The notes beneath the pieces are model-generated. The model had not been told where the DNA came from. It searched no databases and was given only the letters and a program-made list of their open reading frames with translations. A stretch of DNA of 64,000 nt from Deuterostichococcus epilithicus (taxonomy: Eukaryota > Chlorophyta > Trebouxiophyceae > Prasiolales > Stichococcaceae): positions 1,922,001 through 1,986,000 of the forward strand of contig JAVTLE010000007.1 in NCBI GenBank assembly GCA_033439295.1, written 5' to 3'. This document shows positions 1-64,000 of this stretch, piece after piece. Within the stretch, counting starts at the first letter, position 1; every line of letters begins with the position of its first letter. A program made the position numbers and the translations under genes.

Positions 1-1
1 G

Positions 2-3000
2 AAGAGCGTCATCCGCAGCCGGGCGGCGCTGACCTACGCAGAGGCGCAGACGCGCATTGACGACAGTCGCCTGCACGACGAGGTCTGCGCCTTTGCACTG
101 CCCAGCTCGTTTCCACGTGGACCGCGTTTGGCAAGAGCAGGGAAAGGAGCGACAGCTGTCCATCCGACATCGGGAATGCCATCGGAACGGAAGGAGAAGG
201 AGCGGCAAGAGCAGAACATCAGATGCTGCAGAACACATCGCCGCCACCTGCGCAAGCTGTGCACAGCAGTCAGCACAGCAAGCGGGCCTTCATTGCCGTG
301 CCTGCACGATGGCATGGTTGCCGCTCGGGCGGCGCAGACCCAGCCTTCCTCTCAGAACCTTGGTCGCCAACGGCACGTGCACAAGCAGCGCAGGGTATCG
401 CCATCGGTTTTGAATTTCTGGTGTAGGAAAGTTTCCCTTGGAAACGAGAGGTTTCATGTCCGCAGGTGTCCGAGGGGCTGCGGGCGCTCAATGCAGTAGC
501 ACGCGTGCTGCGCAAGCGGCGACAGGAGCAGGGCGCGCTCAGCCTGGCCAGCCCGGAAGTGCGCTTCGAGATCGACACCGAGACGCACGACCCGCTCGAC
601 GTCGGCGTCTACCAGGTCCCGCCACTGCCGCCGACCCTTCTGTTGCAATCTTCCTTCCGCAACCCTTCGCTGCATCGGCTTGGGGTGCCGACCGAGATCA
701 GGCTGAATGCTTCAAGACAGGGCTGCTGTCGGGGACTGGCACTCAGGCCGTTGTCGAACCTGCGCAACTTGTGTGCTCTGATGCTATGCAATCCTGTTTC
801 GACCCTGGACGTGTTTCCCATTGGCAAGTCAGCAGGTCCCAGACTTTTCCTGCCCTTTCTGGTGTCCCTCCTGCCGGACTCCTGATAGCCCCGCCGCCGG
901 CTGTGCGTCCCCAGGTGCGGGAGGCCAACCAGATGGTGGAGGAGATGATGCTGCTGGCCAACATCAGCGTTGCGGGCGCCATCCTGGCGGCCTACCCCGC
1001 CTGCGCGCTGCTGCGGCGGCACCCGACGCCGCCGCCGCGCCAGTTCGAGCCGCTGCTGGCCGCCGCCGCCGCCGCCGGCTTCTCCCTGGACGTCTCCACC
1101 TCGCGGGTGCGCTCACGTTCCTGCTGCAAGGCTCCCTGTTGACAACCTGGCGCTCCGGTTTCTGTCGCGCATTGTTGTTGCTGATTGATGGACCCAATGT
1201 ACGCTGTGCGCCTCGACAACTGCATGAAAAAGGAAAAGGAAATGTCCGCAGCTTGCACGGTTTCCGCTGGCTCGTTCTGTCTGCACTGTCGCAATTGAAG
1301 GGCATCCTCGACAGGGCAGTCGCAGCGGCACTGCAGCAGATCCCTGCTCGGCATGCGTCCCACCCGTCGACCCGCCCATCATTTCATTTGGTGCCGCAGA
1401 CGCTGGCGCAGTCGCTGGATGAGGCGCAGCGGGCTTCGGACCCCTACTTCAACAAGCTGGTGCGCACCTCACTCTGCGCGCTGTGGTTGTGTCCCGTTGC
1501 AGCAGCGGGGACCCACAGCGGCAGCGACACGAGGCCAGCCTGCACCCACTACCCGTTTGTTGCGGATCGAATCCACGGCAGCAGTGTCTGGGCGCACCCT
1601 CAGACGGCTCGCCGCTGCCCTGCCAGCGATGCGCTGTGCGCACGCCCCTCCTCAGCAACCTTCGAGCCACAGCATGTCAACTCATACCATACCAAACAAG
1701 TGGCAGCCCGTCTCGGACCCATGACTGAGGGGCCTGCGTGTGTGTGCCCCCCGCACAGGTGCGCATCATGGCTACGCGGTGCATGACGCAGGCGGTGTAC
1801 GTGGGGTCGGGCGAGGTGGCGGCCCCAGAGTACCACCACTACGGCCTTGCTGCGCCGCTGTACACCCACTTCACCTCCCCCATCCGCCGGTGCGGGCCCC
1901 ACATCGGTCCCCGCACGCTCAACCCGGAACGGGTCCGGCCCGGAGGGGAAAAGCTGCCCTTTGCTGCCTGCTCGAGCGCTTCACGTGCCCCGTCCGGCCG
2001 CACGTGGGGCCCCGCTCTGACCGCATGATGTTGTCCGCTGCACGTGCCCTTCTGGCGGCCCTCCGCTGACCCCGCGTGTCGCTGCTGACGCTTTCACTGA
2101 TGGTCTGCGCCGCAATTTGGTGCTGTGTGCCTGTCCGATGCCGCGGTGCCCCCGCCTGTGCTGCACCGTGCAGGGCCGTCAGACGGTTGACAGGTTCGGC
2201 GCTGATGCGGCACTACCTGGCGCTTGCGCGCAGTGTCCGTGCGCCCGTATCCCCAGCTTTGCAGCACCACTGCGCCGCAGAGATGTGAGGGCGTGAGATG
2301 GCTTGGTGTGGCGTTGTTGCGCGCAGGTATGCGGATGTGGTGGTGCACCGTCTGCTGTCCGCATCACTGGGCCTCATCCAGCTGCCAGCACAGGTACTCT
2401 CATTCTCTCCATACGCTTCCAACTTCTCCTCCTTCATGCATTGTAGCAAAGCCCCAGGGTATGCACCTATCCTGTTGACCTTTGGCACTTCCACAGGCCC
2501 AAGCTCTATCCCAGCCGACCCTTGGCACTGCAACAATCTCGGGCAGCATGGCACCAATGGTGCATATTCCCAGCCTGACAGCGTGTCAAGTGGCAGGACG
2601 CGGCACGAACCAACCAATGATGTTTCCTGACCCGAATCGTCAATGCAAGACCCAAGAAACGTAGATTGGTGTGTTGCCATCACCGCGCTGGCAGGTGCAG
2701 GACCGGAGGGCGCTGCGGGACTGACGGCCAACCTGAACGAACCGCAAGCAAAGTAAGCCGAATGATTGACCTGGTTCTGCTCTCCCACAGGCGCAGGACC
2801 GGGCTGCGCTGCGGGACCTGACAGCCAACCTGAACGATCGGCATCGCAACGCCCAGTTCGCAGGCCGCGCCTCCGTGGAGCTGCACACCCTCATCTTCTT
2901 CCGCACGCGCGCCATCGCCGCCGACGCCCGCATCGTCAAGGCGCGCTGCCGCTCTCAGCCCCCGCTTTCCCTGTCGAGGCGTCCCTGTCGAGGCGTCCCC

Positions 3001-3680
3001 CCTGTGCAGCCGTCGCAAACTGCAGCCAAGCCGCCGTTGCCAGCTGCAGGTTCCCACAACATTCCACATCAGCTCACCAAGAGCCAACCCGGATTTGTCA
3101 ACCTGACTGGGCCTCGGCGCCATGCCATGTTTTCGTAGGATTTCACGCATTGTTCACCCACAATCACTACCCCTCGCAGGTGCGTGCCAACGGCTTCATC
3201 GTGTTCGTGCCCAAGTACGGCATCGAGGGCCCGGTGTACCTGGTGGAAAAGGACGCCGATGCAGAGGCGGCCTGGACCATGGACGAGGCCAAGCAGACGG
3301 TGGCCGCGGCCGACGGCGGCGCCAAGTGAGTGTTTGCTACGTTTGACTCTGCAAGCCGAGTCAACCGCCAGGCTTTCGAGGATTTCGAGGCGTTGCAAGG
3401 GTCTTGAACGTCTGGGATCAGGGCAGGTGTGCAATGCGTGGAGGCCAAGAGACAAGCTGGCAGGCGATTGTCTGGTTCGGCTGCTTTATCAGCCTGCGAT
3501 GATCTGGCCGCTGGGAAAGGATGGCATCCTGTTCTCAATAAACTCTGGTCGCGCAGGTACACGGTGTTCGACAAAGTGGCAGTCAATATCGTGGTGGAGG
3601 AGTCGCAGCACGGCCGCCGCTCGCTGGTGCTCACGCTCACGTCACGAGACCAGCTGCCCGAGGCGGAGCTGGTGTCCTGA
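2..3680 (+). CDS. DIS3: Exosome exoribonuclease DIS3/RRP44, C-terminal part (5' end outside window)
   Basis: This is the 3'-5' exoribonuclease subunit of the RNA exosome, which degrades and trims RNA in nucleus and cytoplasm. Only the later RNB domain and the C-terminal S1-like region lie in the window; the catalytic aspartates should be upstream. Nine exons keep frame: 2-82, 466-615, 915-1106, 1400-1459, 1759-1889, 2327-2393, 2791-2940, 3180-3325, 3557-3680 (TGA). Diagnostic text: [16 protein letters not shown], then [15 protein letters not shown] with THDP, then [15 protein letters not shown], then [10 protein letters not shown] continued by [12 protein letters not shown] across a splice, then [13 protein letters not shown] in the S1 part. 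These follow eukaryotic DIS3 closely rather than bacterial RNase R. The intron after 2940 needs a GC donor. The intron before exon 7 carries a broken copy of that exon's start. The identity is firm; individual splice edges are inferred. Confidence 0.93.
2691..2740 (+). repeat. Decayed intronic copy of the start of DIS3 exon 7
   Basis: About 50 bases just upstream of the real exon (2787-2838) repeat its acceptor and first codons with a few substitutions and one lost base, so the copy no longer reads in frame. It ends in the same ACCTGAACGA as the real exon. It looks like a tandem duplication of an intron-exon edge, with the downstream copy kept in use. Confidence 0.8.
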
Positions 3681-4203
3681 CTGATCTAGGATCAGCGTGG
3701 CTCATGCAGCCGAGAGGCGCATTGGAGGACAGCTCAGAGCCAGCGCATGCGCCGGAACACTCCCCAGAGGCGGCACACACAAGCCTGTGCTTGGTCTGAT
3801 CGATGGACTTGATATGCTAGTTGTTGGGTCGGGAAGAGGAGCGGGGGGGGGATACATAGGAACTGCTAGCGGTTGCGGCGGGCACTGTGCTGGAGTCTCA
3901 GGTGTCAGAATGTTGTATTTGAAAGTAGGTGCGCTCTCTGTGTGACAAGCGCCTCTTGAGGTCAAACAACGCTTCGTCTGCCTGCTTTCGAAGACATCTC
4001 CTCTGGGAGTTGAAACCGGCTAACCCCACAGCTCTAGAGACATCCCAACTGGGGGACGAGGATGATCTAGGTCTAGGTAGACGCTGTGCCATCCCAAAGT
4101 ACAACAGCTGATAATGGGACACCTCAGCTGATCAAACCTTTTGCTCAATTAGGTGGCACATGGGTAGGTACATGTGGATGCTGCGCTTGCCGCATGGGTA
4201 GCG
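3681..4203. other. Convergent intergenic region, no gene seen
   Basis: This lies between the stop codons of DIS3 and the coiled-coil gene, so it should hold two facing 3' UTRs. A run of G sits near 3842-3851. Short open frames here show no family resemblance. Confidence 0.6.
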
Positions 4204-6345
4204 TCAGGTCGCCGACCAGGTCCAGGGGTACACCCTGTCGGCGGACTGCGGCCGGGCGCCGGAGGCGGGCCGATGCGGCTGCTGTGCAGCAGTGTCCTCC
4301 TGCGTCCAGAACGGCGCTGGCGAGGCCCGCTTGGCGGCCGACACAGCGGCGGAAGCCTGCACAACAGGGACACGGACGGCTTCGTGAGCAGGACGAGTTC
4401 AACCTGCGTTTGCCCTTGAAGACGACAGGCTGGTAGGGCAAGCAGCCAGTGCATCATGACAGAGGGGTGCTTGTGCGCTTCGCCGGGCGCGCACACCTAC
4501 TCAGGATGCCCATGCATTGCGCGAGCTCAGAGTGACCTTCAAGGGCTTTGTTTTGCAATGCCAACCCCGAGCAAGCACCTGCTGCGCCGGCGTGCGGCCG
4601 GCCACCGTCAGGTCGCGCTCCGTGTGTGTTGAGTACGGCGCCGTCACGGCGGGAGCAGCTGCGCCGCCGCGTGGCCTCGCCTGCGTCTGCACCAGCTTCT
4701 GCTCAAGCGCGAAAGCCTTGCATGCCACGAATTGTGCACGGCAAGTCCTGGGACATAGGGCATCTGAGCTCGCAGGGACCTTTCGCAACCTGGGGATCGC
4801 AGTGAGGATGCCGCGCTACTCTGTTCCGGTCCGCAACTGCATTGACAGCATCCGCCAGGCATGCAAGTGCTTCAAAATGTCTGGCGCTCACCGCGGCGAC
4901 CTGCTCGTCCCAGGAGTAGGGCGCCGGCCTGGGGGCCGCCGGCNNGNTGCNGCTGCTGCTGCTGCCGCCGCCGCGCGGCCGGTGCTCCGGGGGCACCCAC
5001 TTGGAGCTTGACGCACCGCGGTTCCAGTACGAGTCCTGCGGCAACAATGGCCACCTCGAATGAGCGTTCCGCCCCAATGCCGGGCTGCAGCTGCGCGCCT
5101 GTGAGGTGCTGCTGCCAGCAGAGCAGCGCTACAATGGCCCTTGGCGCGCGGCCCGCGAGCCTCAGATCACCAGCACCGGCAGTGGCGAGCTCCGACTGCA
5201 TCATCAGCTCGAAAAGGCGGAAACCTGTCCTGCAAACGAGGCCCACCTCGGCCTGCAGGCCGCGCAGGGAGGCGGCCCGCTCCTGCTCCTGCAGCTGCTG
5301 CTCCCGCGCGCTGCGAGCCGCACTGGCATGCCGGTTTTGCTCCTGCGCCGCCGCGTTTGCGCGCTGCCTGGCCGCCGCCTGCGGGTTTGCATCGTGTGGA
5401 TCCTGTCAGTGGGGCTCTGCGCTTCTTGTGGCCCCAGGGTCGACGCTGGACACAGCAATTGTCTGGCGAGGTGTTGATAGATTTTTTCACACCCAGGCAT
5501 TTTCTGGCCGTTAGCCATGAGGTCCTTCCATGAGACCTGTCTGCCGTGGAGACGCGGGGTGCAGCACAGCGCCGCTCAGGCTTAGGTGATGACGTGGGCG
5601 ACGAAGCTTGGGGAATGCTTGTGCGGGAGGCTGAAGTGTGAAGCCTGTGCGGGCGGCTTTTCACCTCCTCCTGTGGGGACAGCTGCTGCGTGGTGGCCGC
5701 CCAGGGGCGGGCGCGGTCCTGCGGCACTGGCGCTGTATGGTTGTCGGGGAAGCACTGTCGCTCCTGCAGCGCCCGCTGCTGCCGCTCCGCCCGCTGCGCC
5801 GCCAGCTGCTGCTCCAGCGCGCTCGACATCTCCTGCCTGCGCGCAGGAGGTTCAAGCTGCGTGAGAAGACCAGTGGAGGAGCCGAGCTATGCGGCTGCTT
5901 GTGGGTGAGGCGCAGCAGAGCTGCGCGCACCAGCGCGGCCCGCACTATCTCCTGAGCAGCCCCAAAACGTGATGGGAATGGTTTATGAAGGGGAGAGGGG
6001 TGGGGGGGGGGGGGGGATACTCACTGCATGGCCTGGCGCTCTTCGGGCGCGGCGTAAAAGGCCTTGCGCATGCGCTCCTGCGTGTCTGTCTGCCATGTCG
6101 CGTGGCTCTTGATCCTCGCCTGCGACAGCTTGAAAAGTAGCGTTTCACAGTCCTGTGGCAAATGCTTTGTGTTGTGCACTGACGGCAGCGTAGTACACGG
6201 GCGAGTATGCAGCCGTGCCTCTCACCTGCTCCTTCTCGTATTCTTTCTCACAATTTTCTACATTGGCCATGTTGCCAGTCGGCCGCAGCGGCCGCTTCAG
6301 GATGCTGGGCCTGTGGTTGACGATCATGGCGCCTGCGCGCACCAT
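4204..6345 (-). CDS. Coiled-coil protein of unknown function, about 277 aa
   Basis: I do not recognise the family. Seven exons join in frame (6345-6226, 6119-6025, 5836-5756, 5367-5247, 5035-4892, 4698-4579, 4356-4204) from an ATG to TGA. The N-terminus holds a basic stretch (HRPSILKRPLRPTG) followed by an acidic and basic helix region. Residues roughly 65-140 are a charged, Ala/Gln/Glu/Arg-rich helix (for example LEQQLAAQRAERQQRALQER), a likely coiled coil. After it come SYWNRGASSSKWVPPEHRP, a serine run containing unread bases, and a Pro/Ala-rich tail ending in VYPWTW. It has no signal peptide or membrane span. The layout is reminiscent of cytoskeletal or axonemal coiled-coil proteins, but that is only an impression. 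It is divergent from the pyruvate carrier gene, with about 780 bases between start codons. Confidence 0.68.
4944..4951. other. Unresolved bases (N) in an AGC/GCT codon run
   Basis: Four N positions (4944, 4945, 4947, 4951) sit in a GCT-type triplet run that encodes serines on the minus strand in exon 5 of the coiled-coil gene. The flanking frame stays open, so this is an assembly or read-quality gap in a triplet repeat rather than a real break. Confidence 0.9.
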
Positions 6346-7122
6346 GTTTGAATACTAAGAGAGTCTTCTGTTGGGCAGTTTGCTTGCCGGATCAGTGTTT
6401 TACGGACCAAAATGTGTGATACTTGGGTTCTTGGCACAAACGCGGCAGAGGAATGCTCAGGACAGCTTCGCATCTGACACACCCTGTGGCTGGAATTCCG
6501 GCTCTGCTTAACACCTCCCGGTACCGCTATTACGTGCCTGCTACGTGCTTGATGGGGCGTTCAAGACTGCTCAAACCGTCAGACGCTCAAGCAGGCCGAC
6601 TTCCACATCTCCGTCACCTGGCGCTCCAGCATTCGTAGTGTTGACCTTATCAGGGTTTATGGCGCACACACGTGCACCAAGACCTCCAGTTGGCCGTTCA
6701 CGCGTTCAGGCACAAGGGCGACTCGCAGACGCTGCATGTGGACTTACGGCCATTTTGGTGAGGCTGGGCGAAGTCTGCACGCACCTGCTTGGGCTGCTGG
6801 ACCTGAGGTCATCTGTAGCGTCTGACCTCCTTACAGCCTCAGTCTGAGCGCAAAGTCACGTGCGCTGTGCAGCTTCTGTCTCAAGCCGCAAGGTGTGCCT
6901 GCACTTGCACAGCGCGTACATCAACATCACGTGCATGATCATGGTCAAGTTGGCCTGGAACCCTACAACTTGCTTGCTCGCTCCCGCCGAGTGCCCAGGC
7001 ATGTGTAGGGCTCTAAATCCACCTTTGATGGATCCTAGGTCTGGCACAGATTACCCTTCCCGACGCACAGCACCCACCCGGCGCTGGTGAGGGCTGCTGA
7101 GCCACGGGCAGTGGCCGGAGGC
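6346..7122. promoter_or_regulatory. Divergent intergenic region between coiled-coil gene and MPC2
   Basis: The region separates two start codons facing away from each other and so should hold both promoters and 5' UTRs. I see no clear TATA element or repeat in it. Confidence 0.4.
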
Positions 7123-7635
7123 ATGGCGACCTCAAGGATCCAGGCCTTCATCAACCACCCCGCCGGCCCAAAGACTATCCACTTTTGGGCGCCCACCTTC
7201 AAGTGGGCCATTAGCATCGCGAACCTCGCAGACCTGCAGCGGCCGCCCGAGAACGTGTCCTACCCGCAGCAGATTGCCGTCACGGCGACAGGCGTCATCT
7301 GGTCGCGCTTTAGCACCCAGATCACGCCGGTACGTGCGGTCGGCATTTACACCTCAATATAGCGGCCCTGCCTTGTTTCGCACTCATACTCACTGCGCTT
7401 GAGTTGCCGCGTGCAGCGGGGTGATTATTCAACATGCATCTGCATGTACTGATTGGTTATAGTGGAGCATGACGATCAACGTTGTTGCCGCAACATGCAG
7501 GTCAACTACAACCTACTCGCGGTGAACGTTGCGATGGCGATCACTGGCATCGCACAGCTGACGCGGAAAATCCGGCACGACTACGGGCAGGACACCAGCG
7601 GGGTGCAGGACCTCCAGATCAGCAAGGACGCCTAA
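7123..7635 (+). CDS. MPC2: Mitochondrial pyruvate carrier subunit 2 (MPC2-like), 113 aa
   Basis: This is an inner mitochondrial membrane subunit that pairs with MPC1 to import pyruvate into the matrix. Two exons, 7123-7329 and 7501-7635 (TAA), join in phase 0 to give 113 residues, the usual size. The hallmark NHPAGPKTIHFWAPTFKW occurs at residues 11-28, followed by ISIANLADL, SYPQQIAVTATGVIWSRFS and, in exon 2, NYNLLAVNVAMAITGIAQL. This matches MPC2 proteins of plants and animals, including the small hydrophobic helices of this family. The ATG at 7123 gives a start very close to plant homologues, and no better upstream start is seen. Its product would feed the pyruvate dehydrogenase whose E1 alpha gene lies at 26622-29359. 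Confidence 0.96.
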
Positions 7636-8366
7636 AGGTCGCATCCTGTCTGGTCGTGCCAGCAGAGCCTGTGCGGGGGCGGCATGCTCTGCGGTCAGTG
7701 CGACGCGCTAGCGCTTATCAGCCAGATGTATACAGAGATCACCTCGAGGTAGGTTACAGCTGCGTGTACACTGGTCACAGTGTACGCCGCAACGATGCCG
7801 CATGGACAGTGCGGCGGGTAGAGAGAGAGTGGTCGGCAAGGCCCAGTACGCAATTACCCTGGCGACCAGGGGCTGGGAATTGTGGGCTGCAGAATACGTG
7901 TCGGCAGCTGCACCGATTCATTGGCCGCCAATGCAGGGGCTGCCGTAATGCGAAACAGCGAAATCCATGTTGGTTTCATTGCCGACTTGGACATGTAGAA
8001 CACTTGATGAAGTTCAGAGAGAGGACGGCCCCACAGACGAATACAGGCTAATCGACAACCAATACCAATGCCCCTACGCATAAATGTGCTCAAATGAGCG
8101 CGGTTTGAGCCTCAGATGTCTGAAGCGTGTTCTGGTGCCCAGCACTCGCTGTCGTGTTGCCACTGGACAGGGACCTACATCCATGCGAACACTGACGCTG
8201 CGGCCGCCAGTGGGCGTCCGCAGGCAGGCCCTGCCTCAGCGCTGATCACCCGCTCTGGATGTCATGTCCGCCTGTAGACTGTCATGCAGTTGTCGAGAAC
8301 CTTCTGTGACCCTGTTGGGCATCCCTTGTTGGCCCCTCCAATCTCTTCCCACCAACCTCGGTAACC
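7636..8366. other. Convergent intergenic region, no gene seen
   Basis: These are facing 3' ends of MPC2 and the nitroreductase gene. No open frame here carries a recognisable motif or fits splice logic with either neighbour. Confidence 0.55.
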
Positions 8367-9815
8367 TCACTTGTGCCAGACCACCTTGTCAGCAATGGCG
8401 CCACGCTTGGCTCTGTAGGCGCCCGCCGCATCAGAGCGGCCCAGGAAGAAACAGCCCATGCAGATCGTGTCGTCCTGTGGCTGCCAGCCCAGCGACGCCT
8501 TGAAATCGTCAGACCGGCGCACCTCCTCTGCCGGCCAGCTGGACCAGTACCCTGCGGAGCGCATGTCACAGGCGCACCTTTGCAATGTACTTGACGATGT
8601 GAAAGGCAATCATTGAATCAATAGAAACAATAAGCACGGCCTGCCCACCAGATAAACATGCTAATGCTAGTGTGCCGAGTCATGAGCCAAGTGGGGCGCT
8701 GCGCTGCTGGGAGCAGAAGCACATTTGGTGTTTCCCTGTGGACCATGCTGCCAGAGCTCACTGGGGGAGGAGCAGGGAGGCAGTGTGGGTGGACGCACCA
8801 GCCAGGCCGAGCGCTGTCGCCATGATGTGCAGGTTCTGCACCGCCGTCGATACCGCCGCCATGTCCTCCCACTCTGGCATCAGCTTGCCATTGGCGTTGG
8901 GCGCCCGCCTGCAGCCTGTCGTGCAGCATGCAACATCAACGTGCGGCAACGCATGTCCGGACAGGGTTATTCAGACAGAATGTAGTCAGGTCGCACGGAC
9001 CAGTGACGCCAGCAGCAAGCTGTAGTCAAAATTAGCAACATCCAGCCACAGGCGCGCCACAGGATGATATCTAGCAGCCTTACCGAGCACGATCATGTGC
9101 GACAGATTCGGCAGCAACGACCTGGTCCAGTTGCCCGTCTTGGCGCGGAGCTTCTCAACTTCCTTGCTCCCAGGCGGCAGCAGCTTCTCCCCAAGCTGCA
9201 CGCAACAGCACGACAGCTTATGGATCGAGCCTGCAGGTGCGCGCCACGCAAGCGATGAACAAACATGCTTTTGCAGTGTCGCACTGCTCCTCCAACAAGC
9301 TGAGCCATGCATGGCGCCTTGCACCTCCAGGACACGCGCAAACGCCTTCAGCTGCGCCTCGCGGGACGCCAGCACGGCAAAGCGCCAGGGCTCCGTCTTG
9401 CCGTGCGTTGGCGCCCAGTTAGCGGCTTCCAGCAGTTGCTCCACTTCCTCTTGTGAGACTGATTGGCCATTCATGTCCTATGGGGACACGTGCGCCAGCA
9501 TCTGACATCGTTCAACCAGCATGTGCAGGGCGTCGCGATGACTTGTACATCAGATCGGGTGTTTCGAAACAATAGATTGAAGAATGAAATGAAGTCGCGG
9601 CAGCCTCCCACCTTCGGGAAGATGGAGCGGCGGCGCCTAATAATGGTAGCTGCCTGCTCAGGAGATGGAAGCTGCGGCGCCTGCGAAATGTTGTCTGCGC
9701 TAGATCTGCCGTGCGCTTGGCGCTGACCACGAGCCTGGAGCAGGCTCAAGAGAGCCACCATGACGCCCGCTGCGACAGCGCACAGCGCCGAGCTGTGGAG
9801 CACCTCTGACCACAT
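8367..9815 (-). CDS. Nitroreductase-family flavoprotein, 256 aa
   Basis: The family binds FMN and reduces nitro compounds, quinones or similar substrates with NAD(P)H; the substrate here cannot be told. Five exons (9815-9612, 9477-9325, 9195-9084, 8915-8799, 8551-8367) sum to 257 codons. Exon 1 begins with a hydrophobic segment (ALCAVAAGVMVALLSLLQ), a possible membrane anchor or targeting signal, then IIRRRRSIFPK, the usual family entry. EVEQLLEAANWAPTHGKTEPWRF follows, then LPNLSHMIVLG, LMPEWEDMAAVSTAVQN with LHIMATALGLAGYWSSW, and GCFFLGRSD near the end. The order and spacing match eukaryotic and bacterial YdjA-like nitroreductases. The start is the first ATG of the only frame that includes the RRSIFPK exon. 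Confidence 0.92.
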
Positions 9816-10403
9816 GCCGCTGCCGAAAGTGATTCGAGCGACTCAGCGCAAAAGGTGAACAGAACTGCCGAGCAAACTTGTTGGAATGAATGCAGTGCGG
9901 TGCACGACACACACTGTCGGACGATGGCGCGCCCGAAAGTTTCGCAGCGACGAGCTGTGAGTTTTGGCGAGGAAGAGATCGGAAGTCTGAACGCCGTGTA
10001 GAGCACCAATAAGGTGCTCATATGAGTCCGCATGCGCTGCGCGCATGCTGTGAATGACAGCAGCGATCCAGGTGGCGCAAACTAGGCGCGATTAGCTGCC
10101 ATTCACCCACTAAGGACAGATAGGCGTGGACAAGCCTTTTTGCAAGTCGGTTTCGACGCCTTCGCTGCAAGTGCAACCTCGCGAGGCCTGATCGCTTCAA
10201 GCTCTGAAGCGCGCCACTGCAGACAGCCACAGATTGATCTCAGCGAGTCAGTCGATATTTGTGCACCGAGCTACATCCAGCAAACGCTGTGCAGCGGCCA
10301 TTGCGTCAACAAACTACGTGATCAGGCTGCGTTTCAAAGACTGCCAACCGTCGCAAAGCCGTGCCACCGTCGCTGCTGCCACGCCTTGGTGACCACGTAG
10401 ACC
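9816..10403. promoter_or_regulatory. Divergent intergenic region between nitroreductase and SRRP1-like genes
   Basis: About 590 bases separate two outward-facing start codons. No gene or repeat is seen; it presumably carries both promoters. Confidence 0.4.
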
Positions 10404-13400
10404 ATGCAGTCTGCAATGCTGGGCCTGCAGAGGCTTGCGCCACCAGCCCCTGGTCAGGATCAGCGCAGAGCCCTCAGGGTTTCGGTCTCGCACCCCCAGC
10501 GGCAGGTGCACTCTGGCGCCGGCTCATGTGCATGGATTTCGAGAACGCCATCGGCTGCGGCATGTGCGGGATCATCGTGTATGCACCCTAAGCCACAGCC
10601 TCATATGGGGTGTGCATTCGGGTTTGCAGGTCTCGGCGACCCGCCACTCAGCTGCATCGACACGGCGATCTGCTGCCCAGAGGCGCGGTGCCGTGTGCAC
10701 AGCCACTGCGGACGCTTCAGCTGGCGCAGAGACAATGATGGAGGTGCTGCGTGCTTGAGAAGATTAATGACGGCGTACGCATCTGCCACATGACCTCTCT
10801 GGACTGCTCGTTTGCATTGCTGATGCTGCCAGGGGATGAAGCACGCTGTTGTTGTCCTGCAGCGGCCGAAGCTGGTCACAGACCAATGGCAGAGAATCCT
10901 GGATATTGAAGCCGCTGGGGAGGTGGTTGACTGCACCATCGAGGTGGTAAACAGGGGCGGCGTCATTGTCACTGTGGAAGGCATTCCAGGTGAGACAGCA
11001 AAGAATTTCGCCAGGTTGCAGGCGAAGCTACTGATGACATGCAAGCGCAGAGGTGCTGAATGAACAGTATATCTTTGACCTTTGACAGTGCCCTTTCCGT
11101 ACATGGTTGTGGCGCCACATGCTTGCAAGCGCTGTGTGTACAGATGGTGTCATCTGCGCCGCAGGGTTCATCCCCTTCTCGCGGCTGGACCCAGCACGCT
11201 TGGAGGCAGCAGGCATGCAGGCGTCTGTCGACGACAGCCGGGCGGACCTGTCCCTGGATGAGACCAAGCGCAACTCCATGATCGGGCAGCCTGTCAAAGC
11301 CAAGGTCCTTCAGGCGAGCTATGCGCATGGGCATTGCGGCTGCAATCCTGTTCCCGTGCTGTTTCTGCGCCCGTCAGTTTTCTCCTCACCTTGGGGAGGC
11401 TGCATCTCAAACAGCACCAGGGTGGATTCCAAGTGTGACAGAAATCAATAAGATGTCTGACTGAACATTGGGACTCGGCAAGATGGCACACCCCAAGGGC
11501 ATGCATCAACCATGCTTCCAGCCAGGCGCAGCTGAGTACGTCGAAAGCAGCTCCAGTGCGCAGCCTGACGCGTCAGTCTGCCAGCTCACCGCTCGTGTGG
11601 CGGCCGCAGGTGAATGTTCCCGGGCGGCAGCTGATCCTCAGCGAGCGGGCAGCGTACATGGCGGACTTTTCGAAGACGCTGAACAAGGGCGACGTGGTGG
11701 AGGGCGTGGTGTGCAAGCTCGCCGACTTTGGCGCGTTCGTCAGCATGAGGGGCGCGGACGGCGCCCTGCACGGCTCCGAGGTGCGGTGGCTCGCCCCGCA
11801 TGGTGTGGTCAGGGTTTATTTGTCGCACACACCGGGCCCGAGGGTTTAAGGGTTTACCTTAACACCAGTGACTCGCCCAACGGTAACCAACCACAGTCGG
11901 CGGCACGCACACCAGTCGCTGCATGCTCTCGGGCCCAAGGCAAGCGGCCAGAGCAGTCGACGGCGCGCTCGCTGCACATGCTCCGTTGCGCAGGCCTGGC
12001 TGCGGTCGTGATGGCCCTGGTTGTGACGCCTGTCGCCCTGGAAATTGGCCTGGCACATGAAGCCTCACCGCTGCCTGATTCCCATGCACCTCCCGCAGGC
12101 GCTCATCCACAAGAGCGAGCTGTCGTGGGACCGGGTGATGCGACCGGAGCAGGTGGTGCAGCCGGGCGACGTCGTGCGCTGCAAGGTCCTGGCCGTCAAC
12201 CACGACAAAGCCCGCGTCAACCTTTCGCTCAAGCGCATGTCGGTGCGCCAGCCCCTCCGCCTGCTGCTGTCTTGCTGCACATGCCTACGCGTCACTGCTG
12301 CTGTCACAGCCACAGACACTTCACAGCTGTGGACTGGGCCTGACAGCAGTCCCAGCTGCAGCGCTCGTGGGCTTGAGGATCCACAGCTTTGAGAGAGCTG
12401 CGGGCAGCCCGCTGACAGTGATGCCACATCAGGGCGCTGCTATGCTACTACTGTCCTATGTGACTGGCGGGCACTGCCAGCTGGGGAGGATCTCACGCTG
12501 GTATCTGGCGGCCCCGCTCGATGACGACACGCCCCGCTGAAACCCTAAACCCAAACCCTATCGACTCAGGCGGATCCGCTCAAGGAGACTCTAGATGGGG
12601 TGCTGCCGATCGTGGAGGAGGGCGCAGAGGCGCTCGGCACCGTGCCAACCAACGTGCCGCAGTCCATTGAGGAGGTGCGACGCCCATTTCAACCCGCAAC
12701 AGCAGCACCAGAGCCTCTGCACCGCAGCTCTGCAGCGGCTCTGGAGCACACCCTGCCTGCAGCAGGCCGCAGGCCAGCATGCAAAGCCTCACGGCAGCCT
12801 GCAAACATGTGCTGGGCGACGCACACGCCATGCGCGCCGCTGCTGCCTGAGAAGTCCCGCGGCGCATGCTTGTGCGTGTCCTGGAACGCGTCACCCCCAA
12901 ACAGTTGACAGCCACACAGCATCACAGGCCTTCCACTCTGAGCAGGTTGTATGCCGTGTCTCAGGTGGCGTCAGAGCTGGGCAAGGAAGATGGCATCAAC
13001 GGCATCAACATGGGGCGCCAAGTGGAGGAGCGCCGCACCGTTGCCCAGGTGGGGGTCTGTGCGCACCCAAGCGCTGCTGTGGCTGGACAGCAGCCTGGGG
13101 AATCGAGGAGGAGGAGGAGCAAGGGGGTTGCTCTCAACCAGCCTCATTGAGCATCTGCCGTGCAAGGGCCCTCCTGTCAGAGTCGCAGGGCGCAGGCTGC
13201 ACTGCATGAGCGAGCCTGCACCGGAAAGGGGTCCATTCGCCACCGCCGCTGTTCAGAAGTCGCCGGCGTGCGACGTGCAAGCCCATGACTGCACGCAGGA
13301 CCTGGAGATCTACATCAGCAAGAAGAAGGTGGAGGGGGGCTATGCGCTGGTGGCGCGCGCGGGGCGCATCGTGCAGGTAAGCCCTCCAAGTGATGATGTC

Positions 13401-13652
13401 CTTTGGCGACCCAGTCGAAAGCGCTCTGGCGACGTGCCACGAGGTCACCTCGCACTGCCCAGGCGGGGGCGAGGTGCATGCCAGCGGTCCTTGGTCTGAC
13501 TCACACACATGTGCTGTCCCCAAGCAAGTTTGGGGGATGTGCAGAGCGAGTTTGCTTTGCTGCGCATAATGCAGGAGATTGTTGTCACCACTGAGCTGGA
13601 CCCGGCCGGCCTGAAGGCTGCTATGCAGAGCGCGCTGAAGCGGCTGGTGTAA
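10404..13652 (+). CDS. SRRP1: Plastid S1-domain RNA-binding protein, SRRP1-like, 366 aa
   Basis: It resembles Arabidopsis SRRP1, a chloroplast S1-domain RNA chaperone. Ten exons keep frame: 10404-10505, 10681-10743, 10863-10989, 11165-11313, 11610-11780, 12099-12242, 12570-12674, 12965-13048, 13299-13376, 13575-13652. Exons 1-2 encode a Ser/Arg/Ala-rich, likely plastid transit peptide. An S1-type unit follows (GGVIVTVEGIPGFIPFSRL, then VKAKVLQVNVPGRQLILSER), then a second S1 unit (FSKTLNKGDVVEGVV, LADFGAFVSMRGADGALH, HKSELSWDRV, ARVNLSLKRM). The C-terminal segment DPLKETLDGVLP with EIYISKKKVEGG, LVARAGRIVQ and EIVVTTELDPAGLK is typical of this plant family. The intron after 11313 needs a GC donor; ending the exon at 11304 would lose a conserved strand. 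The divergent neighbour is the nitroreductase. Confidence 0.88.
12538..12562 (+). repeat. CCCTAAA-like motif just upstream of a splice acceptor
   Basis: Three near-perfect CCCTAAA/CCCAAA units end seven bases before the acceptor of SRRP1 exon 7 at 12569. They match the plant/green-algal telomere unit but number only three and lie in an intron. Confidence 0.8.
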
Positions 13653-14090
13653 GGGAGGCGGTGTAGACTCTGCCTTACATGGAAGCATCCCATAGGTACC
13701 TATCTCAAGGTGTCGACCGAGGGACTCGTCCGGCACGTTCTTTCAGCGATGAGACAGATACAGTGTTCAGACAGCAGAGTCGGCTTGCACGGCGGAAGTT
13801 CTTGCACATGCTGTTGCAGTATCGGTGGTGATGGACCTCGAGTGGAGGAGGCAGTGCACAGGGAATCAGATGTTTGTACCCAATGCTCGTTGCTCTTCGC
13901 ATGCAATCGTCGAGGCAACATCCGCCTTGCCTGTGTCAAAATTGGCAGTCCACCACCTGTCATCGTGTGCTCGGATCAAGGCTGCAGGCAAAGCGTCCTG
14001 CTGCTGATGCTGCCTGCTGCCGAATCAGCCAAGAATATTGTCGCAAGCTACCATCTGTCTGCTTGATCCGGGACACGACTTGGGTTCCCT
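13653..14090. other. Convergent intergenic region, no gene seen
   Basis: These are facing 3' ends of the SRRP1-like gene and CURT1; nothing recognisable is seen. Confidence 0.5.
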
Positions 14091-15858
14091 TCACTTCTTC
14101 TGAATACCGACCTTCTGCAGGAATGAGTCGAGTTCACGCTTCAGCTCCTTCCTGCACGCACAAATGAAGCTCGTTTGAAGCCCAAGCGTCCTGCAATTCT
14201 TTTCACCATGCCGGGACGTCAGACAGACAAAACGTCCCAGTGGCTTTCAAGGCACCTGCAGGAAACCAGCAATGCACACATCTACAAAGATGCATGCGCA
14301 CTGCGGTTTACCCGCTCATCAAGTGCTGCACAGAAGTTGTTGCATGGCCACTTGCCTGTCGTCACCGGTGCCGAGGTAGCGGTACACGAACCAGCCGGTC
14401 ACGCCAAGGCCAACCACCTGCCGCCACAAGGGAAGAAGTCAGGTTTAGCAATTTAGCATTGCTGCTGGTCATGCGCGTTTGATGCGCCGTGACGATGGCC
14501 TGCCACGCCACATGTTCAAGGGGCTGCGGCGCACGGCCCCCGCGAGCTGATTGGCCGGGCTATACCCCATACCCCATGTGCTCATGCTGGCGGGCGCCCA
14601 CCTCGAAGATGCCGCCGACGAGCGGCAGCCTGTTGACAGAGTCCAGCAGGCCGGAGGTGGCCCACAGCGCCACGAAGCCGGCGACGCCAAGCGCAATTGT
14701 CGTCGGCTTCTCATCGTTGTTCTCCCACCATGACTGCGCGACGACGAGCGGCGATCAGTGGCGATCGCGAGCAATTCCGTGAGTGCTTTCCTTTCTCTTT
14801 GCCATGGACCGCACGAGAGCAGCCCCATGTTGCAGTGCGCATGATGCGCGCACAATCGGGTTCTCTAGCAGGTTCACTGCCCTATATTCCGCCAGCGGCA
14901 AGCGAGGCAGGGTTGAACGGGAAGTGAGAGTCGGAGAGTTCCGTCTGCCATCGCAAGTTGACGACGTTCCAGAGCTGGTGCAACGTATTGGGAGCTGCCA
15001 AGAGTCTGGAACGTGCCTCAGTCCAACAACAAATCGGGAGGCACCTGGATGTCATCGACATATTCCTGCAGCTTCGTGTTTGCCTCATCCGCTGCCTCAT
15101 TGGCGGCGTCGTTAGCCTTGCGGCCCGCCTGGCCTTGGCGGTTGTACGACGCCTCCACGACTGCAGTGCACATTGGCAGTGCCTCGACGAGCTGGGACAG
15201 ACATCCAGGCGGGGCCGACATAACACAACAAGCTGCAAGACAGGTCGCGCCCGACGCCGATGTTGTCGTTTGACGCTGCAGTATGCAATATGCGCCTGCG
15301 CCAGGCCTGTAGAGCATGGGGCAGCGCACGACGCGGCGTGCACAGGGCGCGGGCGCTCGGTGTGTGTGCTCACCCAGGCCGCGGCGGGAGTGTGTGCGGG
15401 CGGGCAGCGAGAGCACTCCGCCCTTTGGCAGCTGCCTGCAACCATTCCATAGCACACATTGTCAAGATGCATGCGCACAGCCAAGCTTCCATATGAAATT
15501 TGCCAGGTGTGGGCTGCTGCTGTCCTTTAGGGAGGTCGACATTTCCTGTTTTCAGGTTGATCGGTGCAGCCTCAAGGCAAGTGCACGACCATTTACTTTG
15601 TGCTACACCGCTGCCGCGCGCACGCGCTGCGTACAGCGCTGTCGAGGGCATAGGGGCGTGCGTGACAAACGGAACTCGTGATCGGCCATCGCGGAAGCCT
15701 GAGACAACCGATCCACAAGCAGGAGAAAACCGAGCAGACTGCAGATGTCTCACGCTTCTCTGCTGCAGCTCACACGCGTGTGGCACGCTGGCGCACCTGA
15801 AAGTGTTGCTGCCAACTGGCCGGCTGAGGACAGACGTCGACATTGTGAGGGCTGCCAT
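14091..15858 (-). CDS. CURT1: CURT1-type thylakoid curvature protein, plastid
   Basis: CURT1 proteins bend thylakoid membranes at grana margins through two membrane helices and amphipathic helices. Four exons are firm: 15191-15045 (acceptor choice tentative), 14733-14602, 14417-14356, 14151-14091. They read an Ala/Asp/Glu-rich amphipathic helix (NDAANEAADEANTKLQEYVD), helix one (TIALGVAGFVALWATSGLL) followed by NRLPLVGGIFE, then VVGLGVTGWFVYRYL, then RKELKRELDSFLQKVG. The last two joins match the family's GWFVYRY...RKEL hallmark and require a GC donor after 14356. A first exon at 15858-15797 (MAALTMSTSVLSRPVG) has transit-peptide character and a good donor. At least one more exon between it and 15191 is needed, possibly near 15700, so the N-terminus is uncertain. 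Confidence 0.85.
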
Positions 15859-16166
15859 GACTGCTGGTGTGCGCTGCTGTGTCTGTAGCAACGCAGTGGT
15901 TGGAACGATCAAGATGAATCTGCTGAGGGCTTGTAGATGACTAGATGTGAAACAGAGACATCGCTCGGCCTGCTACGCTAGCTGCCTCCTGGCACCAGCC
16001 GCGGGGTGACGTTCAGGCTCACGGTTCTGTCCCCTGCACACCCTTAGTCACCTAGACAAAGGTAGCTGCAAGCAATTAGGTCGTGCAGCTGGTCGACAAC
16101 GACATTTCCATTGTTCAGCTGCGTATAATCAATCACTCTGGTGCTCACTGCGCTCCACTCCAGGCG
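15859..16166. other. Intergenic region between CURT1 start and MPS1 stop
   Basis: This holds the CURT1 promoter side and the MPS1 3' UTR; both genes are on the minus strand. Nothing else is seen. Confidence 0.4.
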
Positions 16167-19100
16167 TCAATTGACGTTACCGACAATCGCTGCAGCTACC
16201 GCCGTCCGCTTCTGAAACGGTGCTGTCACGGCACCAGGATTTGCGGCCGCCTGGGACACTGCCTGCTGCACATTAGTCAGCGGCCGCAACGGCGCGCCAG
16301 CTGCAATGCCTGCACCGCCTGCTGCGTCGCCTCTGACCCAGGTCGTGTCGCCGCCGTCATCGGGAGCCACCGCTGCCTCTGCCGCCGCGAGCGCCGGCAG
16401 CGCCCATGCCGTGGCGCCGCCGCCAGCCGCACTGGCCAGCACGGCTGCGAGGTCCAGCTGCCTGCCGGTCACCAGCTGCTGGAACACCACTTCGGAAAGC
16501 CGGTCCACGTTTGCGGCCGCCTGCCCGTTCGCCTGCGCCACCTGTGACGAAACACACATGCATCGGGATGTCAGTCAGCAGATCTACGGGCCTGACACAT
16601 GCAGCTGACGCTGAACGAGCGAGCAGACTGTCAAAATCATGTGTCTGGCAGCTGGTGGAGCCGTGCCCGTTTGCTGCCAGCTGGTGAGGCATGCAGTCGG
16701 CAACAAGCCAAGGGCATTCGATCGGCGGCCATCTCGATACAGACAGCCGCACACAAGCCGCAGCATTCTAGCCAGGCCGACCATGACACACAAGTTATAT
16801 CTGCCTTGAGCGGTCCCCTCACCTGGGACAGCAGCAGCTTGAGCTGCTCCTGCGACAGCCCCACTAGCTTGGCGCTGGGCTCAGCACCGACCGGCGCTGT
16901 CGGCCGCAGGAACGGATGCTCCAGTAGCTCCTGTCGTAGGAGGGGTTTCAGCGTTTCAGAACCTAGGGATCACAGTCCGTAAGAAACCGAATACAAACAG
17001 CAACACAGAGCCAACTCAATACGCGGCTGCGATGTCGGAAGATTGCAGCAGGCGGGCTGGATGGTTGGCCCCTTCCATCCCAAGCCCCCGCGGCACCACA
17101 GGCCGTGTCAGCTGTTCGACAGTGTCTGCGAGGGGTGGGCTGTGCCATCACAGGCGCAAGTGCAGCTGCGAGGGGCGTGCGGCGGCGGGAATTGAACACA
17201 CATAAACGAAGCCAGGAGGCGCACCCGCATGGTAATGCGCGTCTTGGGCTCGCGGTCCAGGCACCTTCGGATGGCATCCACCAACGCGCGATTCGCCAGC
17301 GGCGGGAAGGCAATTGCGTGGTTGTCGTTGGTGATGGCGTGCATCTTCTGGATGAAGGGCAGGCTGAAGAAGGGCGTTTTGCCATACACCATCTGGTACA
17401 GGATGCAGCCCAGGCTCCAGATGTCGGAGGGGCGCCCCACCTGCAGGACCGCATGTGTTTGTGAGCCACTGAGCCCCGCGGCTTTGCGGTGCGCTGAACG
17501 CTGTGGCATCGGCTGGTGGCCCGTGTCTCGGCGGCCGGCAAGTCGGGCGGGCAGTGGCAGCCTGCTGCTACTGCGCTTGTGCAGGCACCGGCATCAGCGG
17601 TGGGGCACAGCATAAAACGACCACCTTCTTGGGCGGCCCGCCGCGGATGTTGTTGCTGCCGCCCAGGATGGCCTCCGGCGACATGTAGTTGAGCGTGCCC
17701 ACCTGCGCCACAGGGTGGGGGCAGCCGCCTGACGGGCTGGGCACGTCGGATCTGGCAATTCGATGCGGTGCGCAGCAGAGCCCCACGCGCAGCTCGTCCA
17801 GCCTAGATCACGGTGCTGCCTGCCTCAGGCAGCGGGTTTACAGCCTGCGGATGACGGTCGGCGGCCCTCGACATCTGGCCCACACGCAAGTGCGGCACAG
17901 GGGTGCCTCCGAGTGCGGTGGGTTTTCAGGGTATAGCGCGCCTGGTTCTCGCGCGCGATGGAGGTGGTGTCCGACTTGATGGCTTTGGCGATGCCAAAGT
18001 CGATGAGCTTGAGCTGGCCCTCCACCATCAGGAAGTTGGCGGGCTTCAGGTCTGAGTGCACGATGCGCGCCTGGTGGATGGTGTCCACTGCCTGCGGAAA
18101 CGGCACATCTGCTTTCACTTCACTGTGATCTTCACGAGCCATGGAAGGGGCGGTGGGTCGACGTGCGTCTGGCAGTGAGTGTCCACCGCCTGCGGCAAGG
18201 CGGCAGGAGTTGACTTCTGGCTTTCTGACCTGACACAACAGCTTTGAAGTTTTCCAGTGGTGCTTTGGCCCGAGGTTTGCCGCGGCGTTGGGTGCGCCTT
18301 CGCCACTAGAAGCACACCGTTGTAGTCAACGTGGCGCGATGCAGTGCATGAATTACGACCGGCTCCATGGGTGCTTGCAACAGGATGGACTGGGATCGCT
18401 GAAGCAGCCGCCGGGACGGGGATCAGAACACATCTTCTGGCATCCGGCGGCCGTGCAGGCGGCGGGCATTCCCTGCCAAGACGACAGTGTGCAGTCTGCT
18501 GCCAGTGCAGACGGACGAGTCTACCACCTGATGGCTGACAGAATCGAGCGTGTTCACGGCGACGCGCACCTGCAGCATCTGTTGCCAGTACAGGCGGATG
18601 AAGTTCTCGTCGGGCTGGGCGCCGGGCGCGGCGCGGCGCGCCGCCTCCTGTTTGGCCAGCAGCCGCGCCAAGTCGATGTCCCCGTACTCCAGCACCACGT
18701 ATATCACGTTGTCCGCCGACACCATCTGCGCCACTGGTGCCAACCATCGGATGCTGTTCTGCGTTCCAGCTGCGCTGCTGTTCGCGGATGCTCAAGACGG
18801 GCTTCAGCTGACATCGTATGCGCCACAATTGGCGCTCAATGGTGCTGGTTTTGGGCCGCCGCTGCGCATCACAAATGCACCATGTTGCTGCTGCTCCTCG
18901 CGCGCAGGTGATGGCCACCTCTGGCTACTCGAACGGTTGTGAGCCGATCCCATCCGCGCGGCGCACACACCACAAGCGCTTGCTGTTGCCGCCTAGTTTC
19001 TCACATGAACGTTATCCGAACGAAGCCGCAGGGGTTTGCAGAATTATCGCCCTCACAACGGTGGGTCGCATGCAGAGGACGGCCACGCCAGGGGCACACC

Positions 19101-22100
19101 TCATGACTTCAAGCGCAAGCTCGAGCTACATCAGAAACGGCACAGCGAGCGGGGTGCACAGACCTCGGCGTCGATGAGCTGGATGATGTTCTCCTTGCCC
19201 TGCAGCTGGCGCAGCAGCTGGATCTCGTCGGCGAAGCCGCGCGCCGCCTCGCAGTCGTGGCCCGACAGCCGGATGCGCTTGAGCGCAAAGATCTTGCGGT
19301 ATGGCGACATCACCTGCAGATTCGTGCAGAGGAATGCTTGCGCACGTCGCAGCAGTGGCGGCTTGCGTGGGTTTCGGCTGAGGAGCCAAAGAAACCAGTA
19401 GCAGGCACATCGAGACCCGCCGCAGGGTCTTGTGACAGACCCATCTTGTGGCGAATGCGTCCGGCAAGGCCATCGAATGGGGTCAGCAGGCACAATGACG
19501 GTGCACTGCGCCCCACCTTGAAGACCTTGCTGCTGCCGCCGCGGCCAATGATTTCCAGCTTGTGGTACTTTACGTTCTTGACGATCACGTGGTACTCGTC
19601 CTCCCGCGCCCCGTTTGCCAGCAGCAGCTGCTTCACCGGCTGCTTTGGCGGCGGCAGCTGTTTTGGCTGCGCCAGCTGCTGCTGCTGCTGCTGTGCTGGC
19701 TGCTGCTGCTGCTTCGGCTGCGCCGAGTGCTGCTGCTGCGGGTGACCAGGCAGCTGCCCGTGTTTGTGTGGGTCGGAGCCCTGTGGCCGCTGCTCATGCT
19801 GCTGCTGCTGCTGCTGCTGCTTTTGCTGCTGTGCCGCCTGCGCCTGCGAGCTGAGGGCGGCGCCGCCGCCATCAGCAGCCGCCGCCTGCTGCTGGGCAGC
19901 CCCTGCCGGCGTCTGGCCCGCAGAGCCGGTCGGCCTGGGTGGGACTGTCTGTGACTTCTCCGCCTCTGCCGTTGCTGTTGGGAGGGAGGCCGTTCTGCAG
20001 CTGCAGCATGGGAATCACGGTCCGCCCCTGCCCTGGCCAGCATGATGCGTGGGTGGTTCTGCAGATGAGCCTTACACATATCTGCAGGCCGCAGGACGCC
20101 AGTGGAGTGCACCTTAACCGCATCTCGCACAGCAAGCGTACAGGCAGATCAGCAGCGGCACAGGCCACTCATGCCACTGACCTAGCAAAGTGCGGCGGGG
20201 GCGGCGGCGGCGCCTTGACGCTCATCCGAGGACGCGGCGACCGCAGGTCGCCGCTCAGTCGTGCGTGGCCCGCCCTGTCGATCTGCACCTGCTGCGGCGG
20301 CCTGCCCGCATCGGGCCGCCTACAGTGACAGTAAACAACACGCGCTTAGCGCAGGAGGCACATGGCCAAAAGGCCGCTGAGCGTGCCGGGCCTTTGAACA
20401 TGTGCAGCACCAATGAACAGCAGCAGATGCGCAGGACATGGAGCTCGCGGCTGGGTCCTGTGCCGTGACGCGGTCACGTCGTCCCACCTGAGGGGCGGCG
20501 GACGCTGCGACAGCGGCTGCGTCTCGTTCGCATCGATTTCCATGGGCTGCGCCGCGAGCGCTGTCGCTGGGTCCTGCACGTCCTGCATGCGGGACCGCCG
20601 TCGTCAGACATCTGTTACTGACCTCTGAATGAGCAGCGAGCAAGCAGGTAACGGACTGAGATCCTGCACTGCAGAGACGGCAGGACAATGCTCCTCCATG
20701 TCGAGGTGCACGAGAGCCCCCCCCGCGCGCTTGCCCCACCTGTGAGGCGTGTGCGCTGGGGATCGCGATCCCGTGGTGGGCCGCGTCCCCATCAGAGCTG
20801 CCGCGCTGCAGCCTCTGGGAACTCGACAAGGCGAGTGTCGCCTCGTCTGCCTCCTCCTGGCAAGCATCGACAGCACATACCCGATTCAAAACAATGTGTG
20901 GGCACGTCATCAAGGGCTCGTGGCTTTGACACGAACCAAGCCAGGTCTGTTGCATCTGAGCTATGTAACTGTGCTGCCGACCAGCACCGCAAGCAGACAC
21001 GGAGTGCTGCAATGCAGATACGGACAAGCACCCGGCGCCTGACTACCAAGACAGTGACCGCCTGCAGTGGTGGTGCGAAACGAGCGGTAATTCGCACTTG
21101 CACATCACTGGCGCTGGGACGCCGCGGGCTGCCCTGCCGTGACGCCGACCCGCCCCCAACAGCTGGCAGCGCCGCCTGTAGCACGGCCTGCACGTGATGC
21201 ACATGTCAGCATGCCCTGGACTCCTCGAGAGCATCCACTGCATTGCGTGGCATGTCCAGTAGGAAACAAGGCACAGCACGACATGTGTGTTACGGTTCAC
21301 TGAGCGATGAGAGCAGCCAGACAGTGCTCCAGACAAGGCTCGATGACTGGCTGTGGAGTTCACACTGAGGTTTCAAAGGCTGCACCTCCAGGCGCGGCGG
21401 CGCGAGGCTCTGGCGCCCTGCTAGCACCTTGCGAGCCAACATGTTGTGGCCGAGGGCCACAGTCTCCTCCTCCTCTGCCTCCTCACCCACTGGAGTCAAA
21501 GCCGCACCTGCCGCCACCTGCATGGAGACATTGGAAAGGATGTATGAGCTGCCATTCTGCAGCTCTTAGCACACTGCCGCAGCGTGACGTGCAGGCCGGA
21601 GGATCATCCTGCTCATTGCTGAGTCGTTCAGTGTCGGACAGGCTTTTGCGGGTGGTGGCCTCGCCTTCTGATGATCGTGCGCCAGAGACGCAGCAGCTGG
21701 GCCGCCCACGCTGCATGCCGCAGGCTGCGCTGTCGAAGCCGGGGGTTGGCCACCCTGCATCTGCAATGAGTGGCAGGTTCACCTCAGGTGCCCGCAGTCA
21801 TATCTTCGGGAGTGCTGCACCCCGGCGCACAAGTCGCCGCATACCATTCGGCACACTGCAGGGTTCAGCCACCAGCAACACGCTTGTGCTCCATCACGAG
21901 CGAGGCTAGGGCTCACACCTGGCCTGCAGTGCTCAGCAGTCGCTCGCCACTGCCTGGTACCTCCTCGCAGGCTGCCGCAGGCTCCGTAGATGCCGCCGCC
22001 GCCGCCTGCTCCGTCTGGCCGACCTGTGCGGCCGCGCGGGCGGCCGCCGCCGCGTCCGCAGGAGCGGCGTCAGGCGCCGCGGCACCGGCAGCCTTGCACT

Positions 22101-24548
22101 CGCGTGCCGGGGGGTCCTCCTCCGGCGACACATTCTCGTTGGCGGTGTCGTCTGTCGCACGGACCGCACCGCCCTCCTGCCCCCCGCTGAGCCGCGCGGC
22201 CGGCCCCAGCCGTGTGCCCAGCCTCCGGAACCCTGGCGCACCAGGACGCTGTTGCGGTCTTTTAGCACGCACATCGGCTGGCCACGCTTTCTGTTGGCAC
22301 AAAGCCCCGCTGAGCCCGCAAGATTCTTTTTCTGCCACAGCAGCATCGCCAGTCTATTAGTTCCGAAGAGGTGATGCGCCTGCACCTGGGCCCTTTGGGC
22401 GCGGTCCCGTGCCGCGGTCTGTGAAGCGCAACAGCGAAGCCGCCACCCTCGGCGTGGCCTCGACCGCCGGCTTGACCGCAGCGGAACTGCATCGCAGCTC
22501 GACCGTCTCGGCCTCGCCGCCAGACTCCCGGCTGCTGGTGCTGTGAAGCGTGTTGGCGCCTGGAGGTTCAAGACAGCAGCGGCGTTTTGCAGCCGATCGC
22601 CCACAGGCAAGCCGTCACTGGTGGAGGTTTGCAATGAAAGACAGCAATCGGGCCTGTTCCGAAGGGTGCGCAGCAGTGTCAGGGTTCAAGGTCGTGCAGA
22701 TAGGCCGGCCGGCGCCATGCAATGGAGAGGAAGGTGAACGCGTCATGGCCACTCACCTGCAGCTGGCGTGGTCAGCAGCCGCCCGCCGCTATGGATGGAC
22801 TCGGTCGAGGAGGCATGCGTGGTGTGCGTGCCGCCAGAGCCGCCTGCAGCAAGCAGTCGCCGTATGTATCACATACCCTGTGGCGACTTTGCAGCCTGGT
22901 CTTGTAGTGCACAGGTGGGGGAGAGCCCCCTTTCCCTCCTATGTGACGAGGCATGCGGCTGGGATGTGTTGAGGCGTGAGTGCGGGTTGCTGCAGCAATG
23001 CTGCGCAAGCGCCAAGGCATGTGGACTCTGGAAAGGCTCGCCTGAGTAGGCGGTCTTCTCGTCCAGCACCAGCGTGTGCAGGCTGCGCGGTGGCTGCAGG
23101 GAGTCGATGGTGAGGCCGCCAGTGTGGCCGCCCAGCGGTGGGCGCCGGCCATGTTGCAGCGCATGTGCCGACATGGCGCTGTCCAGCCCACGGGGGACGG
23201 CCTGCGCCGGAGGCGCGTGCAGGCAGCATGTGTGAGCACCGAGGAAGCCGCACACGTTCATGGACGCACAGCCCAAAGCTCAAGTCCGCCTGCTCGTGAT
23301 ACAGCGACGGTGCCGTCTCTGGCAGAATCCCGGTCAGCAGCTGGTGCCGGCTCGCATCGTGCAGCAACGATGTGGCTACAGCTCACCGAAAGGGCGGCGG
23401 GCGGGGCGCCGGGCGTTGCCAGGCTCGGGCGCGCGCCGAAGAGCGCGTGCGAGCCAGGCGTTGGCGCGGCTGCAGGGCCCCGCGGCCCCGCAGCTGGCGT
23501 GCCGAACAGCGCCGCCTGCGCCGGCGGTCGCCCCAGCGAGCCCGACGGCCGCCCGGCAGCGGCCAGCGCCGCGGGCGTGCCGCGATGGTCCCCCAGGTCC
23601 AGCTGCCGCAGCATGGACTGCAGCATCTCCGCTGGCGTCGCGCCCGCCGCGAGCGCCTTCTGCAGGATGCTGACCGCCTTTCCGTGGTTGCCTGTGCATT
23701 GCGGCAGGCCTCATTGCGCCTGACCAGAGTGGCGGTGGGCTGACGGGGTGCCCTGGCGATATCTGTCCAATTGCTGTCCCGTTGCCACGACAGGGTGTGA
23801 CCGCCGCCATGACCTCCCTGCGCTTGTCAGTGCACAAGGCAGGGCAGGAGACATGCATAGCATGGCAGCACACCTGAGGCGGCCTCCAGCGAGGCCCACT
23901 GGTGTTGCAACACCGCGCTGCGCGAACCGACACCCTGCTGCTTCAGCATGTAGATGTACCCCCGGGCATCGGCCTCCGACGCCCGCCTGCAGCGACCATG
24001 AGACCTTGGAGCCCATGAGCATCGTCTTGCTGCTGGTGCTGGGTGGATCAGGCGACAGAGGCCAGGCTTGCGAGGCGATGCTGCTCACCACAGGCGACGG
24101 AGGTACTTGCTCAGGATCTGCATGTAGGTGTCGTTGGCGGAGTTGGCTGCCGCGGGAATGGTCTGCGCCGCCAGCTTCAGCAGCTGCAGCAGGTCGGCCC
24201 CATTGTCCCGCTGCGGCGCGTTCTTCAGGCACAGCTCCTGTGCACAAGAGTAGCTACTCCGTGGCCGCATTGACGGTGGGATTGCGCTTTGCGCATCGAG
24301 CAGCAGCTGCTGTGAAGCTTGCATGTTCGCAGCATGCACACATTGACGGGATCGCCTCAGCCATGCAGGCCCACCTCATGGCGCAGGACACGGGCCCAGG
24401 CCTCTGCGGACGCCACGTCCGCCAGCAGGGCGCCGTGCAGCGCCTGGCGCTGCTCGTCGCTGACCGGGTACTTTGCGACCAGGCCCGCGAGGTGCTGCTC
24501 CACATTCCTGAGCCGCTGCTCTGCCTGGGCGCCCTCAGCGTCCGCCAT
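16167..24548 (-). CDS. MPS1: MPS1/TTK dual-specificity spindle-checkpoint kinase with N-terminal TPR, about 1226 aa
   Basis: MPS1 is a kinetochore kinase of the spindle assembly checkpoint. Twenty-one exons join in frame: 24548-24375, 24237-24089, 23986-23874, 23691-23387, 23201-23042, 22843-22757, 22559-22386, 22232-21919, 21517-21428, 21175-21104, 20856-20740, 20582-20488, 20301-20182, 19994-19517, 19313-19164, 18725-18570, 18091-17942, 17702-17625, 17440-17225, 16930-16823, 16541-16167. The first four encode the MPS1/Bub1-type TPR region ([19 protein letters not shown], then [12 protein letters not shown], aligns with human TTK). A long disordered middle follows, with a glutamine-rich block before the kinase. 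Kinase motifs: [99 protein letters not shown] is MPS1-specific. An Ala-rich C-terminal tail follows. Two GC donors (after 23042 and 17942) are needed. The frame-consistent model is strong; the middle exon edges are less certain. Confidence 0.93.
19640..19850 (-). repeat. Polyglutamine-coding CAG/CAA tract in MPS1
   Basis: The large exon 19994-19517 encodes several runs of 7 or so glutamines with Pro, His and Lys between them, just before the kinase domain. Reading the same DNA in other frames gives poly-Ser, poly-Ala or poly-Leu, which explains the long shadow frames on both strands. Confidence 0.85.
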
Positions 24549-26621
24549 ACCCACTGCAATGTTCGAGGTCGCTGGAAGCCTCAGACATGAGACGTTCGCG
24601 ATCTGCAGATATTTTGTGCCTCTTCCATAGGATGCGCTGCTCCAGACGCTGAGACGAGGACCGGGATGTCAGGCAAGGATGGGAACCTACCTTTGGTGGG
24701 AAGGAGTCTCTCTGAGATTTCAGCACGGAGGATTTGTTCGAAATTGGATCATCACGCGGCACCCCATGCTGATGAGCCCGGTCGTCGCTGCAACGAGCTG
24801 CTGCTGGACCTCCAAGCGGTGTCGGTGGGCGAGCAGCGTCCCGTTGCAAGCCTTGACGCGATGCAAGCGCGGCAGCTGTCAGTCCACAGAATCCGCAGAG
24901 CTGCAGGCTGGCAAGCTTGGGCAAGCTTCTGCCCTTCTGCTGCTTCTCAGATTCAAATGCATGTGCGACAGATGCAAAGTGGGTGTAGGACAGCCCGTTC
25001 TTAAGTACTGGGGGAGATGAGATGATGTTCCTATTCAGCCGGTCTGGTCTAGTTTCTGTAGCGCAAGCCAGAGGCACCGCTACCAGGCTCCGATGCGCCA
25101 TATCACTCGATCAATATGATCTGTGGTGCAGCGCGGAAGCCACACTCACGAGATTCCGCAAAGTGTGGCCGTCGGACCGGAATCAGAGGCAAACCTGCGC
25201 GTCAAGGGTTCACTTTTGCCAAAAATAAGCACAAGGTCGGCGAGCTCTCGTGCCCAGGGTCTAAATGCATCTGCAGGAGGTGTCTGCGATAGCACTCGAA
25301 GCAGCACAGCAGGCCTAGCGTTCTCACTTGCAGCCAGCAGAAATGGCCAGGCAGGCGCCGTGGGAGCGGGCTCAGGCCGCCTCTGGCGGAGGTGCCTGGA
25401 GGAAACATCCCTGGTAGTCGCACCAGCCTGGTAGTCGTGCCAGCGTCAAAGAAGCGGCAGACGGCCCGAGGCGGAGCAAGCGCCGGCGCACAGGCGACGG
25501 AAATTTCCCACCGGGTGAGCCTATATACATGGCGTGCAGCACTTCTTTGCGGCTCGTTGGGCGCTCTGCGCCTCATCTAGGCATCAGATGAGCATGCAAT
25601 GGACTCCTGCTGAACGTCGCTGGCTCCAGGTCGGCGTTCCAGGGTCAGCCAGTTGAAGTCTGTCGTTCCAGTCGGCACTGTTGGACATGTATGTGATCGC
25701 ACGAGCACTCACCTGCCTTGCCGTCGCTCCTTAATGGCCGAAATGATCGGGGAGGATTGCTGGCGCTGCAGCAGCACCAGCAGCACGTGCAGCCAGGGGT
25801 CACGCACCACCAGCAGCGGGCGCCACTGCCGCGACAGGCGCAGCAGCAGCATGATGTGCGGCTGCGAATGCCCAGTCCACTCCAGCCGCTGCAGCACCAC
25901 CACCAGCAGCAGCAGCAGACAGCGGCAGCATCGTGCCCGCGGCCTGCGCCTGCCGCGCCTGACCTGCCGGCGCAGGGCATGCCGCTGACGCAACCCAGCA
26001 GCGCGAGCACGCCGCTGTCACATCCCGCAGCCGCGGCACTCCGAGGACGCAGCCCAACAGCCGCGCTCTGGACAGATGACAGATCCCGCGGGACACTCAC
26101 ACTCCCTTGTGAATTGCTGATTTCTGGCGGCCAGTCTTCACTCCTTCCAGCAGCATCACATACTGCCTTCGCAATGATGAGACGAACTCGAGAGCGCCAG
26201 CGAGTGAAATGCACTCAAGCGGGTCCGCCAAGAATGCACACAACACAGAGGAGGCACCCGACCTGAGGGGCAGGGCTGAGGAGCAAGCAGCATATGAAGC
26301 CGCACTCTGACTCAGGTGCCCCTTCGTCTGTGCGACTTTGCAGTCACGCTCTACCTAGTCCGACATTGGTCTGCTAGCCATCACCTACTGCCTACGCGAA
26401 CCAACAGAATAGGTACCTAGGTACCTAATGCCCTAAACAGCAAAGCAATACGGACAATGCGGGGGCGGGTGCAGCAACAGCCAACAAGTGCGTCCCTCAA
26501 CTAAATCATATGGTACAGGACCCAGTCCCCGCTGATGTACCTTATTCTACCTACCCAGGCGGCAGAGCAATCGGATACGTCATGGCAATGGCTGCAGCTG
26601 ACGCGTAGGACACGTATGAGC
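24549..26621. other. Two-kilobase stretch without a supported gene
   Basis: It lies between the MPS1 start codon and the PDHA stop codon, both minus strand, so it should hold the MPS1 promoter and the PDHA 3' UTR. Several open frames of 90-190 codons exist on both strands, but none has a recognisable motif or convincing splice joins. The only compositionally distinct one is the Q-rich frame at 25718-26266. Confidence 0.5.
25718..26266 (+). CDS. Possible Gln/Pro/Ser-rich unspliced ORF, 182 codons, unproven
   Basis: An ATG-initiated frame reads a His/Gln-rich first half (for example PLQPLQHHHQQQQQ) and a Pro/Ser/Ala second half. Such text can be a disordered protein region, but GC-rich repeats also give long open frames by chance, and overlapping minus-strand frames are nearly as long. 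No family is recognised, and no splice partners were found. Treat it as a hypothesis only. Confidence 0.2.
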   Translation: MPSLLNGRNDRGGLLALQQHQQHVQPGVTHHQQRAPLPRQAQQQHDVRLRMPSPLQPLQHHHQQQQQTAAASCPRPAPAAPDLPAQGMPLTQPSSASTPLSHPAAAALRGRSPTAALWTDDRSRGTLTLPCELLISGGQSSLLPAASHTAFAMMRRTRERQRVKCTQAGPPRMHTTQRRHPT

Positions 26622-29359
26622 TCACACCGGGATCTTTTCCTGGCCAATCTCCATAGGCCGCATCTTCGCGCCAAGGCCGTCCTTGTAGGTGTTTTTCCAC
26701 AGGAACTCGGTCGGCGGGTACTCGTCCTTCTTAGCCTCCTCCACCTCTGCGTTTACCTCTCCGCGGATCTGCAGGAGCAGAGAACACTGCTTATATAGGT
26801 AGACTGCTTTGTCTCCGCCGTAGTGGTGTGCGCCTCACAGGACGCTTTGTCTGATTGCGCAGTTGCGGACCACCATAATCATATCGATGAATGCTTCGAG
26901 AAGCTGATCACTTCGTTCAAAAGAACAGCAGAACCTGGTAAGAGATGCGCACCTTCTTGTCAAACTTCTTCAGCTGCGTGGCGTCCGCCCAGCCATTATC
27001 CTTGAGCAAAGTCTTCACGTGCTCGATTGGGTCGCGTGTCTGCCTCATGCCTGCGAGGATGTGGTTGCGAATTACCAGGTGTGGCTCCTTCGGCTCAGGG
27101 CTTCACCATCAGCGCAGCTCAAGGACAGCAAATCGTGGCTGGCTTGTGCACAGAACTGGTGACGCAGTGCCTCAGCTCATGTTGGAGTGCGCCACCCTGT
27201 CACGCATAGCCACACCTGCCTGTATCACCATGCGCAGCCGCTGCCGTCCCCTGTCAGTCAGCATTTCGCACGTCTGAAATCCGTGCACGCACCCTGGATC
27301 TCATCGCGGGTACGGTACGACGACCCCGGGTCCGAAATGGAGTGCCCATGGTAGCGGTAGGTGTCCATTTCCAGGATGAGCGGCCCGTTTTCCAGCGCAT
27401 ACTTCTTCGCGAACTGCGCGGCGTTCTTGACCGCCAGGACATCCATGCCATCGACCCACATTCCTGTTTGCATTGTGTGTAGGGGATCGGTCATGCCTAC
27501 GCAGTGTGTTTGGAGTTTCGTCAATGCACACCCAATAGGCTCGTCTGCTCTCTGCTACTTTCTCATACCATTGGCGATAAGATCGCGTATTCAAGCAGCC
27601 CCCAGTGTGCTCTGTATGCCAGAGCTTGCTGGCGGTAAAGTACAAGCACGCCAGAGCCGGCGTCCACTGTGCGCCATGCATCAGGCAGGGCACATTGTGC
27701 AATTACCCTGAGCAGACCTGGCCTGTGGTCGCCGTGGGTGTGGTGGTGTGCAGCACTCGCATGTAGTCACGCGGGTGTTTGTGCAGTCTGTCTGTGGCGC
27801 ACCTGGCATGTAGTCCCCGCGTGTGTAGTACCGCGGTGACTTGGCAGCGCGCGCCTCGGCGGTGCCCATGCCTGCGCGTTTTTCACGATTCAGTCGTTTC
27901 AGTCTAAATTTCTGTGATGAGGGCGCAGTGCTTCCCGAGGGGTGCATGTTGTGCAGGAGCTTAAGATGCGCACCGTAGTGGTTGTTCTCCACAACAAACA
28001 CGCACGGCAAGTCCCACAGCGCCGCGATGTTGAAGGCCTCGAAGATCTGCCCTGCGCCACGCAGGAACAAGGGACATTGTTCCAGGTGCTAGAACCTCAT
28101 TGACAGCTGGACTGGTCTAGTGGCTTGTTGATTGCGCTTGTTGCGCTCACCCTGATTGGCCGCTCCATCGCCAAATATGGAAAAGGCCACAGAGCCGTCC
28201 TTGCGGTACTTGTGTGCAAACGCCAGGCCAGCTCCAACCGGCACCTTTGCAGCGAAACACACGTCGTGTTGCCGCGAAACACACATCGTGTTGCCGCAGG
28301 TAAACAGCACTTTGGAGCACTTTGAAACCTGCTCGCCGACGATTCCGGAGCCGCCATAGTAATTGTGCTCCCTGCAGCGAAACATTGTGTACATTACATA
28401 GAGTTGCCGTGAAACATACATCGTGTTGCCGCAGGTAATCAGTACCACATCCCCATGCATCCCCCCAACGCGAACAAGTCAGCTGGGGAGGTTGATCGAA
28501 TGATGCACCTGAAGTACAGGTGCATGGAGCCGCCGATGCCCTTTGACGCGCCTGAGTAACGGCCCATGAGCTCTGCTGCCACCTGCTTGACAGTGCCACC
28601 TGCAGCCCCAGCAGCAGCAGTTTTTGCAGCACTGATCGTCCTGAGGTTGCACCGAGCCAACTTCCACCGCTTTGCTTCATAAAACCTGCCTCGTCCCAAG
28701 TATGTCAGGTGGTCTCTGTAGGACTGGATGACGCTGTCCTGGAATGTGATGCCTGCCTGCAACGCAGAAGGAACACCAATCGAGATCCACCTGCAACCCT
28801 GCTCCCGCAGATCCAAGCGACGAGGATTGAAATGTTAACGATTGTTGACTGGCGACTGGACAAGATCACCTCCATGCCGGCGGGGATGGCCTCCTGCCCG
28901 TCTGCGAGATGCAGGAAGCCGCGGGCAAGCTTGGTCTTGTACAGCTGATCAGCCGCCAACTCCAGGCGGCGCATGCGGGTCATCGTGGTCAGCAGCTCCC
29001 ACAGCTCCGACTTTGACGTCTCAACCTCCCGGCCGGGCGGCTCCAGCTGCAGGGCACACGGCGGCCGGTCAGGCACCGCGGCGCCAGGTGCGTCAGGGTC
29101 CGCTGAAGGTGCCGTACAGGCGGGTCTCGATCGTGAGATGTTTTGAAAGTATTGTGTAATGCAGTCATGTCGAGTTGTTGCTCACTCGATGGCCTCGATA
29201 GGGGCTGCACTCCACAGTAATCTTGGTGTCAGCCTCGTTGTTGCTGGCGAAAGATCTGCAACTGTGCAGGCTTGTCAGGGCTGCAGCTTGCGAGATGGCT
29301 GGCGACCCATCGCTGCAGAGGCGTCGGGCTTGCAGCTGTAGCACCAGGCGCAAAGCCAT
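26622..29359 (-). CDS. PDHA1: Pyruvate dehydrogenase E1 component subunit alpha, mitochondrial, 402 aa
   Basis: With E1 beta it carries out the thiamine-diphosphate-dependent decarboxylation of pyruvate in the mitochondrial PDH complex. Eleven exons sum to 403 codons: 29359-29186, 29046-28870, 28756-28690, 28599-28509, 28371-28329, 28244-28151, 28051-27974, 27871-27803, 27463-27293, 27050-26953, 26768-26622. Exon 1 is a classical mitochondrial presequence ([14 protein letters not shown], then SCRSFASNN). Motifs: [54 protein letters not shown] (thiamine-binding), [11 protein letters not shown], then [15 protein letters not shown], the regulatory phosphorylation loop, and TRDEI. The ending [18 protein letters not shown] fits the family. 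The text favours the mitochondrial over the plastid type. The intron after 28690 uses a GC donor. Exon 5 is only 43 nt. Confidence 0.96.
28250..28440 (+). repeat. Repeated unit (GAAACAYACATCGTGTTGCCG) flanking PDHA exon 5
   Basis: Copies, some shortened, lie at about 28251-28270, 28272-28297, 28376-28391 and 28407-28438. On the gene's sense strand they form the 3' ends of introns 4 and 5: both acceptors are preceded by TTTCGCTGCA. The 43-nt exon 5 (28329-28371) sits between them, which suggests duplication of an intron 3' end. Confidence 0.75.
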
Positions 29360-30202
29360 GGCTCTCACTGTTCGCCCAGGTATTTACAAGTGTGCTCAGG
29401 TGTGGTGCAAGGTTCTGGACTAGCAAAGCCGTCCGATACAGCTAACAATATGTGGGGTGACCATGCATGTCGCCTCAACAGGGCTCAACCTGACTGTCCA
29501 CAGCTCTCTGTCCCCAACTGTCAGACACAGTTGAAGCCAGGTTGCAGCTGCTTGTACTAACCCAGAACAAGGTTGTGGGTGCATCACATAATCGGTATTG
29601 CATTGGTTTGGCACAAGAGGAATCGAGGAAGCAAGGACGGTCGCAAGGATCTCCGGTTCAAGTCCAAAATGTCAAAGATGGCGGCGATCGGCAACCGAAT
29701 TGGAGGCCTGACAGCGGTTCCCGCCAAACGTGTGACCTAGGTGTTGTGATGGAACAGCGGTGGCTTTCAAATTTGTAATTGGGTGCACATCCACCACATG
29801 TTTGGCTGTACGAGCCTGCGCACCCAGGGGGCCACAGCTTCCCCTGGATACCTGTACTTTCCCTCCATATTGAGCGCTGTTTCACCTGCCCCCGCATTGC
29901 GGGCCGGCAATGGCGTAGTTGAAGCCCAGCCGCCCAAGACCCGACCCCCCACAGCACTGCCATCGCCGCCTGTATCAGGCACTCCACGTCGCTCATGAGC
30001 AGCGCTGCCGACAGGCTTAGCGCCCCTGGACAATGCAAGAGTCGCGCCTGGACTGCAGCGGCGCTTGGTGCTGGGCTTCGCTTTACAGCTCATGCTGCTA
30101 CCTGTTGTGGTCATACTTTTGTGGTGCTCATGCACGTGCTCGCCGTTTGGAAATGCTAATTTCATCGACCAAGCATGGATCCGCCAGCAGTGACACCTTT
30201 GG
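29360..30202. other. Intergenic region, no gene seen
   Basis: This lies between the PDHA start codon and the stop of the small unknown gene, both minus strand. A 148-codon minus frame overlaps it (to 29767) but has no recognisable motif and no fitting splice joins. Confidence 0.45.
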
Positions 30203-31164
30203 TCATGCCACATGCTTCACCAATTGCTCGAGCGCCGCCCTCGCGTCCTTGGCCAGCTCCGACTTGCCAGTCTCTTCGAGCACCTGCGCATGGGTCCGCG
30301 AGACGATAGTATGCGTGCCCGCACGCGGAACGCCTGGAGGACCACAAATTACCAGCAGCATTAACTTACCATGACGAAGGAGAGCATCTTCTCTACGTTT
30401 GTGATGCGGCTGATGCGCGCTTGAAGCGCCCGCTCTGACATGGTGCCAAGCCTGTGACGACACAAGCTCAAGCTCTGTAAAGTGCACGTTGCGGCTCTGG
30501 TCAAAGCCGAAACCTAGGCCGCATCACCTTACCTGTACATGTTGTGGCTGTGCAAATTGGTCATGTAGTTCGCAACTTGGTCGTCTGTCATCGTCTCTAA
30601 CGGCTTGTTTTTAGGTTTTATACGGGGTTTGAGAGCGCTCCTGCAGGCAGACATGTCGTCGTCACCCTCCTGCGCTGCATATGAAGAGCTGCACAGTCAC
30701 AACAGCAGCAGGGCTTCGCGATGCGTGTCTCACCTGAGCGGGCTGACAGCAGGCGACTCCTTTCGAAGCCGCGCTGAATGCCGTGAGGGCTGTGCCAGAG
30801 GCTTTGTGCACGGCAGCTGGCCCGCCTGTGTTGCGCAGAAGGTGACCACGCCATGTTTGCAAGCGTTGTGAATGTGTCGAGAATCGGCACCCGAAGTTAG
30901 CTGCCATTGCGGTGATCGTGCAGCACGCTCTGGCACGCCGCGAATGGTTTGCACTGGTGCCTGGTCGCGACACCGCATCGTCATTTGACTCGCCTGTTTT
31001 GATTGCCGGCGCGATGGTCTGTTCTGTTGTAGGTGCTGCGCCGAAGCCAGCAGGCCCACAGCCTCCATGGCGGCGCGATTCTCAGCTATGCGCTGCCGGC
31101 GCTCCTCTTCCAGTGCGTTGTGCTCTTCAGGAGCTCTGGCATTGCTCTTCAGGACCTCTGGCAT
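30203..31164 (-). CDS. Small basic protein of unknown function, about 177 aa
   Basis: Five exons join in frame: 31164-30994, 30825-30734, 30640-30533, 30451-30370, 30283-30203 (TGA). The N-terminal part holds an acidic/basic helix (ALEEERRQRIAENRAAME), then a basic Ser/Pro stretch (RRSARL-like: SRHSARLRKE). After that come PRIKPKNKP and a helical C-terminus (MSERALQARISRITNVEKML, then ETGKSELAKDARAALEQLV). The E-x-x-R-x-x-R-I-x-x-N pattern followed by basic motifs occurs in several nuclear plant proteins, such as WDR76/CMR1-like and CDCA7-like ones, but the match is too short to name a family. The intron after 30994 needs a GC donor. The ATG lies in a 22-bp tandem repeat, so the true start could differ. 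Confidence 0.62.
31121..31164. repeat. 22-bp direct tandem repeat at the start of the small unknown gene
   Basis: Two copies of TGCTCTTCAGGASCTCTGGC plus AT (31121-31142 and 31143-31164) differ at one base. The unit is not a multiple of three, so the two copies read in different frames in the protein. Confidence 0.9.
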
Positions 31165-32485
31165 TGCTGTGGAGGGGGGCCGTGTCTTCGAGCAAGCAAT
31201 TCGTTGCCTGAATCGTGAGGAACACGCCACCCAAAATGGTCCGTCACGCAGGTGGCTGGCGACCTCAAATTCAAACCTAGCAGAATACTCCTCGCAAGCA
31301 CCGCGGTGCAGCAAGCTGGGCACCTCTGATGACGAACGCGGTATATGAATAAATGCAAGGGACCGACTCGCAGCAAGTGTCGCAGACACAAGTACTCAAG
31401 GTGGCGCTGCCATGTCTCACTCAGGCTCGCCAGCGTCCGCTACGCTGCAGCAGCGCAACCAGGTCTATGTGCTCCTGCCGTCTGGACCTGGGGCGACAGC
31501 CCGTTGATTATTTTACAAGTACTGATGGGGGAGTCGAGATCAACATCAACGACCACGGGAGACCCGACGAGGTGCATACCTTGTTGCACTGACAAGGTGA
31601 GTCAATTCCACGTGGCCGGAGATTTCACACGCGCGCTGGCGCCTCCGTACCTTCATACTGCAGGCTTCACCTAGCTTTCGAGTGATCTGCCCCTGCTTCC
31701 CTGAACTGCTAGCCTGATGATTGGCGGCCCTAGCGAAGTGTTTAGCGGTCGAACGACAGCAGAGACCCTGCTCCAGCCGTGGGAGTAGGCGTCAGTCCGT
31801 CCTGCAGGGCGTGTGTGGGCGCTGCGGTACAGCGGGCTTGAAGGGCTCCGTTTACACGGCTCTCATTGATTGAACTGCGCTCCACACCGATCACTCGGTC
31901 GCCAATCCGAGGCAGTGCTGTATAGACGCCCGCACGTCAGCCGCCTCATCGTCCCCCCGGCCAGCCAGCAGGTGCGAGATACGCCCTCACGCGGTTGCTT
32001 CTCGGACCGGGTGTGGACTGCCGTCTGCTAATGCCTTGTGACTCACAGCTGTGCTGTCGCATATTCTTACTGTAGGCCTTCTGTCTGCCGGGGGGTAATC
32101 GCCCTTCTGGTGTGTCTTGTGCAGGTGGGCGGTCGATTCGCCCTATACTGCACGCACCAGCAGCAACATTGCGGTGTGCAGCAACCGCAGGGGATCGTGC
32201 AATTCCTGCACAGCATGCGCGTGAATTGACCTGCGGCAGCTCGCCGCGAATCAGCTGACCCGTACGCAGCACACATGGAACGACTCCGGTCCGGGGCGTC
32301 ACGCACGGACGGCTTCGAGAGTACGCCACTGTTGTTGCTCTGGTCGCACCTGTTTGCAGGTCTCTGCTACATGCTGCTGCCACATTCTGCGGGCCAGTGG
32401 GCAGATAGGCCACCGGCTGCGTGCTTGGGACCGCAGGCGACTTGTCGAGCCGGCAGACGCTCCTGACGGGGCGATGCATCTCCAG
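31165..32485. other. Unresolved 5' region of the propeller-kinase gene and divergent promoter
   Basis: An ATG at 31412 opens a short plausible first exon (MSHSGSPASATLQQRNQ) with a donor after 31462, but no verified exon links it to the coding exon starting near 32486. The region must also hold the promoter of the minus-strand unknown gene. Confidence 0.35.
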
Positions 32486-35400
32486 CGTGGAGCAATGCAA
32501 GGCTGCATCTGCCACGCTCCGCTGCTGCGTGCAAGCGGCGACCTCGCACACAGACCGCTGCTGCGCGCTGCTGCGTGCGGCGGGGGCGGCGGTAGCAGCG
32601 CTCGATGAGGCAGCCAGCGCCGCGGGGCTGCGCGACGAGCAGCTGCGCCGGCTTCAGGGCATCTGCGCCGCGGTCTTGGCCGGCATCGATATGGCCATCA
32701 TGCGCGTCAAGGTGTGCTGTGACACTGCGGGGCATCGCTCAACGAGTGCTGTCGGCGACGAGCGCTAGCACATGCGAGTGCTGGCACACTTACACCAAGC
32801 AGTTCCACACAGCTGAGCTGAACTCCAGCGACCGAGCTCGCATTGGCATGCATTTGCAGGTCGATGGCAGGCAAAAGGCGTGGGCGCGCCTGGTGTCCAA
32901 AAATTCGGCGGCTGGCTTGCGGAAGTCGCACATGATCGTGTCCAGCTTCGTGCTGCTTACGCAGCAGGCCGTAGAACTGGCCGGAGACAGCAGGCTGCTG
33001 CAGGCCCCAGTGAACCAGAGGTGCGCTTGCCCCATGGCGCCTTGGCTGCAGATTGGTGCCGGTGCGACACCTCAAGCATGCATGGAGAAGGGGAACCTGG
33101 CATGCACCCACCACCTCAATGCCGCAGGTTGTTTTTCGGGGAGCAGGGCCACATGTTCCAGCAGGAGCTGCTGCCGCAGCAGTGCCAGCTCATCAGGTGC
33201 TGCCAAAGTCAAGTTGGCTTGTGCACAAGAATTCTTGCTTACAGATCAGTGCGCCCCTCAGGGCGTGCTGCAGTGCACCATCGCACATTTCTGTGCGCAT
33301 CCCAGGCGCCTGACAAGTTTACATATGACCCGAGAGCAGGTCCCCAGCCAAGGCAGACAGGGTGCGGTGCATCTTGTTCATTGGCAGCACGCCGGCAGAG
33401 CCGCACGACGAGGTGTGGTGGTCGGAGGGCGCCACCCGCCGCGGCGGCCTGTACGTGCACAGCCTCACCACCGGGGCAACGCAGGCATGCGCCACGCCAA
33501 AGACGCTCGCTGCTGTATCATGGTTGCAGTCCCTGTCTGCTGATCGCAAGTTCCAACAGCGCACTGGAGCCATGCTGTCTTGGCCGGATGCAACACCCAT
33601 GCAGGCTGTGGCCATGGCCGACCTGGCTGGTGTTGACGGCTCATGTAGGCGGGGACTATCTTTTTTGCAGGAGTTGAAGCTCCCCGAAGGCTGGGGCACC
33701 GTGGCCTGCCTGCACAACGATGGGCTCGGGAATGTGTGGGCAGGCTTTCATAGCGGCGCCGTTGGCATTTGGAGCCGCGTACAGCGCCGCCTCACCTGCA
33801 CGCCGCTGCGGTGCTGCGATTCGGCGGTCAGGCAAGCCCTTGCTGTACTCACCTTCAATCCTGATGCTGTTTGCAGCTGCCTTGTTCTCCTTTCGCTGGC
33901 TCACCATCCGTTCACTACTGCTGAAACACATGCCGGCACTGAGCCACGAGCAAGTCTGAATCCCTTGCTGCAGCCACGAGACTTCTGACCTGTCAGCTTG
34001 CCATGCCGCAGGGTGATCGTGGCAGATGGCTGCGGACACGCGTACATCGGCTCGCAGGCCGGCGATGTGGTTTCCGTACGGCTACGCTTCGGCTCGTGCA
34101 ATGGCACTGCCGTGCTGGAGGCTGCGCACTCGCTGCTTGTGCAGACCAACGGTGTGTGTCCTCAGCCACAATATATTGACAGCGCTAATCGGTGCTCTAT
34201 AACGAGATTGGGGATCTGTACGAGAGCCCATCAGACATGATGCGAACGAGAAAAGAAAACGCAGCCGGCCGCTGGCAGCACGCATGCCCAGCTGTTTGAC
34301 TGCCTTCACATGCTGCTCCCGCAGTCTCGTCCAGCGCGCAGCTGCACGCAGCGCACGAGGGCACCGTCATGGCAATCGCGGCGCTTGGCGGCCGCGTGTG
34401 GACGTCCGGTGGCCGCGGCGCCGCCGCGCGCCTGCGGGAGTGGTCCCTCTCCGGCGCTCTGCACGCCGACGTCGACCTCAGCTGCACAGGTCGCCTTCCT
34501 GGCTGAGAGCATGTTGTTGGTCAATTGCGTCAGCCAGCTGAGATCTCTCAGCAGGATGGCCCATTCCACAGAGCAGCTGGCAAGTGACGGACCTTGCACC
34601 TGCGCCCAACATCACATCAAGCGCGGCATGTTCGCGGCATTACCTCGTTTTGGCGCTGCCCAGCTGCCGAAGGGTATCAGCATTGCTGCAGGCGACTTTT
34701 GACATGGCAGAACATGATGCAGGCACCGCGCTCGCGCTGCTGCTGGCGCCGGCGCCCGGCTCTGGGGCATTCCAGTCGTCAGAGGCGTTGGAGCTTTTGT
34801 CAGGTGAGCACTACCATGCACGTGATGGTCCTCCGACGCCTGCTGGTCCCTCAGTTGCACTGCCAGGCCGTGTCATCATGTGAAACTGCGGTTGCCGCAC
34901 CTGTTCCTTTGGGTTCTAGGGTTAGCATGATAGTTCGGTGGTTTCGTTCAATGTTTGTTCAGAGGTTGTTGCCTACTTGAGACCTTCCTGCACACATGGT
35001 GCATGATGCCGCTGCAAAACACTGCAGGGCATAAGGACGGCTCCGTGCTGCTGTGGCTGGCGGAGGGCACGCACGGGCTGCAGCGACTGCGGCGCTTTGA
35101 GGCGCCTGCGGCCGCTGCCCCAGTGCGCGGCTTGGCGCTGTGCGCCGCATCCGCCCTGCTGCTGGTCGGGCACGCCAACGGTCTGGTGGTCGTGTGGCCC
35201 TTTCCAGGGGACCGGCCGGCGGCCGAGCAGCCCGTCTCCCAGAGCCGCGTGCTGCTGAAGGTGCGACCGCTGCACGCAAACCCTCTGGCGTCTGGCCTCT
35301 GCGCAATTGCGAGCACCCTCTCACTTTGTGCTCTGTTCAACGTTTGGGAGTGGCATTCCTGTACTGAAGGGTATGCCATCGCAGCTGCGCACAGGCGTGT

Positions 35401-38400
35401 GTAGCAAGGACACTTTTCTGCCTGCATGCGCAGGCTGTCGACAAGGGCGGCCTCCAGCACATGGTCGGCAGCGATGGCGCCGGAATCGTCTTCAGCGGCG
35501 CTTCCGGCATCGTCAAGGTGGCAGGGGTCGAGGTGGAGGGCGCCGCGGCTGCTGCTGGGCTGCTGCAGCGGCCCAAGCCGGCCGCCTCAGTGCTGCCCTC
35601 GCCAACATCGCGCCGGGTCTGTGGTTTCAGCTGCGGTCACTGTCACATGCAGTCTCTGCCAGAGGAGAGTTCGAGAGGTCAATGCTTGGAAGGCAGGCTG
35701 CCATTCAAGGGCGTCTGGCGATGAGACCGCACGGAATTCTGCGAGCCCTCTGCTTCTGCAGCCAGGCAGGCGCTTTCCTCGCTTCAGGTGAAATGATCCT
35801 CATGTGGCAGGGTGCCGCTGGCTCTGCAGGTGAGCCGCCTGGACAGCCAGGGCATCGCTGCCGCCGCGGAGCTGACTGCACGCACCTTGGGGCAGCTGTG
35901 CGAGGACGAGCAGCGCGCTGGCAACGCAGCGAGCAGGCGCTTCGACGTCCAGCGAATCACGCCGCTGCCAGGTGCGCGGGAAGCCCGGACACTCCTATTG
36001 GGTCGTGTCGATATCTGTGGAACATCGTCGGACCTAGGTGCTCCACAGCGGTGGATGCCGGCCCTTTAGTACACATAGGTACGTGGCGCCATGCAGAGCG
36101 GAAGCAGCGCCTCTACCGAACACGCAGCACTCCTTCTGGCACAGGCCTGAGCAGCGGGGCGTCACTCGCCTCAGCGCCGTCGCCACCGATGATGGGGGAT
36201 AGGTCCTCGAGCAGCCTGCAGCCGCCGCGCGCCGGCAGGGCCGACGGCGGCGGCAGCGGGGAGATGTATGACGCGCCAGCGGCGGCAGCGCTGGCGGCCC
36301 GCTACGCGGCACAGCACGTCATGTCCATGGGCGCCGCTGCCGGGCCGCCGGGAGGTGAGACGCATTCCATCCGGTGATGCCGCCTCCTGCGCGCCCTGTG
36401 CGACCCTGTTACCCTGCTCTCCTGCTGGCGGTTGCTCTCGGGCCGCCGGAGGCCTGCAGCCACTCTCATGCGACGTGGTGACCCGACGCATGTCACGAGT
36501 CCTCCAAGGAGCCAGCACTCGGGTCTGGAGCCCCCCTTCTCACAGGCGGCTTTGCATCGTGTGCAGAGCCCTTCCAGGTGGCTGAGGCGCAGCTGGTGCC
36601 GCCGCGACCGGGCCGCAGCCACACTCGCAGGTTCAGCGCCTCCGCCGTCATGCAGCCTATGGCCCCCGTGCTGCAGCGCTCCTCTGCCGACCCCTCGCCG
36701 AGCACCTCTCGCCTGCAGCGTGACCGGCAACACGGAAGGTCAGTCAGAGATAATGGGAGTTCCGCACAGGGTTTCGTAGGGCATCGTAATGTCTGCCTCT
36801 CGATTGCGACACATGTCCACAAATTTCCGTGCATCGTTGAGGTCAATGTATGAAAGCTGGTCAACATTGCAGTTCATGTGTGTGCAGCATGACAAATCTC
36901 AGCGACGCCAGCCGGGATGCTTCAGCATCCGCTGCCATCCTCCTGGCGACGCGGCTGCGGGAGAATGCAGCATTACATGCAGCAGACCACCAGCCATTCG
37001 GCGGCAATAGCAGTCCACCGCCACCAATTATTGACGGTGCGGGGAAATACCTGCGAGGTGTACGGCCTGCAGCACGCCCTCATAAGCTGCTGCCCACTCG
37101 TGCCATGCATACGGTCACAGCATCGGCACCTCCGTTTCCGGATTCGCCAGGGTAGATTCGCCTCACGCCCCGCCTCGCTTTTTTCATTGCCTACACTGGC
37201 TGAGGGTTCGCTCCCCATGCCTGCTGCAGACCCTGCCAGCGCGGAGAAGGCCCAGCTGGAGCGCCTGGCGGCGCGGATGCAGCTGGGCGGCGGCGGCACC
37301 CGCCGCACCTCCGGCGGCGGCGGCAGCACGGTCGGCCGCTCATCCGGCTCTGCCTCCAGCCGCCGCCCCTCCATGATCTCTGTGAAGGAGTCCGTCCTGG
37401 AGGACGGGGAAGCAGCGGCGGCCCCGGCCAGCAGGCTCACCGCGGGCGCACTCGCCGCCGCCGGCGCCACCCCGGCCGCCTGGTGCCCCAGCATCCCTGC
37501 AGCTGGCGCCGCGACCATCAGCAGCATCAGGCGGAACACCGTCGGCGCGCAGCCGAGTGTGCGCCGCCGGTCGACCGTCAGCCGCGCCTCCATGGACCGC
37601 CCAACGTCCATCGCCACGCACTCGGCGAACACTGAGTCCGCCTTCTGCCGCTCCACCTTCAATGCCGCGCGCCTTGCGCTGGCGGCGGACTACCGCGCCA
37701 CCCTCGCAGTGGACTTCCGCGCCAACTTGGCGGCGAAGGCGCCCGGCGCCCCCGAGGCCCCGCCCCCTGTCGAGCAGGCCCGGTTTCCCGGCGCATCCTA
37801 TGGCACTGACTACCTCCGCTCGCTCGGCGGGCGGCCCCCGGGGGACGCGGACGGCAGCATCGGCGGGCTCGCCGCCGCAGGGCCGCAGTCGTCCACCCAC
37901 ACGATTTCCGCAGACCAGGTGCTGCTGCCGCCCGCCTCGGCGCCGGTGCCGGTGACCCGCAGCGCCAGGCGGGTATCGGATCCCCACGTCCGGCACGCAG
38001 AGTTGAGCATGCCGCACTCGCGGCTGCAGCACGTCAGCACCAACGACAGCCCGCCGCCCAGCCTGGGGGCCCTCAAAGGCGGGTTCAGCCCTGCGGGCAG
38101 CCCAGCGGCCGGCGGCGAAGCCAGGGGGGGCACCGCCGCCAGCATCGGCCGTCGCAGCCGCGGCAGCGTCTCGCGGCACTCCGGCAGCAGCTTTTCGGAG
38201 CTGCGCACAGGCACTGCGGAGCAGGCGTCGGCGCTGCGAGGCGGCGCCATGGTGCAGCCATTTGTCCCTGACAAGGTGCGAACTGCGATCAGGGTCCTGG
38301 TGGCCTCTGCCCCGCCCTGCCGTGACCCGCTGCTGCGCCAGGCTGGTGTCTGCTTGGTGCTGCTGGCTGTTGGATCAGGACTGACGTGCACCTGACTTCG

Positions 38401-38690
38401 AAGTGTCTGACCATCTGGGGCGCAGAGCAAAAGAGTTGATGTGGCCTTCTGCAGGAGCTCGAGGCATGTAAAAGCGGTGCATTGGAACTATTGGGCTGTC
38501 TGCCAAGGAAAGGGATCAGTGTGTGGCCGTGACCGACGCTGGGTTGCGCGACCAGGTCTGCCGTCGAGCCTCTCATCATCCCTTGTTCAACAGGTGGCAG
38601 CACGGCTGGAGGCGCTGGGCATGCAGCAGCCGCCACCGCCGGCGCTGCCGGGCGCCATGACGGACAGCTTTGCCGGCCACGGGCACGCTG

Positions 38691-38722
<32 letters not shown>

Positions 38723-41700
38723 GCAGTGCCCACTCGGCTGCAGCTGCCGGGCGGCATGAGCCGGTGGCAGAAGTCGAGCAGCGGCGCTGAGGAGGCAGCC
38801 CTGCTGGCCGCGCAGCTGCTGTGGGACCGCCAGGTGGGATGTGCTCTTGTGTGACCCGCCACTGACGCACTGACTGCCCGAGGCAGAACGAGCGCCTGCC
38901 CCGCCGATCAAGTCTGTGCTGTGCTGCATTGCACGATGCCATCATTTATCGTCCTAGCCTGGAACACTGGGGCAAGCCGAATACGTGTCTCTTGCCTCCT
39001 CAAGGTGTGCGAATCCCTGTGTGCACTGCCTGCAGCAGCAGCGACAGCAGGACATGCATCAGCTGTACTCCCAGCCGCAGCTGTACCCGCAGTCGCCGCA
39101 GTCGCCGCCCCCGCTGCCGCCGCTGCAGCAGCAGCAGGGCACGCCGGCCGGCGGGCGTTTGCAGCGCCAGTCCGTGTCGCGCTTCTCTGCGCCGCGCGTC
39201 GGCGCCGGCTTCGAACGCTACCGCGCATCCGTATCGAGGTCGTCTATGCCCGCGGTGTCGTCGACGCTGCGGCGGCGCACGCCCGACCCGCAGCTCATCA
39301 ACAGCTGGTGCACCTTGCACTTCGAAGTCGCCCTGAAATCGCACCTTCCTGGCCCGCCCGTCCTGATCTCTTGTTGCTTTTGGTCATTGTGTGCCCCTCA
39401 ATGCTGCAAATGGTCCGGTGCCAGTGCTCCTGTGCAGCAACTTGCGCCTCGAGTGCCGGAGCCGCTGCTGTGCAGGGCCAACAGGGAGACGTTCCTCAAG
39501 TCGGCGGCGGGGCAGTACCTGGTGCAATTTGGGGACCTGTCCTTCAAGCAGCAGATTGGGGACGGCTCCGTGGGCCGCGTGCACCTGGGCAAGTGGCAGG
39601 TGCATGCGAACATTCCTTGAAATCCTGCGACTTCACAAAACAGCCTGCCTGGTCAGCAGATCAGTTGGACTGACGTCAGCAGCACGACCTGCTGTGCTGC
39701 TGTTGGAGGGGCCTGGTCGCCAGTGTACCTGCCTGGTGTTAGACTGTTGTACGGTTTTTCGTTGCAGTGTTGGTGTCGGGCAGGTGCCGGGTGCAGTCAC
39801 AATAACAACGGGCGGCAGCCCGACGCATGAAAGCTGTCGAGCGCGTACTGCAGTAAGCAGGGCTTGACGAACGGCGACGTCACGACGCCGCAGGAGACGG
39901 ATGTGGCCATCAAGATGCTGAGCAGCCTGGCGGCGATCGGCATCCGCGCGCCGGGCGGCGGCCGCGGCGCTGTGCCGGACACCAGCCGCGACAAGATGAT
40001 GGTCACTCTGGAGCACGAGGTAGTCCTGCGCATTGCGCACCCTGCCGCGCAACGCAGCAGCCACCATGTGCCTTGTGCGGGCTGCACCGGTAGCCTGGTT
40101 CATGCTGGTCACCGGGCATGTATTCGATGGAGGGACCTCGTCTGCGGCAGCGCGCGCCAGCGACACCGACTGTCGCGCGCCGGGCCGCAGGTCAACATCT
40201 TGGCCTCCATCCGGCACCCCAACATTGTGCTGTTCATGGGCGTGTGCCTGGAGCCGCCGTGCCTGGTCACCGAGTTCTGTGCCCGCGGCTCCCTCCACGA
40301 CGTGCTGCGCAAGGTACACACACACAACTTCCCTCCGCCGCTCCCCCTGGCGCTGCTTTGCTCCTCTGGCACTTGAGGCGCCGGGACGGGGTTTCCGGCG
40401 GGCCACGACTGACGGCTTCCAGCCGCACAGAAGGCGGACTGCTGCCCGCTTGCCTGCCAATCAGGAAATCCTGCATACATGCGGTCGCCCCGGTTGCTTG
40501 CTCGCTGCTGGGAACACTTGCTGCTGCTGTTCTGCGCAGGTGTCGGCGGCGCCCCGCGCCATGGGCCACCACCTGGACTGGCCGCGGCGCCTGGGCATGG
40601 CACTGGACGCCGCCAAGGTTCGTGCCAGCACGAAGTGCTCGAAGAGGGGCACGAGAACAGCAATCGTTGCCGGCAAGCGATCGTGCGCCCGGAAAGCATT
40701 GATACGCACTGGCATCCGGTGGCATTTCTCCTCGGGAAGCTGTCGTGAGCATCAACTTTGCGCATTCCATCAGTGCAGCCATACATGTCATGTGCTGTTG
40801 CATAGTCTGACAGTCCTCACTGTTGGTAAGCCAGGGCTTACATTGCCGCCTTCCTTGCTGCAGGGCCTGCTGCAGCTGCACTCGCACCGGCCAACCATCC
40901 TGCACCGCGACCTCAAGTCGCCCAATTTGCTCGTGGACAAGCACTGGCGGGTCAAGGTGCGGCGGCTCAAGACCTGCGATATCACTGACACTGCAGCCGG
41001 CAGCTGAGGCTGCCTGTGACATTGCGCCTGGCAGGCTGCCCTCTGCAGTCGCGCCGGAGGGCGGCCAAGCGCGGAAGCGGCCATGCAATGTCGTCAGAGA
41101 CAGGAGTGCGGCACGAGCCGAAGTGCTTGCTGCCAGGGTGCTTGCTGGAATATTACATTCTTGCCTTCAATGCTCACGAACTCACCACAGAACCATTCCT
41201 CCCGGCGCCGCAGGTGGGCGATTTCAACCTGTCGCGCATGGCAGATAGCGCCGCCGTCAGCTCCACCATGTCCGCCAACAACCCCCGCTGGCTGGCCCCT
41301 GAGGTCATCACGCTCCAGGTACACGCTTGCCCTCGACCTGCAATGCAACTGTGCCGGTCATACACGCTGCATGCACCCCTCGTAGGCGCTGCCAGCAGCA
41401 CCCGTGCCCTGCCCGCCCTGGATCGCCGCACCCCTGACTGCACGAGCTGCCCTCTGGACGAGGGCAGGTGGCGACCTGAAGGTTTCCCCTATCGACTGCT
41501 GACGCCACATGGTCGGGCGAAACCCTGATGCAGCGGGGTGCTGTGCTGCAGGAGTACGGCAGGGCGTCAGACGTGTACGCCTTCGGCGTGGTGCTGTGGG
41601 AGCTGCTCACCTGGCAGCTGCCCTTCGAGGCCCTCAACCCCTGGCAGGCGCGCGCAGCGGCGCGCTGGACGACCCTTGCTTCGCCAAACACAGAACTCAC

Positions 41701-44070
41701 ACAGACACGCACCTGCTGCAGCCAGGATCTTGTGTTGTTTTAACTTCTGGTCCACCTCCGCCAAGAGGTCTGCGAACCATGTCCAGCCCTTCCCGAACTC
41801 CAACCCTTTCTCACCTAGTGCTGTCAGCGAGTTGGGTTCTGACGGACACACCGCTCCGTCTGTGCCGCAGATCATGGTGGCGGTGGAGCGCGGGGAGCGG
41901 CCGGAGGTGCCGCCGCCCGAGGAGCTGCCGGGCGGCGCCTTCGTCGGCCTGCAGCACTACATCAAGCTCATGCGCCGCTGCTGGGCCACCGAGGCGCACG
42001 AGCGGCCGCCCATCGAAGAGGTGCGTCTGTCCTGCTCGATCAGCCGCAGCGCAACCGGGGCCGTTTCCTCTCCAACAGCATGTGCTCCTGCGGGCTCTGG
42101 TCGGCGCTCGCAGGTCGCCGAGCCGTGGCCTGAGCAGCCCTCGTCTCCAGGGCCCTGAACTCGGCGCCCGCTTCCGTGCAGGCCATCGCGGAGCTGCGCA
42201 TCCTGCTGGAGGTGGCGCACTTCGAGAAGAAGGCGCTGGCGTCGCAGGCCGCCGCGCCGCCCCCCCTGCAGCAGCAGCACAGCGGCTTCACCATCACGGT
42301 GCAGGACACGGACTGCGGCTCCGGGACGGAACCCGCCACCTCCGTGTCCTCTGCCGACGGGCTGCCCGCCGCCTCCACGCTGCTTCGGCAGGCCAGTCCA
42401 CCGTCGCGCTTCGCGCCAGACCAGGCCGCCCTGCCCAGCGGCTACGGCGGCGGCGGCGGCGGGCTCGAGGCCGCGGGTCGGCCACTCCACCTTGGCAAGG
42501 GCCCAGCGGGCGCGGCTGGCGGCGACGGCAGCCCATTGAGGGCGCCGCCATTGCCCGAGCTTGGCGGTGGCGGCGTCGGCGGCAGGGGCTCGCCGGTCAT
42601 GCAGCAGCGCATCGCGGCGGCGGCGGCGGCGGCGTCGGCAAACGCGATGTACGCGGCGACCGCCGTGGTGTCGTCCATGGCGGCACATCGCGGCGGCGTG
42701 CGTGTGCCGCCAACGCCCTTTGGCACACACCGCATGCCTGGCGACATCGCGACTGCCTCACCGGCGGATGTGGCCGCGATACCTCAGCAGGTGAGCACGC
42801 GGTGCATGCTGCTGTCTGCGGGCACGGCATCAGCAGCTCTGGGCGTGGAGGAATTAACAAAGATCGCGAAAGCAAGCAGGTCTGCGCTGCAGGAGCTCGG
42901 CAGGCGTGCGCCTCGTTGGAGGGTGGTGTACCCAGGTGCAGGTCTGGGTTTCATCAGCAGCGCGGCTGGATGACATTCATGCAAGTGCTGACGTCATGTC
43001 TAAACGTGGGCACAGGCATTCGATGCGGCGCCTGAGCGGCAGGCGCCTGACGCTGCGCCGCGGGCTGGGTGGGCCCAGCACTGGCAGCAGGGAGGGCAGG
43101 CGGCGGCGCTGCCCGGTGGCGGCGGCGATGCGCCCGCCTCGCTGCGCGCCCTGTTTGGCGGCATGGACACAGACATGCAGGTGTGATATACCTGCATCAG
43201 ACCGTGAGCAGTCCCACCAGGGTTGGGACTCTTGCCGTGTTGCGCACGGCAGTCTGGGTGTCTTGTCGGAAAGCCCTGACGCTGCCACCTGACACGCCGT
43301 CCCGCCATGTACACCTGGCCGCCACGCGTGACTGGAGCAGTGCCGCGCGACAGGTGCCAAGTCCCCGGCAGGGAGTGGCCGGCAGTCGGAGCGCCTTCGG
43401 CAGCAGCCTGTCGTCCGCCACCGGCAGCGGCATCCAGGGCGAGGGCAACTGGCCAGCGCCCGACTTCAGCAGGATACCGAATTATGAAGGCGGCGTCTAC
43501 ACATTGGACACGACGCTCCGGCAGCCACGAGGCCTCCAGCCTGACGCGATCAACGAGATGTCCGGCAGCGTGCGGTCCATCAGCATGTCGCCGGCGAAGC
43601 CACCGGGCGGCAGCGGCGCCGGCGCCGCCAGCGTGCGGCGCCGCTCCGAGGGCATCCCCCCACGCCCGCCCAGCAAGCTGACCCTGTCAGACCTCGCAGC
43701 CGGCGTGCCGCGCTCCCCGCGGAACCTGCCGACGCTCGCCAGCGGCACCCGCGCAGGGGAGGGGCCGTTTGCGCAGCTCCACGCGGAGCAGCAGCTGCAG
43801 ATGTCGATGGAGGGCGCCGCGGGCGCCGGCAGCCGCAGCAGACCCGCCGCCACCGGGGCCGCCTACGGCGGCGGCGGCAGCGGCAATGGCCGTGACCCCC
43901 GCGGCAACAGCGGGCAACAGGACTGCGGCAGCGTTGCCGGCCTCTACCCGATAGGCAGCGCCCCGGGGCCGGGGACGCCGTCGCTGCAGCCCACCCCCAA
44001 GGCGCACCGCGAGGACATCTCGCCGCTGTCATCAGACGGGCTCCCCGCGGCTGGAGACAGCCGATCGTGA
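32486..44070 (+). CDS. Large beta-propeller plus Raf-like (TKL) protein kinase, roughly 2,000 aa or more; 5' exon(s) unresolved
   Basis: A chain of about 28 exons runs in consistent phase to TGA at 44070. Exons to 33196 encode an Ala-rich helical region (LRAAGAAVAALDEAASAAGL; QAVELAGDSRLL), possibly like the MLKL-type N-terminal helical domain (inference). Exons 33340-35616 read WD40-like blades: VRCILFIGST, VWAGFHSGAVGIWSR, YIGSQAGDVVSVRL, GTVMAIAALGGRVWTSG, GHKDGSVLLWL, LLVGHANGLVVVWPF. A long Ser/Pro/Ala/Gln-rich linker follows (largest exon 37230-38275). The kinase spans 39476-42020: IGDGSVGRVHLGKW, TDVAIKML, IRHPNIVLFMGVC, ILHRDLKSPNLLVDK, GDFNLSRMA, NNPRWLAPEV, DVYAFGVVLWELLTWQLPF. A low-complexity tail ends the protein. 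DFG reads DFN. Donors after 33484, 33831 and 41647 are GC. One join (36354 to 36578) needs a micro-exon, such as 36454-36476, to keep phase; without it the locus could be two genes. Confidence 0.7.
38688..38722 (+). repeat. CAG triplet run encoding polyglutamine in the kinase linker
   Basis: About nine CAG codons in a row encode glutamines in exon 38594-38833. They are in frame with the flanking linker text. Confidence 0.85.
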
Positions 44071-44920
44071 TCGGGTCGCCTGGCGCTAGTTACATGGGAT
44101 TGCTCTTTGGTTTCTCACCGCTTGCCGAAGGCTTGATCTCGGCTGGCTGCCGTCGTCCGGCCTGGCTGAGGCGCAATAGGGGGAGGGGGGTGTTGGGGCT
44201 GCAACAATAGTGATCAAGTAGCGTGCCTGTGCTCTCAGACACAGCTGAATGTCTTGGTCTGATGACAGCATGTCTCCTGCAGCAGACGCGCTGGATCTCA
44301 TGCTAATGCTTTCTTCGGACAGAAAGAGCTTCAGCATCTGTTTGCCATTGACACCTTTCGGCCCTTTCTGATTCTGACGATGATGAGATGCGACTGCTTG
44401 CATGCAGCGCAGATTTGTATTTAGCTATCCCCGACGACCAAATGTGGTGTTGCCTGGCAAATGCGGTAATTAACTGGCAGGTTCGGTTCATCAATAGGGA
44501 TGCAGCCCTTTCAGCACTCAACGCTCTGAGCCGGCAGCTGGCAACGATCACAAGTGCAGAGCGGCGGATGCCAGAACACATGGCCCTTGCTGCAAGACGT
44601 GACTGCTAGCGTGCCGGCTGCTATGCTGCTGCACTACTCGTTAGCCAGTGGGCGTCGCTGGCGGGTGGCTAGCATTAGCGGCAGCCAACGCCAAAGCTAG
44701 TTGCATGTTATAGCATGACATGCCACCCCGTAACAGCCAGTTCGCCAGGCCCCCCGCCAAGCCCGGCGTGCCGCCGACAACATCGCCCCTCCTGCTCCCA
44801 CGCCGCAGTGCCGTGCCGCGCAGCGCCCGCCAGCAGAGCGGCGGCCCTGCCGCTCCCCCTCCCTCCCTTTCCAACCGGCGCGGCGGCGCCGAGGCAGCGT
44901 CGGCGGTCAGTGATCGACGG
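44071..44920. other. Convergent intergenic region, no gene seen
   Basis: These are facing 3' UTRs of the kinase and histidyl-tRNA synthetase genes. Proline- and arginine-rich open frames near 44720-45090 overlap the last HisRS exon and are shadows. Confidence 0.5.
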
Positions 44921-47900
44921 TCAGAGGTCTGCAAGGGGCACGTCGCTCTCGGTGCGCTCCGCCAGCAACTTGACGCGCACAGCGCCTCGGTCCCACTCCT
45001 CGCGCCCCACCATCACCAGCCTCGCCGCGGAGCACCTGCCGTTTTAGGGTCTGGGTTCAGGGTTTGGGCGACAGGCACGCCTCTGACCAGCTGACGGGTG
45101 CACCCCACTTGCAACCCTTCGTCTGGCGACATCCCAGGGCAGGGGACGGCTCTACTTCGGCGCTCGACCTGCGCAGATGAGGCACACACATGCCGCGGCG
45201 GCAGTGCCGTCCTGCCACCGTCTCACCCCCGCACCCCGGCACCCGCCCTTTGGTGCTACGGGTGTCAGAGATGTTTGCGAGCTGCTCGCGGGACTTCGGC
45301 GAGTCACCCTAATCAAAATGCGCCGTCTGTGTGCTGGATAGTGTGTGCAGCGGCGCGCACCGCTCGGCCTGCTTGAAGACCCACTTCATCTTCTTGGCCT
45401 GCAGCACCAGGTCGACGCGGCGCCCGGCGGCCCGCAGCCTGGCAGCCACGCCGCACGCTTCCGGCCGCAGCGACTCGTCCATGGCCACCACCATGTCGTC
45501 CACCTGCGCCGGGGGGTGAACCGGCTTTAAAATGTTCACGATTCCGATCCGCAGGATGGTTCAGACGTTACGGTTTGGAAGTCGGGCTGCAGTGCCTCAT
45601 CCGTGGCCCCAGCCTCTTCGTCCACCTGAAATTGTCCGCCTGAGCAGACGGTGATGGCAGGACTTCGAAGGATGAGAGGGGATATAGGTGGCGCTGCAGC
45701 CGGAGACGGCTCAACAGATGCCAGCCCGCAAGGGCGGTAAGGGCGCGAGCCTCGTGCTGCAGGTGCGGCAGGAGGCTGGCCCAATGGCGAGCCTCAACAG
45801 AGAGAGGCACCCCGATGCTCAGATGCAGGTGGGTCCGCAGCATGGTATGTGCACCTCGTGCCGCAGGTCTGGCAGGAGGCTGGGCTCTATGTACGCGACT
45901 CCAGGATGAGGGCGTTGCCGCAGCCGGAGGCGGCTCAACAGATGCCAAGCCGGCAGAGCAGTAAGGGGGCAAACCTCGTGCTGCAGGCCTGGCAGGAGGT
46001 TGCGCTCCGCGAGCAGTTCCAGGATGACGGCGTCGCCGAAGCCGAAGCCGGCGCACGGCTGCGCCTCGCCGCCAAATGTCGCCAGCAGCTGGTCGTAGCG
46101 GCCGCCGCCGGCGATCGCGCGCAGCTGCCCCTGTCGGTCGAAGGCCTCGAAAACAACGCCTGCGGCGCGCAGGCAGCCAGGAAGCGCGTCAGGGACGGCC
46201 GGGGCTCTGCCGCATCGGCTTGGCGCCTCCGAGATGCTGTTGTGCTGCTGACACGGAGGGCAGGCATGGGGGCTGGCTGCCAGAGGATCGGCGGCCCTTC
46301 AGATGCCAGCAACTTCAGCATATGCAGCAGCGGTGCAGGTGCAAGGGCAGTCAGCCACGTGCACAAGGCAGCTGCAGGAACCGCATCCACGAAAGCGCGC
46401 GCTTGCCTGTGTAGTAGGCCAGGCCACGCATGATGGAGGCGTCAAAGACCAGCCAGTCGGCGCAGCCGTAGGCTTCGAGCAACTGAAACAGCCGCTGCAG
46501 CTCCTGTGCCGTCTGCGCCCGCACCCACAAGTACTCTTGTCAGGACACCGGCCTGATTGAACGTGATCGTGCAATTTGTCGGTTGCCGGTCCCAGTGACT
46601 CGATTGGCCGAACGACTTGTGCAGACACGGGTCAGAGGCTTGTCTTAGAGGATAGTTTGAGCTCCGTTTGAACTCTGTGAGGCATCAGTGCCACCGCCGT
46701 CGCCGCCGCCGTCAAAGCCCGTGAAGTCCGTGAAGCTAGGCTGGGCGGGAGCCTGGCAGGTTGCGGCGCACCTCGCTGTTGTCGCCTAGCAGGCGGCTGA
46801 GGTCGGCCACGTCTGTCAGCTTGACCACCTCAAAAATGGCTGCAATGGCGTCCGCTCCGACCTCAAGCTTCTCCAGCTCTGCTGCCACCTGCAGAGCAGG
46901 AAGTTCCGGGGACTTTCTCAAGCTTGCCGGAGGGTTTCCTGTGCGAGCAGCTAGCTACAAAAGCGCACTAGGGCGGGGTTGCATAGCACGACACGGTGCA
47001 TTTGAACATGGGTAGTCTGCAGAGATAGGCGCAGGTTCGAAAGGGCGCACGCCTTCTCCTCGCCGATCTTGTCGAGCTTGTCAACAACGACGCACACCGG
47101 GCTGAAGGCCTCCGCGGGCACGCCGTTCTGCAGCAGCACCTGCTGCATGACCTTGCGGCTGGAGATCTGCAGCCACAGCGCCGTTTTATCAAGAGCTCAA
47201 GCGGTCAAACGTTTGTTTCCTTTTGAATTTCTCTTGTGCTCGAGACAGCTGGCATCTGCGGGCATGTGGTGGCACCAGGGGGCCTCCCAGCCGCCTAGTT
47301 CGCCAGAGGCTTCTGGCCGTGAAGGAATGCAACGCAGACCAGAGTTTCACTTGCCTTGATGCCGACATCATGGGCCCCGAGGCCGGCCGCCTTGAAGAAG
47401 GTGACCAGCGCCGCCAGCAGCTCCGCCTCCGCCTCGATGCCGGCAACGCCGATGATGTCCAGGTTCCACTGCCTGGGGGGCAGGGGCCGGGGTTTAGCGG
47501 GGTGTGCCGTCATCCAGCAGAGCTTCCGAAAGCTTCAAGCCGGCGAAGCCGTGGAAGGGAGCGGCCTTGGGGTCAGCCGCAGCTGCGGATCGTCCCTGTG
47601 CATGCCATGGCGTGCATGTCGACATTCCACGACACGCCAGCGCAGGTGTGCGGCACAGGCCCGGCAGGTGCGCTCACCAGTGCACTCTCCTGCGGCCCCG
47701 CGTCGCCCGCTCATACCGCCAGCACTGCCCGATCTGCATGGCAGCATTGGCTCAGGCATAAGCCGGTGCCCCAGTCGGCATGCCATACGCCGCCAGAAGC
47801 GGCGATGCAACTTGACGCTGCCCCCATCACAGTCATGAAGCACCGGCAATCATGAACCACTGATGGCGTGTCGAGCATGAACAAATTGCAAGAATACGCA

Positions 47901-49198
47901 GCGGCGGGCCGTTACCTGCGACCACTTTGCCGGCAGCTGAAGAGCCTTGCCCTTCTGCAGGGCCAGGCGCGCCAGACTGGGCGTCAGTTCAGGCCGCAGC
48001 GCCACTCGCCGCCCGCCCTTGTCCTGCGCTCCAGACATAGACATCACTCGTCCTTGCTGTTGCATCCAGGATCCGCTGTCAGCACTGTGCCTCACTGCGA
48101 TCCTGTGCAGTGCTGTTTACTGGCGTTGGCACCCACATGGCAGCAAAGTGCACAGGTGCAGTGGTATGCAGTTCTTGTCTCCCTGACTTGATTTCACCAT
48201 CTGCCATGCCTTCGCATGCCATGCAGCCTCCAGTGCCTGCTCTGGCTCTGACTTCCAGTCCATTCATATACCCCATACGGTTTCCCTTGCAGCATCCGCT
48301 ATCTCCTGCTGTTTCCGCCAGAACTTGGATAGCTGGTCGACGATCTCCTCGCCGCCCTGCTTGTTTCCCTGACCTGCCACGCCTTTGCAGGGCATGCAGC
48401 CCGGTGCAGTCCCCCATTTCGCGTCCTAACGTACACTCCGCTCCACTCCCCACAACTTGCCACTGCGAGCTCCACTCATCTGCTCGTTGTGTCACCCACC
48501 TCAAAATTGTACAGCTGGTCGACGATCTCCTCGCCGGCCTTGCGCGTAAACAGCTCCTCAGACTCCAGCACAGGCCCCTCCACCATCTCGAAGCCGAACT
48601 GCTCACCGACGGTGGACCACAGGCTGAACAGCCACTTGCGCACGCGCATGTCCTCCGGCAGAAAGTCCTTGGTGCCTGCGGCGTGGTGCCCGAGTTTGTG
48701 TCATGTTGGGAGGCATCGCCGCGCCGATCAGCAATGGGGCCAGCGTAAGAGTGTTTGTGGTGCGATGCTGCAGCGCATCAGGGCCATCGCCTCAAAAGCA
48801 TGAGAGGGCTGCGGATGCGTCCGCGGGCGGCCGGCACCTGGCAGGGAGTTGAGGTTGATCAGCTGCTTCTGCTGCTGCTGCGACGCAGGCGGGCCGCTGG
48901 CCGCTGCCTTTCTGCCACCCTGCAGCATTGCGACGTACAAGATCAGCACCGGCATACTCTCATGCGTTCGTAGCAAGAGATGTGGCGCATGACGGCAATC
49001 GGCCTGCAGCGCCACCTGTTTCGGCTGGGTGTCCGCAGGCGGCGACACCGCTGCGGATGTGGCGAGATCTCGCGTCGCCCGCCGGGGCTGCGGGGCGCAT
49101 GATCTGGCGCCGACCTGGGCGGGGCACAGGTGCAGCTGCTGCCAGCCGGCACTGTGCCGCAGCGCCCGCAGCTTCCAGCCTCGACAGAGCCACGGCAT
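44921..49198 (-). CDS. hisS: Histidyl-tRNA synthetase, organellar type, 500 aa
   Basis: A class II synthetase that charges tRNA-His, probably in plastid and/or mitochondria given its presequence ([19 protein letters not shown] and a following Arg/Ser/Ala region). Twelve exons sum to 501 codons: 49198-49016, 48919-48838, 48675-48500, 48023-47916, 47733-47678, 47472-47355, 47166-47053, 46888-46772, 46512-46407, 46159-45975, 45503-45361, 45035-44921. Motifs: [44 protein letters not shown] (motif 2), [53 protein letters not shown] with [21 protein letters not shown] (motif 3 region), and an anticodon domain ([28 protein letters not shown]). Donors after 46407, 47053 and 47355 are GC. The RRREHYQWN text of homologues reads RRRVHWQWN across a splice, so that junction deserves RNA support. 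Confidence 0.95.
45036..45070 (-). repeat. CCCTAAA-like motif forming the 3' end of the last HisRS intron
   Basis: Read on the gene's strand, degenerate telomere-type units (CCAAACCCTGAACCCAGACCC then TAAAA, in separate units) run to within about ten bases of the acceptor at 45036. They take the place of an ordinary pyrimidine tract. Confidence 0.7.
45689..45974 (-). repeat. Tandem decayed copies of a HisRS exon-intron boundary
   Basis: The end of the exon 46159-45975 plus the start of the following intron recurs at about 45850-45927 and 45689-45800, with scattered substitutions and length changes. The shared cores are the Leu-Pro-x-Leu-Gln-His-Glu coding end and an intron stretch with GGCTCAACAGATGCCA. 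The copies lie inside the intron and are not needed for the protein. Confidence 0.8.
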
Positions 49199-49726
49199 TG
49201 CGGCCAAGCTTGTCGAGCGGTCTCTCTACCAGGCAGTTAATTTTAGACACAACCAACCGACAGTGGCTGTGGCTGTGGTGGGCGGCTGCACCTCGAGAAA
49301 AACTTTCCCTGTTGGCCACCAGCTGCAACCACTCGCGTGTGCAGCCTGTAAAACAGACCACCTGGGATCAAGCCACAGGCGGCGATCACACCATTTTGTT
49401 TGGATGCAACTGTGCGACAGGAGGGCTGCACCAATCCTGATGTGAAGATGTTGCTGACATGCTGCCGCTCTGCTGAGCTGGATCGACGTGGCGCCCTGGC
49501 TTCCTTGTTGCAATCCAAGCACTGTGCGCCTGCAGAGCTAAGTTCACGTCTGTCCACAGCTTGTTCCAGGTGGCGATGAGAGCGCTGCTGAGCCAGAGTC
49601 GTGCATTGGCTTGCCGGGCTCGCACTTGCACTCAGCCTGCGGTTGTTTGTGGGTTATCGCAGCAACCCAGGCGCCGAGTCCAGCCTCTGGTAAATTCTTC
49701 TAGCTTCCTCATGTTAGAAACAATGC
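49199..49726. promoter_or_regulatory. Divergent intergenic region between HisRS and aminopeptidase P
   Basis: About 530 bases lie between outward-facing ATGs. It likely holds both promoters; no element could be named. Confidence 0.4.
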
Positions 49727-52700
49727 ATGTCTGATTCGCACTCTCCTGCAGCTGCATCTTTGCGAAGGTGTCTTTGCACGATGACTAAGATGTTCATGCA
49801 TGTGCAGGGCAATCAGCAGGCCTTGCCTCGCAACCTCAGCCTCGGCGTTGTGAGCAGCAGCACCCCGAAAATCCCATCGAGGGCGATCACGGCCATGGCT
49901 GGCGGCAACGGCACCAATGGCTCGGCGCCGTCAGACTCCAAGCTGGTGGCGCTGCGCGAGGCCATGGCCGCTGCAGACAGCGGCAACGGCGTGCACGCCT
50001 ACATCGTCCCCTCTGAGGACCCCCACATGGCAAGTCCCTCATTGGTTCTCGCACACAGTCCACAAATACAGGGGGGCTGGGAGTCAAGCATCACTGTTTG
50101 CATCTGGCCATTGCAAGAGCTCTTTGGGCCTGACCGCTTCTGCTCGCTACACGCAGAGCGAGTATGCGCCGGCGCACCAGGAGCGTCGACACTACATCTC
50201 CAACTTCACTGGCTCGGCCGGAACGGCACTGGTCACCACCGACCAGGCGCTGCTCTGGACCGACGGCCGCTACTTCCTGCAGGTGCCTACATATTTCACT
50301 TGTCGCACAACCAGGTCGCGAAGACTCCTGTACCAGGCGCAAGCCAACGGCACAAGATCCACTTTGCTCATGGGCACCTGGTGCTGGCACGCGCGCGCTC
50401 GGGTTTAGAGCGCTCCAGCACAACAGGCAGGACTGCGCATGTCTTGCCCCCAGCGCCTGAAGGTGCACACCGACGCCACGTTGCGGATACTTGGCAAACC
50501 TGTTGCGAACACCACACCCTGCAGGCGGAGACGGAGCTGGGCCCTGAGTGGACGCTGCAGAAGGCGGATACCCCGGGGGTGCCCGACCTGCCGAGCTGGC
50601 TGGCCAAGAACCTGCCGGCCGGCAGCCGCGTGGGCGTCGACCCGTTCCTGCACACCATCGACGGCGCGCGCAAGCTGCAGAAGGCGCTGGACGATGCCGG
50701 GCTCAAGATGGTTCCCGTTTTTGGCGGCAATCTTGTGGACGGCGTCTGGTCCGGCCGCCCGCAGGCGCCCCAGGTACGTCAAATTCGTTGTGTCGAAGAT
50801 CTACAAGTTGGGGTCTGCAGAAACGTGGGTACGATCTGCCATTCGAGGAACTCCTGGGGCGTTGTTCCTTTGGATACGAGCGAGCCCATGCATGGGTACT
50901 GCAGCCGACTTGTTTACCTGGGACTGGCAACCTTCGGATGGTGTGACTGCTTGCTGTGGCGTGCAGGCGAAGACGCGCGTGCACCCGACCAAGCTGGCGG
51001 GCGCCAGCGTGCAGGACAAGCTCAAGCTGCTGCGGGCTGACCTCGGAGGTGAGGCTCCCGACGCACGCTTTACATGCTCAGACACCTGTCTCTGGCACTG
51101 TACTGGTTCTCGGCCTGTCGTCTCAGGACCCATCGGCCTCTGGTCTGGCGTGCGGCGCTGACGCGGAGCACGAGGTGGGCGCTGCTGCCGTCGTTCCGCT
51201 GCTGCAGCGTCGGCCGTCAGGATGTACAGCGGAGGGTTTATACAGAAGACAAGGAAAGGACTGAAACGGCAGCCGCGGCTGTTCGAGCCGCAGAGCAGAA
51301 GGTGGGCGCGGTGCTCATTACGGCGCTTGACGAGGTGGCGTGGCTGCTCAACCTGCGGGGCGGCGACGTGGACTACAACCCCGTTTTCATCTCCTACGCC
51401 CTCGTGACGCCCGACACCGCCACCCTGTACGTGGACAGCGCCAAGGTGCGCAGCCCTAAACCCTAAAACCTAACCCCCTGCTCAATCAATGCAATGCCGA
51501 CCAGGCGCTGGTGCCTTTCGACACTGCGACCTCCCATCCAGTTGTCGATGGACCCAATGCCACACACACTGACAAGGCACAAATGGCCTGGACTCTTGCG
51601 GTTGTTGTCATCATGATGGCCCGCTGGAGGCTGCTGTGCACATGAATGGTAGCCGGCTCTTGCATCAAAGTGTTGCCCTCCTTCGGTCGCAGGTGACAAC
51701 GCAGGTGGCAGAGCACCTGGCAGATGCGGCGGTCACGGTGCAGCCGTACGAGAAGGTGCTGGAGGACGTGGCGGCCGCCGCCGAGGCCGGCACCCGCATC
51801 TGGATGGACCCCTCCCAGGTGAGAGCCCGATCCAGTATGCAGTGCTGGATTGCGGCACCACCGGTGGAGGAAAATCATTGGAAGGCCGCGATGCGTGCGC
51901 TCTCACACCCGCTCCTGTCGGTCAGCAACAGCCCAAAGGAGGTGCCAGCAGCCCAGCTGGGAGCAGGGTGGGCATGTACCTGTGCCAGGCGTATGCTTGG
52001 CACGACTTCGAGCCCTCTTTGGCATTTGCAGGGGCATGGTGGGGCTCGCAGGTGCACTGTCAACAGGCGCAGCAGACGCCATGTAGATGGGCTGAGCTGA
52101 AAGTTTCGCTGTGCCAGAAGAGCCACAGAACCTTGGCAGAGCTGTTCGCAGGTCAGCTTTGCGCTGGCGAAGTCGGCCCTGGATGCAGCCAACAAGCGCG
52201 GCACCAAGCGCAAGGCGGGCGGCGACGACGCCCCTGCGCCAGAGCCGGTCCGCAGCTGCCCCTCACGCCTTTCTTGGAAAAGCTCAAGATTCTGCAACCG
52301 CATCCATGCGCTTGCACAGGTCCGGATGAAGACCCGTGCATGGCGAGCTCTGCAAAGCTCAGCTGTGTCTGTGGCGTCGCGTGGCACACAACCCCGAGGC
52401 GGCTGACTGTCATGCCGCCAGACACTCTGCAGCAGGTGTCACATCCATCGCAACCAAGGCGCACCTGCACTGGCGCGCACAGGTGCTGGAGGCGCGGTCG
52501 CCGGTGACGCTGCGCAAGGCCGTCAAGAACGAGGCAGAGCTGGCGGGCATGCGGGAGGCGCACCTGCGCGACGCCGTCGCCATCGTCGAGTTCCTGTCCT
52601 GGCTGGACGCCAAGGCGAGGCGGCTCCCCTCTTCTCCACTGCCCTTCTCCTGCTTTCCCAGAGCCGGGCGAGTGTCGCCGCCTGACACAGAGCAGCGTCT

Positions 52701-55535
52701 GCGCTGAGCTGCCCCACCGGTTCAGTCGGGTCGAGTCCACATCGTTCAACCCGGTAGGAACAAGATGGGCGCTGCGCGTCCATGCCTTTCGGGCTGCCAT
52801 GCTCATACCTGCGCCGGCCCTGCCGCCTGCAGATCGCGGGCGGCGACACAATCACAGAGGTGGAAGTGGACGAGAAGCTGACAGCCCGCCGCGCGGCGCA
52901 GCCTGGCTTCAACGACTGCAGCTTCCCCACCATCGCGGGTGGGCCCGCAGCTCATCGCCTCAGTCGGACGCATCTTCGACTGAGTGTCAGGCTGAGCTGA
53001 GCGCAGCCGCCAGAGTCGCCAGACCCCCCGCTGCGAGAGCGTAGCCGGTGCTGAGGGGGGAGCTGCTGCAGCTACCGCTCTGATTGGGGTCCACAGGCAG
53101 ATGCAGCCTGGTGCAACGCTATCTGTGTTCTGCCCTCTGAGAAGCCCTGACCATACAGCCTTGCCAGTCGTTCCGACGTCGAATTTCTCCCTGTACTGAA
53201 AGATCTGCCGCCGCCCGTGCGCAGGCGCGGGCCCGAACGGCGCCATCATCCACTACCGGGCGGCGGCAGCCACCTGCGGCACCGTGGACGCCGGCACGCA
53301 CCTGCTCATTGACAGCGGCGGCCAGTACGACTGCGGCACCACCGACATCAGTGCGCCTCCTTGACGACGCACCATGCTCTGTGATGCAAGAGGCGGCCTC
53401 GACATCGCTGCGCACCGACTGCAAAGTCTCCCATTTCCTGAAACATTCCTGCCTGTCGGGGCGCGCTCGGCCGCGTGAGATGCTCCAAAACGATGAGACG
53501 TGTGCGCTGAGCTCGGTGGTGCCATCCGTGCAGCCCGGACGATGCACTTTGGGGAGCCGACAGCGCACCAGAAGCGCTGTTTCAGCCGAGTGCTGCAGGG
53601 CCATATCGCCCTCGACTCGTGCGCGGTCCACCCTTGTCACTCGCCCGTTCCGCCAACAACAATTTGCATGATTGATCAAGCGCCAGCTCCGTCTGCTGCT
53701 GCACACGCATTCGATGGTGCGTCCTGTTCAGACGAGGGCATCTCGCATTCGATGGTGCGTCCTGTTCAGACGAGGGCATCTCGTGCTATCCGGGCAAGTG
53801 ATAGTGAAGTCCTCGACTCGCGTGTCCCATTCACGTCCTCAGCACATCCCAGCCCCGGCCTCCGGCCTGACGCGAACTGTGATTTGTTGGCACACAGCGC
53901 GGTGTTCCCGCCGGGCACCCCCGGGCTGGCGCTGGACACATTGGCACGCAAGGGGCTGTGGGCGGACGGCCTGGACTACCGCCACGGCACAGGGCACGGC
54001 GTCGGCGCCGCGCTCAACGTGCACGAGGGCCCCCACTCCATCAGCAAGCGGTGCGTGACTTTGCTCGCGGACGCCGCACCTCCTCGTGCCGGGGCCCGTC
54101 GGCCTGCGTGTCAGAGTTTTGCTGTGGATGGACTTGGCATTGATGTGTCTGAAGTGTGCCCCACTACTTCTGCGCCCTCTCCCCTCATTGCGCCCGCCGG
54201 CCTGTCGCAGGCAGCTCAAGAGGTCCGAGCTGGAATAGTCGAGGTGTTGCATTGCCTGCTGTTGGTCGCACAAACAGGCAGGTGCCCAGGTCATTCAAGC
54301 ACCATCGAATCTGCGCAGGCGCTGCATCACGCAGCCGCTGCAGGCGGGCATGACGTCAGCCTGATGATCCTGTATCCATCGTGCAGATACCACACCATGC
54401 AGCCGCTGCAGCTAGGCACGGTGCCGAGTTTCGAAACGAAGACCTTTCTTTCGCACAGGTACTACATCACGCAGCCGCTGCAGGCGGGCATGATCGTGTC
54501 TAACGAGCCGGGCTACTACGAGGATGGCAACTTCGGCGTGCGCATCGAGAACCTGCTCATCATCAAACAGGTGCCGCCTGCTGCCACCTCAACGGCCTCG
54601 CGCCCTTGCCACGCACTGCCCGTCTCGTACCTGGGATCTGCAACATGGCATTGCACCTGCGGCGTGTTTTGTCGGTGGGAGGCATCGCCGAGGGCGCAGT
54701 GATAGTGCTGTGTCGCTGGCTGCTGGAGGTTCCTCCACACGCGAGCCAGAGGCGGTGTCATACAATGTCACGAAATCCTGCTGACCAATCTCCTGCGGCC
54801 AGTCACGCTGGAAAAGCTCAGTCCAGTCTCGAAGCACCTTCATTCTGACGCCGCCCTGCTGCAGGCGGACACGCCGCACCAGTTTGGCGGGGAGCCGTTC
54901 CTCAGCTTCGACCGCCTCACGCTGGTGCCGCTGCAGCGCAAGATGCTGGACCTGGAGGTGCTCGATGCCTTCTCCAGCAGCTCCAACACATGCAAACGTC
55001 ACTCCTTTGTGTCAAGGCGCACTTGTGGCACTTGCAGCACCTGTGATCACTGCAGAGTAAGGCCTATATGATCAGCGGCGGTGACGCGCCCAAGGGCGGC
55101 GGCGACCAAAGCAGCTGGGTCTGCGTCAGCGAGCCTGATGGTACAAAAGTTGTCGGCACAGGTGCTGACGGATGCCGAGAAGGCGTGGGTCGATGCATAC
55201 CATGCGGAGGTGTGGGACAAGGTGAGGCTGCAATAGTAGTGCGACCCCTCCCACCAGCCGGAGCTGCGGGGCCGCGCAAGTCCAATGGAAGAATCTGATC
55301 CGTATCTTGGCAGCTGCCGCGTCTGCATAGGCATGCACCGCGCTGCCGCATCTTGTTGCAGCGCCTCACTCCGGCAGCTGACAACGCACACCTTAAAACC
55401 CTCAATGCTCACCAGAAACCAAACTACTACCGTCTGGCACAGGTGTCCCCTCGCCTGGAGGGCAGCGGTGCGCCGCTCGAATGGCTGAAGGCGCACACAC
55501 AGCCGTTGGCAGCTGCTGTGCCTGTGGTTGCTTGA
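49727..55535 (+). CDS. APP1: Xaa-Pro aminopeptidase (aminopeptidase P, APP1/XPNPEP1-like), 697 aa
   Basis: An M24B metallopeptidase that removes N-terminal residues before proline. Sixteen exons sum to 698 codons: 49727-50029, 50157-50282, 50525-50773, 50967-51048, 51294-51445, 51693-51818, 52152-52247, 52483-52614, 52833-52938, 53225-53350, 53534-53618, 53898-54050, 54459-54570, 54865-54957, 55162-55221, 55443-55535. Motifs in order: [77 protein letters not shown] (two metal Asp), [16 protein letters not shown] (His), [20 protein letters not shown] (both Glu). All ligand residues are present. The N-terminus adds about 60 residues with targeting character; a shorter form could start at MAGGNG. 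An insert after [13 protein letters not shown] ([12 protein letters not shown]) is unusual. Donors after 50029 and 52614 are GC. Confidence 0.95.
51454..51477 (+). repeat. CCCTAAA-like motif just after a splice donor
   Basis: Three telomere-type units begin eight bases after the donor of aminopeptidase P exon 5 (51445). Confidence 0.8.
53709..53784 (+). repeat. Near-perfect 38-39 bp tandem duplication in an aminopeptidase P intron
   Basis: The segment from ATTCGATGGTGCGTCCTG to GAGGGCATCTCG occurs twice back to back with no visible difference in the shared part. It lies in the intron 53619-53897 and looks recent. Confidence 0.9.
54321..54420 (+). repeat. Two partial intronic copies of the start of aminopeptidase P exon 13
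   Basis: At 54321-54355 and 54384-54420 the intron repeats the exon start (CATCACGCAGCCGCTGCAGG in the first copy; CATGCAGCCGCTGCAG in the second). Each has an upstream CAG like the real acceptor at 54458. Both are diverged and not in use in the frame-consistent model. Confidence 0.8.
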
Positions 55536-56044
55536 TTCTTCCAATTTTGGGGGCGCTGCTTGTTTGTGGACTGGGCACGTCTTGCGGGTATGAGTAGTGC
55601 AACGGTAGTGGTGGCACCGCTGGCTGACAGACGAGAGACGCAATTCTGCTGCGAAAGTTTTTCGAAGGTGATGTATTGGAGCTTGTCGCAGAATATGAAT
55701 CTGGTGTATCATCAAAGCAAACGATGGGCAATCAAATGCCACAGCAGAGTGATCAGATATGGCCATGGCAATTCTCCAGCGGCATTCTGCGAGCCTTTTT
55801 TCCTAGTGCCGGTGGTCCTGACAGTCAGCTAGAATGTTGGACCACTGCTGCAAGTAATACCGGTCTCAAGTGACTGCACAAATCGACATCAATACTCTGG
55901 CTTCTCCATCCCATGTCTGCAACCCTCGCCAGCCTCCCCCGGTCCCCGTCAACAGCCGGAGCATGAACTTGTGTTTATGCTGCTACGCTCCGATCGTTCT
56001 GATACACGACGAGTGCGTTGTAAATGAGATGTACATACGTGTCG
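55536..56044. other. Convergent intergenic region, no gene seen
   Basis: These are facing 3' ends of aminopeptidase P and the rhodanese gene. Composition is more AT-rich than elsewhere; nothing recognisable is seen. Confidence 0.5.
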
Positions 56045-57328
56045 TCAGTCCTCCTCCACAAGCGTGCGCTCCTGCCGCCGCCACTCGCCGATGCCGCCCT
56101 TCACCACCCGCACATCCTCATAGCCGTTCAGGAACAGCTCGTAGGCCGCCATTAGCGACCTGTCGGGGTCTCGAAAACAGTCTCAGAAAACGACATCGGG
56201 CGCAATTGCAGGTGCGCGGCAATGCCGGTGGACGTTTGTCTGGGAACTGCTGTTTTGTGTTGTGACTCAGGAGAGGAAGCATGTAGTTGCGGCACCATCG
56301 ATGTCACCTGGTCTGGTAGCCGTGCGGCGACGGGCCGTACTCCTCAAGGTGGCCACCCAGGTTGCACGCCAGCACCACGCCCTTCCTTGGGTCCGACACC
56401 TCCATGATTTCGTGCACGAACTCCGGGTTGGGCTCTGCATGACCAGGGACAGCAGCAATTCGGGGATTGTCGACGGAAAGTGACGAGCACACATGACACC
56501 GATAGCAGATGTGTGCTCGCTTCACCTGTCCCCACCACGCCAAAGAAAGTGAACATGAAGCGCCTGCAAGACCAGAACTGGCGGGTCTCAGAGATGCGGA
56601 CGATCACCGATGGACCGCCACCTTGGGCGCATTCCAGCAGTTTTCAACCTGAACTGCAGACATTGCAAGCATGGTCAAACCTTGCAAACTTCCAGAGGTT
56701 CCAGCCCTCGATCCAGCGGTAGTACTGCACATTGACGGAACCCTCGATGTGCCTACGATGCAGTGAGCAGTAACCTGGATTGCTTGCCTCTGTCCAGGAT
56801 ACCACAGCTAGGCGACACTTCTGCGGCGTTGCGAACAGTCCTGCAGGAGAAGACGTGACCCTATCGTGACCCACCCAGACTGGTACTCCTTTGCAGGGCG
56901 CACGTCGATGATGGCCAACCCTTTCTCCCGTGCAAACGCCACCTCTTGCGGCGCCACGAACCTGACCTGCAACCCTCAAAGATGCCGATATCAGCTCACC
57001 AGCTGTGGATACGTACTAGACAGACTAGGTGCACAATCGCCTAAATTCACTGGCACCGCCGCACCTCCTTCTCCTTCAGTTGATTGGAGATGATCTGCGC
57101 AGTTTGCAATGCGCACATTGATGCCTGCCTGATGATCAGCACATGTAGGGAGTGCATGGAAGGCTGAAAGGTTCTAATGCCAAGCAATTTAAATATAGAC
57201 GACGACATTCAACACCCACCCCCCAGCCGCCCCGGCTTGTTGGCCTGTAGGCTTTGCCCGTCTCCGGGTCAAGAACGTCCAGGCCAGTCGGCCCGGTACG
57301 CAGTGCTGCGCATGACTTCAAGGCACGC
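56045..57328 (-). CDS. Rhodanese-domain (sulfurtransferase-like) protein, probably plastid; 5' exon not located
   Basis: Single rhodanese-fold protein resembling plant thylakoid/stroma STR14-like sequences. Exons in frame: 57328-57220, 57124-57065, 56966-56875, 56752-56681, 56563-56526, 56434-56308, 56159-56045 (TGA). Text: GLDVLDPETGKAYRP near the N-terminus, then ISNQLKEKEVRFVAPQEVA, REKGLAIIDVRPAKEYQSG and HIEGSVNVQYYRW (the rhodanese entry), then RFMFTFFGVVGTEPNPEF, then VVLACNLGG, then MAAYELFLNGYEDVRVVKGG and IGEWRR. The catalytic loop reads ACNLGG, so the usual active-site Cys is present but the loop is not the canonical CxxGxR. Sulfur-transfer activity is therefore uncertain. An ATG at 57419 is near but its exon does not join in phase, so the start codon is unresolved. 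Confidence 0.85.
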
Positions 57329-57419
57329 CTGCGGCTATGGGGAACCCATGCGCAGTGAGCAATGGTGCACGCTCTTCTGCAACCTGCAGCTTTGAGATGC
57401 GGCGAGGCCGGCCGCACAT

Positions 57420-58075
57420 GGCAGAAAGGGGGCCACTGCCTGGGACAAAGCGCATTCGCCGCCGCACATGCACGTCTGTCGCACTGACCACGTCCTGATC
57501 AGGATCTTGACAGGCGATAACTCCTAGCTCCTCACCTGTGCACTGGTGATGATGTCCTGGCGCCAGCTGTGAGCAGCTTGCTGCATGCTGTCCGCCTATG
57601 GCCAGGTAACAAGCACAGGGACTGACCCGACAAGGACTGCACGTTCATGGCGGGCTATGCGGTGAGCAGGCAGTGATTAGAGTGTCGCTGCACTAGGCTT
57701 TGACACGTCAAATGATCCACTGGAAAGGCGTCGAATGTGCTCAAACACGCAAGGTGGCGTCGCTGCTGTTTCGGTGGATGTGACACTCGCTCCCAGAAAC
57801 AGACTGACCCGGCAGGACGCAGTAAGAGAAGGCCTTACTTCTGGCCCCACAAAAGTATCCTAGATACTTTCTCTGGAAGCACGTGCGTTGGGGGAGATCC
57901 GCCGCCAGGATCTCCAGCTTCCCGCGTCCAATGTTGGAGTTGGTTTGCAGCTTTTGCACGGAACCTAGCCCAGATCCACATTCAAGCTTCAGATTGATAC
58001 AGAGCGTCGGTCCTTGACACTCTCGTATTTCGAGCCTACACAAAACGTCAATTTTTACATAGTCAGCTTCAGGCC
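57420..58075. promoter_or_regulatory. Divergent intergenic region before aspartate-semialdehyde dehydrogenase
   Basis: This should hold the promoters of the rhodanese and ASADH genes, and possibly the missing first rhodanese exon. No other gene is seen. Confidence 0.4.
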
Positions 58076-60904
58076 ATGCAGAGCTGCTGGCAGTGTCGCG
58101 CCCCTGCCCGTCAGTTCGCCGCGCAAAAGCCTGTGCACAGCAGTCAGCTTGCTTCAAGGAGGGTACTTCGGGCCGCGCGGTTACCTGTCACGGCCATGAA
58201 GACCGCCGATGGTCCTTCCCTGGCGATCGTAGGCGTCACAGGCGCCGTGGGTCAGGAGTTCCTTCGGGTGATAGCAGTTTCCGTACCCCTTTGAAGATCC
58301 TGACGCATCTGCTCTGCCGCGCGCTGCAAGTCTGAGCCTGGAGTGCCTGACTAATGTGCGGCTGCCGGCGGGGGTGCAGGTGCTGAAGAACCGGGACTTT
58401 CCCTACAGCTCCATCAAGATGCTCGCGTCTGCCAGGTACAACTCTGTGGCGATCGTGGGCAGCGCATGCGATCCATGCATGCGATCATTCAGTGCTGATG
58501 GACGGGGCCACCCCGCTGCCGCAGGTCAGCTGGCAAGAAAGTGCAATTCGACGGCGAGGAGCACACCATCGAGGAGCTGACAGACGACAGGTGAGCGTAA
58601 ACAAGATACCAGACTGATTGGTATTGGTCGTGTTTCCAGTGCTTCAGAGTGGCAGGCCGCTCGCTGGGCAATGGGCTTTGCGCTGGGCGGGAATGAACAG
58701 GCAGCTTTCCCTGTGGTGCAGCTTTGGCGATGTGCAGCTGGCGCTTTTCAGCGCCGGCGGCTCCATCACCAAGAAGTTCAAGGACGCATGCGAGAAGGCC
58801 GGCTGCACGGTGGGCCCCTGGCATTGCAGCGCTCAGCTGAAGCTACCGCGGCACGGTTCGCACATCGCCATCTGCCGCAGCAGTCGGTGGCCGCCTGCTG
58901 GTGTCGCCGGAACTGGCCCTGCGCGTGCACCGCTGCGTCGAGGGTCTCCACCATCGAACCTTCGACATGCTGCAATACGATGGAAACTCAGATGCTCAGC
59001 GGCCCCCACACCTTGACGGATAACGCCGCCATCCCGTCCGCCCGCAGATCGTGGACAACAGCTCGGCGTACCGCATGACGGAGGGCGTGCCGCTGGTCAT
59101 CCCGGAGGTCAATCCGGAGGCGGCGGCCGCCGTGAAGCTGGGCCAGGGCGGCATCATCGCCAACCCCAACTGCTCCACCATCATCGCGCTTATGGCTGTC
59201 ACGCCGCTGCACCGCGCCGTTGGCGTCAAGCGGATGGTCGTGTCCACCTACCAGGTGCGAGCGTGCAGCGCTGCTTCCGGTGCCCTGTGGTGTCGAGGCC
59301 ATATGGCCGGGCCATGTCGTGTGTTGCCCGAGGTGTCCAAGGCAGGGCAAATCCAGATCCGACGCGTGTCCATGCTCCGGTGCTGTGCATCCACAAGCAT
59401 CCTCCTGCTTGACTTTCACCAGTCGCAGGACATCAGGTTACGCCTTGCAGTGACGAAGTTGCATGGCATGCCCAAACGATGGCGTGAAAGATGGCGTAGA
59501 CGACGGCGTGCACGGTGCCCGCAGGCAGCCAGCGGGGCGGGGCAAGCGGCGATGGACGAGTTGGAGCTGCAGACGCAGGAGGCGCTTGATGGAAAGGAGG
59601 TCACCAAGAACATCTTCCCCTTCCAGGTGTCGCCCTTCGTCTTGACAAACGCAATGCGCGACTGCCGAAGCCTTTGGACCTATGCAACCGTGCTTTGACT
59701 GCATCCCGGATCCTGAGCCGGCGCGGTGCGCCTGTCCTGATATCGCTCTCAGCAGGCATCGGATCGGCGCAACAGCGACCCGTCGTGGCACTCGGGTTAC
59801 CACACTGGTTCCGGGTTCTGAACTACTGTTCTCGGCCTCTTGTCTGCCGCAGTATGCGTTCAACCTGTTTTCGCACAACTCGCCGATGACGGAGAACGGG
59901 TACAACGAGGAGGAGATGAAGATGGTGAAGGAGACGCGCAAGATCTTGAACGCCCCTGACATGCAGGTGACCTTGCAGGGGCGACCCCGCCGACAGCCCT
60001 GCTTTGCCAGCTGTCACACGTGTTGCGCCCTGGAAAGCGTTAGAAGCAGTGGCTGACTTTGTCAGCCATGTGACGGGGGAAGGAGTTTCAGAGGAGCCTA
60101 AGAGAGGTTTCCATCTCCACCACCTATGCAAGCCTTGCCTGCAATGTGAGAGGGAGACAGCGAATGTCGGGCCAGTGAGCCGGCCAGCGAATCAGCGCCA
60201 GGTGTGTGGCTGCAGATCACTGCGACCTGCATCCGGGTGCCGATCATGCGTGCACACGCGGAGTCCATCAATCTGGAGTTTGAGCGCGAGATCAGCGAGG
60301 CGGAGGCGCTCAAGGTGCTGGGCGACGCCGCCGGCGTGTCCATCATCAACGACCGCTCCGCAAACAGGTGCGGCATCTCAGGCCCCCCGCCCCTCCCCTC
60401 CCCCCTCCCCTCCCCCACGCCCGGAGCATTCCGCTCCGAAATCGCTGCCGGAGGTCGTTCGAAGCATAGAGCGGTGGTCTGAGATGCGCGCCGGTCTCCC
60501 CGAGGGCTGCACCGCTGCCATCATGTGTAAGACTTTGTTGTGTGACGCAGCTCTCATGCAGATATCAACACCTGTATTGCTCAGACTCATCAGGCTCAGA
60601 GCGTTTGGTTTCCCCATGCAGGTTCCCGACGCCACTGGACGCAACCATGCAGGACGACGTGTATGTCGGCCGCGTGCGGCGAGACATCTCGAGGTCCGAC
60701 AACCTGGGCCTCGACCTCTTCGTGTGCGGCGACCAGATCAAGAAGGCAAGTCAAACAAGGTTCACAGGTCGAGCTTATTTACGAGAAAGTTAGACATATG
60801 TCTGTACAAACGTATCAAACTATGCTCAGTTGTACTAAAACACTGAATCGTTTATGCAGGGCGCCGCCCTCAACGCGGTACAGATCGCAGAGTTGCTATT
60901 GTAG
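58076..60904 (+). CDS. asd: Aspartate-semialdehyde dehydrogenase, plastid, 381 aa
   Basis: It converts aspartyl phosphate to aspartate semialdehyde with NADPH, the branch point to lysine, threonine, methionine and isoleucine in the chloroplast. Ten exons sum to 382 codons: 58076-58267, 58380-58435, 58525-58590, 58722-58809, 59048-59254, 59525-59626, 59853-59966, 60216-60367, 60622-60745, 60860-60904. The first 40 residues ([17 protein letters not shown] and on) look like a transit peptide before [19 protein letters not shown], the NADP-binding loop. Then [44 protein letters not shown] with the catalytic cysteine, [41 protein letters not shown] with the active-site histidine, and [20 protein letters not shown]. 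The last intron begins with GC (AAG then GCAAGT). Its promoter region is shared with the rhodanese gene. Confidence 0.96.
60386..60420 (+). repeat. CCCCTCCCCTCC-type pyrimidine tract in an ASADH intron
   Basis: About 35 bases of C and T only, in CCCCTCC units, 20 bases downstream of the donor at 60367. The complementary strand is a run of G tracts. Confidence 0.85.
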
Positions 60905-61502
60905 AGTGAAGTTGCGGCACAAGCGCAACCCCCTGATTTTGCATTATTAGAGATAGAGCGGTGCGGGCGCCGCATCATGCGCATGAGCAGCGAATGGATG
61001 GCCATAGTGCTTGCAGGCTTTTGCAGACTGTGAATCCTGTTCTGACAACCAAGCTACTCTGCGGTGGAGGCCACTCCAAGCAGTGTCTTCGCAACGACGG
61101 AGAGTGCCTTCAACGAAGCAGGCGGGTGAAACTTGACTCCAAGGCAATACAAGCTGACGGACGTTGCCAGCCGCTCAGTGCGACACGGTAGGTAATAATG
61201 CTCGCGGGGTCGAGGTTCAAACATGACCACCAGCCCTGCGCCCTCGCGGCCTCTGGTCACCTTTTGTTGGAAGAGGGTGAAGCTCGCAGTGCGTGTCAGA
61301 ACCTGAGAAGCTGCGTGCGCCGCGTGGCGTGGAGCCGCAGTTGTGAGGCGTGCGGTCAACTGACGTCCTCGTTTTAGGGCAGGTGGCAGTTGCGCTGTTG
61401 AGATCAGGAGCGACCTGGAGGATCTTAACATCATCAGCTAGCAAGGACAATCCGTCAGCGGACCAGCGCCAGCTCGCTGCTGCGGCAGCTGCACTCGGAG
61501 TC
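60905..61502. other. Intergenic region between ASADH and the PGM-family gene
   Basis: Both neighbours are on the plus strand. A 126-codon minus-strand frame spans part of it (61054-61434) but shows no family motif. No gene is supported. Confidence 0.5.
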
Positions 61503-64000
61503 ATGATCCGAATGGGTCTTGCAGCAGTCACCGCGCAGGCGGCACAGCGGGTCGCGGCCACGGCCGTGCCCGCAGCCAGGTGCCAAAGCCTGCACCTCGG
61601 CGCGGCGGCGAAGCAGCAGTCCGGCCCGCTGCCCGACGGCGCCGGCGGGGTGGGCAGCTGCGCGCCCGGCCAGCGCCTGGCCTTCAGGCACGCCCTGCGC
61701 CGAGGCAACACGGTCGCCGCCGCCTTCAGCGACCATCAGCAGCAGCCGGTGGTGGACGGGCCCTCGTCCCGTAGCAACGGCGACCCGGGGGCCACCTCCA
61801 GCACAGCCTTTGGCGGCGGCGATGCCGGCAGCGGCAATGGCACGGCGCAGTCCGCGGAGCAGCTCGAGATCGCGGCGCTGCGGTCAGAGATGGAGGCGCT
61901 GCGGCAGACGGTTGGCACACAGGCGGCTGCCGCGCAGCAGCAGTTCATGAGCATCACGTCGCTCGAGCGCAGATCGCAGGGCGGCGCCGCCCCTGCGTTG
62001 CCGCAGGGCCGCCAGGCGGCAGGTGAGGGGTCCGCTTCTCCACTTGTGAGCCGGTGCTTTCTCCTGCACGTGCAATGCCGGTCGTCGGCGTCGTCTGTGC
62101 GTGGAACAGCGCCAGACGGCACGTCGCGCGAGTGTTTGGGGGAATGCACCTGCCGACAGAGTTTCCGGAGGGTCAGGCGCAGCTTGGCCTTTCGATTGCT
62201 CGGCACTGCCCTTTCTTGTTGTAGGTCAGCTGCAGCACGCAGCATCGTCACTAGCTGGGGCAGATGTGAAGCAGCCCATGTGACCTGGGTCCCTGACCTC
62301 TCACACTGTGCAGGCAGTCAGCACATCTTTTCGTCATCAAACTCGGCGCACCTGAGACTGTGGCGACCTTGCAGGGCAAGTCGGTACGAGGTCCGGCGCA
62401 TGGAACCCCAGCATCCGGCCGTTTGACGCACAGCGCTCTGCAATTGGCGACCGGCGCTATCTGGGTGGCTTTGACGCCCGCTTCCACTCCACAAACGCGT
62501 GCGCTTCTTGTGCTTGCGGCGGTGATGCACTCTTACTGGCCTGCGTATGCGATGTTGAAAGCCTGACTGTCAGCGCGAGCCAGCAGCCACTTGCTCTCCG
62601 CGAGGTCTAGGCGGCCTGCAGGGGCGGTGCACGCACCGCAGACACGACTTGGTTTTCACGAAGGTCACTGTTCGTGCGGTGGCAAGGCAAGCACAAGTTC
62701 CAGCTCGAGATGGGAACGACATCTGTGCAGCCCTCTGACGCTGCTGCTGGCTCCCGCTGTGGATGGCTGATGCTGCCGCGGCGCAACGCCAGGGAACACA
62801 TCGGCGCTGCCGCGCATGTGTACCTGTTCCGCGCCAGCGGATGACAATGAGGTCATCCTGGGATGGACTTGCTGCGATGCAGCGGCCATGCCGGAGGGAC
62901 ACTCAGGGGGCTGTCGCGCGAGATCGTCCTGGCGCCGCCGCAGGTCTCAGAAGGCACACTTCTGTCGCCCTGCAAGCTGGGGGGTGCCGGCTAACCACTG
63001 ACAGAATCCCCCCTCTGCGGGCCTGCAGCGGCGCCACGCCGGAGGACTTCAGGGTGCTGCCGCGCAAGATCATCCTGGTGCGGCACGCGGAGAGCGAGGG
63101 CAACGTTGACAACTTCGCCTACACCTACGTCCCCGACATGCAGGTCCCCCTGGTGAGACTGTGGCTTCCTCGGCGTGCAATGTCCCTCGAGTGCGGAAAC
63201 CTCCCTCCCCTCCCTCCTCTCCCTCCCTCCCTGGTCTCCCTGGTGCACGGGTCCGGCGGTCTGGGCGCCAGTCTCAGCATTGAGCCTGCTGCTCTGAACC
63301 GACCGGCTCGGCAATTCGACTGCCGACGTCAGGCTTCTGGGAATGCGGGTTTGCACCCGCTACACCTGTCCTGGCTGGGCCCCGCTCAGCTGCCGCACCC
63401 TCAGCCTGTTGCCGATACCCTCGCTGCCGCTGCTCCCCTCATGTGCACGGCTGTGTCGCAGCAGCCTCCATCTGACCCCGGCCGCCCGCCTCCACGCGGA
63501 TCCATGACATCCATCAGCCCCTGACATCCATCACGCCCGCACACGCATCAAACCCTGACCTCCTCCCGTCCTGTAAACCTTGCGCACAGACGGAGCGGGG
63601 CAAGGCGCAGGCGCGCAGCGCCGGGCGCAAGATCCGGCGCGTCATGGAGGCGGACCGCGCGCCCTACTCGCTGTTCTTTTACACCTCCCCCTACAAGCGC
63701 TCCAAGCAGACACACGAGGAGATCACCGCCGCGTTCGACTCCAAGCACCTGGTCGGCGCCCAGGAGGAGGTGCAGCTGCGGGAGCAGGTGCGGAAATAAG
63801 TAGGGGGAAACACGGGGCCATTCCATGATCTTACGACACCCTGCCGTTGCTGGCCGTTCCTCTCAAAGCGCCTTCCCCCCGAGATTTCATTCTGAGCCTG
63901 CTGCATTGCCTCCTGGTGTGGTCCTCGCGCGCCAGCTCATGCAGCACGCACGTTGAGGTTGAGCCCCTGCCGCCGCAGGACTTTGGAAACTTCCAGGACA
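61503..64000 (+). CDS. Phosphoglycerate-mutase-family (histidine phosphatase) protein, 3' end outside window
   Basis: The firm part is the phosphatase domain: exons 63029-63152, 63590-63787 and 63979 to the window edge. They read PRKIILVRHAESEGN with the catalytic RH, DMQVPLTERGKAQARSAG, FFYTSPYKRSKQTHEEI, and QLREQDFGNFQD. This matches plant phosphoglycerate-mutase-family proteins of unknown substrate; the usual RHG reads RHA. Upstream, a long first exon (61503-62022) encodes a likely organelle presequence (MIRMGLAAVTAQAAQR) and a coiled-coil stretch (SAEQLEIAALRSEMEALRQT). It joins in phase to 62225-62265. The link from there to 63029 is not proven: an exon around 62330-62385 is possible, and the first part could instead be a separate short gene. 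Confidence 0.72.
63199..63242 (+). repeat. CCCTCCCTCCT-type pyrimidine tract in a PGM-family intron
   Basis: A CCTCCCT-unit tract inside the intron 63153-63589, similar in kind to the one in the ASADH intron. Confidence 0.8.

Follow-up and report, generated by a model that had tools for sequence, protein, structure and literature searches.

A candidate gene joining a WD40-like propeller to a CTR1/Raf-like kinase in the green alga Deuterostichococcus epilithicus

Kinases with propellers and the algal locus

Arabidopsis CTR1 consists of a long N-terminal extension followed by a C-terminal kinase, and its N-terminal domain is of a different kind from a propeller. LRRK2 holds a TKL kinase and a propeller within one protein. 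Beyond these, passages of the respective papers count 14 kinases with WD40 repeats for Dictyostelium (PMC1420674) and one for Phytophthora infestans (PMC3019232). For Chlamydomonas, a large set of RAF-type MAPKKKs with gene names up to RAF79 is described, some groups of which have long N- or C-terminal domains (both in passages of PMC7279229, the main text of which has 0 occurrences of WD40). No combination of WD40 and Raf-like (TKL) kinase in one protein turned up in the openly licensed literature searched.

We studied a locus of D. epilithicus within a window of 64 kb, i.e., the whole stretch of DNA analysed. Its features are listed in Table 1. A path of 28 exons on the + strand (32487-44070) preserves the frame over 2,060 codons with zero internal stops, and the stop codon of the kinase-bearing model is found at 44070, i.e., at the end of exon 43372-44070. 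We consider it likely that a single gene joins the propeller-like part and the Raf-like kinase. With somewhat less confidence, we favour the full description: a + strand gene spanning about 32.5-44.07 kb, with 28 coding exons or more, whose product is a signalling kinase of some 2,060 residues or slightly more, composed of an N-terminal region, a divergent WD40-like propeller, a low-complexity linker, a CTR1/Raf-like kinase and a low-complexity tail.

The modelled protein shares with CTR1 and the plant Raf-like (TKL) kinases the kinase domain, and with CTR1 also the long N-terminal extension ahead of it. It differs from CTR1 by its propeller-like N-terminal module and by reading DFN instead of DFG. 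Combining a TKL kinase with a propeller relates it to ROCO/LRRK proteins, but the order is reversed, i.e., the algal propeller is N-terminal to the kinase. Furthermore, Pfam shows neither Roc nor COR in the parts scanned, which comprise the first 689 residues, the exons of linker and tail, and the kinase piece. With the WD40-bearing kinases of Dictyostelium and Phytophthora, the algal model has in common that WD40 and kinase are found in one protein. The combination of propeller and Raf-like kinase is plausibly a new domain arrangement within a large known kinase family.

Table 1. Features of the modelled gene, given as positions within the window.
Feature	Position	Strand	Details
N-terminal region, no family assigned	32487..33196	+	3 coding exons: 32487-32711, 32860-33020, 33128-33196
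Divergent WD40-like propeller	33340..35616	+	7 exons: 33340-33484, 33671-33831, 34012-34151, 34325-34489, 34723-34803, 35028-35260, 35434-35616
Left linker part, low-complexity	35830..36738	+	3 exons: 35830-35971, 36145-36354, 36567-36738
Weak bridging exon, needed for phase by the one-gene model	36888..37057	+	score -6.5 nats, GC3 32/57
In-frame ATG, possible start of a stand-alone kinase gene	37217..37219	+	other in-frame ATGs: 36917, 36965, 36977, 37277
Right linker part	37230..39307	+	3 exons: 37230-38275, 38594-38833, 39036-39307
CTR1/Raf-like kinase domain	39476..42230	+	exons 39476-39599, 39894-40019, 40191-40313, 40540-40617, 40864-40956, 41214-41318, 41552-41647, 41871-42020, start of 42182-42790
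Low-complexity C-terminal tail	42231..44070	+	rest of exon 42182-42790, then 43016-43180, 43372-44070 (stop)

Domains of the modelled protein

Judged by sequence, 39476-42790 encodes a complete CTR1/Raf-like (TKL) kinase. The domain covers residues ~1286-1580 of the modelled protein. Its spliced piece matches PK_Tyr_Ser-Thr with E=1e-51, and the closest PDB chain is that of Arabidopsis CTR1 (3ppz, 3.1e-53). As initially described, the kinase exons lie on the + strand, and their splice sites keep the reading frame; the domain extends into exon 42182-42790, slightly beyond the end given before (42020). The spliced protein contains VAIK with the catalytic lysine, the HRD loop (HRDLKSPN) and the metal-binding aspartate of DF(N), i.e., the glycine of DFG is replaced. 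DFN is also found in the nearest kinase paralogue of the same genome (C7:1799919-1800862), while DFG is present in the 6 other kinase loci for which the motif was found (8 looked at). Since such variation is common in kinases, DFN does not by itself provide ground to expel the kinase from the TKL/Raf-like family. The tail exons show a coding score of +0.128 nats per base and have no Pfam match.

The propeller part corresponds to residues ~159-496 and probably has seven blades. Its exons, as placed by the preliminary description, look coding (GC3 303/360 = 0.842, score +0.090 nats per base), and the region shows weak but significant matches to propeller families. These are significant, yet below the curated cut-offs: Beta-prop_EML is matched with E=3.5e-5 (23.9 bits vs. 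a cut-off of 88.2) and Pfam's WD40 with E=0.0087 (17 bits vs. 27). We consider it quite improbable that a single gene is present whose N-terminal half has a different repeat fold, or is a degenerate stretch with a superficial likeness to WD40. Such a reading would fit the sub-threshold Pfam matches, the recognition of an RCC1-type propeller of the same genome far over its cut-off, and the adhesin among the PDB matches up to E=10 (at 0.06). It would also fit the leave-one-out profile test on hand-cut blades, where just 2/7 beat 95% of shuffles (5% level); here, the MAFFT alignment of the blades was poor and the hand alignment provides weak repeat evidence. On the other hand, all four Pfam families found at E up to 10 over the region are propeller or WD40 families, and the top PDB match is a G-beta-like protein (E=0.0027).

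Upstream of the propeller, the N-terminal region has a coding score of +0.080 nats per base, no Pfam family above cut-off and nothing in PDB up to E=10. Exon 32487-32711 lacks an early in-frame ATG, and a start codon was not found. The suggestion of an MLKL-like N-terminus was not borne out: PF22215 (MLKL_N) is unmatched at E up to 10 in hmmscan, the filters of which drop weak matches. We rejected an MLKL/HeLo N-terminal domain, as the sole PF22215 match of the genome (13.9 bits) is on another contig and PDB is blank for the region as well.

The entire linker between propeller and kinase is low-complexity, basic/Ser-rich and about 776 residues long. Its left part has a coding score of +0.096 nats per base, and neither this part nor the three exons of the right part have Pfam matches. 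R-R-x-S/T sites are clustered within the right part (7 vs. 0.92 in shuffles). Rfam (gathering cut-offs) and tRNA scans of the window yielded zero matches.

One gene or two neighbours

Whether propeller and kinase belong to one protein is governed by the join within the linker. Exon 36567-36738 is coding in a single frame (6.4 vs. -22.2 and -16.3) and reading beyond its donor to the stop at 36853 is non-coding (-21.5), so the exon is spliced onward. A direct join 36738 -> 37230 is out of phase and thus requires an intervening exon. The statement that nearly every intron keeps phase is thus confirmed in part only. The bridging exon 36888-37057 (GC3 0.56) outscores 98.7% of 311 open intron stretches of equal length, while each of the 124 exons in the self-trained model scores higher, and the decoder's own bridge is a different one (36986-37036). 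There is no jump in GC3 at the join (0.844 up to 36738, 0.893 from 37230), and the halves of 4/18 other predicted genes differ by as much. The intron 36739-36887 has the lowest G+C (0.483) among 27 listed introns, which might resemble what a gene gap would show.

For gene finding, we built a semi-Markov decoder. Since it was trained on what it had itself predicted in the window and a further 190 kb, its scores for exons are circular. It joins the whole locus, and forcing a split anywhere in the linker costs at least 10.9 nats, 7 of which are the assumed gene penalty. A forced split inside the propeller (34490-34722) is cheaper still (10.1 nats). For calibration, we used 8 presumed true gene ends: 5 are split at 0 cost (these 5 were chosen because the decoder had already split them), while 3 are wrongly fused at 3.9, 7.1 and 8.2 nats. 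That is, the linker join is slightly firmer than any of these ends. At most ends, one or both partners are Pfam-confirmed (semialdehyde dehydrogenase, histidine phosphatase, one short-chain dehydrogenase, p24, SGT1, ApaG, RCC1, HisRS); the other short-chain dehydrogenase, the RING and U-box proteins and the first L023 gene were named by eye or left nameless. One among five 'single gene' controls is presumably TTK, where Pfam shows Pkinase only.

The decoder is prone to over-fusion. It continued beyond 44070 to 46471, across exons antisense to a HisRS-like gene, and fused the semialdehyde dehydrogenase with its neighbour as well as ApaG with RCC1, although the latter pair could be a true fusion. 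The result also varies with the gene penalty: the decoder gene runs from 31412 to 63799 for -14 and -9, extends to 46471 for -5 and -7, stops at 44070 for -2 and breaks inside the propeller (at 34702) for +2. We also considered TGTAA as a poly(A) signal marker for gene ends. Downstream of 34 predicted stops it is enriched, with 13 occurrences within 400 nt vs. about 3.5 expected, and it is missing in sense from 30477 to 38466. Since it is likewise absent after this gene's stop 44070 (up to 49347) and after the semialdehyde dehydrogenase stop 60904 (up to 63572), it is non-discriminating and was discarded.

The locus may instead hold two adjoining genes on the same strand, which we regard as possible but rather doubtful: a propeller protein of at least ~620 residues ending near 36377-36892, followed by a Raf-like kinase gene of its own that starts, e.g., at ATG 37217 or 36889 and encodes a long low-complexity N-terminus. 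The in-frame ATG 37217 would suit such a kinase, as the frame of exon 37230 is open upstream to 36893, and the weak bridging exon and the lowest-G+C intron coincide at the join. In this genome, same-strand genes may lie 488 nt (predicted) or 599 nt apart, such that 36738-37217 could hold a gene boundary. The low split cost, mostly the assumed penalty, and the lack of a detectable propeller relative at the nearest kinase paralogue point the same way. This is opposed by the higher cost of the split compared to all tested gene ends and by the left gene, which has no convincing coding end: besides the non-coding extension to 36853, the candidate exon 36888-37155 reaches its stop with a score of -24.7. 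The better-scoring, though unproved, reading is a single gene encoding first a propeller, then a long low-complexity linker and finally a Raf-like kinase. With regard to the single gene of ~2,000 residues of the preliminary description, the in-frame path of 2,060 codons and the preference of the coding model for fusion agree with it, while this model also wrongly fuses genes known, or likely, to be separate and ATG 37217 permits a stand-alone kinase.

Relatives and proposed role

Beyond the locus itself, searches of the D. epilithicus genome, of viral contigs and of prokaryote genomes yielded no propeller relatives; a linker paralogue was likewise not found in the own genome, nor were kinase relatives in viral contigs. 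The roughly 1.5 kb covered upstream of the matched exon of the C7 paralogue, i.e., a part of its N-terminal side, shows low-complexity linker. Apart from this locus, comparing WD40 with TKL matches by eye in two match lists, one of 129 and one of at least 150, yielded no same-strand propeller-then-kinase pair within 14 kb among the matches listed.

For a single protein, the propeller may serve as docking or targeting part and the linker as a flexible tether. The clustered R-R-x-S/T sites could be recognised by a basophilic kinase or by 14-3-3-type readers, and phosphorylation of the linker would release the kinase or re-position it towards clients held by the propeller. This would follow the general logic of Raf and CTR1, which have an N-terminal sensor domain where the algal model has the propeller. 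Tentatively, and with considerable doubt, we suggest that green algae have, across the lineage, a class of Raf-like kinases whose usual sensor domain is replaced by an N-terminal WD40-like propeller on a phosphorylatable tether. Such kinases would thereby bring along their own scaffold, and the DFG of their activation segment would have turned into DFN.

If two genes are present, the locus is an ordinary neighbour pair and a warning on fused gene models in intron-dense algal genomes. If it encodes one protein, green algae have equipped a Raf-like kinase with an integral scaffold in the form of a propeller. This would offer a case for testing how such kinases acquire their inputs outside animals and land plants.

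A Raf-like kinase domain

Judged by its sequence, the kinase identity of the candidate gene (32487–44070, + strand) is solid. Its exons between 39476 and 42790 are spliced in frame, and a Pfam profile search with the spliced piece yields PK_Tyr_Ser-Thr (E=1e-51) and Pkinase (1.7e-34), which bears out the preliminary description of Raf-like kinase exons at 39476–42020. Of 2,428 PDB matches, the best 60 are headed by Arabidopsis CTR1 (3ppz, 3.1e-53) and also contain several lower-ranking MAP3K and B-raf chains. The spliced protein shows the glycine loop IGDGSVGRV, VAIK, LEHE and HRDLKSPN, and has DFN where DFG is expected (exon 41214–41318). DFN is shared with the nearest paralogue in the genome (contig C7; identity 58, 52 and 66% across three matched pieces; loci L040/L042), while DFG is present in 6/8 other kinase loci examined (motif not found in 2/8).

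Gene models were computed with a semi-Markov decoder, for which the kinase exons served as seed; it was then retrained on the window together with 190 kb from elsewhere in this genome. Its kinase acceptor at 39861, which inserts eleven extra residues, was replaced by hand with 39894; this gives KWQ-ETDVAIK, resembling RWRETTVAVK of the C7 paralogue.

Features of the locus, its neighbours and control loci (window positions unless a contig or locus is named)
Feature	Position	Strand	Observation
GC-AG intron	33485–33670	+	preferred by us over GT donor at 33455
GC-AG intron	33832–34011	+	in final exon model
GC-AG intron	41648–41870	+	within conserved kinase domain; well supported
HisRS-like gene	44921–49198	-	convergent with candidate gene, 851 nt stop to stop
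Aspartate-semialdehyde dehydrogenase and histidine-phosphatase-like gene, joined by decoder	58196–63799	+	dehydrogenase stop 60904; histidine-phosphatase-like gene 599 nt downstream
Long kinase gene, presumably TTK/MPS1-like	15978–24548	-	Pfam Pkinase 2.5e-55
ApaG (DUF525) and RCC1 repeats	L010 190–6200		one predicted gene
WD40 exon and TKL kinase	C18 1780714–1787490	-	WD40 match 5 kb downstream
WD40 exon and TKL kinase	C11 2496317–2512566	-	WD40 match 14.5 kb upstream
False fusion, semialdehyde dehydrogenase with neighbour			split cost 8.2 nats
Probable false fusion, ApaG with RCC1	L010		split cost 7.1 nats
False fusion, run-on of candidate gene into sequence antisense to HisRS-like gene	stop 44070		split cost 3.9 nats

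A probable divergent propeller and the N-terminal region

The region 33340–35616 (+), described earlier as propeller-like exons, probably encodes a propeller. Once spliced, it matches Beta-prop_EML (3.5e-5), WD40 (0.0087), Beta-prop_WDR3_1st (0.017) and Beta-prop_VPS8 (0.15), but none of these four families reaches its curated Pfam cut-off. A PDB search at E up to 10 returned seven matches, led by a G-beta-like protein (0.0027) and an adhesin (0.06). When seven blade-like units were cut by hand, 2/7 beat 95% of 1,000 shuffles in a leave-one-out profile test. Since an RCC1-type propeller of the same genome (locus L010) scores far above the Pfam cut-off, the propeller studied here is divergent. 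We thus label it WD40-like and do not assign it to the WD40 family.

According to its coding score, the N-terminal region 32487–33196 appears to be coding. It matched no Pfam family above cut-off and no PDB chain, and no start codon was found. The suggested MLKL-like N-terminus did not hold up, i.e., PF22215 (MLKL_N) has no match at the locus. The decoder's first exons (31412–32173), one of them only 5 bases long, were rejected as not credible. In the final model, 3/27 introns are of GC-AG type.

One gene or two

We consider it likely that one gene spans the propeller and kinase exons, leaving the propeller call aside. Our best reading, which is somewhat probable, is one long Raf-like kinase that carries a WD40-like propeller at its N-terminus. 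The proposed single protein of about 2,000 residues scores better than a two-gene model, but two neighbouring genes are a serious, albeit rather unlikely, rival. Restricted to 31000–44075, the decoder predicts one gene (31412–44070). The lowest-cost forced linker split (between 37037 and 37229, kinase from the in-frame ATG 37217) costs 10.9 nats, 7 of which are the assumed gene penalty; a split within the propeller (34490–34722) costs less (10.1 nats). Inside five presumed single-gene controls (semialdehyde dehydrogenase, M24 peptidase, TTK-like kinase, pyruvate dehydrogenase E1, HisRS-like; Pfam domains checked), 23/73 introns split at a cost of at most 10.9 (counted by hand). Of eight gene ends presumed to be true, five cost 0 to split, a set that is biased because the decoder itself had split there, and three were falsely fused, among them the merger with the histidine-phosphatase-like gene. 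For ApaG and RCC1, two genes are probable and a real fusion is possible. With 10.9 vs. 0–8.2 nats, splitting the linker is somewhat more costly than splitting any of the ends tested, which speaks against two genes, but the margin is small and the decoder over-fuses (run-on up to 63799 at stronger penalties).

In exon 36567–36738, a single frame is coding (6.4 vs. -22.2 and -16.3), and the non-coding score of the read-through from the exon's donor to the next stop (-21.5; median -16.6 for 567 open intron stretches) implies that this exon is spliced onward. Because phases differ, a direct splice to 37230 is impossible. A bridging exon at 36888–37057 fits in phase with ordinary splice signals; its score of -6.5 (GC3 32/57) is above 98.7% of 311 open intron stretches but lower than that of any of the 124 exons in the self-trained model, and the decoder's own path differs (36567–36630, 36719–36738, 36986–37036). 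The intron 36739–36887 has the lowest G+C among 27 listed introns (0.483), which would suit a gene gap. The roughly 480 nt of 36738–37217 could hold a boundary, since same-strand gaps of 488 (predicted) and 599 nt exist in this genome. GC3 codons number 578/685 before 36738 vs. 1,179/1,320 from 37230 (bridge excluded), a difference equalled between the halves of 4/18 other predicted genes. The motif R[RK]x[ST] occurs 7 times in the right linker (shuffles: 0.92), once in 36567–37057 (0.21) and nowhere in 35830–36354. The TGTAA signal proved uninformative as a gene-end marker.

Relatives and domain arrangement

Apart from the locus itself, no propeller or linker relatives were found in the genome. 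Viral contigs hold no relatives of propeller or kinase, and prokaryote genomes none of the propeller. Among the matches listed, WD40 exon matches lie near same-strand TKL kinase matches on contigs C18 and C11. The intron-dense genome (46.8 Mb in 21 contigs) is probably that of a green alga, judging also from its gene content, and the arrangement may be special to green algae, as suggested earlier.

WD40 repeats are found in 14 Dictyostelium kinases, all in non-TKL families (PMC1420674), and in one kinase of Phytophthora infestans, of group OTHER (PMC3019232). In Chlamydomonas, RAF-type kinases form a large set, and some of its groups carry long domains at the N- or C-terminus (PMC7279229). Our literature search did not find WD40 combined with a Raf-like kinase; given its partial coverage, this is weak evidence of novelty.

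In such a protein, the propeller might be the docking part, with partners, a membrane or a scaffold as its targets. The linker would serve as a long tether, its R-R-x-S/T clusters being usable by a basophilic kinase or a 14-3-3-type reader, and the Raf-like kinase could then act upon clients kept close by. If true, propeller plus Raf-like kinase would be a new domain arrangement within a known kind of kinase.
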